The notes under the pieces: generated by a model
What the model saw: the letters and a program-made list of their open reading frames with translations, nothing else
Databases searched by the model: none
What the model was told of the DNA's origin: nothing
Origin: Muricea muricata
Lineage: Eukaryota; Cnidaria; Anthozoa; Malacalcyonacea; Plexauridae
DNA: 64,000 bases
Assembly (NCBI GenBank): GCA_963855995.1
Contig: OY979718.1
Location: forward strand, 38,563,059-38,627,058
Reading direction: 5' to 3'
Made by a program: the position numbers and the translations under genes
In this document: positions 1-64,000 of the stretch, one piece after another
How positions within the stretch are numbered: position 1 is the stretch's first letter
Layout of the letters: each line of letters begins with the position of its first letter

Positions 1-621
1 ACGGCATTTTTTATGAGACTGATGTGCAAGAAGGTTTAGCCAGTTCGCAGATATGCAAGAGAAATACTTTCATGCCCAGTGCAATGTGAGGAGGAAACTG
101 GGCAACTGGGATATCAGCCTGGATGCATTCCATGTAAACTCCATGCCGAAGATACGCCAATATTTACTATTTTGTTATGCTAAATCCATACCAAAGATCT
201 TCAGTGTTGAATGCATGGAATGCAGTCTCATATCAGGCACGCAATTTTGATATCTCCTATGTATTTTCTACTCAATTTTGTTAACTTTCCAGTCTGGTGT
301 ACTAATATGGGAATGACTGAATGCAATACCATACACACAGTACTTTACTTTCTTTTGATGGGGTTTTTATCAAGTATATATTTTCAATACACTAAAATCC
401 ATTCTATACAAGAATATGTGTTGCGACCAATTTTGTCAAATTACGAATTTGTGCAACTGGGGCAACATCAAAATATCTTTGGTATGCAAATTCCATACTC
501 TGCTGCCTGGTTTTAAGCCACTCAAAAAACTCTGTAAATTTTTTACCCTTCTTAGTATATCATTATTAGAATAGAATATGATTAAACGAATAATTACAAC
601 AATGTATCATGTAAAATATAC
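1..621. other. Unassigned AT-rich sequence
   Basis: Short open frames of 65 and 101 codons occur on the plus strand, but they overlap each other, have no recognisable domain and no clear splice context. Phrases such as GCAACTGGG and variants of CCATGC/CCATAC recur, suggesting old degenerate repeat DNA. I see no gene here. Confidence 0.4.
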
Positions 622-1167
622 ATATAAAGCAGGGATGATTATAAGAAGATTTTTTCAAAACAAAAATCTTCTTAATTCTTATAATCATTATAAGAAGATT
701 TAAGACAATATAAGAAGATTTTCGACTTTGAAATAAGAATGTGACGACATCATCAATTTACATCTAACACCCTATTACCCTAACCTAACAAGGGAAATTG
801 TCACATTTAAACTAGAAATCCATTTTGAAAACTTTTTGTTTAAAAAACTTAAACACTAATGAATTGACTCTTTATTTACTATGTTTTAAAACCTAAAATG
901 TACAAGTAACAGGGGATCTTGAAGAACTATATTTTAGCCGTTGTCCACTTCCATTTTAAAATGACATATAGAAAATTAAAATGAGTTTAATACAGTACTT
1001 AAAAAATTGAGATGAAAAAGTGTTAAAATATTTTTATTTAATGTTTATTTATTAACTTTATAAGAAAATATAAGAAGAATTTTCATCCAAATTAAAATCT
1101 TCTTAAAATAATATAAGAAGATATAAGAAGAAATAATATAAGAAGATTTTGCATCCCTGATATAAAG
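622..1167. mobile_element. Non-autonomous hAT-like element with 8-bp target duplication
   Basis: The element proper runs 630-1159. It begins CAGGGATG and ends CATCCCTG, an exact terminal inverted repeat, and it is flanked on both sides by the 8-bp direct repeat ATATAAAG (622-629 and 1160-1167). An 8-bp duplication with a CAGGG terminus is the signature of the hAT superfamily. The interior is built from many copies of ATAAGAAGATT and its complement, so subterminal inverted repeats are abundant. It has no transposase frame and must have been moved in trans. Boundaries are firm because terminus and duplication agree. Confidence 0.85.
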
Positions 1168-1559
1168 CGAAGTAGTTCAAAACGTGCAACGTTTACAGCG
1201 AAATATGTCGCTCAGTTCAAGCTTGTTGCTCCCAAAAACAATCCCTAAAAGCAAAAGAGATATTCTGCTACAACAAAACATGTAAAATGAAGCATTTTAC
1301 CTTGAAGTTGAACGAGGATTTAGACAAGAAACCTGTCGAATTTCAACAGAGACTTCCGAGGTAATTTTCGCCACGAGAAAGAATTTCGACCTTCGGAAAA
1401 CTCCGGATGGTAACGAAATAATCCGAAAGCAGCGCGCACATAAGTCGACAATTTCCGAGTAACAAGAAAGACCAAGCCATAGAAGCCACCAAAGGGACAT
1501 TTTCAATAAAAACTTATCAAATATGACACATTAATTCCATCAGGTTTTAACCAGAAACG

Positions 1560-2740
1560 TACATTATTTTAACCAATTTTATTTCTAATTAACATGTTCA
1601 ATGAGGGTCTGCAGGCATGTTGATGTCTGCCGAGAGAATCGAACCAATCTCATTGGTAATTCACAGCAAAGCCTGTACCACTAGCCCACTCGTTCATGCT
1701 TGTGTAGTGGGTGGTACGCAAATTATTTACTTTAGCAAATTTTATTCTTAATTTTAAGGCAACATATTTGCAACAATATGAAGCGGGATTCGAACCAATC
1801 TAAATGGCAATTCAAACCAAAGCTCGTACTACTAGACCACTTGTTGAGGCTTGTGTAGTGTGAGGTAAATTACTGACTTTAACCATTTTTCAACCTCATT
1901 TTAATCAAGCCAAACGATTTTCAAATGTCTACAGCGAGATTTGAACAAATGTAGCTACTAATTCACACCAAAGCCTGTACCCCTAGACCACTAGTTTTTG
2001 CTTGTGTGGAGAGGGGTAAATCATTGACTTTAAACGATTTTCTACTTCATTTTAAGCAAAAACATTTGCAACTGCCTGCAGCGAGATTTGGACCAATCTA
2101 ACTGGTAATTCACACCAAAGCCACTAGACCACTCGTTCATGCTTGCATGCTGGGCGGTATATTGTTGACTTTAGCCAAATGAATTTTCAACTTAATTTTA
2201 AGCCAAAATATTTGCAACTGTCTGCAGCAAGATTTAAACAAATCTAACTGCTAATTCACACAAAATCCTGAACCACTAGACCATTACTCGTTCATGGTTG
2301 TACAGTCGGCGGTAAATTATTGACTTCAACCAATATTTTACTTCATTTTAAGCCACAATAGTTTCAACTGTTTGCACAGCCAAATTCGTACAATTCGAAC
2401 TGGTAATGTAGACCAAACCTGTACCACTAACCCACTCGTTCACGTCATCCACTTGCCCATGTAAAATATTGACTTTAACCAATATTTTACTTCATTTTAA
2501 GGCAAAATATTTGCAGCAGTCTCGCCAGTCTGCATCAAGATTTCAACCAATCTAACTGATAATTTAGACCAAAACTTGCACGACTAGGTCACTCGTTCAT
2601 ACTTGTGTAGGGCGAGGTAAATTATTGGCTTTTACTGATTTTTTAATTCATTTAAGGCAAAATATTTGCAATTACCGAGAATTGGACACGAAATATGATA
2701 CCACTAGGCCGCTACTCGTTCATGCTTGAGTATATGATGT
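1560..2740 (-). repeat. Tandem array of about eight tRNA-like ~150-bp monomers
   Basis: A block resembling the T-arm end of a tRNA in reverse (GATTCGAACCAATC and variants) recurs at about 1636, 1787, 1938, 2085, 2231, 2383, 2539 and 2679, a period of 140-156 bp. In each unit it is followed ~50 bp later by CCACTAGACCACTCGTTCATG or a variant. Read on the minus strand, a unit shows GTGGTCTAGTGG, close to the Pol III A box, then GGTTCGAATC, close to the B box, at tRNA-like spacing. The rest of each monomer is AT-rich spacer. Copies are well diverged. This looks like a tandemly amplified tRNA-derived SINE head and not functional tRNA genes. Confidence 0.7.
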
Positions 2741-2967
2741 ATTAAATTATAAACTAAAAAAGTTTTGTTCAGCCTAATCCTAACACTAACCCTAAAATAC
2801 TTCTAAAATGAAGTAAAGTACTTGTAAAATAGGGTTAGGGCTAGAATCACGGCTAGAGTTAGGGCAATTTTTAAATGGGACGACACGCGAAAGGTGTGTT
2901 CAAACTGCATAAATTACGAAAATGCATGTATTGCGTACCTAATCTGGATTAGACTTTGTTGCAGCTG

Positions 2968-3045
2968 GCCGTTGACATTGGGGGTCATAATGCATGATGC
3001 GGTGCATTCGTAATACGAAGGTGCGAGTTCGAATCCCGCTGAAGA
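2968..3045 (+). repeat. tRNA-like sequence, probably a SINE remnant
   Basis: AGTTCGAATCCCGC at 3026-3039 is a good B box and T-arm. The preceding CATTCGTAATACGAAGG (3005-3021) folds as an anticodon-like arm with 4 of 5 pairs and loop GTAATAC, giving an apparent AAT triplet after a T at position 33. The A-box half and acceptor stem are poor, so I do not call a tRNA gene. Confidence 0.4.
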
Positions 3046-3399
3046 CAACAATGTTCGTAGGTAGGGCTTATTGCAAACACGTGACTGTAGTGGGTTAAGA
3101 AAGTGAACTGTAATGTGTTTCAGGTTAAGAAAGAATCGAGACACATGACTGTGGTGTGTCAAATGTTGAGTTAGGAAAGAAGCGAGGCAATTAACTCTGC
3201 AGTGTCAAATGTCGGGTTACGAACGAGACTCATTATTCTGAAGTGTCTTTTTGTTCTTTTCAAACAAGATACTCATTTCATTGCAAGTTTGGGTCCGTTA
3301 ATTATTTCGTATTATCCTTGAGAAAAGAACAGGAGTTGCATCGTGGTTGTTTCGGAAAGAGAGTATAAAGAATATTCATGCTTTACGACCTTTATCCAA

Positions 3400-3625
3400 A
3401 GATTTAAGCAAGATTTAAACCAGACTAACCGGTATGGCATCCCACACCGTTTACCACAAGACCACTCGCTCATGGTTAGTCACGTAGTGTAAATAATTGA
3501 TTCAACCAATTTTTGTGTTCATTTAAAGCAAAAATTTTTGGAAAAGACCACAGCGAGATTTGAGCCAGACTAAGAGGTAACGCCCCCAAACCGTTTACCA
3601 TGCACTACACCATTTATTCGTGTTT
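3400..3625 (-). repeat. Two further tRNA-like monomers
   Basis: GATTTAAACCAGAC at about 3412 and GATTTGAGCCAGAC at 3557 are 145 bp apart. The first is followed by ACCACAAGACCACTCG and the second by a weaker equivalent. They match the 1.56-2.74 kb array in plan and orientation but are separated from it by ~650 bp of other sequence. Confidence 0.55.
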
Positions 3626-3926
3626 ACGAATACGTTGCAAATTATTTAACCAATTTTTAAACTTTATTTATTAAAGCCTAGTAATTCACTTTGCATTTGC
3701 AACAAACCCTTGGAGGATATGCACACCTTCGCAGGAATCACTTCACACATCTCCAAAAATTTTGAGCACCTCTCCCAAGGTCGACAGGCGACTATAGCTA
3801 GTGATAGCTCGCTATGCCGCACGCCAGCAAGGGACGCGGCAGAGAAACTTTGCGCCGTTTCGGCGGCCAAGAACGAAAACTAGGCATCTAGGTACATTTC
3901 AACGCCGTAGCTTTAGAGGCGGTGCC

Positions 3927-4405
3927 CATGGCACTATAAATAGAGATGTATTTAGAATTGAGAGAGAGATAATTCAGTGTTGGGAGTTGAGTTAGAAAGC
4001 TAAGTTTGTAAAGCTATGTAACTTTAACGCATTTATTTTCAACGCATTTATTATACGCAATTATATTGAATAAAAGACCATGGCATTATAAATAGAGATG
4101 TATTTAGAATTGAGAGAGAGATAATTTAGTGTTGGGAGTTGAGTTAGAAAGCTAAGTTTGACAGCTAAACTTATGTAACTTTAACGCATTTATTTTCAAC
4201 GCAATTATTATACACAATTATATTGAATAAAAGACCATGGCATTATAAATAGAAATGTATTTAGAATTGAGAGAGAGATAATTCAGTGTTGGGAGTTGAG
4301 TTAGAAAGCTAAGTTTGACTGCTAAAGTTATGTAACTTTAACGCATTTATTTTTAACGCATTTATTTTTAACGCATTTATGATACGCAATTATACTGAAT
4401 AAAAG
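3927..4405 (+). repeat. Three tandem copies of a ~155-bp unit with TATA-like and polyA-like motifs
   Basis: Units start with CATGGCAnTATAAATAGA at 3927, 4079 and 4236 (spacings 152 and 157 bp). Each carries TATAAATAGA near its start, a GAGAGAGATAATT run, and a GAATAAAAG motif near its end. Copies are about 90% identical by eye. A TATA box followed by a polyadenylation signal within one unit recalls the U3-R part of a retroelement LTR repeated in tandem, but no primer-binding site or coding region is visible. Tandem LTR remnants or a simple satellite are both possible. Confidence 0.7.
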
Positions 4406-6550
4406 AATTGAAAACCGATAGATACAGTCCCTTGACAGGATACGTTCGAAGGAGGTTTTGAAAAGAGGGATTCAATGAAAGCTCCATTGGCTGAAGTCAA
4501 CGTTTGGAATCGAATCCTTTGTTCGTATGAGATTAAAGCTTTGGCTTCAAGTTGCGGTCCGCTTATGAAAGGGAACGTAAAGGCTCACAACGATTTTGAA
4601 ATAATAGGAGCAGTTGAAACATACAAACCTGTCTGCTGTCTGGGCAATTAGCTAGTAACTATTGATCTCGTCTCTTTCTCATAGCACTTGGTCTGTCTTG
4701 GGGCACATATTTAGACACACAAAAATTAATAGTTGACTTGTACTACAGCTAAACTTATTTTTAATAAAACTTAGCTTTGAACTCGTATCCTTCAATATGT
4801 GATATACCGATTAATTTCTTTATTAGTTTGCATGGCGAATATCAATACCACTAAAATTTTGTTACTATCACAAAGTTTTCGATCCGTACATGCGGACATT
4901 CATCAGTGCTAAAAGAACGAAGATGCACATTCGAGCATACGGATCGATAGCTTTGCGATGATAGCTAAATTTACGCGGTTTGACCATAGTTCTGGTTGAC
5001 TATAGTTCAACTTTTTTAACTCATCATCACAACTGCCTTATTCTGAAAACAAAACCAGTTACGGTTATTGAAAATACACAGGGACAAAAGAATTTGTGAA
5101 AAAAGTATCCGCTATGGATAAACAAAGTAATACGCAGTACTAACTTATCTATGTATCGGTATCGCTTATATATGCAAAAATATGGTAACTAAAACCTAAC
5201 CATACCCGAGCTTTTATCAGAACCTTAACTTATTGGCCTAACCCTTGAGTTAGGCATAGAGTTGAGAACTAGTCAACTCAAAGGTTAGCTAAACCAGAGG
5301 TTAAGTTAGGGTTAGCTAACTCTTGCATGGGTTAGATTTAGCCAACCCTAAGTTAGAGTAAACCAACCACAAGATTACGGTTAAGGTTATAACTTATTAT
5401 AGCCAACATTAGGGGTAGGGTTAAACCTACATCGTGTGCATGAAAATTTGTTGATCTTTTTAATGTCTACGCCCCTCCCCAAGAATCATTGTTGAAACAA
5501 TGCTATAACCCTTTGCCTCCAGACCGTTATAACAACATTGAACGAGGAGGGGAGGAACAAGAACCACATGTCAAAAGGGAAGAGCCCAATAAACTGCTTG
5601 TCTCAATAATAATTTTCTGAATTTCACAATTGTCATAAAACTCGGGGATTTTCGACTTGTGGCGTGTGTGATTGAATATTTGAACAAACTAAAGTATATG
5701 ACAAAGATATTAAATTGTTTTTGCAAATGTATAGAATTCACTTAATCACACCAGCCAGAAGCCATCCCCAATTCTTACATGTGTGAACCAAGCTTTAGAT
5801 TAAGCAACGAGAAAATTGTACGATATCGAACAATTGACCAGCTGACTGCAAAACGAATTCTAATTGGTTTACATCTGGAACAAGAATCGGAGTATTTTGT
5901 ACATGAAACAAATCGGCCAATAGAATTTTTGAAGACCAACAAAAACGTATAGTTGACGTGATTAGTAAATTCAGATTAAAACAAGTAATAACTAAAGTAT
6001 TTAAACTACATATTACAAAGAAAATTGTCACCCTTCTGCAAATCTTCAATTCTGCTTCATATAGTTTTTAGAAACCCTTTTGAACGGTAACCTATATTCT
6101 CGGAGGCTCGAGTAATGCATTTTAGTATTTTTACAAAAGTGAACATAAGAAATCCGACGTTGTGATTGGTCCAATATGACGTGACATTCCTTTATATTCA
6201 CCCACAGGTGAACATAACAGTAAAAACAAGTTTAAAAAATGACGACCAGCCGCCGTTTTGAACAAATTACGAACAAAGAGATAAACAAAATCAAAATAAC
6301 TTGCGTATAAAAAATACTAACACAATTATTTTATTCGAGTAATTGTTAAATATGTTTTCAATGTTTACATACAGGAAAACGTCTGGATCGTCATTGTTGT
6401 GAGAGGGGAGAGAGTGACATAAAATGCCTTTTAGCTAAACCTGTTTACACGAAAGATCGTTAAAGATTAATGAATTTAACATAGACAGCCTAAAACGCAC
6501 AAATTACAACAATCTGTTGATACGACAGACCTAATTGTTATCTACTTAAC
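4406..6550. other. Intergenic sequence, no gene recognised
   Basis: No convincing exon is visible. Between about 5190 and 5420 there are many GTTAGG/CCTAAC words in both orientations (for example GTTAGGGTTAGCTAAC near 5308), a degenerate telomere-like or minisatellite composition also seen briefly at 770-795 and 2775-2870. An imperfect inverted repeat around TTCGATCCGTAC and its partner GTACGGATCGA-like sequence lies near 4885-4955. Confidence 0.4.
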
Positions 6551-6730
6551 AAATAGATTTCATTTTTACGTGCGTCTGTACTGTAATAGATCACAGATGA
6601 CGTCATAGCGTGTGAAGAACAAAAAAGTACGCACGAGACGCAGTCGAGTGCGTGACTTTTTATCTTCACACGCTATGGTGTCATCTGTGATCTATTACAG
6701 TACAGAAGCACAAAAAAATGAAATCTATTT
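6551..6730. mobile_element. 180-bp near-perfect foldback element
   Basis: The arms begin AAATAGATTTCATTTTT at 6551 and end with the complement ATGAAATCTATTT at 6730. They match along nearly the whole ~85-bp length, including the AGATCACAGATGACGTCATAGCGTGTGAAGA region and its complement, leaving only a short loop around GAGACGCAGTCGAG. No coding capacity. It has the form of a palindromic MITE; I could not fix a target duplication. Confidence 0.75.
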
Positions 6731-7410
6731 CTTTTATATTATAATAAAGTTGGCAAAAATCATGCGAAGACCCGCGAAATAAATTAGCTAAATTAGATCA
6801 CGCCATCAGTTGACGTCATCCGTGCGTGTGTACTTGAATAACACAGAGCTCGCGACCAATGAAAATGCAGAAGGAACACGCATTATTATATAAAAGCCGA
6901 TATATCAGAATGCGTTCGCGTGACTTGACGAAAAGAATGAGTTCGCAGACTTGACAAGTCTGTCCAAAGTTGTCAACATGCAGACTTGTTGCAAGTTGAT
7001 TGTCAAAACTTGTTATTCGTGCTGCAGGTTGTTTCAAATTGTTGATGCCAATGAAAAGTCTCATTTTAGTAGACTTGTGGCAACTTGAAATTGACAAGTT
7101 TGTAACAAGGCGATAAAATAGCGTTTTTTCCTGTGCAGAAATCAAATCGCGACATTTCCATATTATTCCATAAAACACGGCTTTACACATGGCAGAAAAC
7201 TGCGTTGAAGGTTGCAATAACAAGATAATTTTAGCAAACATAAAGACACTTGAACTTTCTTTCGGTTAGGAGATTTGTTCAATTCAGGCCTTAATATTTC
7301 ACAAACTGGACCCAAACCGTGTAAATAAAATGAAACATTTTCAAGTGCAGTCCTAGGCAGTATATATAACGTCTACCGAGCTATAACCTAATGTAAGAGC
7401 ATTTACTAGT

Positions 7411-7511
7411 TTACAACAATGAATCGACAGAAATAGGTCCAGGTTTATCAACTTTAACAGCTCCATAGATCTTGCGGACGAAGAAGAAGCAAGCGAAGAA
7501 ACCGATTGTTC
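7411..7511 (-). CDS. TM9SF2: TM9SF2-like exon 20, C terminus
   Basis: Completes Gly633 and encodes 634-665 plus TAA (7411-7413). TIGFFACFFFVRKIYGAVKV ends in the conserved K-x-D type tail, but the codon after KVD is AAA, not a stop, so 11 extra residues (KPGPISVDSLL) follow. A K-x-D tail is normally C-terminal and used in Golgi retention, so this extension would mask it. Confidence 0.93.
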
Positions 7512-8059
7512 CTGGAAGATAAAATCAAAGGTGAACTTACTCCGCCTATAATGACAAGTACAGGTAGGTACATGTGCGATATACTCATTTCGACTTTGAA
7601 CTTTAATCAGCATGTATGCATGATAGCCAAAAGTTCCGAAATCTATAAAAAGTGCATGGTAAATGGTTTGCACTGCATCTTTCAACCTAACCTATATTTT
7701 CAAACGAATCTTAGGCACCTATCATCAAATAGCTACAAGTACCAAAGTACCAACTGATATGAGTTTTGCTGCTTGGCGCAACAAAGTGGCGAATTTGGAG
7801 GAGCAAGATTGCAGACAATAAGCATGCACAATGCGCAAATAAACTTAAAAGCCTATGAGAGCTTACTCTTATGTCCCCCCCGTGCAATGTTAGTTATGAA
7901 ATGCCCACCCTTCAAAAGGTGTGGCTCACACCCTTCACATGAAGCTCACACGCAGGACGGTTGTACTTATTGACAATACTCACAATAACAAGTAATTACC
8001 ACCTTACATGGCATTGAACATGGTTCTTAGTGCAATACGTTCTTTCACTGATACGGGGG

Positions 8060-8435
8060 TTGTTCATACGAGCAGAAGTTATCTCGGTTAGTGAAAAAGC
8101 ATTTCGACAAGCTTACAAGCGAGATCTCGCCTTGTGATGAAAATAATATGAAACGTTGTATATCGGACATTGCGTTTATATCGGACAAACGTATACCCGC
8201 GTGTACCGATATCTCGCTTGTTGACAGGCGAGATATCGGTGCACGGGAAAAATTTTGTCCCATATGACACAACTTTCCCGCTTAACGGGAAAACTTTCTG
8301 TTTACACTTTACAAAACCTATGTTACAGCGGAAAACTTTACCCGCGATAAGCCGGATAACATTTCTCCATATGAACAGCACAAAATTATTTGACTTGTCG
8401 AAATTTTTTTCTAAATTCTGTCTATATGAACAGGC
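8060..8435. mobile_element. Foldback MITE in TM9SF2-like intron 19
   Basis: The ends are imperfect inverted repeats: TTGTTCATACGAGCAGAAG... at the left and ...CTGTCTATATGAACAGG at the right, with CATTTCGACAAGCTTAC pairing with a TTGTCGAAATTTTTT stretch. The centre is also self-complementary around GATATCTCGCTTGTTGACAG and CAGGCGAGATATCGG (8209-8240). No coding capacity. Outer limits are approximate. Confidence 0.6.
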
Positions 8436-8540
8436 CCTAATAATACATTCCTAGCATTTCACGGCATTTTTCTAACCGAGTTTGGGTAAGTGTTCGAAAT
8501 GGTACATGCATGTAACGTAGGTGGCAATCTATTTTCTTAC

Positions 8541-8709
8541 CTGTATAGAGAAAGAAGAGAATAACCATAATAGAAGTGTAACCAAAGTACAACACTATGC
8601 TTGTACTTCCAACTATGGTCAACTTATGGAAATAATAGATTGAATACATGAAGAGATATATCGCTGTACATGCACCAGTAAGATACGACTTCCACCACCA
8701 ATGATAATC
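8541..8709 (-). CDS. TM9SF2: TM9SF2-like exon 19
   Basis: Codons 577-632 plus one base. DYHWWWKSYLTG opens it, followed by transmembrane segments including VLYFGYTSIMVILFFLYTG. Acceptor TTTGTAG, donor GTAAG. Confidence 0.95.
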
Positions 8710-9197
8710 CTACAAATGAACACGTCTGATTAGAAAGTTGTTTTTTTATTAGTTTTTCAAGTAGTTTATAGTCAAGCTGACTATCTCACGCCTAGTTATT
8801 TAAACGACACTGCTATACGATACAACTTTAGACCCCGTTTATAACAGGATTGGCGTGGTAACGACATTGGTCAGTTTGTAGTCCATACATTTAGTCTTAC
8901 TACTTTTCCTACGATTAGTTGGTAAATTCTGTAATATTATTGCAGTTTTAGGAGTCGCACTCTTCTTGAAACTATCAAATTTGATGTCGTGTTCATGAGC
9001 ATCCTGTAGTGTAAACGGCCAGTCTTTCATATTTGCAATATGTGTTTAATTCTGTATACGGTCTAAAGTGCTGCGACCACCTTGACATAGCAACGTTTGA
9101 TGTAACTCTAAAAGGGGCATGACAAATCTTTGGCCAACTTGCATGATGAGATTGGGCACAATTTCAGTTCTAGGGTGTGTTGTGCGGAAGGTGCATA

Positions 9198-9367
9198 TAG
9201 CGCTTTCTCCGGATAGTGATTTTCTCAAACTTCCTAAACAATTTCTGTAAATCTCAAAAAAACCCATATCAAAGTTAAACATGCGAGTTCAATATGCCCG
9301 GTGTGATTACTTTTTATGTCTTTCTACAGCAAGTAGAAAAAATCACTATCCGCAGTGATTAACGCTA
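9198..9367. mobile_element. MITE with GGATAGTGATTTT terminal repeats
   Basis: The left end TAGCGCTTTCTCCGGATAGT pairs with the right end ACTATCCGCAGTGATTAACG, in intron 18 of the TM9SF2-like locus. The internal phrase GCGAGTTCAATATGCCCGG relates it to the copies near 12.1, 18.2, 19.0 and 21.3 kb. Confidence 0.6.
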
Positions 9368-9960
9368 ACAGCCTTCATACAAGGGGCCCTGGCGTATAAA
9401 AACACATGCTAGTACAGTTCATTAGTTACTGTTGAACGCAACTTCTTTACATTTACTTAATCACAAACGCCAAGATAAAATCGTGTGTGATTTGTCATAT
9501 AAAGAGAACTGTTTTCACATAACGTAAACTCGTCGGTCCGCATCTACCCTGGGTCATAGTCAATTTGTGATTTTATGTTGAGTTGGCTTAACCGTGCAGA
9601 ATATTAATAGTAATATTTCAATAGTACGGTTGAGATGCTCCGGGCGAGGAACGCTATTGGACGATTGCTTCTTTCAACCAAAAATTTATTGTCTTCACCG
9701 TGCGCAAGTGAGAATAAACAGGAACAAAAAGACAGAAGAAAGACGTTGGCCGAGTCTCCAGATCATATCTAAATCGACTTTGTCTGGGTTCAGAGCTTTC
9801 CTGCAGCCCCGCCTGAGTGCAGGCTAAGTTCAAGCGTAACCCCCTCACCCAGAGCAGCCCGCATCCGTCTCCGTTCCCAAATTCGACTGGAAGAGGACAG
9901 GATGACAAAACAAAGAAATAAACAAGTATTTTTAAATTCGATTCCTGCATCATGCCTTAC

Positions 9961-10072
9961 CTCAGCACACAAATGGAAGTAGCAAAGTAAAATACAGGTT
10001 TCTGAAACAGTTATCATCAATATTGCGGAGAAAAGCAGCAGGAAACCAAACATGTAATATATTTGATGTGAC
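9961..10072 (-). CDS. TM9SF2: TM9SF2-like exon 18
   Basis: Completes Trp539 and encodes 540-576: SHQIYYMFGFLLLFSAILMI then TVSETCILLCYFHLCAE. YYMFGFLxL and LCYFHLCAE are conserved. Donor GTAAGG. Confidence 0.95.
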
Positions 10073-10746
10073 CTTTAAAACAAAAGTGGATATTTATGAG
10101 ATTAATGGTCACTGCATGCATTTACAACAATTTACTCTATATAAGTATGGAACGATAACTTGGCCGCCATCTTCGAAGCTAAATTGACCTTTAACAGGCC
10201 TTCAAGTTGACACCATGGAGCGGTTGAGAACATTGTGCCATGTACCGAGATTTATTTGTTTCCATCTTCATTCCATTTTAAAGGAATGTTATGCTCCATG
10301 CGTGTGTAACTTAGTTTCGGCACAGTCGTTTTGAAAGAGCAAATACCTTGGGAAAATGGTACTATAAAGCTATTTACGAACGACATTTATAGTTGTTGCC
10401 GTGCCATCTTGCTTTCAACCAAACATGGTGCTTATTTCTGAAGTTATCATTACAGTATTTATATAGAGTTTACAGATATAAACCAAACTGATAGGTTTTC
10501 CATAGAAGTATTCTGACTATCAAATACCTTTCTGACACCATTCATTATTATGGGGTAGCAAAAGGCACGAAAAAGTAGACCAAATAAATCAACGTGACAC
10601 TATCCATAAGTACATAGTACAACGAAATCAACGTACTCCTACGTTATTTACTACACTGGATCATTCTTTTTTGGATGTTGTCATTCTTTTGTTGCAATGC
10701 ACTACATTTTAACATGCAAATCGTATTTAGGTTAAAAATTGCTTAC

Positions 10747-10844
10747 CAGATGCTACTGAAAACGAAGAAAAGGTGGATGAAGATACAACCAAATGGCAAG
10801 ACACCTCCCATTATTATTCCAAAAACTGTGCGACGGTAGAAGCT
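10747..10844 (-). CDS. TM9SF2: TM9SF2-like exon 17
   Basis: Codons 507-538 plus TG. It reads SFYRRTVFGIIMGGVLPFGC and then IFIHLFFVFSSI, a transmembrane segment with the conserved G-LPFG-IFI-LFF pattern. Acceptor ACTTTTAG, donor GTAAGC. Confidence 0.95.
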
Positions 10845-11323
10845 CTAAAAGTACATTCCACACTTTTTTGGTACGAGACACAGAATAAAAACCAGAACAT
10901 TAGAATACGTTTTAAGACAAAGAAAACTGTGCGCCGCTTCAAAGAATAGAATATGCTAAAATAAAATTTTAAAATTGCACGGCGGTCAACTGTACATACA
11001 CGCATGAAAATGCGCAACCTGTTCAGCGTTGATGAGAACAGCATTAAACATTGTTTTGCTACCCACATTTCTTAATGTTGTTTGTCTGGGAGAAAAGACA
11101 TTCTCTAAATTTTGAGAGCAATACATTGAACAAGTAGAACAGCGTACCATGCATCACTGTCAAAGTACCTAGTTCAAGGCATTATACAAAGGCATTATAC
11201 AAAGTACAGTAATACAGTCAATCTAAACGAGCCCATGCGAATATTGAAAATATAATATTGTCTGATTCACGCCTGTATATGAATTAAAGACACAGTTACC
11301 GTACAGGTAAATCAAATCTGGGC

Positions 11324-11556
11324 CCGGTTGTATCAAAGGCGTTTAGCTCAAACTGTGGATAAGTCAAAAATATAAAACAAGTTTGCATGTTGTATAAACA
11401 AACCAGCTAAAGTTATTTGACCTGAGACGAACAATTATATAAGAAAATAAATATCTATTCTATTAAACTCATAATTTCGGTTCCGTACTAGGTGTAAAAG
11501 TGATTTTTAAATTTCACTTACCCACCGTTTAAGCTAAACGCCTTTGATACAACCGG
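11324..11556. mobile_element. 233-bp MITE with ~40-bp terminal inverted repeats
   Basis: The left end CCGGTTGTATCAAAGGCGTT is matched exactly by AACGCCTTTGATACAACCGG at the right end, and the match continues inward with a few mismatches through AGCT-AAACTGTGGATAAG. The interior is AT-rich and non-coding. It sits in intron 16 of the TM9SF2-like locus. I could not settle the target duplication. Confidence 0.8.
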
Positions 11557-11690
11557 CAGAAGTTAAAACAGATTACTTGTGGATTATTTGTAATATACAA
11601 CTCTTTTTATTGCACCCTGGTTCACATCTATCACATCGCACTAGAGATTGCAAGCTTACAAAGTACCAGTACATCAATACAATACCCTAC

Positions 11691-11744
11691 CTGTTCTGGA
11701 ATGTGACGAGGAATTTGATTTGTACGCACTGGTAATTCAATCGC
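11691..11744 (-). CDS. TM9SF2: TM9SF2-like exon 16 (54 bp)
   Basis: Codons 489-506, AIELPVRTNQIPRHIPEQ, phase 0 at both ends. PVRTNQIPRxIPEQ is a defining cytosolic-loop motif of the superfamily. Confidence 0.96.
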
Positions 11745-12120
11745 CTAAAGAAAAATAAACATACCTTCAACTGCAGCAAACATTTTCAGGGGTGTACCGA
11801 GTGGAGGGCATTGGAGGGGGGAGAGACACCTTCGGTTTGGAAAGATTCGTCGGTAAAACCAGGGTAAAACGATGAAGAAAACGATGAAGAAAACGATGAG
11901 AAAAACGCGCACGCTCGGTGCATTTATTGGAAATTTAATTCATACGTAAAATGTGGAGTCTACTTGTAACCCCTCGCCTTGAAGTTATGGCCTGGATACG
12001 CTACTGAGCATTTTGCACTACATATTTCCATCTCTATTATACGTGAAATAACGCAACATGATAACGGCTTTGTAATTTCTGATTGTTACTAAAACCCAGC
12101 GGCTGGTTGTATACGAAAGG

Positions 12121-12592
12121 GCGCTATCCACCGGATGGTAATTTTTTCCGGTGTACAAAGCAACTGTACACTATAGGGATATTGAACTCGCAAGAGATAA
12201 AAAGCGAGTAAAGTTACAATACTCGCGACGAATCTGTCTATTAGTATTTACAACGCCAAGTGCGTGGCACGAGCCATTGTTAATATACCCATACAGATCC
12301 GTCGCGAGTATTACAACGTATTTGAAATCACACAAAATAATTAATGACACAAACTATGCATTAATTTTGATAGAAATGATCATGCGTCATCTAATGAATG
12401 CATTAACTTTGATACAGACCGTCTTGTTCATATTACTAAAAGTTATTTTGGTTTACTACAGTATAGCTGTGACTGAAATACTCTAATGTGATTATTTATT
12501 TACTTATTCATTTTATTTATTTATTTATTCACTTATTTATTATTTATGAACGTTTGAAAAGTTTGAAAAAATCACTATACGGTGGATAGACA
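12121..12592. mobile_element. MITE with TATCCACCG terminal repeats, intron 15
   Basis: The left end GCGCTATCCACCGGATGGTA is the imperfect complement of the right end, AATCACTATACGGTGGATAG. GGGATATTGAACTCGC at 12176-12191 is the complement of the phrase shared by related copies. The interior has a 111-codon plus-strand open frame with no domain I recognise, probably chance. Confidence 0.55.
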
Positions 12593-13568
12593 CTCTCGTA
12601 CCCAGAGCAATGTCTGTTCGCGAGTTGAGATTGGCTCTGAAGAAAAAGAACCAGAAACTCCAAATTTTGGCGTTCCAGCTGTTGCGCGCATGCTCCAAAG
12701 CCCGATCGCTTAAAAACGGAAGTGCATACTGACGAAATGTTCTCCCTTAATTTTTTTATTGCATTGCAAAGATCAGTTAAAGTCACAGTATAACTTCTTT
12801 GATAGAATTTTTGTAACTGCCTTACTTTTCGGGATATTCAATTTTATTTTATATGAAAATAACACAACCAGTGACGTCATTGTGCATAATCACTTTTCAA
12901 AAAAGATGAATTAATTTAAAAAGTACTCAAGATATAACACTTAAATACCCAGGTCTGGATGTTAAACATAGCCTACACAAACGTAAGTGTAGTTTTAATT
13001 ATTTTTTCGCTATTATATGCCACAAAATAAGCAATCTAGCAATCAATAATTATACAGTATGACGTCGGTGGTTGTGTTATTTGCATATCCTATAAAGTTG
13101 AATATCTTGACTAGGAATGGAGTAACAAAAATTCGACCAAAGAAGTTATATTGTTATTTTATCTCATCTTCCCAATAAAACCAACAAAATGTTGGACAAA
13201 ATTTCGTTTCATAAACACTTTAAGCCCACTGGAATTTGTTAGATTTAGTTACCTATAACGCTTTGTTTATATAGAGTAAAGCATGCAATAGTCGCAAGCC
13301 GGCGTAATTTTTTCTATTTTCAGCGACATTTAGGTTTAGATGCCCAACTGGATCAGCCATTTTGCATTTAAAACTTACTTTTGAAACTCTACAACTGAAA
13401 ACTGTTAATTAATGTTTAACCAATCTCAGCACAACAAGAATTCTATTTCTCTAGAGCCAAAGTCAATCTCAACCCGCAAACAGGCACTGCTCTAGGTAAG
13501 AGATTGATGGATAGAACGACGTAGTTTCCTCCCCACCCCCAGATGTATTCCAACAATTCATGACTTAC

Positions 13569-13728
13569 TGGCTTTCGGAAACCAAAATACGCTCCAACAA
13601 AGACAAGCGGGACAGATATTCCAAACCACAAAGCAAGTAAAGTGACCAATGTTCCAAATGGAATGGCAGCGGAAGATTATTTGGCCCGCAATACCAAATT
13701 CAACACGAAGAAAATTGAGAAAATGATC
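13569..13728 (-). CDS. TM9SF2: TM9SF2-like exon 15 with second in-frame TAA
   Basis: Completes Gly435 and encodes 436-488. IIFSIFFVLNLVL is a transmembrane segment; the expected W-G-x-x-S-S then reads R-A-K-stop-S-S, with TAA at 13677-13679 and Arg449 for Trp. It continues AAIPFGTLVTLLALWFGIS and VPLVFVGAYFGFRKP, fully family-like. Skipping this 160-base exon would break frame, and no AG acceptor lies just downstream of the stop. Confidence 0.95.
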
Positions 13729-14075
13729 CTATAAAGGTAACAAAGATTTGTTAAGTCAGTTGCGGCAGGAGAATGTGTGGCATTGTACCTGCCATGCTTG
13801 TCTTTCAAGCTGCAAAAAACTCGCGCTCAAACTTTGGTCAGACATAAGGATATTTGGCAATATCCTGTTCGGAAAATCCGCTCATGTAAGGGCGATGAAC
13901 ACGGTAAAGCAAACAACAATACGTAATAATAATCACTGTTAATGTACATATTTGCAATATTACTGTAAAGGAAAATATTAAAGAGCGGCGCCCTAAAATA
14001 AGCGTGAAATCCGCCAGCCTAGAAATAAGATATGTGTGTCATTCTCTAAAGTTGTGATAGAGAATAATTACATAC

Positions 14076-14133
14076 CCGGGAAACAAAAAGCAAGTCATTA
14101 GGACATTCGTTTTCCATCGCTCACCCCCGAATA
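14076..14133 (-). CDS. TM9SF2: TM9SF2-like exon 14
   Basis: Completes Leu416 and encodes 417-434, FGGERWKTNVLMTCFLFP, plus GG of a split Gly. Matches FGGEKWKTNVLLTSFLCPG of relatives. The intron before it carries the Mutator-like element. Confidence 0.95.
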
Positions 14134-14268
14134 CTATAGAGGAAGAAACACAAACATTGAAACAAGTGAAAAGCTAACCCTCTACGTATTAGTATTTACT
14201 TGGTATATAACCAACAATTTTTTTATGACCATGTCAGTTATATACCTGCAACGAGTGGTATTCGACAA

Positions 14269-14856
14269 AAAATTACCTAGTCCAGTTCTGGCCCCTGACC
14301 GCGCTCTCTCACGCGGAGAAGGGTCCAGGGAAAACTGCATGCGCATGCTCGCATTTAACCAATCACTGAAATTCAGTTCTGGCCCCGCCCAAGACGGAAG
14401 TAGAACTGGACCGTGGGAATATATGGCGCCAGGCTATAGGATACTTCTGTGTTCTTTGGAAGTAACACCGCGTAAACTGTCACAAATTAAGGGACACAAA
14501 GAGTAGCAAATACTTTTTCCGTAACCAGTCTACAAGTTAACAACGACATCTCTACCCCTTGTATACTCATACAACGCTTGCAATTGTTCCTTCCGTAAAA
14601 TAAAATTTAAATTAAATTACAAGCAGTGACTGCATAATTTACGTCTAAGAATTTATACTCGTAATAAATAACTTTCGATATTTCTCTGCCGCCATATTAT
14701 ATTATGTAATTTTACAAATGAAGCATGCGCAGTAACAATTACCAGGAAAAGCTGGTAATCTGTATTACGCATGCGAGCATGCGCATGCAGTTTTCCCTGG
14801 ACCCTTCTCCGCGTGAGGGAGCGCGGTCAGGGGCCAGAACTGGACTAAAAATTACC
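14269..14856. mobile_element. Mutator-like non-autonomous element, 77-bp TIRs, 9-bp target duplication
   Basis: The element runs 14278-14847. Its left terminus TAGTCCAGTTCTGGCCCCTG continues to 14354 and is matched in reverse complement by 14771-14847 with about one mismatch over 77 bp. AAAATTACC flanks it on both sides (14269-14277 and 14848-14856). Long near-perfect terminal repeats with a 9-bp duplication are typical of Mutator-like elements. A further copy of the CAGTTCTGGCCCCG motif faces AGTAGAACTGG inside (about 14373-14412). GC-rich ends contrast with the AT-rich intron. No transposase frame. It lies in intron 13 of the TM9SF2-like locus. Confidence 0.88.
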
Positions 14857-15723
14857 ATGAGGCATGAAACATATTTTTCATCGAATACCCCGAGATGCAA
14901 GTACCCGTACATAAATGATATATTATATCGAATAGAAATATCATTTTCTCAACAGATACAAAAATTTCTTCGAATTTTTCGTCAATTTCTTCGAATTTTT
15001 CGTCAATTTCTCGTTCTTAAGTTTCCGCCATTTCGAATTTTTATACATAATATTCAAAGTAGAATCTCGGGAAAAAACCTAGGGTCAGAATTTCCTATAG
15101 GGTATAGTATTTCCTAAAAATACGACGAGACGTTCTTCGCACGCCATGACGTCACGTTTGAAGGACACATAGATGTGCAACCTCGTATACAGGTAAATGC
15201 CCTGGGTACGAGGTTGATAGACGTGCAACTGGGGATACTTCTACGATTTTGCTGTCTCGCGGATTGCGTCATATCGACACACATTTCTGGCAAGTACATT
15301 TGTTCGAATTTCAGTATATAAATATATTACAGAAAAATGGTTTCGGCGTTTTATAAGCGACCAGAACTAAAATATATTAACTTCATTTGCTGCTTGAAAT
15401 ATATGGGCAACTTCTTTTTATCTATTTCTTTGAACCAACGCAATCTAGTGGAAAGTTTTCTTAAAATCGCGAACGTTACGCCCCCTCCCCCCTAACGACA
15501 TTCCCGCATGAAATTTCACTGTTAAACTTATCAACACAATTGATGAGTGATGGTGAGTGATGATCTATGATGGTCAACTTCGACAACACATATGTGCTGT
15601 TTATTCTACACTATTGTAAGTATACTACACACGCATAGGGCAAAGGAGCATGATCAAACATTGAAATCGGCGATTCGTCGATAGTAAACGCACATTCAGT
15701 CAATGAATAGTCTATGAACTTAC

Positions 15724-15781
15724 GTTTATAGATTCTAGCGGCAACGTAACCAGCTGGGCCACCAAGGCAGACATACAGTAC
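15724..15781 (-). CDS. TM9SF2: TM9SF2-like exon 13
   Basis: Codons 397-415 plus one base, VLYVCLGGPAGYVAARIYK. G-PAGYVAAR is a family signature between TM3 and the following loop. Donor GTAAGT. Confidence 0.95.
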
Positions 15782-16366
15782 CTAAATTAGGTTAAATCCT
15801 CTATAATATACTGTATTTTATAATTACAGTAAGTTTACTGTAAGTTTTAGTTCGCCTAAAGATCTATGTTTTTATGGTCGCGGGAATGTTTTTCCTAACC
15901 CTGAGTTTGCTAACCCTTTTTTTGACTACAATTCCTTTAGAAATTAATGATCAACGACAGTAAAAGTTTGAACCAAACGCATGTAAGCTAGTTTTGTTTT
16001 AGTTTAGATATGAACTGTACGTATTGCTTAGCATTAATATACTCTAACAAAGTTTTCTTACAAAATTAAAAGTGATTCGGTCATGCAGAAGTCGGAAAAA
16101 GCGAACAGAGTATAAATCCCGCGGGAAAGCACACGCGGTTTTCACGCGTTACATATCTTTTCATATCTTCACTAGTGAAAATATGGAAAATATGAGTGTT
16201 TTAGTTTACGGAAAAACACTCATAATATACTAATAATATAAAATTAGGGGATCAGGAATCAATCCTCTAATAGTAACAAAAGTCATGGCCAGGGTTTGCT
16301 GCATGCAGTGTAACTAATATATTAAGCCAATATAAATAGCTCTGTTGACTATATAAGAAGGCGTAC

Positions 16367-16428
16367 TAAAGCAGTAGTCATAAGAGCTCCAGGATTGGCT
16401 GGGGACAGGAATCCAAGACAAGCAAACA
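16367..16428 (-). CDS. TM9SF2: TM9SF2-like exon 12
   Basis: Completes Val376 and encodes 377-396, FACLGFLSPANPGALMTTAL. Pro388 replaces the near-invariant Arg of FLSPANRG. The donor GTACGC is weak, but phase and length agree exactly with the next exon. Confidence 0.9.
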
Positions 16429-16703
16429 CTGTAAAAGAAGGGAAAAAAAAGTCCGAGATAAGAAAGCTGACGTTTAATATAAAGGAGGTAGAGAAAATAG
16501 ACCCTTTCAAATTAAAGCAATCGGTCTGCTTAGACGTTTACTACTCTTGCAAAGACGAGAATGGGCACTTTATAACAACTTCTCAGCGGGTCATCTAACG
16601 GCTATGCCATTATACAGTGTCAAAATTTGCTAACACCCGATATAATGTAAACTACAGTATAAAATTTACAGGTTTCCGTACAGGTCGTAAAGATCTATCC
16701 TAC

Positions 16704-16836
16704 CAAGAGTTATTGAAGTCATTGTGACAACTTGGGTACCAGTACCCAACATAACTGAGAGAAGCATCCCTTTTCCAGGAGGACGAAACACGTCGCCATG
16801 AACAAGTTTCCAACCAAACTCTTCTTGTGCATCTTC
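16704..16836 (-). CDS. TM9SF2: TM9SF2-like exon 11
   Basis: Codons 332-375 plus one base. [20 protein letters not shown] is the conserved cytosolic loop after TM1; [17 protein letters not shown] then enters TM2. Acceptor TTTCACTTTCAG, donor GTAGGA. Confidence 0.96.
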
Positions 16837-17417
16837 CTGAAGTGAAAGGGTCACAGTTAACAATCACCGAATGCTTCGGTGGGTTACACGAACTGAGACC
16901 TTCATACTACTTTACATCATTTTAAAAGTGAATGAGATGTCACTATTATTTTGGAATTCGCCAAACAGTTGTACAATATGGTTGATAGCTTTTAATCAAT
17001 TACTTTGCTGTTGTATATTATCGTCCGTCACTAAGTTAATAGCATTGAGGTAAATACTATCATAAAATGATCAGACTTTGTGATTGGCCTTATGAAGCTG
17101 GAGTCATCATTAATTGCGGCTCGTTCTTTAGGAAACGTATGTCTATACTGTAATTTATCCTCTTTCGTTGCTTCAACCAACCACTCACAGTGTGAAAGGC
17201 ACGTGTTAAAAGGCACCTCAGCAAAGATGTGAGATGTGCAGTGTGTGAAAAATAAGGCACAAGCAACTTCACATTTACGTAAAAGGAAAGCAAAAACTTA
17301 TTTTAATGTTGTATCGTTCTAAAGGGTAAACGTGCCTTACTTTCCAGTGGAAATCATACACCTGTCAAAATTCAATCCGAGAACAGTTGAGAAGAAAATC
17401 ATCAAGTATACAGTAAT

Positions 17418-17489
17418 TCCTCCGGCAGGGATCGGACCTATGCCTGCACGATGCTCGTGTACTGCTTTGACCACTAGGCCACGGAAGTA
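17418..17489 (-). repeat. tRNA-like sequence (SINE head or tRNA pseudogene)
   Basis: Read on the minus strand it has a perfect A box TGGCCTAGTGG and a B box GGTCCGATCCC at normal spacing, and acceptor-like ends ACTTCCG and CGGAGGA pairing at 6 of 7 positions. The anticodon loop lacks the required T33, so it is not a functional tRNA. It lies in intron 10 of the TM9SF2-like locus. Confidence 0.55.
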
Positions 17490-17630
17490 GCCGAGAAGAG
17501 TCAGCCCGTCTGTTGACTGAGAGATAATTCTGGGTGTATGGTACTTCTCTTTGCTGTCTTCGCGATCTAAATCTTGTTGAGCAAAGCTAAGTGCCCTCAA
17601 ACAGAATCACAACACGTATACACAACTTAC

Positions 17631-17727
17631 GGAGGTTTCCAGTTGATTATCTTTGTGCAGGGTTCTTAGCATGATCCTTGCTACCAAGCCAGATAAAAAG
17701 AGAACAATCGCCAGAGAATTCATGATG
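17631..17727 (-). CDS. TM9SF2: TM9SF2-like exon 10, first transmembrane segment
   Basis: Completes Ser299 and encodes 300-331. IMNSLAIVLFLSG begins TM1, followed by LVARIMLRTLHKD. Arg316 sits inside the hydrophobic stretch where relatives have Met, and the conserved IARY that should follow HKD is missing (HKD then NQLETS), a 12-base loss that keeps the frame. Donor GTAAGT. Confidence 0.93.
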
Positions 17728-17996
17728 CTAACAATGAGAATATTCACTAATTGTTACATGAACACGAGGTATCACAGTGAATACTACGGTTCATATAAAA
17801 GCTCCAGGTCTATCTGGACCGGTTGTTCAAAGCTGGATTAAACAAACTGCTCCGATAATTTCTTTTGAATCTCACGTTAACTTTGAATCAAACCTGCCAT
17901 TGAACAACCGGTCTCTGGTAACGACAATGTGATGCAGAACCGATGATTAAGGAAACTGAGCCTAGTTCCTTTGAGATCACCCACTCAGACCGACTT

Positions 17997-18076
17997 GACC
18001 GCGAAGCTCAGTTGGCAAAGCATTGGGCAAGTATTCAAAAGGTCGTAGCCTCGTAGGTTTGATTCCCACCGTGGTC
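17997..18076 (+). repeat. tRNA-like sequence (SINE head or tRNA pseudogene)
   Basis: GACCGCG and CGTGGTC form a full 7-bp acceptor stem (one G-T). AGCTCAGTTGG is an excellent A box and GGTTTGATTCC a good B box. At 80 nt, with no proper anticodon stem between them, it is more likely a tRNA-derived SINE head than a gene. It lies in intron 9. Confidence 0.5.
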
Positions 18077-18211
18077 AATCGTACGTTTTAGCTTGCTCTG
18101 TGTGTATATATAGATTCAGAGTAGCTTGACAAACATAAATCTGACCTGAGTACATAACACCAAGACACAATGTTGAGTACAAGAGAATACAAGATAATAC
18201 AGTGACTTTTT

Positions 18212-18301
18212 GCGAGTTCAATATCCCTGGTGTTCCTGCTTCTTATGTCTTTCTGTGGCAGTTGAAAAAATCACCATCCAGTATGTGGATAGCACTGTAC
18301 C
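18212..18301 (+). mobile_element. MITE end fragment
   Basis: GCGAGTTCAATATCCCTGGT opens a stretch that ends GTGGATAGCACTGTACC after GAAAAAATCACCATCC. The same ordered blocks occur at 19014-19092 and, more diverged, at 9280-9367 and 21350-21400. Only the right half of the element is clear. Confidence 0.5.
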
Positions 18302-18464
18302 AGAGGCGCCCCTCAGTCTGCTACTATACGCATTATAGTTCATCTTTTAGAATTTAAATTTTGAAAAGAGAATACACAGTGCAACTAGAAATTATTTTGC
18401 ATGTTCTCTTTGCGTTCAAGTTAGTAAAATTATTACGTTAACTTTGCCAAGATGAAAGACGAAC

Positions 18465-18544
18465 CTGAACCATTGGATGCTTGTATGCGGGTTGGATTCC
18501 AATATGTAATCCCACCGGGACGCCCACTTGATTGTATCGTTTCT
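18465..18544 (-). CDS. TM9SF2: TM9SF2-like exon 9
   Basis: Codons 273-298 plus [19 protein letters not shown] then NPHTSIQWF. The WASRWDYIL and IQWFS motifs lie just before the first transmembrane helix and are near-invariant in nonaspanins. Confidence 0.95.
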
Positions 18545-19013
18545 CTACATACAAAAAAAGAAGAACTTATAAATTATAGCGGACAAAAAAATTTCTTTCG
18601 TAAACGAATACATGTATAATATTAAATATTCTTCTACAGGACCCTTGATTTCACTTTACAATTAGTTACTATTGAAAGATAAAATACAGGGTAAGAGATC
18701 TGCTTGACACTGTTTTTTCGTATATATCCGGAGGGTAACGTTTCCTTGATGTACTTAATTTATTCATATTGAGATTACTCTCATCCGTATATTGTCACTA
18801 TTTTGTTGGCCTATACATAAGCGTAACATAGAACTAAGATAGCAAAGCATAAGAAGTATGTACAGTACACGAGAGAATGTCATTCCTACGTTTGGTTACT
18901 CTTGTTATAATGTAATCCATAGTTGACAATAAAATTTTAAAACATTCATGGCCACATTTGCCAATCAAAACTAGCTGCAATATTGCCAGACCACATAAGT
19001 TGCAAACGGTATT

Positions 19014-19092
19014 GCGAGTTCAATATCCCTGGTGTTATTGTGTTATGTCTTTCAGCGGTGGTTGAAAAATCACCAGCCGGTGGATAACGCTA
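19014..19092 (+). mobile_element. MITE end fragment, second copy
   Basis: It repeats the block order of 18212-18301: GCGAGTTCAATATCCCTGG, a TTATGTCTTTC word, TTGAAAAATCACCAGCC and GGTGGATAACGCT. It lies in intron 8. Confidence 0.5.
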
Positions 19093-19354
19093 TGCACCTT
19101 TTGCGTGAACCACCCCCAGTGATATTTTAACTTACTTTATTTACAGAAATTATCAACACCTTTTCAGTGTAGTCCTATATCATCTGGTTAGAGACATTTT
19201 TACAATACAGAAATTCTATAGTGGAACTTTGATGCCTCTGTGTCACACTCCCGAAAAGTTGCTATTAATAAATCAAACATCCTTTATTGAGCATGTGAAC
19301 TGGTTAACTCCTGCTACGATGAAACATGACTGTACATTCCGATGGTAAACTCAC

Positions 19355-19460
19355 AATGAATACCACTTCATATGTGTATGGTATGGTAATGTCTTGTTTT
19401 TCGTCTGATTTAATACCAAACGCTTCCAAACACGCTGCATCTCCACATCCTTTTTTGCAA
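19355..19460 (-). CDS. TM9SF2: TM9SF2-like exon 8
   Basis: Completes Ser237 and encodes 238-272: CKKGCGDAACLEAFGIKSD and then QDITIPYTYEVVFI. The first half is the family's variable, Cys-containing linker; the ITIPYTYEV word is conserved. Donor is GTGAGT. Confidence 0.88.
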
Positions 19461-19827
19461 CTGAAAATAGATTAAGATATTTATAAAATAGCAATGGCTC
19501 ACCATCATCGGTTCCGAGAAAACCTCAGGGCGCAAAAAGACATTAAATAGGGGCGTCTCATCCCCCCCTCTCTCCTGTTTGAAAGTCATTCCATTGATTG
19601 AAGGTCGAGACACACAAGGCGATAAATCGCTGCAACGCGTCGGACAGGTTTCCCAAGTTTTAACAAGTTTAATTAAAAACAATTATGTGGCGGAAACCAT
19701 GCTTCTCCGCGTGTAAACAATGTTTTAAGGCACAGCGTCACCTCCTGAAGAATGTAATTGCATGTCGTTGCAACGATATTATAATATTGATGTGATTTGA
19801 TCGTTATTAATCATGTTTTATCACCAA

Positions 19828-20067
19828 AATTGACCATAATGAAAAAGATGGCAGCACGTAAGATGCATTGCGGGCATGAAGCAGAAACGAGTGAAAAAAG
19901 ATGCCAAGAAAAAACCTAAGGACCCAAATCTTCAACAAAACATCGAAAATAACATACTCTCTTGTGCTTGTCATTCAAAAACGCCAATTTGTCTTTTAAA
20001 ACGATTTTCGACCGCAATGCATTCATGGTAAAATGTACATCCACCAACGTTTTTTTTATGGTCAATT
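19828..20067. mobile_element. ~240-bp foldback MITE, copy 1
   Basis: It starts AATTGACCATAATGAAAAAG and ends with GTTTTTTTTATGGTCAATT. Subterminal GATGCATTGCGGG pairs with CCGCAATGCATTC. It shares its ends and size with 26866-27119. It lies in intron 7. Confidence 0.65.
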
Positions 20068-20508
20068 TATAGACATGGTTCCGGCCCTTAACTGAAGATA
20101 AAATTCAAGGAGTTCACCAGGACTTTCAAAGTTTTATTGTTTAAGTAACTTGAAGAAAAAAATTCATCCTCTGTTACACCAAAAATAGCCAATGAACATT
20201 GATGATTTGACTTTACAACGGGATGCTCAATCACTATACAGACGTTTTATAGAAATTGAAGAAAACAAGTTATTAAGACATTACTGCCAGCCCAGACAAA
20301 AGAAAATTCCAGGGCTTTCAAGGACCTTAATAAATTTTCAAGGACTTTTCAGGCCGTAGTGAGCCATATTATAAATCGCCACTCTATTTTGATAAATAGG
20401 CTCGCAAAATTTTTTTCCAGAACAATGTTTCTTACAGTATTTTTCTAAGAGTTCGACATGATTACACACATTACACAAGACGCGACTCATGCCTGTCAAA
20501 TGTTGGAA

Positions 20509-20560
20509 CCCTAGGTGGCGGCACTACCTGCAAGTGCCTGAAGCTAACTGGGATCCTTGG
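20509..20560 (+). repeat. Short dispersed repeat, copy 1
   Basis: The CCTAGGTGGCGGCACTACCT ... CCTGAAGCTAACTG stretch recurs with mismatches at 24442-24495. Confidence 0.45.
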
Positions 20561-20930
20561 TCGCAACTAACAAGTGTGGTGTGGTTTGACTGATTCAAGC
20601 GAAGTGGGCAAGTTTGAACCACACAGGGCTAACTGCAATTTTTTTTCCGGCTACCAGCAAAAAATCTAAATATACAGGCACGACGCGACTATAACATAAT
20701 AAAAAGATAGCGGCATGTCGATTTTACCGTCATCCTTTGCGACACCAATATGTATGTAGCTTCAAGTAGTTTGACTTGTCAACATAATCTTTAGCAGATG
20801 ATAATTTTATTCGCGCTGGTTTCCATGCTCTGAAAATGCCGCCATCTTTTTTACTATGGTGAACTAGATACAAGCACACGAGCAGAATTAATAGTATTTA
20901 GTCTCAAGACTACTGTTACAAGTGCTTACT

Positions 20931-21480
20931 AGGGATGTACCGGATCCGAATAGCGCTATTCGGCATCCAGTAAAATTTGGCGGATATCCACGGACGTACT
21001 GCGACATATTTTATCACAAGCATCAAATAGAAAAGGGGACAGCGGTTTCAAAATTACGAAAACATGAACATGTTTTTCGTAAATACAGTGCAGTACTGCG
21101 TAGATGAATAACTCGTTGTTATTTTCGGACTAAAAAATTGGATTAGTTATGCCAGTTAAAAATTGTGCTGTTAATTATTGTGCTGCTGATGATGGTTCTT
21201 ATCCAGTATCCGGCTATAACCCGATACTCGGTAATGATTTCCTTCCGCCAGGGTCGGTTGTACGCAAGGTGAATAGCGCTATCCACCAGATACTGATGTA
21301 TAGTGATTCTTTCAGTTCAAATTCAAATTTCGGGTCAAATTCACTTTTTATCTCTTGAGAGTTCAATGTTCCTGGTGTCATTGCTTTTTTATGCCTTTTC
21401 ACGGATTTTTTTATGAACAGCGATATCCGCCCCAGACAGGTGTCCGGCCGGTAGACCGCAATGGGCGCTATCTGATATCC
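20931..21480. repeat. Palindrome-rich decayed MITE region in intron 7
   Basis: GAATAGCGCTATTC at 20948-20961 is a perfect palindrome. A second block at 21271-21400 has GAATAGCGCTATCCACCAGA, a TAGTGATT word and GAGAGTTCAATGTTCCTGG, the same motifs as the MITEs at 9.2 and 12.1 kb. Further GGATATC/GATATCC words occur to about 21480. This looks like nested, decayed copies of one transposon family. Confidence 0.45.
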
Positions 21481-21524
21481 GGGAAAACAGTATCTGACAC
21501 ATGTTAGTAATCACAGAAAGTTAC

Positions 21525-21655
21525 CTCCTAGGCCAAATGTTGGCGGAGATTAACCGTGCACCATCCCAATCCTCGCCCTCGCCGCTATGGTAAAGTATGA
21601 CGATTTTAACATGATTGAACAGATAGTATGTGTCTTTCTCTGTGAACAACGTGGG
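21525..21655 (-). CDS. TM9SF2: TM9SF2-like exon 7
   Basis: Codons 194-236 plus AG. It reads FTEKDTYYLFNHVKIVILYH, matching the family's D-FYIFNHVDIKIYYH block, then a variable GEGEDWDGARLISANIW stretch. Acceptor TTTTGTAG, donor GTAACT. It follows a long intron that holds the Tc1-like element. Confidence 0.92.
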
Positions 21656-21746
21656 CTACAAAATAAGGTACGGTTTATACTATGGAAGTATTATCAATAC
21701 ATGAACATTATGACATTCAAAATATTCAAATAGCACCGTATTAAAT

Positions 21747-21868
21747 GAAACAAATTCCGAAATGGACATCCTGTATTCTCGATATTCAAGAAAAGAACAC
21801 GAAGAAAACAACGGAGTCGGTGATTTTTCGTCTTTACTTCAAAGAGATTGCCAAACCATTGATAGATT
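21747..21868 (+). repeat. Dispersed ~120-bp repeat, copy 1
   Basis: GAAACAAATTCCGAAATGGA through GAGTCGGTGATTTTTCGTCT to CCAAACCATTGAT recurs in the same order and orientation at 28766-28879. Family unknown. Confidence 0.6.
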
Positions 21869-22579
21869 AAATCACAAACAAGCCGTCAATTAACTTTAAT
21901 GTAATTTACAGTATTCTATTGGTTTGAAAACGTCTTAAAATAAAAACGAAATATCACCGTTGTTTTTTTTTCGGGCGGGGAGGGAGGGGGGGGGGAGGGA
22001 AAATGATTATATACATTTCCTGTCTTGCCTTGGTTTCTGGCACCGTATTAAGTTCCTTGACTGTTTCTACGGTGAATAATATTAGCGGTTTCCTTAGTTT
22101 GAAACACAAATTTTTGTGGTGTTTAATTTTAATTTCAAATATAAATTCACGTGATGTCTTCAGAAAAAGAAATCGATACATTATGTTTACAAAATGTAAA
22201 TGTGGTAGCGAACGTTATTTAAGGGTTATATAGCGACTGCTGGAAATAACGCACGAGTTGCATGTGCAATAGACGAAAAATTTTCTATACCGCACGAGGC
22301 TGCCGCGGTCGAGTACGTTCAACAAGTGTGTTACTGGTAAACAAACACGAACTTACCAGTCTCTAACACATTTAATATGACGATCTGAGGCCTGGTTTAG
22401 ATGTCGAATTTCGTGAGTTCACTGCTTGCACAATTTTAATACCGTACGCCTACGTCTTTGCTTAGTTTTTTAGCTCTAAATATTCAATGTTTTACTTTGC
22501 TTGCCTTTTCGTGCGTTTCAAAATTGCTCCATGTACATTTGTCATTAATTTTGTCTTCATTTCACTGACTTGCGCAAAA

Positions 22580-23511
22580 TACAGTGCCTTTCCAAAAGTT
22601 TCAATACAGCTCAAAAATTTTAATGATTTTTTAAATATGTGACAACCTTTATGGATTTCTTTGTAAAGCTTAAGTCTCGATTGTTTTTTTTATATTTTGG
22701 GTAAAAAACTTCTCCTTTAACCTGTCGAAAACTCAAAATAGATAGACAGCGGCATTATTGTTTGTGATATCACTTTAGTAATTCTATTGTTCTATTTTAG
22801 CATCGATTGCACAAGCATCAACGCACTTAATTTCTTTATATGATGGATGCTTATTCGGTATATTTGATTTCCAATTCGTCTGTTGATCAAATATTACATT
22901 CACGCTAAGCAGTTATTCTAAACTTTATTAATTTCTCTTATAGGGCTCTTTCCCAGACAAATAACCTCGCTTTCATGCGCGAAGTTCAGATAGATCTTTC
23001 TTTAGAAAAATACCTTTTTGACATTGCTAATTATATAGTAAGATGGCACCATATCACTATAGATTTTTTAGCTGAAGAGTAATGTTTTCCTACATAAAAC
23101 AGGGCGTATTCAAGTACTGTAAATTGAACTGTAAATTAATTAATTGAATAAGTTATGAAACTTTAAAACATGAGGATTGTGTCGTCAACGAAAGTATTGT
23201 TGCTTCCCCATTATGGAACAAATACATTTAAATTATTATGATATTGGTGTTCTGAATGGTTACACAAGAGTGGAGAAGGTCATAGATAACGAATTCTGTA
23301 ACTAAGTTAATTGTTGCATATAACGCAAAAGTTTCTTTATATCCGATATAGTTTGAAATTTTCTGAAGCCCAAATTGTGGGCGGTGTTTACCTAAAATGT
23401 TTAAAAACAATCAAGACTTAAGCTTCAGGAAAAGATCTTTAAAGGTTGTCGAAAACTTTGAAAATAATTCAAATTCTTGAGCTGTATTCAAACTTTTGGA
23501 AAGGCACTGTA
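22580..23511. mobile_element. Tc1/mariner-like non-autonomous element with TA duplication
   Basis: The element proper is 22582-23509 (928 bp). CAGTGCCTTTCCAAAAGTTT at the left is matched by AAACTTTTGGAAAGGCACTG at the right, each flanked by TA (22580-22581 and 23510-23511). The inverted repeats extend inward about 120-130 bp with scattered mismatches, as far as AAGCTTAAGTCtCGATTG on the left and its complement near 23415-23430. A CAGTG terminus with TA duplication is typical of Tc1/mariner. The interior has no transposase frame. It lies in intron 6. Confidence 0.85.
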
Positions 23512-23995
23512 CAATTGAGATTGAAGCCATTTTGAATGTACTGTATAAAGCACTTTTTTTGCGTTACTGCCTAAACGACTCGTTGATGCGCGTGCGCAGA
23601 TTTTTAATAGTCAACGAACATCATATACTATTACTGCTATGTAATATATTAATTAGTAAATACACAAGTCATGTAATTATTGTAATTTGCTTTTCAGTGC
23701 ATTCGTAACACAACTGTGTTTAATCGACTTATATGTATTTTTGCACAAACATTTTAATGATATCGCATTATGGATTGTAGAGTACAGTGCTGGCTTTACA
23801 TTCAATTTTACTCTTCTGTATGGCAAATAGCAATCGTATTTTCTATGACAAAATCTTAAAAGAGGTCTCGCGTAAAATTACTTACTTCTAAAATTTCAGA
23901 ATATTTTTATTTCCAGTTATGTATAGCTTACACTTAAGAGTTCCACGGAAGCCCATGGAAAGCCTCAAATAACTTTCAATAAAATATTTCCTAAC

Positions 23996-24131
23996 CTGGA
24001 TAACACAAGCATCCGTCTCAGTTCCTTGACTGTCGACATAACAGCCAACAGGGAATCCAGTTGAACAAAAATATTTCCTGGCATCGGTACTCACTTGGTA
24101 GCACCATGTTACAGGCATGTTATCAATAATC
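23996..24131 (-). CDS. TM9SF2: TM9SF2-like exon 6
   Basis: Completes Trp148 and encodes 149-193, starting IIDNMPVTWCY and including FPVGCY and DACVIQ. These are strongly conserved lumenal-domain motifs of TM9SF2. The donor GTTAGG is less canonical than its neighbours but the next exon joins in the expected phase. Confidence 0.95.
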
Positions 24132-24441
24132 CTGAAACGAAAAGATAGTTTCCACACACTCCCTACCAAATGAATCTGTATAGATAATCACATGGGGCCA
24201 AGTAAAATGAAGGTTTAATTTCCAGCTTTGTGAACTTACGTTTACCGGGACCCCAATACGATCGCTTGTTAATCACATTATACAGAATAAAATTACATTA
24301 ATTCCAACATAATTCACCACAAATGTGAGCTTCCCTTCGAATGAGAACTTTAAATTTAGATTTGGCACAAGTGTACATAATTGTATGTCAATGAGAAAAC
24401 TGAGAATATGTTAATCTTAAATCACAGGCCTTTCAACTGTA

Positions 24442-24495
24442 GGGATCCTGGGTAGCAGCGCTACCTGCAAGGACCTGAAGCTAACTGAAATGCTT
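24442..24495 (+). repeat. Short dispersed repeat, copy 2
   Basis: GGGTAGCAGCGCTACCTGCA ... CCTGAAGCTAACTG matches 20509-20560; GGTAGCAGCGCTACC is a self-complementary stem here. Confidence 0.45.
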
Positions 24496-24740
24496 GACCA
24501 GAAGGTCTTATGCACTATTTAAAACATGAGCAGGACTGCACTTTTATTCTTTGAATTACTACAGTATATGTGAGCATATGTCATTGAAATCATCAAGACG
24601 ATGGATGGAAATGTCTTGAAGTGTCTCGAATTTGTCTCATCTTTACATTATAGTAAGATACTGGTACTCGTGAAATAAATGTCATTTTTCCGCCTCAAAT
24701 AAAGAGACAAAAAAAGTTTAACGAAGTTGTGTAGACTTAC

Positions 24741-24862
24741 CAATGGTGTTGATAGTTTAATCGTATTGCATCTTTGATGAAGCTCAATTTTTCACCATTT
24801 ACATCGTCTTTAGTATATTTCTTCTCACATGCTGTGGCACACTTTTCAGTTTTAAATGTTAT
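24741..24862 (-). CDS. TM9SF2: TM9SF2-like exon 5
   Basis: Codons 108-147 plus TG of a split Trp codon. Contains TEKCATAC, the conserved paired-cysteine block, and RLNYQHHW. Acceptor CTGTGCAG, donor GTAAGT. Confidence 0.95.
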
Positions 24863-25208
24863 CTGCACAGAAATATCACATGAAAAAATATTAAAATCTA
24901 TTAATAATAAGAAAATTGTATAGACCTTCACGAATTAAAGTAGAATCTTGAATTTTGACTTCCCAATGACAATAATTGCACATTCTCATACCACGGAAAG
25001 TCTCAATAAACAAGCCCTTTTAAAACGATGAGGTTTGCACAACAATGTCATAAGCTTCACAGAGCTACCCTCATGCTTACACTAGGCAACCTTAAGTATG
25101 CTAAGCAAATCCATAAAAAACTTGCATAACAGATCTTACATGTTCTAGCTATATGGTAACAGTACCATAAATGTGTAAAACATATCATTCAGTAGTAACA
25201 GTACTTAC

Positions 25209-25247
25209 ATTATAAGCTGATGGTTCAATTCGTTCACCAAAGACAAC
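25209..25247 (-). CDS. TM9SF2: TM9SF2-like exon 4 (39 bp)
   Basis: Codons 95-107, VVFGERIEPSAYN, phase 0 at both ends, donor GTAAGT. It continues directly from ENLGQ of the previous exon, giving the family motif ENLGQVxFGERIEPSxY. Confidence 0.93.
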
Positions 25248-25612
25248 CTACAGTGATATCAAATAAAATGATAGTGATATGGTAACATCACTACGTACAT
25301 GTACTGCACCTAAAATCCTAGCTATCTTGTCGATGCAATTTTTAACTTGTTTTAATATATAATAATGCAACATTCCTATTGTTTATAATATGTAATACTA
25401 GGTAAAAATAGTCTTTTAAATGTGTGATCAATATGCTGATGAATTTTGTTAATTTTCGTGCTACCACAAAAACATTTGATCACATTAAGTAATGCATGGC
25501 TTCGCCCAATGATCAAACAGTGTACAAACAAGCCATTATTTATTATTCGTCTTTTTAACTGGCTTTCGAAACAACTAGAATCACCCATCATAATTAATGT
25601 ATCATACAATAC

Positions 25613-25670
25613 CTGACCCAGATTTTCAGATGGGGCATAATCACCTTGATTTGGAGAGCAAAAATCAAAT
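25613..25670 (-). CDS. TM9SF2: TM9SF2-like exon 3
   Basis: Completes codon 75 and encodes 76-94, FDFCSPNQGDYAPSENLGQ. The FDFC and P-SENLGQ words are conserved family signatures of the lumenal domain. Ends in phase 0 at GTATTG. Confidence 0.93.
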
Positions 25671-26142
25671 CTAAATAAGATTTAAAAATTCACGTGAAAT
25701 TGACACTACCTGAATGCAACTGGCAGCTAATCTACATATTCTGTACATGGACAAAAATTATAGTTGTCCAGCTTATCAAAGACAGGATGCACATTGTTGT
25801 GGTGGCAGCATTAGTTTTCTAGTTGTCAATAACATTGAACAATATGTTGAGCCTGAATCAGCTCCCAACCAGGTGCAACAATACCAAACAATATTGTTAT
25901 AAGAGCCAGGAACAATGTTTCCCCTACAACATTACAAGTTGCATCTATTTCTCTTTTCTTTATAGTTTACATCAGCATTAAACTTACTGTGACAGCCTTA
26001 CTGTACGTGCCAGTACATATCTGGTAAGTAACTTATTGGCCAACACCATTCCATATCCATTAGGTACTAGGTTTGAAAGCAGCAAGCTAACTTGCATATT
26101 AGAGAGGACATTTCAGTGTAGTTGATTTACTGTTTAACATAC

Positions 26143-26210
26143 CTGCTTTATTCATATGGAATGATTGTTTTAACAGAATTTAGCCGATTGACAAACAGAG
26201 GTATACGGGT
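26143..26210 (-). CDS. TM9SF2: TM9SF2-like exon 2 with in-frame TAA
   Basis: Codons 53-74 plus two bases. It reads TRIPLFVNRLNSVKTIIPYE, then TAA (26148-26150), then Ser and AG of a split Arg codon. In relatives PYE is followed by Tyr, so a TAC/TAT to TAA change is the simplest reading. Acceptor TTATTTAG and donor AG|GTATGT are both good, so the stop cannot be avoided by shifting either splice site. Skipping exons 2 and 3 together (126 bases) would keep frame but remove a conserved block. Confidence 0.9.
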
Positions 26211-26865
26211 CTAAATAACAAAATGCAGCTGTACTTGTACTTATTTTATACTTTCTAACACTATATAGATGATTTTACTCATCAGAGAAGAAGCTTTGCA
26301 TCTAGACAATTATAATAACCAAAAAATCGGAAAAAGCCCTTCACTTCAGCCATTATTAAAGTAAAATTATTCTTTATTTTCAAGTGGTTGACAGTCTGAC
26401 TGCACCAATAAGTATTGCTCTGTTATGGGGGCTCAGACGTGAACTGAATTATAACTAGCATGCATTGATTGCTGATATAATTAAAAATACTTCATGCATA
26501 AAAAACCTTTGTGTATTATACAATTTAAATACAGTATATACATTCGCACTCTATTGATTCTGTTGTGCATAGTTGCCAGCTTTGAAGACAAATTTTGCTG
26601 GAGATTCTTGTAACAAAATTTTTTTCGAGAAAAGTAAAAATAAAAAAAAATTAACAGTTCATTGAAACGTGATAATTCATTGTGAGTGCCATCACATTAA
26701 TTATATAATGGTGGGAAAATTAATATCATTTCAAAGTACAGTGTGCACAGTTTGGTATTTAAAGTAATAGAACAGGATCCCAGTAGTCAGTGAGTTTTGC
26801 AAGGTGTATTGTTTCCATGCCAACTGTTATAATCCATACTGTATTTACATATTCAGGTTCTACCA

Positions 26866-27119
26866 AATTGACCATTACGAAAAAGATAATAGATGTACAT
26901 TTTACCAGAATGCATTGCAGTTGGAAATATCATTTAAAAAACAAATTGACATGTGTTAAAGGGCAAGCATAAGAAAGGAGCATATTTTCTTTGTTTTGTT
27001 AAAGTTTTATGGCTCAAAATTCTTGGCAGATTTTTTCAGTTGTTTTCGCTTGAGTCTTGATGCCCAAAATGCATTCTGCTAAAGTGTACATGTTCCCATC
27101 TTTTTCATTATGGTCAATT
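26866..27119. mobile_element. ~254-bp foldback MITE, copy 2
   Basis: The left end AATTGACCATTACGAAAAAG and right end CTTTTTCATTATGGTCAATT are complementary, as are GTACATTTTACCAGAATGCA and TGCATTCTGCTAAAGTGTAC further in. It lies in intron 1 of the TM9SF2-like locus. Confidence 0.7.
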
Positions 27120-27625
27120 CATATTTTTTCACACAACATTAGCTTGGATTTCATAAATATCAGTTATGCAGAACACATAGTATTTTAATATGAACTTAAC
27201 AACTGACAGAAAAATGGATAAAGTAATCTTTAAGTAGTTGTGGTGGAGGTTACTGGTCACACTGTTTTATAAGATTGTATTATAATCAGATGTACACTCT
27301 GATACTCCCTGCAAACAACACAACCTTTTGTACAATTTGATAGTACAACTCTTGCCACTTTAGCCCACATATATCAATGGTAACGTGAGAACTGAAACGA
27401 AAACAAACTGTTTTCTCAATTGTGTACTACCTTTTAATAGTCTCTAGCACATTTCAGTATACCATTGATAACAATTTATCAAGCAATGCAAATTAACCAG
27501 GCACTCGAGTTTCGTAATAATTTCAGAGCTCAAACTTTTAGACGCTAAAATGATTAAAGCTTCTTTCAACTTTTTTCCCTGCTTGAAACGTACAAGAATA
27601 GAAAACGAAACATAAACTACGTTAC

Positions 27626-27781
27626 CTTGCAGTTGGAATCGCCAGTCAATTGCTTTTCACAATACGAGACTGGTGCTAAACCTGGCAAGTAAAAACATTC
27701 TGTATGAAGAAACGACAAGCAGAATGCCAGATAAAAGTAGGTTCTAATGCCTTCATAATCGTTAATTTCTTGTCCAAACAT
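27626..27781 (-). CDS. TM9SF2: TM9SF2-like exon 1: start codon, signal peptide
   Basis: Codons 1-52, ending in phase 0 at GTAACG. The ATG at 27779-27781 is preceded three codons upstream by an in-frame TGA, which fixes this start. Residues about 16-29 (FYLAFCLSFLHTEC) are a hydrophobic signal peptide, followed by FYLPGLAPVSYC, the mature N terminus typical of the family, then a short Cys-bracketed loop ending SNCK. Confidence 0.92.
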
Positions 27782-29700
27782 AGGGAATCAATCATGAACA
27801 TATTCATATGTGTTTATTGCGCACTGATCTCTATATGAAACTACACAGTCAATTGGGCCTATAGTCGGGTTCAAACCACTGACAGGTTTTTGGAAAGAAG
27901 TATACCACAATTTTGCTCGCAGCGCGAAATCCATAAGAGAAGTGACTTGGAAGTTGATAGTATTGCCGAATATTTGATACGCGAGGTATGTACATTCATA
28001 ATTTGTGTGGAAAAGTTGCACACAATTTATAGCATCATATCGGGTTTTATCTAGTTTTACACTTCGATTACGTTCTTATTAAATATTGGATAGGCTGGGG
28101 CAACATATGGAAGGAAAATGATGGCTGGGTATATTCGAAGCAAAGGTCAGGTTCTGAGTCGATCTCAGATTCGCAAGTCACTTCAACGAATTAATCCAAC
28201 CGATCACGAAAGGAGACTGAAGAGCTGACACAGTTCGTGTTCAAACTGAAAACGCGAAAAAGGGTAGGAAATTTGTGTCAATCAAAAACAGTTAAAAGTA
28301 GAAACCTGAAATTTGTGCAAAATCCAGTTTTCAAAAATCGAGATTTAGTGAAAAACGGAATTGCCGAAACCTACCACTGATTTGACATCCACAGAGGCAT
28401 ACCAGCAAAGTATCGCGCCTTGGCTAGTCTTCTGCTTTCGTTGTTGTGATACATCATTAATTTACTAAATTATTAATATACGCACAAAACACATAAAGCC
28501 GCGGCCTGTCACAGGTAATCAAAATGTCAATTTCGCAATTAACAAAGGATATCTAAATAAATATTGACACCGCTATGATTCACCAATTTTCAGAACATAT
28601 AGCATAGAGCCTGGTCTCTGCGAGGAACTAGAAGAATTAGATTCGTCGGTTTAAGTTTTGCAAAGTTATTTCAATTTTAATTGGCCGTCTGATTGTGATC
28701 CAATACTAAAACATTTATTTTAGCCCTGATATGAACTGGAATAAAAAGATCCTAGGTCACAGAATAAAACAAATTCCGAAAATAGACATCTTGTATTCCT
28801 GATATTCAAGAAAGAACAAGAAAACGACAGAGTCGGTGATATTTCGTCTTTATTCCAAAGACATTGTCAAACCAATGATGAACAATATTATATCACAATT
28901 CCTTGTGAAGCAATCACTTTGGGAAATATATTGCCATTTTTCTTCTTCATGCGCAGTCTGCTATGACGACAACAATCATTGCAAAAGACAGCACTCCCAA
29001 CATCATGGCAAAGTTCATTTGAATTGAGCTTTAATCACAAATTTGATTGGGTTTATATATGTTTTCTTCTCGAATTTGTCTTATTTGTAACCAATTATTT
29101 CGCACATGCAGGAAAAAAGCCACTTGGCCTTGACCTAGAGTTTAGAATCCCTGAGCCAAAAACATTTTTTTCACTCTGCACCCTTTCTAAATCAGTGCTG
29201 TTTCAGTTTATGCCCATCTTTTTTTTGTAAAATTCATTTATCTATTTGCTGTTCTATGTACAAGACCGTACAAAAAGTCAATTCCCAGTGGAGCCCTTGA
29301 ATGGCTTCGCTGACATTGTTGAAAGGTTTACCGCGTCTTGCTGACGGCAATTCGTGATGAACTTCGAGTTCCTTTTTGCAAAACTGACTCGAAAATATAT
29401 GATATTCAAAGTAGTCTATTATCTTCCTTCCCCGTAAAACAAACTGAATACGTATATATGTTATTATATGGGAATTTGACCCCAATAGTTTGGTTTTCGG
29501 CATTGAAATCAGTGCTGGGTGCATGCCTTGTATTTCATTGCGAGTTTATTTTTGCTGATTTCTGATAGTCGAGTGGTGATATTCAACTTTTGAGTTGCAA
29601 ATTACCGTTAAAAGCAGATTTTTTGAAAAACATTTCAAAAATTTGGAGTGATTTTAAGCGAGAAAAATATGCTTGGTTTATAGTTTGAAAATAAATTATC
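27782..29700. other. Intergenic region upstream of the TM9SF2-like start
   Basis: No TATA box or CpG-rich block is obvious in the minus-strand promoter position just above 27781. Apart from the dispersed repeat at 28766-28879, I see no recognisable gene; short open frames at 28.8-29.5 kb lack domains and overlap on both strands. Confidence 0.4.
28766..28879 (+). repeat. Dispersed ~120-bp repeat, copy 2
   Basis: AAAACAAATTCCGAAAATAG through GAGTCGGTGATATTTCGTCT matches 21747-21868 at roughly 85% by eye. It lies outside the TM9SF2-like locus, so the pair is interspersed and not a local duplication. Confidence 0.6.
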
Positions 29701-29738
29701 ACTGAATTCTATAAGAGTGTTCAGTGACGTTCACGTAT

Positions 29739-29780
29739 TAACCAATCAGGCGCTGAATCACCATCTTTAAGCCAATCAGA
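29739..29780 (+). promoter_or_regulatory. Possible promoter with two CCAAT boxes
   Basis: ACCAATCAG (29741) and GCCAATCAG (29771) are two good CCAAT-box matches 30 bp apart, just upstream of the candidate spliced exons at 29839-30428; TGACGTTCACGT lies before them. Only motif matching supports this. Confidence 0.3.
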
Positions 29781-29838
29781 GGTGTACATAATTCACCCGC
29801 TATCCTAGGGCTGGTGGACCCTGAAGTTAGTTTCTTCG

Positions 29839-30428
29839 ATGCCCCGACGAGAAGGTGAATTAGAAACTTATTAGCGTGAAAAATAATAGAAGAAATTGAA
29901 CGAACACCTAAATGAATATCAGAGAACGACGCTATTAGGTAGAAAAGGTATAAATTCATGTTTTCATTGTATTTTTGTCCATAAATATTGTAATCCGCCG
30001 GAGTTCCAAATGTTCGGCCGCTCGAAATGTAGTTTGTCAGTTCTAAAAGTTGTGCTCTCTTTTTCTTTTTGTAGAATTCAGAAAGGCAAATTAGTTTTAA
30101 ACAGAAAAGGTAAATGTTTGAGGATTTTTTCAAGCTTTTTTGACTTCGTGTTCGTTTTGCCAGTTCGAAATTCAGAAGTTACGTCGGCGCCTATTTGCAG
30201 ACCAAGCAAGTTTAGTCTTTCTTATATATAAGCCTTGTACAATTCTAAAGTGTGTTAGCATTGATTTGAAGCTATTTGGTCTCATTTTTTCTGTATTTAA
30301 ACAAAAAAATAGCGTATTATATTTGTTCAAAATATCGTTTGCTAATTTTGTAATGCCTTGCTGTTTTTAGGCTTTCGGATCTTCAAACCGTCCGCTGTCA
30401 AGTTCCCGTCAACTTTATCTACAAAAAG
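29839..30428 (+). CDS. Candidate 5' exons of an unrecognised plus-strand gene
   Basis: Two segments look like real exons: 30075-30109 (acceptor with a strong pyrimidine tract CTCTTTTTCTTTTTGTAG, donor AAAAG|GTAAAT) and 30371-30428 (acceptor CTGTTTTTAG, donor AAAAG|GTAGAA). They join in one open frame, RIQKGKLVLNRK then GFRIFKPSAVKFPSTLSTKR. An ATG at 29839 (MPRRE, donor GAAG|GTGAAT) with a 16-base exon at 29923-29938 would connect in phase, but that micro-exon's acceptor is poor. I do not recognise the product. No later exons were found with confidence, and chance agreement is a serious alternative. Confidence 0.25.
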
Positions 30429-33040
30429 GTAGAACTTTACTAGTATTTCCTTGCGTTTTGTGTCATGTTTTGCTCTATTTTGACTTCAAAACTTTCATGA
30501 AACTTTCATGAAAGTCGCGTGGTTTGGCGTTTTGCTTGAACTCTACTTGAACTTTTTGGCAAAGCTGGTTAATTTACTTCGCTAGTTTATTCGTACTGAC
30601 TAAAGAAGCCTGACTAAGCTAATATCTTAAGGATTTTTTTTTATCAATTTCAAGTCAAAAACGTTCTAAAAAAGCTTGCTGTAAAAAGTATGAGACAGTC
30701 AGTCGCCTGTGGGTAACAAAGTAACAAAGGCAAAAGCTTTTAAGCGGCGAAAATAACTATTGTATTGTATTGCTAAAATGAGTTTAGAGCGGCAAACTTT
30801 TTGTAGATATTATTCTTTCCACATGGTGTCTAAACTTGATATGCAATGTGTTTCTGCCTCCATTTAAAAAAAAATACAAAAGCGCAGGATTTTTAGCAGA
30901 TAAAGTGCAAATAGTCAGCGCTCAAATTGAATAGGAAAACTTGGAATTTTAGCTAAAAAATCATCAGAATTTTTCCTTTAAAATAAAAGCTTACAATTAA
31001 TTTTTCAAAAAAACCGGGAAAATATTATAATAAATTTTGAGTTGTACCATTTAATTTGAGCGCTAATACAGACTACAATCATGAAAATAACATGTGTAGA
31101 ATCCTTATAAAAAGCATGTGCTGTTAGTATTGTTGAAGGGCATAATATTGGTATTCACTATAAAAATACCCCCTCCTTCCCCTAAATACAATGTTGACCA
31201 TCACTTGAACTAATCGGTGTGAAGTTATGCAAACAACATTGTATTTAGGAAGGGGGGGGGGGAGGGGCAATGTGGAAATTACTGTTTTGTCTACTAATTA
31301 ATTTTCATGATGGTACAGATTACATACAATACTGACATACAATTCAGGGACGGATTTACATAGGGGGAGGTGATAAATGTTAGGACAGGGGTGCTTGTGG
31401 TACTGTTTGTTATTTGAAACACAATTTCAATTCACAATTTCAAAGGGTGTGCAAAAATATCTTGGGGGGGGGGGTCAAATCCCCTCCCCCCCCCATGAAA
31501 ATCCATTGCTGGTGTAAATAAAAGCTGAGAAGGCAATGTGTTGATTTTACCATAATGCTGTGCAAATATGTGCAGTGTGTAAACAGCCCCCCCCCCCATT
31601 CCTTGTCATAGAGAATAATATGCATAAAAAGCTAGGGAACAGATATTTTTAATTCAGCACAATGTTTGCATAAATTGTGGTGGAACAATTAAAAATAGGG
31701 CCGTTCCAAAAAAGATCCATTACCCACACATTCATGTTTGGGGGCAACTGTCTCAAGCAGGTCTCAAATTTGTATAGGATGTCCAGAGGGGGAAGGGTAT
31801 TGTAAATTTCCCCTGCGTATCTGGATGGATCTTTTCCGGAACAATTATATTCATTGTCAAGTGGTTATGGATTCTCATTTTGTTGATTTATTATGTCTTG
31901 AAGTATCAGATGTTATGGCAGTTGAATATGGCGGCAAATGGTTATTTATCAGTAATGGCGGCAAAGATGTTGATGCCTAGAGCTCTATACATTACTGGAG
32001 TAATAGTTACACACAGATATTGAACTTTGGCATATTTTGACTTTGGCACTGCAGAGCTGTACTTAAACCTTGAAATCTATTACAGATTTTTATCCCTAAA
32101 TATCATATTTACACAGGAGCCCAGTCAGGGGTGCACAATGGGGGGGGGGGGTGTCTATACTGTGTACTCCAGTTATGTATTACAAATTTTTTGGGATTGC
32201 TAAACCTTGCCCAATAGATTTTGTCTCTATTTTTTTGCTGTTCTAAACAATTATGTTCCTACTAACATTAAGAATGAGAACATTTTAATTATATTCCAAT
32301 TTTGGTACACACACATTTTTGTACTATATAGCAAAAGTCTATTTGTCAAGCTAGGGCATAATAATGCTATGCAAGTTTGGGATGATTTTGTACATATATT
32401 GTAATAGCTGAATCTTTGCACAATTGCTTATGGTAAGCTTATATTGGTTTCAGATTGCAATTCTGCTGCTTGTGTGACTTGAGATTATATTTTCCTACTT
32501 TGTAAACCATAAAGTTACAATATTTGAAATAAGTTTACATAAGTTCAGCATATTTCAGGTCAGCTTTTTAAATCCAAAATTGAAGCATTAGAAAATTCAT
32601 TAGTAGCCATTCTCCTCATGCACTCCTGCAATAGAGAGAACGTCACGTTACTATTTATATGCTGGATGTTATGTAAATAATATAAGTGTCCAAGTATGGG
32701 AGGGGGAGTGTCCCAAGCCATAATAAACCTTGTTGGAATTTATTGCTAGTAATTTGTGAAGGAGTTAATTAATGCACCTTATCCATGTTACCACCTTTTG
32801 TTCCTGCAAGCTAGTTTACAGTACAGTTTTGTGCTCACAGGATGCTCCATTTCACTTCAATATGCCTGGAAAATAATAACCAAGAATTAAGAGTTAAGAT
32901 TTAATGTAGCTAATATAGTGTGCTGAATCATCTGTAATTGGTCATCACTTTTGTTTCAACCAAACATATAACCCGGTACTAAGAAGTGAATCCAGTTTTT
33001 CATCACTAATTGAGTTGTTATTCTAGTAGTTGATTGTATC
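30429..33040. other. Gene-poor AT-rich DNA with G/C homopolymer tracts
   Basis: No gene recognised. Runs of G or C occur at 31251-31262, 31464-31474, 31481-31494, 31586-31598 and 32139-32150. The 31738-31980 plus-strand frame (80 codons) has no known domain. Confidence 0.4.
31169..31262. repeat. Hairpin with G/C-tract ends
   Basis: CCTAAATACAATGTTG (31181-31196) is complemented by CAACATTGTATTTAGG (31234-31249), preceded by a CCCCCTCCTTCCC run and followed by GAAGGGGGGGGGG. The arms are ~28 bp and the loop ~37 bases. It could be a decayed MITE end pair. Confidence 0.55.
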
Positions 33041-33047
33041 ACATTCA

Positions 33048-33760
33048 ATCAATTATACTTAGTTACCAGGCTCTTAACTTATTGAACTACAGTGAAGTAT
33101 GTGGTTACCAATGGTTTACTGCTTTAAAATTAATATGCTAATCTTACATCAAGATGGTTCAGTAATTTAAAGTTACTCAAAATCACCAATTGCAAGATTT
33201 TTTCACACACACATTGAACCAACCAAATATACTATGATTTATTGACGTTAATCAAGTTATTAGTCAACAATAGTTGTTATTTCAGTACTTAATTAAAACA
33301 TTTGATCAATTATACTTAGTAGTTATACTATTCTTATTTGACTTATCGCACTAAAGTATGTGGTTACCAATGGTTCTCTGGTTCAAAGTTATGCTATCAT
33401 GTAGTGCATCAAAGCTTCATTAAAAAGGATACTATCATGCAAGATTATTTCTCAAACATATTGGACGAGCCAAATATAGCGTTACCCTTGAAGTTAATCA
33501 TGTCGGTCGATGACCAGGAAATTTAGTAATTAATTAATTTATTATATTTATATTACAAGTTATTTCAGTAATTAATTACAACATTCGATCAATTATACTT
33601 AGTTACCAGGAGGTCACCAATTGTTCAGGTTTAAAATTACTCTGTCACTTAGAATATAAAAGCTTCATTAAACGGGATGCTACCATTACATGCAAGATTC
33701 TTTCTTAAACATGTTGGACCATAAATGGATTATTTCCCAGTAATAACAATTAAATACTGT
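33048..33760 (+). repeat. Three diverged tandem ~260-280-bp units
   Basis: ATCAATTATACTTAGT recurs at 33048, 33305 and 33588. GTATGTGGTTACCAATGGTT follows the first two; AAAGCTTCATTAAA, ATGCAAGATT and an AAACATnTTGGAC word follow the second and third. Units are clearly diverged. Confidence 0.65.
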
Positions 33761-34229
33761 AAAGCTCTTTTATAGCTACCATTAAGTTTTATAAGACAGT
33801 TTGCTACCAGTACTTACACATAAGATGCAACCGTATCGGATTGTGATACATGATAAACAAGGTCATTTCTCCACAATCTCATTTCTCCAATACCATCCCA
33901 TTCCTTTTTTACAATTAAGCGTCTTGATGGCAAGTCCTCCTATGGATCCTCCTTGTTTGAAACAATGGATAAATTCTGCACCAGTTCAACATCCTGATAA
34001 TATATAACCACACAGTCCTAATAAATGTAGCAAAAATTCCCACAGTTAAGTCCTTGAACAACAGGTGTGTGCTTGCAATGGCCGTCCAAAATTATGATTT
34101 AAAACTATAGATATAAGCAGCGGGCTGTAAAAATTATATTATTATTTAATGCATGTATGATTTTGTAATTATTTTTTAATAATATTATATAATGCAGCAA
34201 CAAGAGAGCATATAATATTTAACTTGCAT

Positions 34230-35880
34230 TCATTTTATGTGGATACACATGAGCTCTACATAGACCTCTGTGTTACAGGGTGCTATAGAAATCGCTGTAG
34301 CATATATTCACAGTAGGGCATTATACTAAACTCAGCATTCATTATACGTACTGTATATACACCAATACAGTGTGGTATATAAATCCTTGTATTATACATA
34401 CACAGCAGGACAGTATAATATCACAGTAGGTAACTAGTACAGTCATAAATATGTTGATACACCAGAACTGTATGTATACAGGGTAGTCTATAATTCCCTA
34501 TCCTACATATATTCACAAAGGCAAAGTATAATAAAACCTGGCATGCATCAATTATACAGGGATACACGGCAGACCTGTATGCAAACCTCTGCACGTGTTA
34601 CAGGGAGGTATATAAATCAATCCCTGTATTATATATTTACAACCGGGCAGTATTTAAATCATTCATTATATGTTAATATAATTATAATATATAAATCCTA
34701 GTATTATACAAATCAACAGCTGGGGCACAGTATAATATTAGGTATGTAATCATACATATGTTTGTATACGTACACCAGAGCTGTACATAAACTCTGTGTT
34801 AAAGGGTGGTAATTATAAATCCATGTACTACATTTATTCACAACTGGGAGGTATAAAAAAAAGCTGGTGTGAATCATTATATGTTGACACATCAGAGCTG
34901 TATATAAGACTTCTGTGTTATGAGGTGGTACATAAATCCCTGTATTATACATATTCACAGCTGGGCAGTATAATATTAGGCATGTATAATCATACATAAA
35001 CCTCTGTGTTATGCTATAGTATATTAGTCCCTGTACTACATATATAACCACAACTGGGAGGTATAGTAAATCCTCGCATGCATTTATTATATATGTTGAT
35101 ACACTACAGAAATATGTATAATATATACTTCAATATTGCGGGGTATGTAAACCCAAAAATAAATGCATTCATACATATGTTGATACACAAGAACGGTCAT
35201 ATAAAGAGGTGTATTCATTCTATGAAAATGCACCCACAGAGATGTATATATTATATCTCTGTGTTACAGGGTGGTATAAAAAACCCTGCACAAACTGTCA
35301 AAATCAGAACAAGAGAGAATACATAGCATATAAATAACAGGCCTTGCATTTAATATATGCTTATGCACTGCATAGATTATACGTATATGTGTCACTGGGT
35401 AGTATGTATAAAGTATATAGTGCACATATAAACTATGTAATTATATATAATACCATATAACAAAATAACATTCCCTGTATTTAATACAATATATGCACTA
35501 GAGAGCTTACTATATAAGTCTCAGCTACGGGCAACATATAAAATCCAGGAATATTTATGTAGTAGAATGGACACAATTTATGATAAGGTACATGGCATAT
35601 AATAACAGGGCTGTCACCTCTGTATTTAATATATGTTAATGTACCACAGATATTATAAAACCCCAGCTGTGTCACTGCTATGTAGGGTAGTGTGTGTGCA
35701 AAAATGTAAAGCCCTGGAGAGGTATATATTATTTGTATATAGTACAATGCACGCATAAAGTACAAAGGATACCGTATAACAGGCCCCATATAATTATATG
35801 TTAATGCGCCACAGTAAGAACAATGACCATGCATATAAATCCCTGATCTGGTACAATGCATGAGACTTTACATAATATCA
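34230..35880 (+). repeat. Degenerate minisatellite of ~90-130-bp units
   Basis: A phrase like GGGTGGTATATAAATCCCTG followed by TATTATACATATTCACAGC and GGGCAGTATAATA recurs near 34280, 34371, 34482, 34601, 34680, 34803, 34921, 35010, 35140 and 35268, and more weakly to 35.88 kb. Spacing varies (~80-130 bp). Divergence is high, so the array is old. It abuts the 2.5-kb satellite. Confidence 0.65.
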
Positions 35881-35910
35881 CCCTGCATTCACACAGATAC
35901 ATAGAAGGAA

Positions 35911-38090
35911 GATATCAGTTATAATATTAAGTATTCAAAAACATATTTGTTTATGTGTAACCTGTAGCTTTTAATGGCATAACATTTTCTATAAAGTATA
36001 AATTAACATGGAATTCAAAAATTGCCTTGTAGAAGTTATATCTAGCTAAATTACAAATTACCATTTACAATATAGTACATATACACTCAAATCTACTTAC
36101 ATGTTAGGCATAATTTAAATGCTTCTTGCCAAACTTATGTCGGAATGCAAGAAATAGTATGTTTAGAATAAGAAAAGAATAGTAAACTTGCTCGTGAACG
36201 GCAAATAGGAATTCATATCATAATCAATAAGTCACATGGCTTGTCACGTGGGAGAAAATAGCGAAAAAATAAATTGATATGTATACTGTCTAAGTAATTT
36301 ATATTAAGACATTTATCACGATATCTATGTATTTAATCATACTGTTCATGTTTCTAAGCTACCTATATCTCATGCTTATTCACGCAAGATAAAAAATTAA
36401 TTGGAAGTTATAAAGAATTAGAAGGTAGGAAAGATAGAAAGAAGACTGGCGGAATTTGTAGAGTAGAGACTTAGAGCAGACTAAAATTGGGGGATAAAAA
36501 ATGGAAGATGCTGAACGCAGCAATAGAGTGATGAAAAGATAAATAGAATAACTTAAAATTCGTGGAAAGACAATAGTAGAAGCACGATCGAAATAGGTAC
36601 ATAATGGTAACTACGATAATGAACGAAGCGACAGAAAGATGGAAAATTATAGCAAAATCGCAATAAGACTCCTGGAAAAAGGATTAAAACCGAACCTGAA
36701 GAAACAGCCTGAAAAGATAGAAAGAAAGTTAGCAGGAGTGGAAAGAAGAAAATTGAGAAGATGAAAAAGATGGAAAGATGAATTAGAGAATATGACATCA
36801 TTGGGAAGCCTAAAGCAAAAGGACTAAAATTGAAGGATAAAAGTAAGAAGATGAGGAAAGTAGCAATAAGAAGAATGAAAAATAGTTGTGAGGGAAGACT
36901 AGTGGAAACAAGGTTAGAATCGAATGTAAAGAAGCAACCCGAGAAGATAGAAAAAATGGAAGAAGAATTTAAGGTTGTTGAAAAGATTAAAATAGAAAGA
37001 TGAAATTAGAAAGGTACAAGAAATAACAAAAAGATGAATACATATTGAAAATTGCAAGAAGACCACTACAAGGAAGTTTAGCAGTCTATGTTAAAGCAGC
37101 AAATTGAAAACATGAGAAAGATGAAGGGACTGGAATAAAAGAATTAAAAATCGTCCAGGAGACTACAGCGGATCCGCAAGGGCTTACATGAAAAGATAGA
37201 AGCAAGAAGATGAAGAAAGTTAAAATAAGAACACGAAAAATAGATTGAAAATTGTGAGAGAGGACTACTGGGAACAAAGTTAAAACTGAATATAAAGAAG
37301 CAAGTTTAAAAGATGCACAGAAGAAAGTTGTTGAAAAGATTATGGTAGAAAGGTGAAAGTAGAAACGTAGAAAAAGAAAGATGAATATAATTATATTGAA
37401 AATCATGAGAAATTAAGGAAATCAAACAAAAAGAAAGAGGAATAAAAGAATTACAATAGAACTGACAAATGACGATAAAAGTGGAAATTGGCGAGAAATT
37501 AGCGAGGGGAAGATGAAATGTACAATGCGAATTAGTATGGAAAAAACTATTGGAAAAAACTGTCAGAACCGAATATAAAAGAATCTAAGATGTTAGAAAA
37601 TATAAGAAGTCAAAGAAGAAAAATTGGAAATTGTTGAAAAGACTATTTCTAGTGGCACTGAAATAAGTAACAATAGAGAGATAAATAGATTAAAAAAGAA
37701 ACAAAGAATAATACAAGATTGGAAACTGTTGAGAAGACTAGTAGAAGCCAGCTTGGAATAGGAAGATAAAGTTAGCAACAGAAAGACGAAAAGTATTTGT
37801 TGAACATTATGAGAAGACCACTCAAAACAAGATTGGAGCAGAATATGAAGAAGCAGGCTTAGAAGTTCAGATAATATAGAAAGAAAAATACAAGATTATA
37901 TATAGATATGGATGTAAATAGGAAAAGGGCTGAAACAGCTGGATAACAGAAGTAAAATGTGGAAAGGTTGAAACAGAAAGACGAAAAAAAATTAAAATTG
38001 TGGGAAGACTACTGGAAACAATGCTAGAAGCGAATGTGAAGAAGCAGAAACAGAAACACGAGAAATAGACAATGTGCATAGAAGTACAAT
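35911..38090 (+). repeat. Satellite unit U1 (left-edge, diverged)
   Basis: The first recognisable unit begins at GATATCAGTTATAATATT. Its 560-bp module is the most diverged in the array yet keeps TCACGTG. Relative to interior units it lacks ~240 bp near its right end, a deletion shared with U2. Confidence 0.85.
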
Positions 38091-39767
38091 TGATTTACGA
38101 TCTGTGATGATTTAAAACTTCCTCTGACCAAATACTTGTATACCGCGAGATATCAGTTATAATTTACAGTATTGAATAACAATTGTTTATGTGTAAACCT
38201 GAAGCGTTAATTATATTAGCATAAAATTTTCTATAAAGTATAAAGTAATATGAAATTCCAAAATTGCCTGGTTGATGTTACATCTTGCAAAATTACAAAC
38301 TACCATTTAACATATAGTACATATACATTCAAATCTACTTACATGTTAGGCGTAATTTAAATGCTTGTTGCCAAACTTATGTCGGAACGTAAGAAGTAAT
38401 TTATCTAGAATAAGGAAAGAATAGTAAACTTGTCAACGAACGGAAAAAAGGAATCCATATCATAATCAATATGTCACATGGCTAGTCACATGAGCGAAAA
38501 TAGCGCCAAAATAAATTTATGTGTATACTGTGTAGGTAATTTATATTAAGACATTTATCACGGTATCTATGTATTTAATCATATTGTTCATGTTTTGTAA
38601 GCTCCCTACATACCATACTTATTCACGCAAGATAACAAATAAATTGGAAGTTATAAAGAATGAGAAGGTAGGAAAAATGGAAAGAAGACTGGCGGAATTT
38701 CTAGAGTAGAGCAGACTAAAATTGGGGGATAAAAGTTAAAAGATGCTGAAGGTAGCAATAGAGCGATGAAAATAGTAATAGAATAACTTAAAATTCGTGG
38801 GAAGACAATAGTAAAAGCACGATCGAAATAGGTACATAATGGTAAGATGTTGAACGAAGCAACAGAAAGATGAAAAATTATAACAAAATCACAATAAGAT
38901 TTCTGGAAAAGAGACTAGAACGGAATCTGTGAGAGAGGACTACTGGGAACAAAGTTAAAACTGAATAAATAGAAGCAAGTTTAAAAGATGCACCGAAGGA
39001 AGTTGTTGAAAAGATTATGGTAGAAAGATGAAAGAAGAAACGTAGAAAAAGAAAGATGAATATAATTATATTGAAAATCATGAGAAATTAAGGAAATCAA
39101 ACAAAAAGAAAGAGGAATAGAAGAATTACAATAGAACTGACAAATGACGATAAAAGTGGAAATTGGCGAGAAATTAGCGAGGGGAAGATGAAATGTACAA
39201 TGCGAATTAGTATGGAAAAAACTATTGGAAAAAACTGTCAGAACCGAATATAAAAGAATCTAAGATGTTAGAAAATATAAGAAGTCAAAGAAGAAAAATT
39301 GGAAATTGTTGAAAAGACTATTTATAGTGGCACTGAAATAAGTAACAATAGAGAGATAAATAGATTAAAAAAGAAACAAAGAATAATACAAGATTGGAAA
39401 CTGTTGAGAAGACTAGTAGAAGCCAGCTTGGAATAGGAAGATAAAGTTAGCAACAGAAAGACGAAAAGTATTTGTTGAACATTATGAGAAGACCACTCAA
39501 AACAAGATTGGAGCAGAATATGAAGAAGCAGGCTTAGAAGTTCAGATAATATAGAAAGAAAAATACAAGATTATATATAGATATGGATGTAAATAGGAAA
39601 AGGGCTGAAACAGCTGGATAACAGAAGTAAAATGTGGAAAGGTTGAAACAGAAAGACGAAAAATAGATTTAAAATTGTGGGAAGACTACTGGAAACAATG
39701 CTAGAAGCGAATGTGAAGAAGCAGAAACAGAAACACGAGAAATAGACAATGTGCATAGAAGTACAAT
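38091..39767 (+). repeat. Satellite unit U2 (1677 bp, doubly deleted)
   Basis: It carries the ~561-bp deletion joining CGGAATCTG to TGAGAGAGG (about 38931) seen in U3, and the right-end ~240-bp loss seen in U1, so it looks like a recombinant of the two. The CACGTG of the module is CACATG here. Confidence 0.88.
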
Positions 39768-41712
39768 TGATTTACGATCTGTGATGATTTAAAACTTCCT
39801 CTGACCAAATACTTGTATACCGCGAGATATCAGTTATAATTTACAGTATTGAATAACAATTGTTTATGTGTAAACCTGAAGCGTTAATTATATTAGCATA
39901 AAATTTTCTATAAAGTATAAAGTAATATGAAATTCCAAAATTGCCTGGTTGATGTTACATCTTGCAAAATTACAAACTACCATTTAACATATAGTACATA
40001 TACATTCAAATCTACTTACATGTTAGGCGTAATTTAAATGCTTGTTGCCAAACTTATGTCGGAACGTAAGAAGTAATTTATCTAGAATAAGGAAAGAATA
40101 GTAAACTTGTCAACGAACGGAAAAAAGGAATCCATATCATAATCAATATGTCACATGGCTAGTCACATGAGCGAAAATAGCGCCAAAATAAATTTATGTG
40201 TATACTGTGTAGGTAATTTATATTAAGACATTTATCACGGTATCTATGTATTTAATCATATTGTTCATGTTTTGTAAGCTCCCTACATACCATACTTATT
40301 CACGCAAGATAACAAATAAATTGGAAGTTATAAAGAATGAGAAGGTAGGAAAAATGGAAAGAAGACTGGCGGAATTTCTAGAGTAGAGCAGACTAAAATT
40401 GGGGGATAAAAGTTAAAAGATGCTGAAGGTAGCAATAGAGCGATGAAAATAGTAATAGAATAACTTAAAATTCGTGGGAAGACAATAGTAGAAGCACGAT
40501 CGAAATAGGTACATAATGGTAAGATGTTGAACGAAGCAACAGAAAGATGAAAAATTATAACAAAATCACAATAAGATTTCTGGAAAAGAGACTAGAACGG
40601 AATCTGTGAGAGAGGACTACTGGGAACAAAGTTAAAACTGAATAAATAGAAGCAAGTTTAAAAGATGCACAGAAGGAAGTTGTTGAAAAGATTATGGTAG
40701 AAAGATGAAAGTAGAAACATAGAAAGAGAAAGATGAATATAATTATGTTGAAAATTATGAGAAATTAAGGAGATGAACAGATAGAAAGAGGAATAGAAGA
40801 ATTAGAATAGAACTCACAAACGACGATAAAAGTTGAAACTGGCGAGAAATTAGCGAGAGGAAGATGAAATGTACAGTGCGAATTGGTATGGAAAAAACTA
40901 TTGGAGACAAGCTCAGAACCGAATATAAAAAAATCTAAGAAGTTAGACAATATAAGAAGTCAAAGAACAAGAATTGGAAATTGTTGAGAAGACTATATAT
41001 AGTAGGACTGAAATAAGTAACAACAGAGAGATAAATAGATAAAAAAGGAAGAAAGAATAATAGAAGATTAGAAATTGTGGAGAAGACTAGTAGAAGCAAG
41101 CCTGGAATAGGAAGATGAAACAGCACAATGCGAAAAGTTAGCAACAGAAAGACGAAAAATGTAAGTTGAAAATGATGAGAAGACTACTCAAAACAAGGTT
41201 GGAACAGAATATGAAGAAGCAGGCTCAGAATTTCAGATAATATAGAAAGACGAATACAAGATTATATATAGATATAGATATAGATGTAAATAGGAAAAGA
41301 GCTGGAACAGGTGGATAAAAGAAGTAAAATGTGGAAAGGTTGAAACAGAAAGACGAAAAATAGATTTAAAATTATGGGAAGACTACAGGAAACAAGGTTA
41401 GAAGCGAATGTGAAGAAGGAAGCTGAGAAGATAGGAAAACACGGAAAGAACAACACAAGAATTGGAAATTTCTGGGAAGACTGTAGTAGAAGCAAGACTG
41501 GAAGACTAGAATAGGAAGAAAAAAGCAGCGAAATATGGAACGGTTGAAACAGAAAGACGAAAAATATATTGAATATTGCAAGAACACTACTGGAGACAAG
41601 GTTAGAAGCGTGTGTGAAAAAGGAAACTGAGAGGAAAAGGAAGGATGGAAGGAAGAACAGAAAGACTCGAAACAGAAACACGAAAAATAGACAATGTGCA
41701 TAGATATACAAT
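39768..41712 (+). repeat. Satellite unit U3 (1945 bp, deleted)
   Basis: Same CGGAATCTG|TGAGAGAGG deletion junction as U2 (about 40603), with an otherwise full right end. It lacks CACGTG (CACATG). It marks the change from diverged edge to homogeneous core. Confidence 0.9.
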
Positions 41713-44218
41713 TGATTTACGATCTGTGATGATTTAAAACTTCCTCTGACCAAATACTTGTATAGAGGGAGATATGAGTTATAATATAGAGTATTGAATA
41801 AGATTTGTTTATGTGTAAACCTGAAGCGATAATTATATTAGCATAAAATTTTCTATAAAGTATAAAGTAATATGAAATTCCAAAATTGCCTGTTTGATGT
41901 TACATGTTGCAAAATTACAAACTACCATTTAACATATAGTACATATACATTCAAATCTACTTACATGTTAGGCGTAATTTAAATGCTTGTTGCCAAACTT
42001 ATGTCGGAACGTAAGAAGTAATTTATCTGGAATAAGGAAAGCATAGTAAACTTGTCAGCGAACAGAAAAAAGGAATCCATATCATAATCAATATGTCACA
42101 TGGCTAGTCACGTGAGAGAAAATAGCGCCAAAATAAATTTATGTGTATACTGCGTAGGTAATTTATATTAAGACATTTATCACGGTATCTATGTATTTAA
42201 TCATATTGTTCATGTTTTGTAAGCTCCCTACATACCATACTTATTCACGCAAGATAACAAATAAATTGGAAGTTGTAAAGAATGAGAAGGTAGGAAAAAT
42301 GGAAAGAAGACTGGCGGAATTTCTAGAGTAGAGCCGACTAAAATTGGGGGATAAAAGTTAAAAGATGCTGAAGGTAGCAATAGAGCGATGAAAATAGTAA
42401 TAGAATAACTTAAAATTCGTGGGAAGACAATAGTAGAAGCACGATCGAAATAGGTACATAATGGTAAGATGTTGAACGAAGCAACAGAAAGATGAAAAAT
42501 TATAACAAAATCACAATAAGATTTCTGGGAAAGTCACTAGAACGGAATCTGAAGACGAAGACGGAAAAGATGGAAAGAAAGTTGCAGGATTGGAAAGAAG
42601 AAAATTGTGACGATGAAAAAGATGGAAAGATGATTTAAAGAATTTGAAATCATTGGGAAGCCTACAGCAAAAGGACTGAAATTGGAGGATAAAAGCAAAA
42701 AGATGAGGAAAGTAGCAATAAGAAGATGAAAAATAGATGGAAAGCTGTGAGGGAAGACTAATGGAAACAACGTTAGAAACGAATCTAAAGAAGCAAGCTG
42801 AGAAGATGGAAAAAATTGAAGAAGATTTTACGGTTGTTGAAACATCCAAAGTAGGAAGATGAAAGTAGGAATATACTAGAAATAACAAAAAGATGAATAC
42901 ATATTGAAAATTGCAAGAAGACCACTAGAAGGAAGTTTAGCAGTGTAAGTTAAAGAAACAAATTGAGAAGATGAGAAACATGAAGAGACTCGAATAAAAG
43001 AATTGGAAATCGTCGAGAAGACTACAGCGGATCCGGAAGAGCTTACATGGAAAGATAGAAGGGAAAAGACGAAAAAAGTTGCAATAAGAACACGAAAAAT
43101 AGATTGAAAATTGTGAGAGAGGACTACTGGGAACAAAGTTAAAACTGAATATAAAAGCAAGTTTAAAAGATGCACAGAAGGAAGTTGTTGAAAAGATTAT
43201 GGTAGAAAGATGAAAGTAGAAACATAGAAAGAGAAAGATGAATATAATTATATTGAAAATTATGAGAAATTAAGGAGATGAACAGATAGAAAGAGGAATA
43301 GAAGAATTAGAATAGAACTCACAAACGACGATAAAAGTGGAAACTGGCGAGAAATTAGCGAGAGGAAGATGAAATGTACAGTGCGAAATGGTATGGAAAA
43401 AACTATTGGAGACAAGCTCAGAACCGAATAAAAAAAAATCTAAGAAGTTAGACAATATAAGAAGTCAAAGAACAAGAATTGGAAATTGTTGAGAAGACTA
43501 TATATAGTAGGACTGAAATAAGTAACAACAGAGCGATAAATAGATAAAAAAAGGAAGAAAGAATAATAGAAGATTAGAAATTGTGGAGAAGACTGGTAGA
43601 AGCAAGCCTGGAATAGGAAGATGAAACAGCACAATGCGAAAAGTTAGCAACAGAAAGACGAAAAATGTAAGTTGAAAATGATGAGAAGACTACTCAAAAC
43701 AAGGTTGGAACAGAATATGAAGAAGCAGGCTCAGAATTTCAGATAATATAGAAAGACGAATACAAGATTATATATAGATATAGATATAGATGTAAATAGG
43801 AAAAGAGCTGGAACAGGTGGATAAAAGAAGTAAAATGTGGAAAGGTTGAAACAGAAAGACGAAAAATAGATTTAAAATTATGGGAAGACTACAGGAAACA
43901 AGGTTAGAAGCGAATGTGAAGAAGGAAGCTGAGAAGATAGGAAAACACGGAAAGAACAACACAAGAATTGGAAATTTCTGGGAAGACTGTAGTAGAAGCA
44001 AGACTGGAATACTAGAATAGGAAGAAAAAAGCAGCGAAATATGGAACGGTTGAAACAGAAAGACGAAAAATATATTGAATATTGCAAGAACACTACTGGA
44101 GACAAGGTTAGAAGCGTGTGTGAAAAAGGAAACTGAGAAGAAAGGGAAGGATGGAAGGAAGAACAGAAAGACTCGAAACAGAAACACGAAAAATAGACAA
44201 TGTGCATAGATATACAAT
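41713..44218 (+). repeat. Satellite unit U4, type A (2506 bp)
   Basis: Type A markers: TAAGAAGT present twice around TAGACAATA, GAGACTCGAATAAAAG, and TTGTGAGAGAGGAC. Its GTTGAAACATCC variant is shared only with U6. Confidence 0.93.
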
Positions 44219-46710
44219 TGATTTACGATCTGTGATGATTTAAAACTTCCTCTGACCAAATACTTGTATAGAGGGAGATATGAGTTATAATATAGAGTAT
44301 TGAATAAGATTTGTTTATGTGTAAACCTGAAGCGATAATTATATTAGCATAAAATTTTCTATAAAGTATAAAGTAATATGAAATTCCAAAATTGCCTGTT
44401 TGATGTTACATCTTGCAAAATTACAAACTACCATTTAACATATAGTACATATACATTCAAATCTACTTACATGTTAGGCGTAATTTAAATGCTTGTTGCC
44501 AAACTTATGTCGGAACGTAAGAAGTAATTTATCTGGAATAAGGAAAGCATAGTAAACTTGTCAGCGAACAGAAAAAAGGAATCCATATCATAATCAATAT
44601 GTCACATGGCTAGTCACGTGAGAGAAAATAGCGCCAAAATAAATTTATGTGTATACTGCGTAGGTAATTTATATTAAGACATTTATCACGGTATCTATGT
44701 ATTTAATCATATTGTTCATGTTTTGTAAGCTCCCTACATACCATACTTATTCACGCAAGATAACAAATAAATTGGAAGTTGTAAAGAATGAGAAGGTAGG
44801 AAAAATGGAAAGAAGACTGGCGGAATTTCTACAGTAGAGCAGACTAAAATTGGGGGATAAAAGTTAAAAGATGCTGAAGGTAGCGATAGAGCGATGAAAA
44901 TAGTAATAGAATAACTTAAAATTCGTGGGAAGACAATAGTAGAAGCACGATCGAAATAGGTACATAATGGTAAGATGTTGAACGAAGCAACAGAAAGATG
45001 AAAAATTATAACAAAATCACAATAAGATTTCTGGAAAAGAGACTACAACGGAATCTGAAGACGAAGACTGAAAAGATGGAAAGAAAGTTGCAGGATTGGA
45101 AAGAAGAAAATTGTGACGATGAAAAAGATGGAAAGATGATTTAAAGAATTGGAAATCATTGGGAAGCCTACAGCAAAAGGACTGAAATTGGAGGATAAAA
45201 GCAAAAAGATGAGGAAAGTAGCAATAAGAAGATGAAAAATAGATGGAAAGTTGTGAGGGAAGACTAATGGAAACAACGTTAGAAACGAATCTAAAGAAGC
45301 AAGCTGAAAAGATGGAAAAAATTGAAGAAGATTTTACGGTTGTTGAAAAGATCAAAGTAGGAAGATGAAAGTAGGAATATACTAGAAATAACAAAAAGAT
45401 GAATATATATTGAAAATTGCAAGAAGACCACTAGAAGGAAGTTTAGCAGTGTAAGTTAAAGAAACAAATTGAGAAGATGAGAAACATGAAGAGAGTCAAA
45501 TAAAAGAATTGGAAATCGTCGAGAAGATTACAGCGGATCCGGAAGGGCTTATGTGCAAAGATAGAAGAAAGACGATGAAGAAAGTTGCAATAAGAACACG
45601 AAAAATAGATTGAAAATTCTGAGAGACGACTACTGGGAACAAAGTTTAAACTGAATATAAAAGCAAGTTTAAAAGATGCACAGAAGGAAGTTGTTGAAAA
45701 GATTATGGTAGAAAGATGAAAGTAGAAACATAGAAAGAGAAAGATGAATATAATTATATTGAAAATTATGAGAAATTAAGGAGATGAACAGATAGAAAGA
45801 GGAATAGAAGAATTAGAATAGAACTCACAAACGACGATAAAAGTGGAAACTGGCGAGAAATTAGCGAGAGGAAGATGAAATGTACAGTGCGAAATGGTAT
45901 GGAAAAAACTACTGGAGACAAGCTCAGAACGGAATATAAAAAAATCTAAGAAGTCAAAGAACAAGAATTGGAAATTGTTGAGAAGACTATATATAGTAGG
46001 ACTGAAATAAGTAACAACAGAGAGATAAATAGATAAAAAAAAGGAAGAAAGAATAATAGAAGATTAGAAATTGTGGAGAAGACTGGTAGAAGCAAGCCTG
46101 GAATAGGAAGATGGAACAGCACAATGCGAAAAGTTAAGCAACAGAAAGACGAAAAATGTAAGTTGAAAATGATGAGAAGACTACTCAAAACAAGGTTGGA
46201 ACAGAATATGAAGAAGCAGGCTCAGAATTTCAGATAATATAGAAAGACGAATACAAGATTATATATAGATATAGATATAGATGTAAATAGGAAAAGAGCT
46301 GGAACAGGTGGATAAAAGAAGTAAAATGTGGAAAGGTTGAAACAGAAAGACGAAAAATAGATTTAAAATTATGGGAAGACTACAGGAAACAAGGTTAGAA
46401 GCGAATGTGAAGAAGGAAGCTGAGAAGATAGGAAAACACGGAAAGAACAACACAAGAATTGGAAATTTCTGGGAAGACTGTAGTAGAAGCAAGACTGGAA
46501 GACTAGAATAGGAAAAAAAAAAGCAGCGAAATATGGAATGGTTGTTACAGAAAGACGAAAAATATATTGAATATTGCAAGAACACTACTGGAGACAAGGT
46601 TAGAAGCGTGTGTGAAAAAGGAAACTGAGAAGAAAAGGAAGGATGGAAGGAAGAACAGAAAGACTCGAAACAGAAACACGAAAAATAGACAATGTGCATA
46701 GATATACAAT
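44219..46710 (+). repeat. Satellite unit U5, type B (2492 bp)
   Basis: Type B markers: one TAAGAAGT copy, GAGAGTCAAATAAAAG, and TTCTGAGAGACGAC. The right end has the GGAATGGTTGTTACAG variant with a longer A-run. Confidence 0.93.
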
Positions 46711-49216
46711 TGATTTACGATCTGTGATGATTTAAAACTTCCTCTGACCAAATACTTGTATAGAGGGAGATATGAGTTATAATATAGAGTATTGAATAAG
46801 ATTTGTTTATGTGTAAACCTGAAGCGATAATTATATTAGCATAAAATTTTCTATAAAGTATAAAGTAATATGAAATTCCAAAATTGCCTGTTTGATGTTA
46901 CATGTTGCAAAATTACAAACTACCATTTAACATATAGTACATATACATTCAAATCTACTTACATGTTAGGCGTAATTTAAATGCTTGTTGCCAAACTTAT
47001 GTCGGAACGTAAGAAGTAATTTATCTGGAATAAGGAAAGCATAGTAAACTTGTCAGCGAACAGAAAAAAGGAATCCATATCATAATCAATATGTCACATG
47101 GCTAGTCACGTGAGAGAAAATAGCGCCAAAATAAATTTATGTGTATACTGCGTAGGTAATTTATATTAAGACATTTATCACGGTATCTATGTATTTAATC
47201 ATATTGTTCATGTTTTGTAAGCTCCCTACATACCATACTTATTCACGCAAGATAACAAATAAATTGGAAGTTGTAAAGAATGAGAAGGTAGGAAAAATGG
47301 AAAGAAGACTGGCGGAATTTCTAGAGTAGAGCCGACTAAAATTGGGGGATAAAAGTTAAAAGATGCTGAAGGTAGCAATAGAGCGATGAAAATAGTAATA
47401 GAATAACTTAAAATTCGTGGGAAGACAATAGTAGAAGCACGATCGAAATAGGTACATAATGGTAAGATGTTGAACGAAGCAACAGAAAGATGAAAAATTA
47501 TAACAAAATCACAATAAGATTTCTGGGAAAGTCACTAGAACGGAATCTGAAGACGAAGACGGAAAAGATGGAAAGAAAGTTGCAGGATTGGAAAGAAGAA
47601 AATTGTGACGATGAAAAAGATGGAAAGATGATTTAAAGAATTTGAAATCATTGGGAAGCCTACAGCAAAAGGACTGAAATTGGAGGATAAAAGCAAAAAG
47701 ATGAGGAAAGTAGCAATAAGAAGATGAAAAATAGATGGAAAGCTGTGAGGGAAGACTAATGGAAACAACGTTAGAAACGAATCTAAAGAAGCAAGCTGAG
47801 AAGATGGAAAAAATTGAAGAAGATTTTACGGTTGTTGAAACATCCAAAGTAGGAAGATGAAAGTAGGAATATACTAGAAATAACAAAAAGATGAATACAT
47901 ATTGAAAATTGCAAGAAGACCACTAGAAGGAAGTTTAGCAGTGTAAGTTAAAGAAACAAATTGAGAAGATGAGAAACATGAAGAGACTCGAATAAAAGAA
48001 TTGGAAATCGTCGAGAAGACTACAGCGGATCCGGAAGAGCTTACATGGAAAGATAGAAGGGAAAAGACGAAAAAAGTTGCAATAAGAACACGAAAAATAG
48101 ATTGAAAATTGTGAGAGAGGACTACTGGGAACAAAGTTAAAACTGAATATAAAAGCAAGTTTAAAAGATGCACAGAAGGAAGTTGTTGAAAAGATTATGG
48201 TAGAAAGATGAAAGTAGAAACATAGAAAGAGAAAGATGAATATAATTATATTGAAAATTATGAGAAATTAAGGAGATGAACAGATAGAAAGAGGAATAGA
48301 AGAATTAGAATAGAACTCACAAACGACGATAAAAGTGGAAACTGGCGAGAAATTAGCGAGAGGAAGATGAAATGTACAGTGCGAAATGGTATGGAAAAAA
48401 CTATTGGAGACAAGCTCAGAACCGAATAAAAAAAAATCTAAGAAGTTAGACAATATAAGAAGTCAAAGAACAAGAATTGGAAATTGTTGAGAAGACTATA
48501 TATAGTAGGACTGAAATAAGTAACAACAGAGCGATAAATAGATAAAAAAAGGAAGAAAGAATAATAGAAGATTAGAAATTGTGGAGAAGACTGGTAGAAG
48601 CAAGCCTGGAATAGGAAGATGAAACAGCACAATGCGAAAAGTTAGCAACAGAAAGACGAAAAATGTAAGTTGAAAATGATGAGAAGACTACTCAAAACAA
48701 GGTTGGAACAGAATATGAAGAAGCAGGCTCAGAATTTCAGATAATATAGAAAGACGAATACAAGATTATATATAGATATAGATATAGATGTAAATAGGAA
48801 AAGAGCTGGAACAGGTGGATAAAAGAAGTAAAATGTGGAAAGGTTGAAACAGAAAGACGAAAAATAGATTTAAAATTATGGGAAGACTACAGGAAACAAG
48901 GTTAGAAGCGAATGTGAAGAAGGAAGCTGAGAAGATAGGAAAACACGGAAAGAACAACACAAGAATTGGAAATTTCTGGGAAGACTGTAGTAGAAGCAAG
49001 ACTGGAATACTAGAATAGGAAGAAAAAAGCAGCGAAATATGGAACGGTTGAAACAGAAAGACGAAAAATATATTGAATATTGCAAGAACACTACTGGAGA
49101 CAAGGTTAGAAGCGTGTGTGAAAAAGGAAACTGAGAAGAAAGGGAAGGATGGAAGGAAGAACAGAAAGACTCGAAACAGAAACACGAAAAATAGACAATG
49201 TGCATAGATATACAAT
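46711..49216 (+). repeat. Satellite unit U6, type A (2506 bp)
   Basis: Almost identical to U4, including GTTGAAACATCC; U4-U5 and U6-U7 look like a duplicated ~5-kb block. Confidence 0.93.
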
Positions 49217-51707
49217 TGATTTACGATCTGTGATGATTTAAAACTTCCTCTGACCAAATACTTGTATAGAGGGAGATATGAGTTATAATATAGAGTATTG
49301 AATAAGATTTGTTTATGTGTAAACCTGAAGCGATAATTATATTAGCATAAAATTTTCTATAAAGTATAAAGTAATATGAAATTCCAAAATTGCCTGTTTG
49401 ATGTTACATCTTGCAAAATTACAAACTACCATTTAACATATAGTACATATACATTCAAATCTACTTACATGTTAGGCGTAATTTAAATGCTTGTTGCCAA
49501 ACTTATGTCGGAACGTAAGAAGTAATTTATCTGGAATAAGGAAAGCATAGTAAACTTGTCAGCGAACAGAAAAAAGGAATCCATATCATAATCAATATGT
49601 CACATGGCTAGTCACGTGAGAGAAAATAGCGCCAAAATAAATTTATGTGTATACTGCGTAGGTAATTTATATTAAGACATTTATCACGGTATCTATGTAT
49701 TTAATCATATTGTTCATGTTTTGTAAGCTCCCTACATACCATACTTATTCACGCAAGATAACAAATAAATTGGAAGTTGTAAAGAATGAGAAGGTAGGAA
49801 AAATGGAAAGAAGACTGGCGGAATTTCTACAGTAGAGCAGACTAAAATTGGGGGATAAAAGTTAAAAGATGCTGAAGGTAGCGATAGAGCGATGAAAATA
49901 GTAATAGAATAACTTAAAATTCGTGGGAAGACAATAGTAGAAGCACGATCGAAATAGGTACATAATGGTAAGATGTTGAACGAAGCAACAGAAAGATGAA
50001 AAATTATAACAAAATCACAATAAGATTTCTGGAAAAGAGACTACAACGGAATCTGAAGACGAAGACTGAAAAGATGGAAAGAAAGTTGCAGGATTGGAAA
50101 GAAGAAAATTGTGACGATGAAAAAGATGGAAAGATGATTTAAAGAATTGGAAATCATTGGGAAGCCTACAGCAAAAGGACTGAAATTGGAGGATAAAAGC
50201 AAAAAGATGAGGAAAGTAGCAATAAGAAGATGAAAAATAGATGGAAAGTTGTGAGGGAAGACTAATGGAAACAACGTTAGAAACGAATCTAAAGAAGCAA
50301 GCTGAAAAGATGGAAAAAATTGAAGAAGATTTTACGGTTGTTGAAAAGATCAAAGTAGGAAGATGAAAGTAGGAATATACTAGAAATAACAAAAAGATGA
50401 ATATATATTGAAAATTGCAAGAAGACCACTAGAAGGAAGTTTAGCAGTGTAAGTTAAAGAAACAAATTGAGAAGATGAGAAACATGAAGAGAGTCAAATA
50501 AAAGAATTGGAAATCGTCGAGAAGATTACAGCGGATCCGGAAGGGCTTATGTGCAAAGATAGAAGAAAGACGATGAAGAAAGTTGCAATAAGAACACGAA
50601 AAATAGATTGAAAATTCTGAGAGACGACTACTGGGAACAAAGTTTAAACTGAATATAAAAGCAAGTTTAAAAGATGCACAGAAGGAAGTTGTTGAAAAGA
50701 TTATGGTAGAAAGATGAAAGTAGAAACATAGAAAGAGAAAGATGAATATAATTATATTGAAAATTATGAGAAATTAAGGAGATGAACAGATAGAAAGAGG
50801 AATAGAAGAATTAGAATAGAACTCACAAACGACGATAAAAGTGGAAACTGGCGAGAAATTAGCGAGAGGAAGATGAAATGTACAGTGCGAAATGGTATGG
50901 AAAAAACTACTGGAGACAAGCTCAGAACGGAATATAAAAAAATCTAAGAAGTCAAAGAACAAGAATTGGAAATTGTTGAGAAGACTATATATAGTAGGAC
51001 TGAAATAAGTAACAACAGAGAGATAAATAGATAAAAAAAAGGAAGAAAGAATAATAGAAGATTAGAAATTGTGGAGAAGACTGGTAGAAGCAAGCCTGGA
51101 ATAGGAAGATGGAACAGCACAATGCGAAAAGTTAAGCAACAGAAAGACGAAAAATGTAAGTTGAAAATGATGAGAAGACTACTCAAAACAAGGTTGGAAC
51201 AGAATATGAAGAAGCAGGCTCAGAATTTCAGATAATATAGAAAGACGAATACAAGATTATATATAGATATAGATATAGATGTAAATAGGAAAAGAGCTGG
51301 AACAGGTGGATAAAAGAAGTAAAATGTGGAAAGGTTGAAACAGAAAGACGAAAAATAGATTTAAAATTATGGGAAGACTACAGGAAACAAGGTTAGAAGC
51401 GAATGTGAAGAAGGAAGCTGAGAAGATAGGAAAACACGGAAAGAACAACACAAGAATTGGAAATTTCTGGGAAGACTGTAGTAGAAGCAAGACTGGAATA
51501 CTAGAATAGGAAGAAAAAAGCAGCGAAATATGGAACGGTTGAAACAGAAAGACGAAAAATATATTGAATATTGCAAGAACACTACTGGAGACAAGGTTAG
51601 AAGCGTGTGTGAAAAAGGAAACTGAGAGGAAAAGGAAGGATGGAAGGAAGAACAGAAAGACTCGAAACAGAAACACGAAAAATAGACAATGTGCATAGAT
51701 ATACAAT
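49217..51707 (+). repeat. Satellite unit U7, type B (2491 bp)
   Basis: Left part matches U5, but the right end has the GGAACGGTTGAAACAG variant, so it is a mosaic of U5-like and U3/U4-like ends. Confidence 0.93.
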
Positions 51708-54213
51708 TGATTTACGATCTGTGATGATTTAAAACTTCCTCTGACCAAATACTTGTATAGAGGGAGATATGAGTTATAATATAGAGTATTGAATAAGATT
51801 TGTTTATGTGTAAACCTGAAGCGATAATTATATTAGCATAAAATTTTCTATAAAGTATAAAGTAATATGAAATTCCAAAATTGCCTGTTTGATGTTACAT
51901 CTTGCAAAATTACAAACTACCATTTAACATATAGTACATATACATTCAAATCTACTTACATGTTAGGCGTAATTTAAATGCTTGTTGCCAAACTTATGTC
52001 GGAACGTAAGAAGTAATTTATCTGGAATAAGGAAAGCATAGTAAACTTGTCAGCGAACAGAAAAAAGGAATCCATATCATAATCAATATGTCACATGGCT
52101 AGTCACGTGAGAGAAAATAGCGCCAAAATAAATTTATGTGTATACTGCGTAGGTAATTTATATTAAGACATTTATCACGGTATCTATGTATTTAATCATA
52201 TTGTTCATGTTTTGTAAGCTCCCTACATACCATACTTATTCACGCAAGATAACAAATAAATTGGAAGTTGTAAAGAATGAGAAGGTAGGAAAAATGGAAA
52301 GAAGACTGGCGGAATTTCTAGAGTAGAGCCGACTAAAATTGGGGGATAAAAGTTAAAAGATGCTGAAGGTAGCAATAGAGCGATGAAAATAGTAATAGAA
52401 TAACTTAAAATTCGTGGGAAGACAATAGTAGAAGCACGATCGAAATAGGTACATAATGGTAAGATGTTGAACGAAGCAACAGAAAGATGAAAAATTATAA
52501 CAAAATCACAATAAGATTTCTGGGAAAGTCACTAGAACGGAATCTGAAGACGAAGACGGAAAAGATGGAAAGAAAGTTGCAGGATTGGAAAGAAGAAAAT
52601 TGTGACGATGAAAAAGATGGAAAGATGATTTAAAGAATTGGAAATCATTGGGAAGCCTACAGCAAAAGGACTGAAATTGGAGGATAAAAGCAAAAAGATG
52701 AGGAAAGTAGCAATAAGAAGATGAAAAATAGATGGAAAGCTGTGAGGGAAGACTAATGGAAACAACGTTAGAAACGAATCTAAAGAAGCAAGCTGAGAAG
52801 ATGGAAAAAATTGAAGAAGATTTTACGGTTGTTGAAAAATCCAAAGTAGGAAGATGAAAGTAGGAATATACTAGAAATAACAAAAAGATGAATACATATT
52901 GAAAATTGCAAGAAGACCACTAGAAGGAAGTTTAGCAGTGTAAGTTAAAGAAACAAATTGAGAAGATGAGAAACATGAAGAGACTCGAATAAAAGAATTG
53001 GAAATCGTCGAGAAGACTACAGCGGATCCGGAAGAGCTTACATGGAAAGATAGAAGGAAAAAGATGAAAAAAGTTGCAATAAGAACACGAAAAATAGATT
53101 GAAAATTGTGAGAGAGGACTACTGGGAACAAAGTTGAAACTGAATATAAAAGCAAGTTTAAAAGATGCACAGAAGGAAGTTGTTGAAAAGATTATGGTAG
53201 AAAGATGAAAGTAGAAACATAGAAAGAGAAAGATGAATATAATTATGTTGAAAATTATGAGAAATTAAGGAGATGAACAGATAGAAAGAGGAATAGAAGA
53301 ATTAGAATAGAACTCACAAACGACGATAAAAGTGGAAACTGGCGAGAAATTAGCGAGAGGAAGATGAAATGTACAGTGCGAAATGGTATGGAAAAAACTA
53401 TTGGAGACAAGCTCAGAACCGAATAAAAAAAAATCTAAGAAGTTAGACAATATAAGAAGTCAAAGAACAAGAATTGGAAATTGTTGAGAAGACTATATAT
53501 AGTAGGACTGAAATAAGTAACAACAGAGCGATAAATAGATAAAAAAAGGAAGAAAGAATAATAGAAGATTAGAAATTGTGGAGAAGACTGGTAGAAGCAA
53601 GCCTGGAATAGGAAGATGAAACAGCACAATGCGAAAAGTTAGCAACAGAAAGACGAAAAATGTAAGTTGAAAATGATGAGAAGACTACTCAAAACAAGGT
53701 TGGAACAGAATATGAAGAAGCCGGCTCAGAATTTCAGATAATATAGAAAGACGAATACAAGATAATATATAGATATAGATATAGATGTAAATAGGAAAAG
53801 AGCTGGAACAGGTGGATAAAAGAAGTAAAATGTGGAAAGGTTGAAACAGAAAGACGAAAAATAGATTTAAAATTATGGGAAGACTACAGGAAACAAGGTT
53901 AGAAGCGAATGTGAAGAAGGAAGCTGAGAAGATAGGAAAACACGGAAAGAACAACACAAGAATTGGAAATTTCTGGGAAGACTGTAGTAGAAGCAAGACT
54001 GGAATACTAGAATAGGAAGAAAAAAGCAGCGAAATATGGAACGGTTGAAACAGAAAGACGAAAAATATATTGAATATTGCAAGAACACTACTGGAGACAA
54101 GGTTAGAAGCGTGTGTGAAAAAGGAAACTGAGAGGAAAAGGAAGGATGGAAGGAAGAACAGAAAGACTCGAAACAGAAACACGAAAAATAGACAATGTGC
54201 ATAGATATACAAT
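51708..54213 (+). repeat. Satellite unit U8, type A (2506 bp)
   Basis: Type A with GTTGAAAAATCC in place of the U4/U6 variant, and AAGCCGGCTCAG near its right end, shared with U11 and (as GAGCCGGCTCAG) U9. Confidence 0.93.
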
Positions 54214-56721
54214 TGATTTACGATCTGTGATGATTTAAAACTTCCTCTGACCAAATACTTGTATAGAGGGAGATATGAGTTATAATATAGAGTATTGAAT
54301 AAGATTTGTTTATGTGTAAACCTGAAGCGATAATTATATTAGCATAAAATTTTCTATAAAGTATAAAGTAATATGAAATTCCAAAATTGCCTGTTTGATG
54401 TTACATCTTGCAAAATTACAAACTACCATTTAACATATAGTACATATACATTCAAATCTACTTACATGTTAGGCGTAATTTAAATGCTTGTTGCCAAACT
54501 TATGTCGGAACGTAAGAAGTAATTTATCTGGAATAAGGAAAGCATAGTAAACTTGTCAGCGAACAGAAAAAAGGAATCCATATCATAATCAATATGTCAC
54601 ATGGCTAGTCACGTGAGAGAAAATAGCGCCAAAATAAATTTATGTGTATACTGCGTAGGTAATTTATATTAAGACATTTATCACGGTATCTATGTATTTA
54701 ATCATATTGTTCATGTTTTGTAAGCTCCCTACATACCATACTTATTCACGCAAGATAACAAATAAATTGGAAGTTGTAAAGAATGAGAAGGTAGGAAAAA
54801 TGGAAAGAAGACTGGCGGAATTTCTAGAGTAGAGCCGACTAAAATTGGGGGATAAAAGTTAAAAGATGCTGAAGGTAGCAATAGAGCGATGAAAATAGTA
54901 ATAGAATAACTTAAAATTCGTGGGAAGACAATAGTAGAAGCACGATCGAAATAGGTACATAATGGTAAGATGTTGAACGAAGCAACAGAAAGATGAAAAA
55001 TTATAACAAAATCACAATAAGATTTCTGGGAAAGTCACTAGAACGGAATCTGAAGACGAAGACGGAAAAGATGGAAAGAAAGTTGCAGGATTGGAAAGAA
55101 GAAAATTGTGACGATGAAAAAGATGGAAAGATGATTTAAAGAATTGGAAATCATTGGGAAGCCTACAGCAAAAGGACTGAAAATTGGAGGATAAAAGCAA
55201 AAAGATGAGGAAAGTAGCAATAAGAAGATGAAAAATAGATGGAAAGCTGTGAGGGAAGACTAATGGAAACAACGTTAGAAACGAATCTAAAGAAGCAAGC
55301 TGAGAAGATGGAAAAAATTGAAGAAGATTTTACGGTTGTTGAAAAATCCAAAGTAGGAAGATGAAAGTAGGAATATACTAGAAATAACAAAAAGATGAAT
55401 ACATATTGAAAATTGCAAGAAGACCACTAGAAGGAAGTTTAGCAGTGTAAGTTAAAGAAACAAATTGAGAAGATGAGAAACATGAAGAGACTCGAATAAA
55501 AGAATTGGAAATCGTCGAGAAGACTACAGCGGATCCGGAAGAGCTTACATGGAAAGATAGAAGGAAAAAGATGAAAAAAGTTGCAATAAGAACACGAAAA
55601 ATAGATTGAAAATTGTGAGAGAGGACTACTGGGAACAAAGTTGAAACTGAATATAAAAGCAAGTTTAAAAGATGCACAGAAGGAAGTTGTTGAAAAGATT
55701 ATGGTAGAAAGATGAAAGTAGAAACATAGAAAGAGAAAGATGAATATAATTATGTTGAAAATTATGAGAAATTAAGGAGATGAACAGATAGAAAGAGGAA
55801 TAGAAGAATTAGAATAGAACTCACAAACGACGATAAAAGTGGAAACTGGCGAGAAATTAGCGAGAGGAAGATGAAATGTACAGTGCGAAATGGTATGGAA
55901 AAAACTATTGGAGACAAGCTCAGAACCGAATAAAAAAAAATCTAAGAAGTTAGACAATATAAGAAGTCAAAGAACAAGAATTGGAAATTGTTGAGAAGAC
56001 TATATATAGTAGGACTGAAATAAGTAACAACAGAGCGATAAATAGATAAAAAAAGGAAGAAAGAATAATAGAAGATTAGAAATTGTGGAGAAGACTGGTA
56101 GAAGCAAGCCTGGAATAGGAAGATGAAACAGCACAATGCGAAAAGTTAGCAACAGAAAGACGAAAAATGTAAGTTGAAAATGATGAGAAGACTACTCAAA
56201 ACAAGGTTGGAACAGAATATGAAGGAGCCGGCTCAGAATTTCAGATAATATAGAAAGACGAATACAAGATAATATATAGATATAGATATAGATGTAAATA
56301 GGAAAAGAGCTGGAACAGGTGGATAAAAGAAGTAAAATGTGGAAAGGTTGAAACAGAAAGACGAAAAATAGATTTAAAATTATGGGAAGACTACAGGAAA
56401 CAAGGTTAGAAGCGAATGTGAAGAAGGAAGCTGAGAAGATAGGAAAACACGGAAAGAACAACACAAGAACTGGAAATTGCTGGGAAGACTGTAGTAGAAG
56501 CAAGACTGGAAGACTAGAATAGGAAAAAAAAAAGCAGCGAAATATGGAATGGTTGTTACAGAAAGACGAAAAATATATTGAATATTGCAAGAACACTACT
56601 GGAGACAAGGTTAGAAGCGTGTGTGAAAAAGGAAACTGAGAAGAAAAGGAAGGATGGAAGGAAGAACAGAAAGACTCGAAACAGAAACACGAAAAATAGA
56701 CAATGTGCATAGATATACAAT
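54214..56721 (+). repeat. Satellite unit U9, type A (2508 bp)
   Basis: A second A in succession, breaking the A-B alternation. It has one extra A in CTGAAAATTGGAGG and the B-like right-end variant GGAATGGTTGTTACAG. Confidence 0.93.
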
Positions 56722-59213
56722 TGATTTACGATCTGTGATGATTTAAAACTTCCTCTGACCAAATACTTGTATAGAGGGAGATATGAGTTATAATATAGAG
56801 TATTGAATAACATTTGTTTATGTGTAAACCTGAAGCGATAATTATATTAGCATAAAATTTTCTATAAAGTATAAAGTAATATGAAATTCCAAAATTGCCT
56901 GGTTGATGTTACATCTTGCAAAATTACAAACTACCATTTAACATATAGTACATATACATTCAAATCTACTTACATGTTAGGCGTAATTTAAATGCTTGTT
57001 GCCAAACTTATGTCGGAACGTAAGAAGTAATTTATCTAGAATAAGAAAAGCATAGTAAACTTGTCAGCGAACAGAAAAAAGGAATCCATATCATAATCAA
57101 TATGTCACATGGCTAGTCACGTGAGACAAAAAAGCGCCAAAATAAATTTATGTGTATACTGCGTAGGTAATTTATATTAAGACATTTATCACGGTATCTA
57201 TGTATTTAATCATATTGTTCATGTTTTGTAAGCTCCCTACATACCATACTTATTCACGCAAGATAACAAATAAATTGGAAGTTGTAAAGAATGAGAAGGT
57301 AGGAAAAATGGAAAGAAGACTGGCGGAATTTCTAGAGTAGAGCAGACTAAAATTGGGGGATAAAAGTTAAAAGATGCTGAAGGTAGCAATAGAGCGATGA
57401 AAATAGTAATAGAATAACTTAAAATTCGTGGGAAGACAATAGTAGAAGCACGATCGAAATAGGTACATAATGGTAAGATGTTTAACGAAGCAACAGAAAG
57501 ATGAAAAATTATAACAAAATCACAATAAGATTTCTGGAAAAGTCACTAGAACGGAATCTGAAGACGAAGACTGAAAAGATGGAAAGAAAGTTGCAGGATT
57601 GGAAAGAAGAAAATTGTGACGATGAAAAAGATGGAAAGATGATTTAAAGAATTGGAAATCATTGGGAAGCCTACAGCAAAAGGACTGAAATTGGAGGATA
57701 AAAGCAAAAAGATGAGGAAAGTAGCAATAAGAAGATGAAAAATAGATGGAAAGCTGTGAGGGAAGACCAATAGAAACAACGTTAGAAACGAATCTAAAGA
57801 AGCAAGCTGAAAAGATGGAAAAAATTGAAGAAGATTTTACGGTTGTTGAAAAGATCAAAGTAGGAAGATGAAAGTAGGAATATACTAGAAATAACAAAAA
57901 GATGAATATATATTGAAAATTGCAAGAAGACCACTAGAAGGAAGTTTAGCAGTGTAAGTTAAAGAAACAAATTGAGAAGATGAGAAACATGAAGAGAGTC
58001 AAATAAAAGAATTGGAAATCGTCGAGAAGATTACAGCGGATCCGGAAGGGCTTATGTGCAAAGATAGAAGAAAGACGATGAAGAAAGTTGCAATAAGAAC
58101 ACGAAAAATAGATTGAAAATTCTGAGAGACGACTACTGGGAACAAAGTTTAAACTGAATATAAAAGCAAGTTTAAAAGATGCACAGAAGGAAGTTGTTGA
58201 AAAGATTATGGTAGAAAGATGAAAGTAGAAACATAGAAAGAGAAAGATGAATATAATTATATTGAAAATTATGAGAAATTAAGGAGATGAACAGATAGAA
58301 AGAGGAATAGAAGAATTAGAATAGAACTCACAAACGACGATAAAAGTGGAAACTGGCGAGAAATTAGCGAGAGGAAGATGAAATGTACAGTGCGAAATGG
58401 TATGGAAAAAACTACTGGAGACAAGCTCAGAACCGAATATAAAAAAATCTAAGAAGTCAAAGAACAAGAATTGGAAATTGTTGAGAAGACTATATATAGT
58501 AGGACTGAAATAAGTAACAACAGAGCGATAAATAGATAAAAAAAAGGAAGAAAGAATAATAGAAGATTAGAAATTGTGGAGAAGACTGGTAGAAGCAAGC
58601 CTGGAATAGGAAGATGGAACAGCACAATGCGAAAAGTTAAGCAACAGAAAGACGAAAAATGTAAGTTGAAAATGATGAGAAGACTACTCAAAACAAGGTT
58701 GGAACAGAATATGAAGAAGCAGGCTCAGAATTTCAGATAATATAGAAAGACGAATACAAGATAATATATAGATATAGATATAGATGTAAATAGGAAAAGA
58801 GCTGGAACAGGTGGATAAAAGAAGTAAAATGTGGAAAGGTTGAAACAGAAAGACGAAAAATAGATTTAAAATTATGGGAAGACTACAGGAAACAAGGTTA
58901 GAAGCGAATGTGAAGAAGGAAGCTGAGAAGATTGGAAAACACGGAAAGAACAACACAAGAATTGGAAATTGCTGGGAAGACTGTAGTAGAAGCAAGACTG
59001 GAAGACTAGAATAGGAAAAAAAAAAGCAGCGAAATATGGAATGGTTGTTACAGAAAGACGAAAAATATATTGAATATTGCAAGAACACTACTGGAGACAA
59101 GGTTAGAAGCGTGTGTGAAAAAGGAAACTGAGAAGAAAAGGAAGGATGGAAGGAAGAACAGAAAGACTCGAAACAGAAACACGAAAAATAGACAATGTGC
59201 ATAGATATACAAT
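56722..59213 (+). repeat. Satellite unit U10, type B (2492 bp)
   Basis: Type B. It carries AAGACCAATAGAAAC where earlier units have AAGACTAATGGAAAC; U11 and U12 share this. Confidence 0.93.
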
Positions 59214-61720
59214 TGATTTACGATCTGTGATGATTTAAAACTTCCTCTGACCAAATACTTGTATAGAGGGAGATATGAGTTATAATATAGAGTATTGAAT
59301 AACATTTGTTTATGTGTAAACCTGAAGCGATAATTATATTAGCATAAAATTTTCTATAAAGTATAAAGTAATATGAAATTCCAAAATTGCCTGGTTGATG
59401 TTACATCTTGCAAAATTACAAACTACCATTTAACATATAGTACATATACATTCAAATCTACTTACATGTTAGGCGTAATTTAAATGCTTGTTGCCAAACT
59501 TATGTCGGAACGTAAGAAGTAATTTATCTAGAATAAGAAAAGCATAGTAAACTTGTCAGCGAACAGAAAAAAGGAATCCATATCATAATCAATATGTCAC
59601 ATGGCTAGTCACGTGAGACAAAAAAGCGCCAAAATAAATTTATGTGTATACTGCGTAGGTAATTTATATTAAGACATTTATCACGGTATCTATGTATTTA
59701 ATCATATTGTTCATGTTTTGTAAGCTCCCTACATACCATACTTATTCACGCAAGATAACAAATAAATTGGAAGTTGTAAAGAATGAGAAGGTAGGAAAAA
59801 TGGAAAGAAGACTGGCGGAATTTCTAGAGTAGAGCAGACTAAAATTGGGGGATAAAAGTTAAAAGATGCTGAAGGTAGCAATAGAGCGATGAAAATAGTA
59901 ATAGAATAACTTAAAATTCGTGGGAAGACAATAGTAGAAGCACGATCGAAATAGGTACATAATGGTAAGATGTTTAACGAAGCAACAGAAAGATGAAAAA
60001 TTATAACAAAATCACAATAAGATTTCTGGAAAAGTCACTAGAACGGAATCTGAAGACGAAGACTGAAAAGATGGAAAGAAAGTTGCAGGATTGGAAAGAA
60101 GAAAATTGTGACGATGAAAAAGATGGAAAGATGATTTAAAGAATTGGAAATCATTGGGAAGCCTACAGCAAAAGGACTGAAATTGGAGGATAAAAGCAAA
60201 AAGATGAGGAAAGTAGCAATAAGAAGATGAAAAATAGATGGAAAGCTGTGAGGGAAGACCAATAGAAACAACGTTAGAAACGAATCTAAAGAAGCAAGCT
60301 GAAAAGATGGAAAAAATTGAAGAAGATTTTACGGTTGTTGAAAAGATCAAAGTAGGAAGATGAAAGTAGGAATATACTAGAAATAACAAAAAGATGAATA
60401 TATATTGAAAATTGCAAGAAGACCACTAGAAGGAAGTTTAGCAGTGTAAGTTAAAGAAACAAATTGAGAAGATGAGAAACATGAAGAGACTCGAATAAAA
60501 GAATTGGAAATCGTCGAGAAGACTACAGCGGATCCGGAAGAGCTTACATGGAAAGATAGAAGGAAAAAGATGAAAAAAGTTGCAATAAGAACACGAAAAA
60601 TAGATTGAAAATTGTGAGAGAGGACTACTGGGAACAAAGTTGAAACTGAATATAAAAGCAAGTTTAAAAGATGCACAGAAGGAAGTTGTTGAAAAGATTA
60701 TGGTAGAAAGATGAAAGTAGAAACATAGAAAGAGAAAGATGAATATAATTATGTTGAAAATTATGAGAAATTAAGGAGATGAACAGATAGAAAGAGGAAT
60801 AGAAGAATTAGAATAGAACTCACAAACGACGATAAAAGTGGAAACTGGCGAGAAATTAGCGAGAGGAAGATGAAATGTACAGTGCGAAATGGTATGGAAA
60901 AAACTATTGGAGACAAGCTCAGAACCGAATAAAAAAAAATCTAAGAAGTTAGACAATATAAGAAGTCAAAGAACAAGAATTGGAAATTGTTGAGAAGACT
61001 ATATATAGTAGGACTGAAATAAGTAACAACAGAGCGATAAATAGATAAAAAAAGGAAGAAAGAATAATAGAAGATTAGAAATTGTGGAGAAGACTGGTAG
61101 AAGCAAGCCTGGAATAGGAAGATGAAACAGCACAATGCGAAAAGTTAGCAACAGAAAGACGAAAAATGTAAGTTGAAAATGATGAGAAGACTACTCAAAA
61201 CAAGGTTGGAACAGAATATGAAGAAGCCGGCTCAGAATTTCAGATAATATAGAAAGACGAATACAAGATAATATATAGATATAGATATAGATGTAAATAG
61301 GAAAAGAGCTGGAACAGGTGGATAAAAGAAGTAAAATGTGGAAAGGTTGAAACAGAAAGACGAAAAATAGATTTAAAATTATGGGAAGACTACAGGAAAC
61401 AAGGTTAGAAGCGAATGTGAAGAAGGAAGCTGAGAAGATAGGAAAACACGGAAAGAACAACACAAGAATTGGAAATTGCTGGGAAGACTGTAGTAGAAGC
61501 AAGACTGGAAGACTAGAATAGGAAAAAAAAAAGCAGCGAAATATGGAATGGTTGTTACAGAAAGACGAAAAATATATTGAATATTGCAAGAACACTACTG
61601 GAGACAAGGTTAGAAGCGTGTGTGAAAAAGGAAACTGAGAAGAAAAGGAAGGATGGAAGGAAGAACAGAAAGACTCGAAACAGAAACACGAAAAATAGAC
61701 AATGTGCATAGATATACAAT
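59214..61720 (+). repeat. Satellite unit U11, type A with B-like left part (2507 bp)
   Basis: The left part matches U10 (AAGACCAATAGAAAC, GTTGAAAAGATC) while the right part has type A markers (GAGACTCGAATAAAAG, doubled TAAGAAGT), placing an exchange point near 60.4-60.5 kb. Confidence 0.92.
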
Positions 61721-64000
61721 TGATTTACGATCTGTGATGATTTAAAACTTCCTCTGACCAAATACTTGTATAGAGGGAGATATGAGTTATAATATAGAGT
61801 ATTGAATAACATTTGTTTATGTGTAAACCTGAAGCGATAATTATATTAGCATAAAATTTTCTATAAAGTATAAAGTAATATGAAATTCCAAAATTGCCTG
61901 GTTGATGTTACATCTTGCAAAATTACAAACTACCATTTAACATATAGTACATATACATTCAAATCTACTTACATGTTAGGCGTAATTTAAATGCTTGTTG
62001 CCAAACTTATGTCGGAACGTAAGAAGTAATTTATCTAGAATAAGAAAAGCATAGTAAACTTGTCAGCGAACAGAAAAAAGGAATCCATATCATAATCAAT
62101 ATGTCACATGGCTAGTCACGTGAGACAAAAAAGCGCCAAAATAAATTTATGTGTATACTGCGTAGGTAATTTATATTAAGACATTTATCACGGTATCTAT
62201 GTATTTAATCATATTGTTCATGTTTTGTAAGCTCCCTACATACCATACTTATTCACGCAAGATAACAAATAAATTGGAAGTTGTAAAGAATGAGAAGGTA
62301 GGAAAAATGGAAAGAAGACTGGCGGAATTTCTAGAGTAGAGCAGACTAAAATTGGGGGATAAAAGTTAAAAGATGCTGAAGGTAGCAATAGAGCGATGAA
62401 AATAGTAATAGAATAACTTAAAATTCGTGGGAAGACAATAGTAGAAGCACGATCGAAATAGGTACATAATGGTAAGATGTTTAACGAAGCAACAGAAAGA
62501 TGAAAAATTATAACAAAATCACAATAAGATTTCTGGAAAAGTCACTAGAACGGAATCTGAAGACGAAGACTGAAAAGATGGAAAGAAAGTTGCAGGATTG
62601 GAAAGAAGAAAATTGTGACGATGAAAAAGATGGAAAGATGATTTAAAGAATTGGAAATCATTGGGAAGCCTACAGCAAAAGGACTGAAATTGGAGGATAA
62701 AAGCAAAAAGATGAGGAAAGTAGCAATAAGAAGATGAAAAATAGATGGAAAGCTGTGAGGGAAGACCAATAGAAACAACGTTAGAAACGAATCTAAAGAA
62801 GCAAGCTGAAAAGATGGAAAAAATTGAAGAAGATTTTACGGTTGTTGAAAAGATCAAAGTAGGAAGATGAAAGTAGGAATATACTAGAAATAACAAAAAG
62901 ATGAATATATATTGAAAATTGCAAGAAGACCACTAGAAGGAAGTTTAGCAGTGTAAGTTAAAGAAACAAATTGAGAAGATGAGAAACATGAAGAGAGTCA
63001 AATAAAAGAATTGGAAATCGTCGAGAAGATTACAGCGGATCCGGAAGGGCTTATGTGCAAAGATAGAAGAAAGACGATGAAGAAAGTTGCAATAAGAACA
63101 CGAAAAATAGATTGAAAATTCTGAGAGACGACTACTGGGAACAAAGTTTAAACTGAATATAAAAGGAAGTTTAAAAGATGCACAGAAGGAAGTTGTTGAA
63201 AAGATTATGGTAGAAAGATGAAAGTAGAAACATAGAAAGAGAAAGATGAATATAATTATATTGAAAATTATGAGAAATTAAGGAGATGAACAGATAGAAA
63301 GAGGAATAGAAGAATTAGAATAGAACTCACAAACGACGATAAAAGTGGAAACTGGCGAGAAATTAGCGAGAGGAAGATGAAATGTACAGTGCGAAATGGT
63401 ATGGAAAAAACTACTGGAGACAAGCTCAGAACCGAATATAAAAAAATCTAAGAAGTCAAAGAACAAGAATTGGAAATTGTTGAGAAGACTATATATAGTA
63501 GGACTGAAATAAGTAACAACAGAGAGATAAATAGATAAAAAAAAGGAAGAAAGAATAATAGAAGATTAGAAATTGTGGAGAAGACTGGTAGAAGCAAGCC
63601 TGGAATAGGAAGATGGAACAGCACAATGCGAAAAGTTAAGCAACAGAAAGACGAAAAATGTAAGTTGAAAATGATGAGAAGACTACTCAAAACAAGGTTG
63701 GAACAGAATATGAAGAAGCAGGCTCAGAATTTCAGATAATATAGAAAGACGAATACAAGATTATATATAGATATAGATATAGATGTAAATAGGAAAAGAG
63801 CTGGAACAGGTGGATAAAAGAAGTAAAATGTGGAAAGGTTGAAACAGAAAGACGAAAAATAGATTTAAAATTATGGGAAGACTACAGGAAACAAGGTTAG
63901 AAGCGAATGTGAAGAAGGAAGCTGAGAAGATAGGAAAACACGGAAAGAACAACACAAGAATTGGAAATTTCTGGGAAGACTGTAGTAGAAGCAAGACTGG
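61721..64000 (+). repeat. Satellite unit U12, type B, cut by window end
   Basis: Type B markers throughout, nearly identical to U10. The sequence stops ~210 bp before the expected next anchor. Confidence 0.92.

What the first reader, a model, noticed from the sequence alone, without database searches (positions are those of the whole stretch)
41713..64000. Two-form satellite with a ~4998-bp higher-order period
Seen: anchor spacings alternate 2506/2492 and the two unit forms differ by a consistent marker set. The A+B pair repeats at 41713 to 46711 (4998), 46711 to 51708 (4997) and 56722 to 61721 (4999). Long higher-order repeats are known for alpha satellite; a 2.5-kb monomer paired into a 5-kb unit in an invertebrate-like genome is unusual. 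A role at a centromere, sex chromosome or heterochromatin block is inference.
Basis: partly seen in the sequence, partly recalled or inferred. Interest (0 to 1): 0.75.

Follow-up and report, generated by a model that had tools for sequence, protein, structure and literature searches.

The report
Expanded purine-rich macrosatellite, partly paired
A block of about 59 near-identical 2.5-kb non-coding repeats is the overgrown body of one of nine related loci in this genome; its 5-kb pairing is real but only local, and looks like a by-product of how such arrays copy themselves.

Summary
Alternation is confined to 30 units (24 of 29 neighbours differ; runs test z=3.3); the right part shows no dimer. 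A-B pairs average 98.4% identity, same-form pairs 99.5%, overlapping; markers recombine along the unit, as expected from unequal exchange and gene conversion rather than a fixed higher-order repeat.

The array is the body of one member of a family. A non-repeated 5' probe (32480-32900) has nine matches in the 453-Mb genome, on C2, C3 and C8. All nine are followed, on the same strand, by leader repeats and by purine-rich repeats; an AT-rich core lies between them in the seven places sampled. Bodies are expanded with different periods. Most likely a strand-polar non-coding locus family prone to expansion; transcription and R-loops are inferred, not shown. No support for a centromere role. Species unidentified.

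The parts
30600..31100 (+). Upstream block shared with the other family loci (probe); true left limit not found
   Evidence: 16 matches, at all nine family places (two copies at several of them) plus C3:37.63 Mb. At 25400-25900 no match at a family place was listed, but only 40 of 539 candidates were scored.
32362..32955 (+). Non-repeated 5' element
   Evidence: probe 32480-32900 has 9 matches (all 9 candidates scored): C2 x3, C3 x3, C8 x3. Alignment of 4 copies. Homology goes on leftward at 62-75%.
32983..35311 (+). Leader: degenerate short tandem repeats rich in TATA-like words on the + strand
   Evidence: the same leader at C8 is a clean 111-115-bp repeat.
35600..36211 (+). AT-rich core, leader-linked (proximal) copy
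   Evidence: 82% to C2:20.33; core found in all 7 sampled family places.
35901..38044 (+). Diverged edge copy of the whole unit (overlaps the proximal core)
   Evidence: 86.4% over 2184 bp to unit u4.
38092..39768 (+). Unit u0, shortened (1677 bp)
39769..41713 (+). Unit u1, shortened (1945 bp)
41714..44219 (+). Unit u2, form A (2506 bp)
44220..46711 (+). Unit u3, form B (2492 bp)
46712..49217 (+). Unit u4, form A (2506 bp), identical to u2; first ~560 bp AT-rich core, remainder 68-78% purine
49218..51708 (+). Unit u5, form B (2491 bp)
51709..54214 (+). Unit u6, form A (2506 bp); start of the A-A break in alternation
54215..56722 (+). Unit u7, form A (2508 bp); second unit of the A-A break
56723..59214 (+). 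Unit u8, form B (2492 bp); identical to u17 and u23 beyond the window
59215..61721 (+). Unit u9, form A by length (2507 bp) but mosaic: 99.2% to u8 (B), 98.7% to u2 (A)
61722..64000 (+). Unit u10, form B, cut by the window end (2491 bp in the genome)

Best explanation
The feature is a macrosatellite: the purine-rich body of one member of a nine-copy, gene-like, non-coding locus family, expanded in place to about 59 units (148 kb). Family loci read 5' element - TATA-rich leader repeats - AT-rich core - purine-rich tract of degenerate repeats, on one strand. Here a unit of core + purine tract was multiplied by unequal exchange and kept alike by gene conversion; the A/B pairing marks a duplicated pair that spread through part of the array, and it breaks where exchange slipped by an odd number of units. 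Most likely (inferred) the leader drives transcription into the array, giving a purine-rich RNA that pairs stably with its pyrimidine-rich template (R-loops), and this makes each locus prone to local expansion. Shown: anatomy, copy number, order, strand polarity, mosaicism, different tandem periods at paralogous loci. Inferred: transcription, R-loops, any benefit to the host. The confidence given is for the whole chain; the structural part alone I hold at about 0.85.
For: 59 anchored units, all + strand, about 148 kb; 14 identical unit pairs and larger repeated blocks; local lag-2 signal and 25 runs vs 16; A/B agreement of 45 marker columns 0.87-1.0 around columns 1699-1923 but 0.63-0.83 towards both unit ends. 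Nine 5' elements in the genome, each upstream, same strand, of leader matches and purine repeats (seven places by composition; C8 second and third copy by pattern). Core between leader and purine tract in 7 of 7 sampled places, 66-86%. Bodies expanded with different periods: 2.5 kb here; 16 listed copies ~6109 bp apart at C3:19.2; three leaders ~8 kb apart at C3:40.3; 170 bp x 12.6 inside C8. TATAWAW on the + strand of the leader above the maximum of 100 shuffles in 6 of 6 stretches tested, from 4 places. RNA of human RNA:DNA hybrids is purine-rich (PMC4647656, passages).
Against: No RNA data of any kind. TATA-like words are cheap in AT-rich DNA, copies of a repeat are not independent, and the - strand count was also above shuffles in two of six stretches (C3:40 a and b). 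Transversions are not suppressed in the purine tract (ts/tv 0.97-1.39 in 6 comparisons, leader 1.51-1.56 in 3, core 0.83-1.12 in 3), so nothing shows selection for purine content. Leader, core and purine tract could be carried together merely by duplication, as could the upstream block, which also occurs once without the rest (C3:37.63). No match to an RNA family in the locus.
Confidence: 0.45

Rival explanations
1. Neutral macrosatellite: segmental duplication scattered nine copies of a repeat-rich block, and tandem bodies grew and shrank by unequal exchange alone, without transcription or use.
For: All array features are accounted for by unequal exchange and conversion; ts/tv gives no sign of constraint; C8 looks like a 77-kb segment in three copies; the upstream block is duplicated as well.
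Against: Order and polarity are kept in the seven sampled places despite 66-86% identity; the core is mostly 82-93% alike between loci against 61-91% in the purine tract; TATA-like words face the purine tract. None of this is decisive.
Confidence: 0.38
2. Centromeric, pericentromeric or sex-chromosome satellite with a true higher-order repeat.
For: A large homogeneous array with local dimers; position at about 64% of C3 would suit a submetacentric chromosome.
Against: Related loci are at three places each on C2 and C3, 5-19 Mb apart or more, except 38.6/40.3; no other chromosome but C8 showed a 5' element; gene pieces near the array; period not array-wide.
Confidence: 0.06
3. Degenerate transposable element or former coding repeat that was tandemly amplified.
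For: Multi-locus copies with a shared 5' region; other tandem arrays are known to arise from mobile elements (recalled).
Against: No Pfam match in four long - strand frames of the array or the one + strand frame sent; frames on + in the consensus at most 62 aa, - 137 aa; 17-bp and 1-bp indels between forms; nine loci only, always with the same multi-kb context. Ends of an element were not found, so this is not excluded.
Confidence: 0.08
4. Assembly artefact (mis-joined or over-expanded repeat).
For: Near-identical units are hard to assemble; no reads could be inspected.
Against: No N; subfamilies in orderly blocks and diverged material on both edges, as in real arrays; further arrays at related loci.
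Confidence: 0.03

Closest known systems
Macrosatellites (human SST1, DXZ4)
   Same: Multi-kb non-coding units (SST1 2.4-2.5 kb, DXZ4 3 kb), tens of near-identical head-to-tail copies at one or few loci; SST1 monomers >99% alike within an array, 97-98% between arrays (PMC3018141, PMC8122249, PMC6985041; passages).
   Different: DXZ4 is CpG-rich; this unit is AT-rich with a 68-78% purine strand. Here paralogous loci share a 5' element and leader but have bodies of different period.
Higher-order repeat satellites (alpha satellite; dimeric HORs of beetles; potato 2D8, 5.9 kb of two ~3-kb monomers)
   Same: Adjacent forms amplified together; 2D8 is close in unit size and dimer arrangement (PMC5615363, PMC8122249; passages).
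   Different: Forms differ by 1.6% on average instead of the 10-30% given for alpha satellite HORs; the dimer covers 30 of 59 units and is broken five times.
Immunoglobulin switch regions (mechanistic likeness only, recalled)
   Same: Promoter upstream of kb-long, strand-asymmetric purine-rich tandem repeats that could form R-loops and recombine.
   Different: No immunoglobulin context seen, lower GC, promoter and R-loops not shown here. Not filed as a member.

Membership tests
Macrosatellite | Unit of one to several kb repeated head to tail | tested here: met
   59 anchors, most spacings 2491-2511 bp, all + strand.
Macrosatellite | High identity between units within the array | tested here: met
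   u2-u57 97.7-100%, mean 98.65%.
Macrosatellite | Copy number varies between individuals | not testable with these tools
   One assembly only.
Higher-order repeat (HOR) | Same-position monomers of neighbouring multimers more alike than monomers within a multimer | tested here: met
   In u2-u31 only: lag-2 99.26%, lag-1 98.59%.
Higher-order repeat (HOR) | Multimer repeats regularly over the array | tested here: not met
   Five breaks in 29 steps; u32-u58 without a dimer signal tested in u37-u57.
Higher-order repeat (HOR) | Clearly diverged monomers (70-90% within a multimer, as given for alpha satellite) | tested here: not met
   A-B pairs 97.9-99.7%, mean 98.4%; same-form 98.1-100%, mean 99.5%.
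Centromeric satellite | CENP-A occupancy | not testable with these tools
   No chromatin data.
Centromeric satellite | Same satellite at one place on most chromosomes | tested here: not met
   5' element on three contigs only, three places each; chromosome-specific centromeres would escape this test.
Transcribed long non-coding RNA locus | Transcripts | not testable with these tools
   No RNA data; TATA-like enrichment only.
Transcribed long non-coding RNA locus | No long coding frame or protein family in the transcribed strand | tested here: met
   Longest + frame in the unit consensus 62 aa; a 120-aa + frame at C3:19.2 has no Pfam match.

The most novel reading that the evidence does not exclude
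Nine paralogous, strand-polar non-coding genes with tandem TATA-box leaders drive transcription of giant purine-rich RNAs; R-loops on their bodies make each locus expand on its own, so that macrosatellites arise repeatedly, in different unit sizes, from one gene family.
Probability: 0.15. Interest if true: 0.75.

Novelty: new variant of a known kind. Interest (0 to 1): 0.42.

Why it matters
It turns an isolated satellite into a comparative system: nine related loci in one genome share a head and a kind of body, yet the bodies seen so far are expanded with different periods (170 bp inside C8, 2.5 kb here, 6.1 kb at C3:19.2, about 8 kb at C3:40.3, a 77-kb segment on C8). That allows a direct test of whether promoter-driven, purine-skewed sequence is what makes macrosatellites arise. 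It also shows how a short window of alternating units can look like a higher-order repeat while being a passing stage of unequal exchange.

Tried and rejected
Coding origin: the + strand of the unit consensus has no frame above 62 aa; the pyrimidine-rich - strand has frames up to 217 aa because it is poor in stops. Four of those - frames and a 120-aa + frame at C3:19.2 have no Pfam match at E<=0.01; the other frames were not sent. Short frames of the 5' element meet stops in several homologous copies. Known RNA: one tRNA hit far from the array at gathering level in the whole window, and one sub-threshold hit (E 0.77) in 31.5-44.2 kb; ARAGORN found none. Selection for purine content through suppressed transversions: not seen; divergence may be too low to tell. 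A regular sub-repeat period in the unit by ungapped autocorrelation: weak, best 204 bp; gapped self-alignment shows old internal repeats at 59-68% (9 pairs vs 0-2 in 10 windowed shuffles). Pfam on 10 frames of the left flank, of those listed: three matches, all below cut-off. Species: common telomere words absent from the 3 kb fetched at each end of C3, the left one beginning with withheld N; COX1 is on C74 but could not be fetched. A likeness of the flanking reverse transcriptases to cnidarian ones is recalled, not tested.
Full report
WHAT WAS CHECKED. A conserved anchor occurs 11 times in the window; spacings are 1677, 1945, 2506, 2492, 2506, 2491, 2506, 2508, 2492 and 2507. u2 and u4 are identical over 2506 bp, u3 and u5 99.76%; within the window A-B pairs are 98.07-99.20% and same-form pairs 98.68-100%. 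The ranges overlap because u9 is mixed (99.20% to u8, a B unit).

THE WHOLE ARRAY. The window lies at C3:38563059-38627058 of a 453-Mb genome in 74 contigs. With 200 kb more to the right, 59 anchors lie on the + strand over about 148 kb, edge copy included, with no N and no anchor on the other strand. Units u2-u57 are 97.7-100% identical, mean 98.65%. By length, u2-u31 are 15 A and 15 B, u32-u36 are a 2498/2501 class, and 21 of 22 units u37-u58 are 2505-2511 bp. In u2-u31, 24 of 29 neighbours differ (25 runs, 16.0 expected, z=3.3); identity at lag 2 exceeds chance (99.26 vs 98.93%, P=0.003) while lag 1 is below it (P=0.0014); lag 6 is also raised (P=0.033). In u37-u57 lag 1 is highest (99.65%) and lags 2 and 3 are raised too (P=0.02, 0.004), which is plain nearness, not a dimer (5000 order shuffles each). 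u0, u1, u32-u36 and u58 were left out of these tests. The eight complete units in the window alone give P=0.056. So the 5-kb period is real but local.

HOW THE PAIRING AROSE. Fourteen pairs of units are identical in the alignment, for instance u8=u17=u23 and u12=u18=u24. Of 45 informative columns in u2-u31 (two states, rarer one in at least 4 of 30 units, no gaps), those at alignment columns 1699-1923 agree with the A/B label at 0.87-1.0, those at 88-412 and 2239-2440 only at 0.63-0.83. Over u2-u31 same-form pairs average 99.50% (98.12-100, n=210) and A-B pairs 98.40% (97.87-99.72, n=225). The forms are mosaics: unequal exchange moved blocks of two or three units, and conversion or crossover within units mixed them. 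This is inference from pattern; it needs no function.

THE UNIT. About 560 bp are AT-rich without much skew; the remaining ~1950 bp are 68-78% purine on the + strand. In 300-bp running windows 73% of positions in 36.0-185.3 kb of the extended sequence exceed 0.66 purine, against 0.0000 of positions in the flanks taken as control (0.3-32 kb and 190-263.7 kb); purine-rich pockets reach 189.3 kb, in a stretch left out of both sets. The purine part holds old internal repeats, seen cleanly at a paralogue as a 170-bp repeat, 12.6 copies. No frame is open on + beyond 62 aa in the consensus.

THE FAMILY. A 58-bp core pattern with up to 3 mismatches matches 58 times at this array (57 of the 59 anchored units and the edge copy) and once on C2; a related 55-bp version also finds C2:13.36 and three sites at C3:40.27-40.29. 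A 41-bp purine pattern has 113 hits of which the listed ones (the list is cut) are all on C2 and C3, including a second array of 16 listed copies about 6109 bp apart at C3:19.20-19.29 Mb. A 201-bp leader probe has 74 matches, at C2:7.57, 13.35, 20.34; C3:19.19, 38.60, 40.27/40.28/40.29; C8:1.77, 1.85, 1.93. A 421-bp non-repeated 5' probe has nine matches, one ahead of each of these places (a single one for the three C3:40.27-40.29 leaders), on the same strand as the leader (the tool calls its counts lower bounds, but all 9 candidates were scored). Purine-rich sequence follows on that strand at all nine: seven by composition of fetched stretches, the second and third C8 copies by an 11-hit pattern. 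The AT-rich core lies between leader and purine tract in 7 of 7 places sampled, at 66-86% identity, weakest at C3:19.2 and C8. Whole loci were never fetched. On C8 the leader is a run of 111-115-bp repeats, each with two TATATAAA-type words read by eye; six 1-kb samples between the first two C8 copies are not purine-rich, so C8 looks like a 77-kb segment in three copies. Homology upstream continues to at least 30.6 kb in the window, at all nine places and at one more, C3:37.63 Mb, where neither 5' element nor leader was found. A probe at 25.4-25.9 kb had one other full-length match, C3:40.19 Mb, and otherwise a short dispersed repeat, but only 40 of 539 candidates were scored.

SIGNS OF FUNCTION, FOR AND AGAINST. 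For: TATAWAW on the + strand of the leader exceeds every one of 100 dinucleotide shuffles in 6 of 6 stretches tested, from 4 of the places (window 24 vs mean 10.4; C8a 79 vs 10.8); 50-bp windows of the core are mostly 0.82-0.93 alike between loci, those of the purine tract 0.61-0.91 (first core window 0.68). Against: - strand counts are raised too in two of six; repeat copies are not independent; ts/tv gives no sign that purine content is selected (leader 1.51-1.56, core 0.83-1.12, purine 0.97-1.39; 12 comparisons); no RNA family. [quoted passage not shown] Transcription from the leader would thus give R-loop-prone RNA; this is my inference.

NEIGHBOURHOOD. Of ten frames from the right flank sent to Pfam (of the larger list), five have matches above cut-off - SprT-like with Peptidase_C48, P2RX7_C, RVT_1, Galactosyl_T, HSL_N - one has RVT_1 below cut-off and four have none. 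The HSL_N frame also matches a solved hormone-sensitive lipase at E 1.9e-10. The array thus lies within about 15-65 kb of ordinary gene and retrotransposon pieces, though only about 80 kb were seen on that side; ten frames of the left flank gave nothing above cut-off.

WHAT IS KNOWN. Macrosatellites with 2.4-2.5-kb units (SST1) and 3-kb units (DXZ4) are in print (PMC3018141, PMC8122249, PMC6985041; passages). Dimeric HORs in beetles and a 5.9-kb potato repeat made of two ~3-kb monomers are in print (PMC5615363, PMC8122249; passages). So neither unit size nor pairing is new. The listings of seven searches showed no title or abstract start about a family in which a shared TATA-rich head precedes differently expanded purine-rich bodies; only the five papers named here were opened, in passages, the library lacks most subscription journals, and the species is unknown.

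VERDICT. Real feature, larger than described; higher-order claim partly right; centromere reading unsupported.

Noticed in passing
G000 contigs C1, C2, C3, C8: Very uneven chromosome sizes: C1 at least 105.8 Mb, C2 71.7 and C3 60.7 Mb, but C8 14.6 Mb; the family lies on two of the large ones and C8.
   Followed up: no
C3:19203243-19294908: A second array related to this one: 16 listed copies of a purine motif about 6109 bp apart, with leader and core upstream.
   Followed up: partly
C8:1.765-1.931 Mb: Upstream block, 5' element, leader and purine repeats recur three times about 77-79 kb apart, as if a long segment were triplicated.
   Followed up: partly
window 1782-2522, 3926-4366: Tandem repeats of about 146-151 bp (73-75% alike) and 157 bp (94%) far left of the array.
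   Followed up: no
window 17997-18077: tRNA match at 31 bits (gathering 29) that ARAGORN does not see; neighbouring sequence recurs in the window (18210-18282 at 9282 and 19012), so perhaps tRNA-derived repeats.
   Followed up: no
C1:38414782-38416095: A nearly intact COX1 copy (443-aa open stretch, one TAA) in the nuclear genome, besides the one on C74.
   Followed up: no
L023, reverse complement 5107-5582: The core at C2:20.33 Mb is split by a ~475-bp insert not found in the other cores aligned.
   Followed up: no
L020:5726-6268: Long dinucleotide-like runs giving repetitive frames in the right flank.
   Followed up: no
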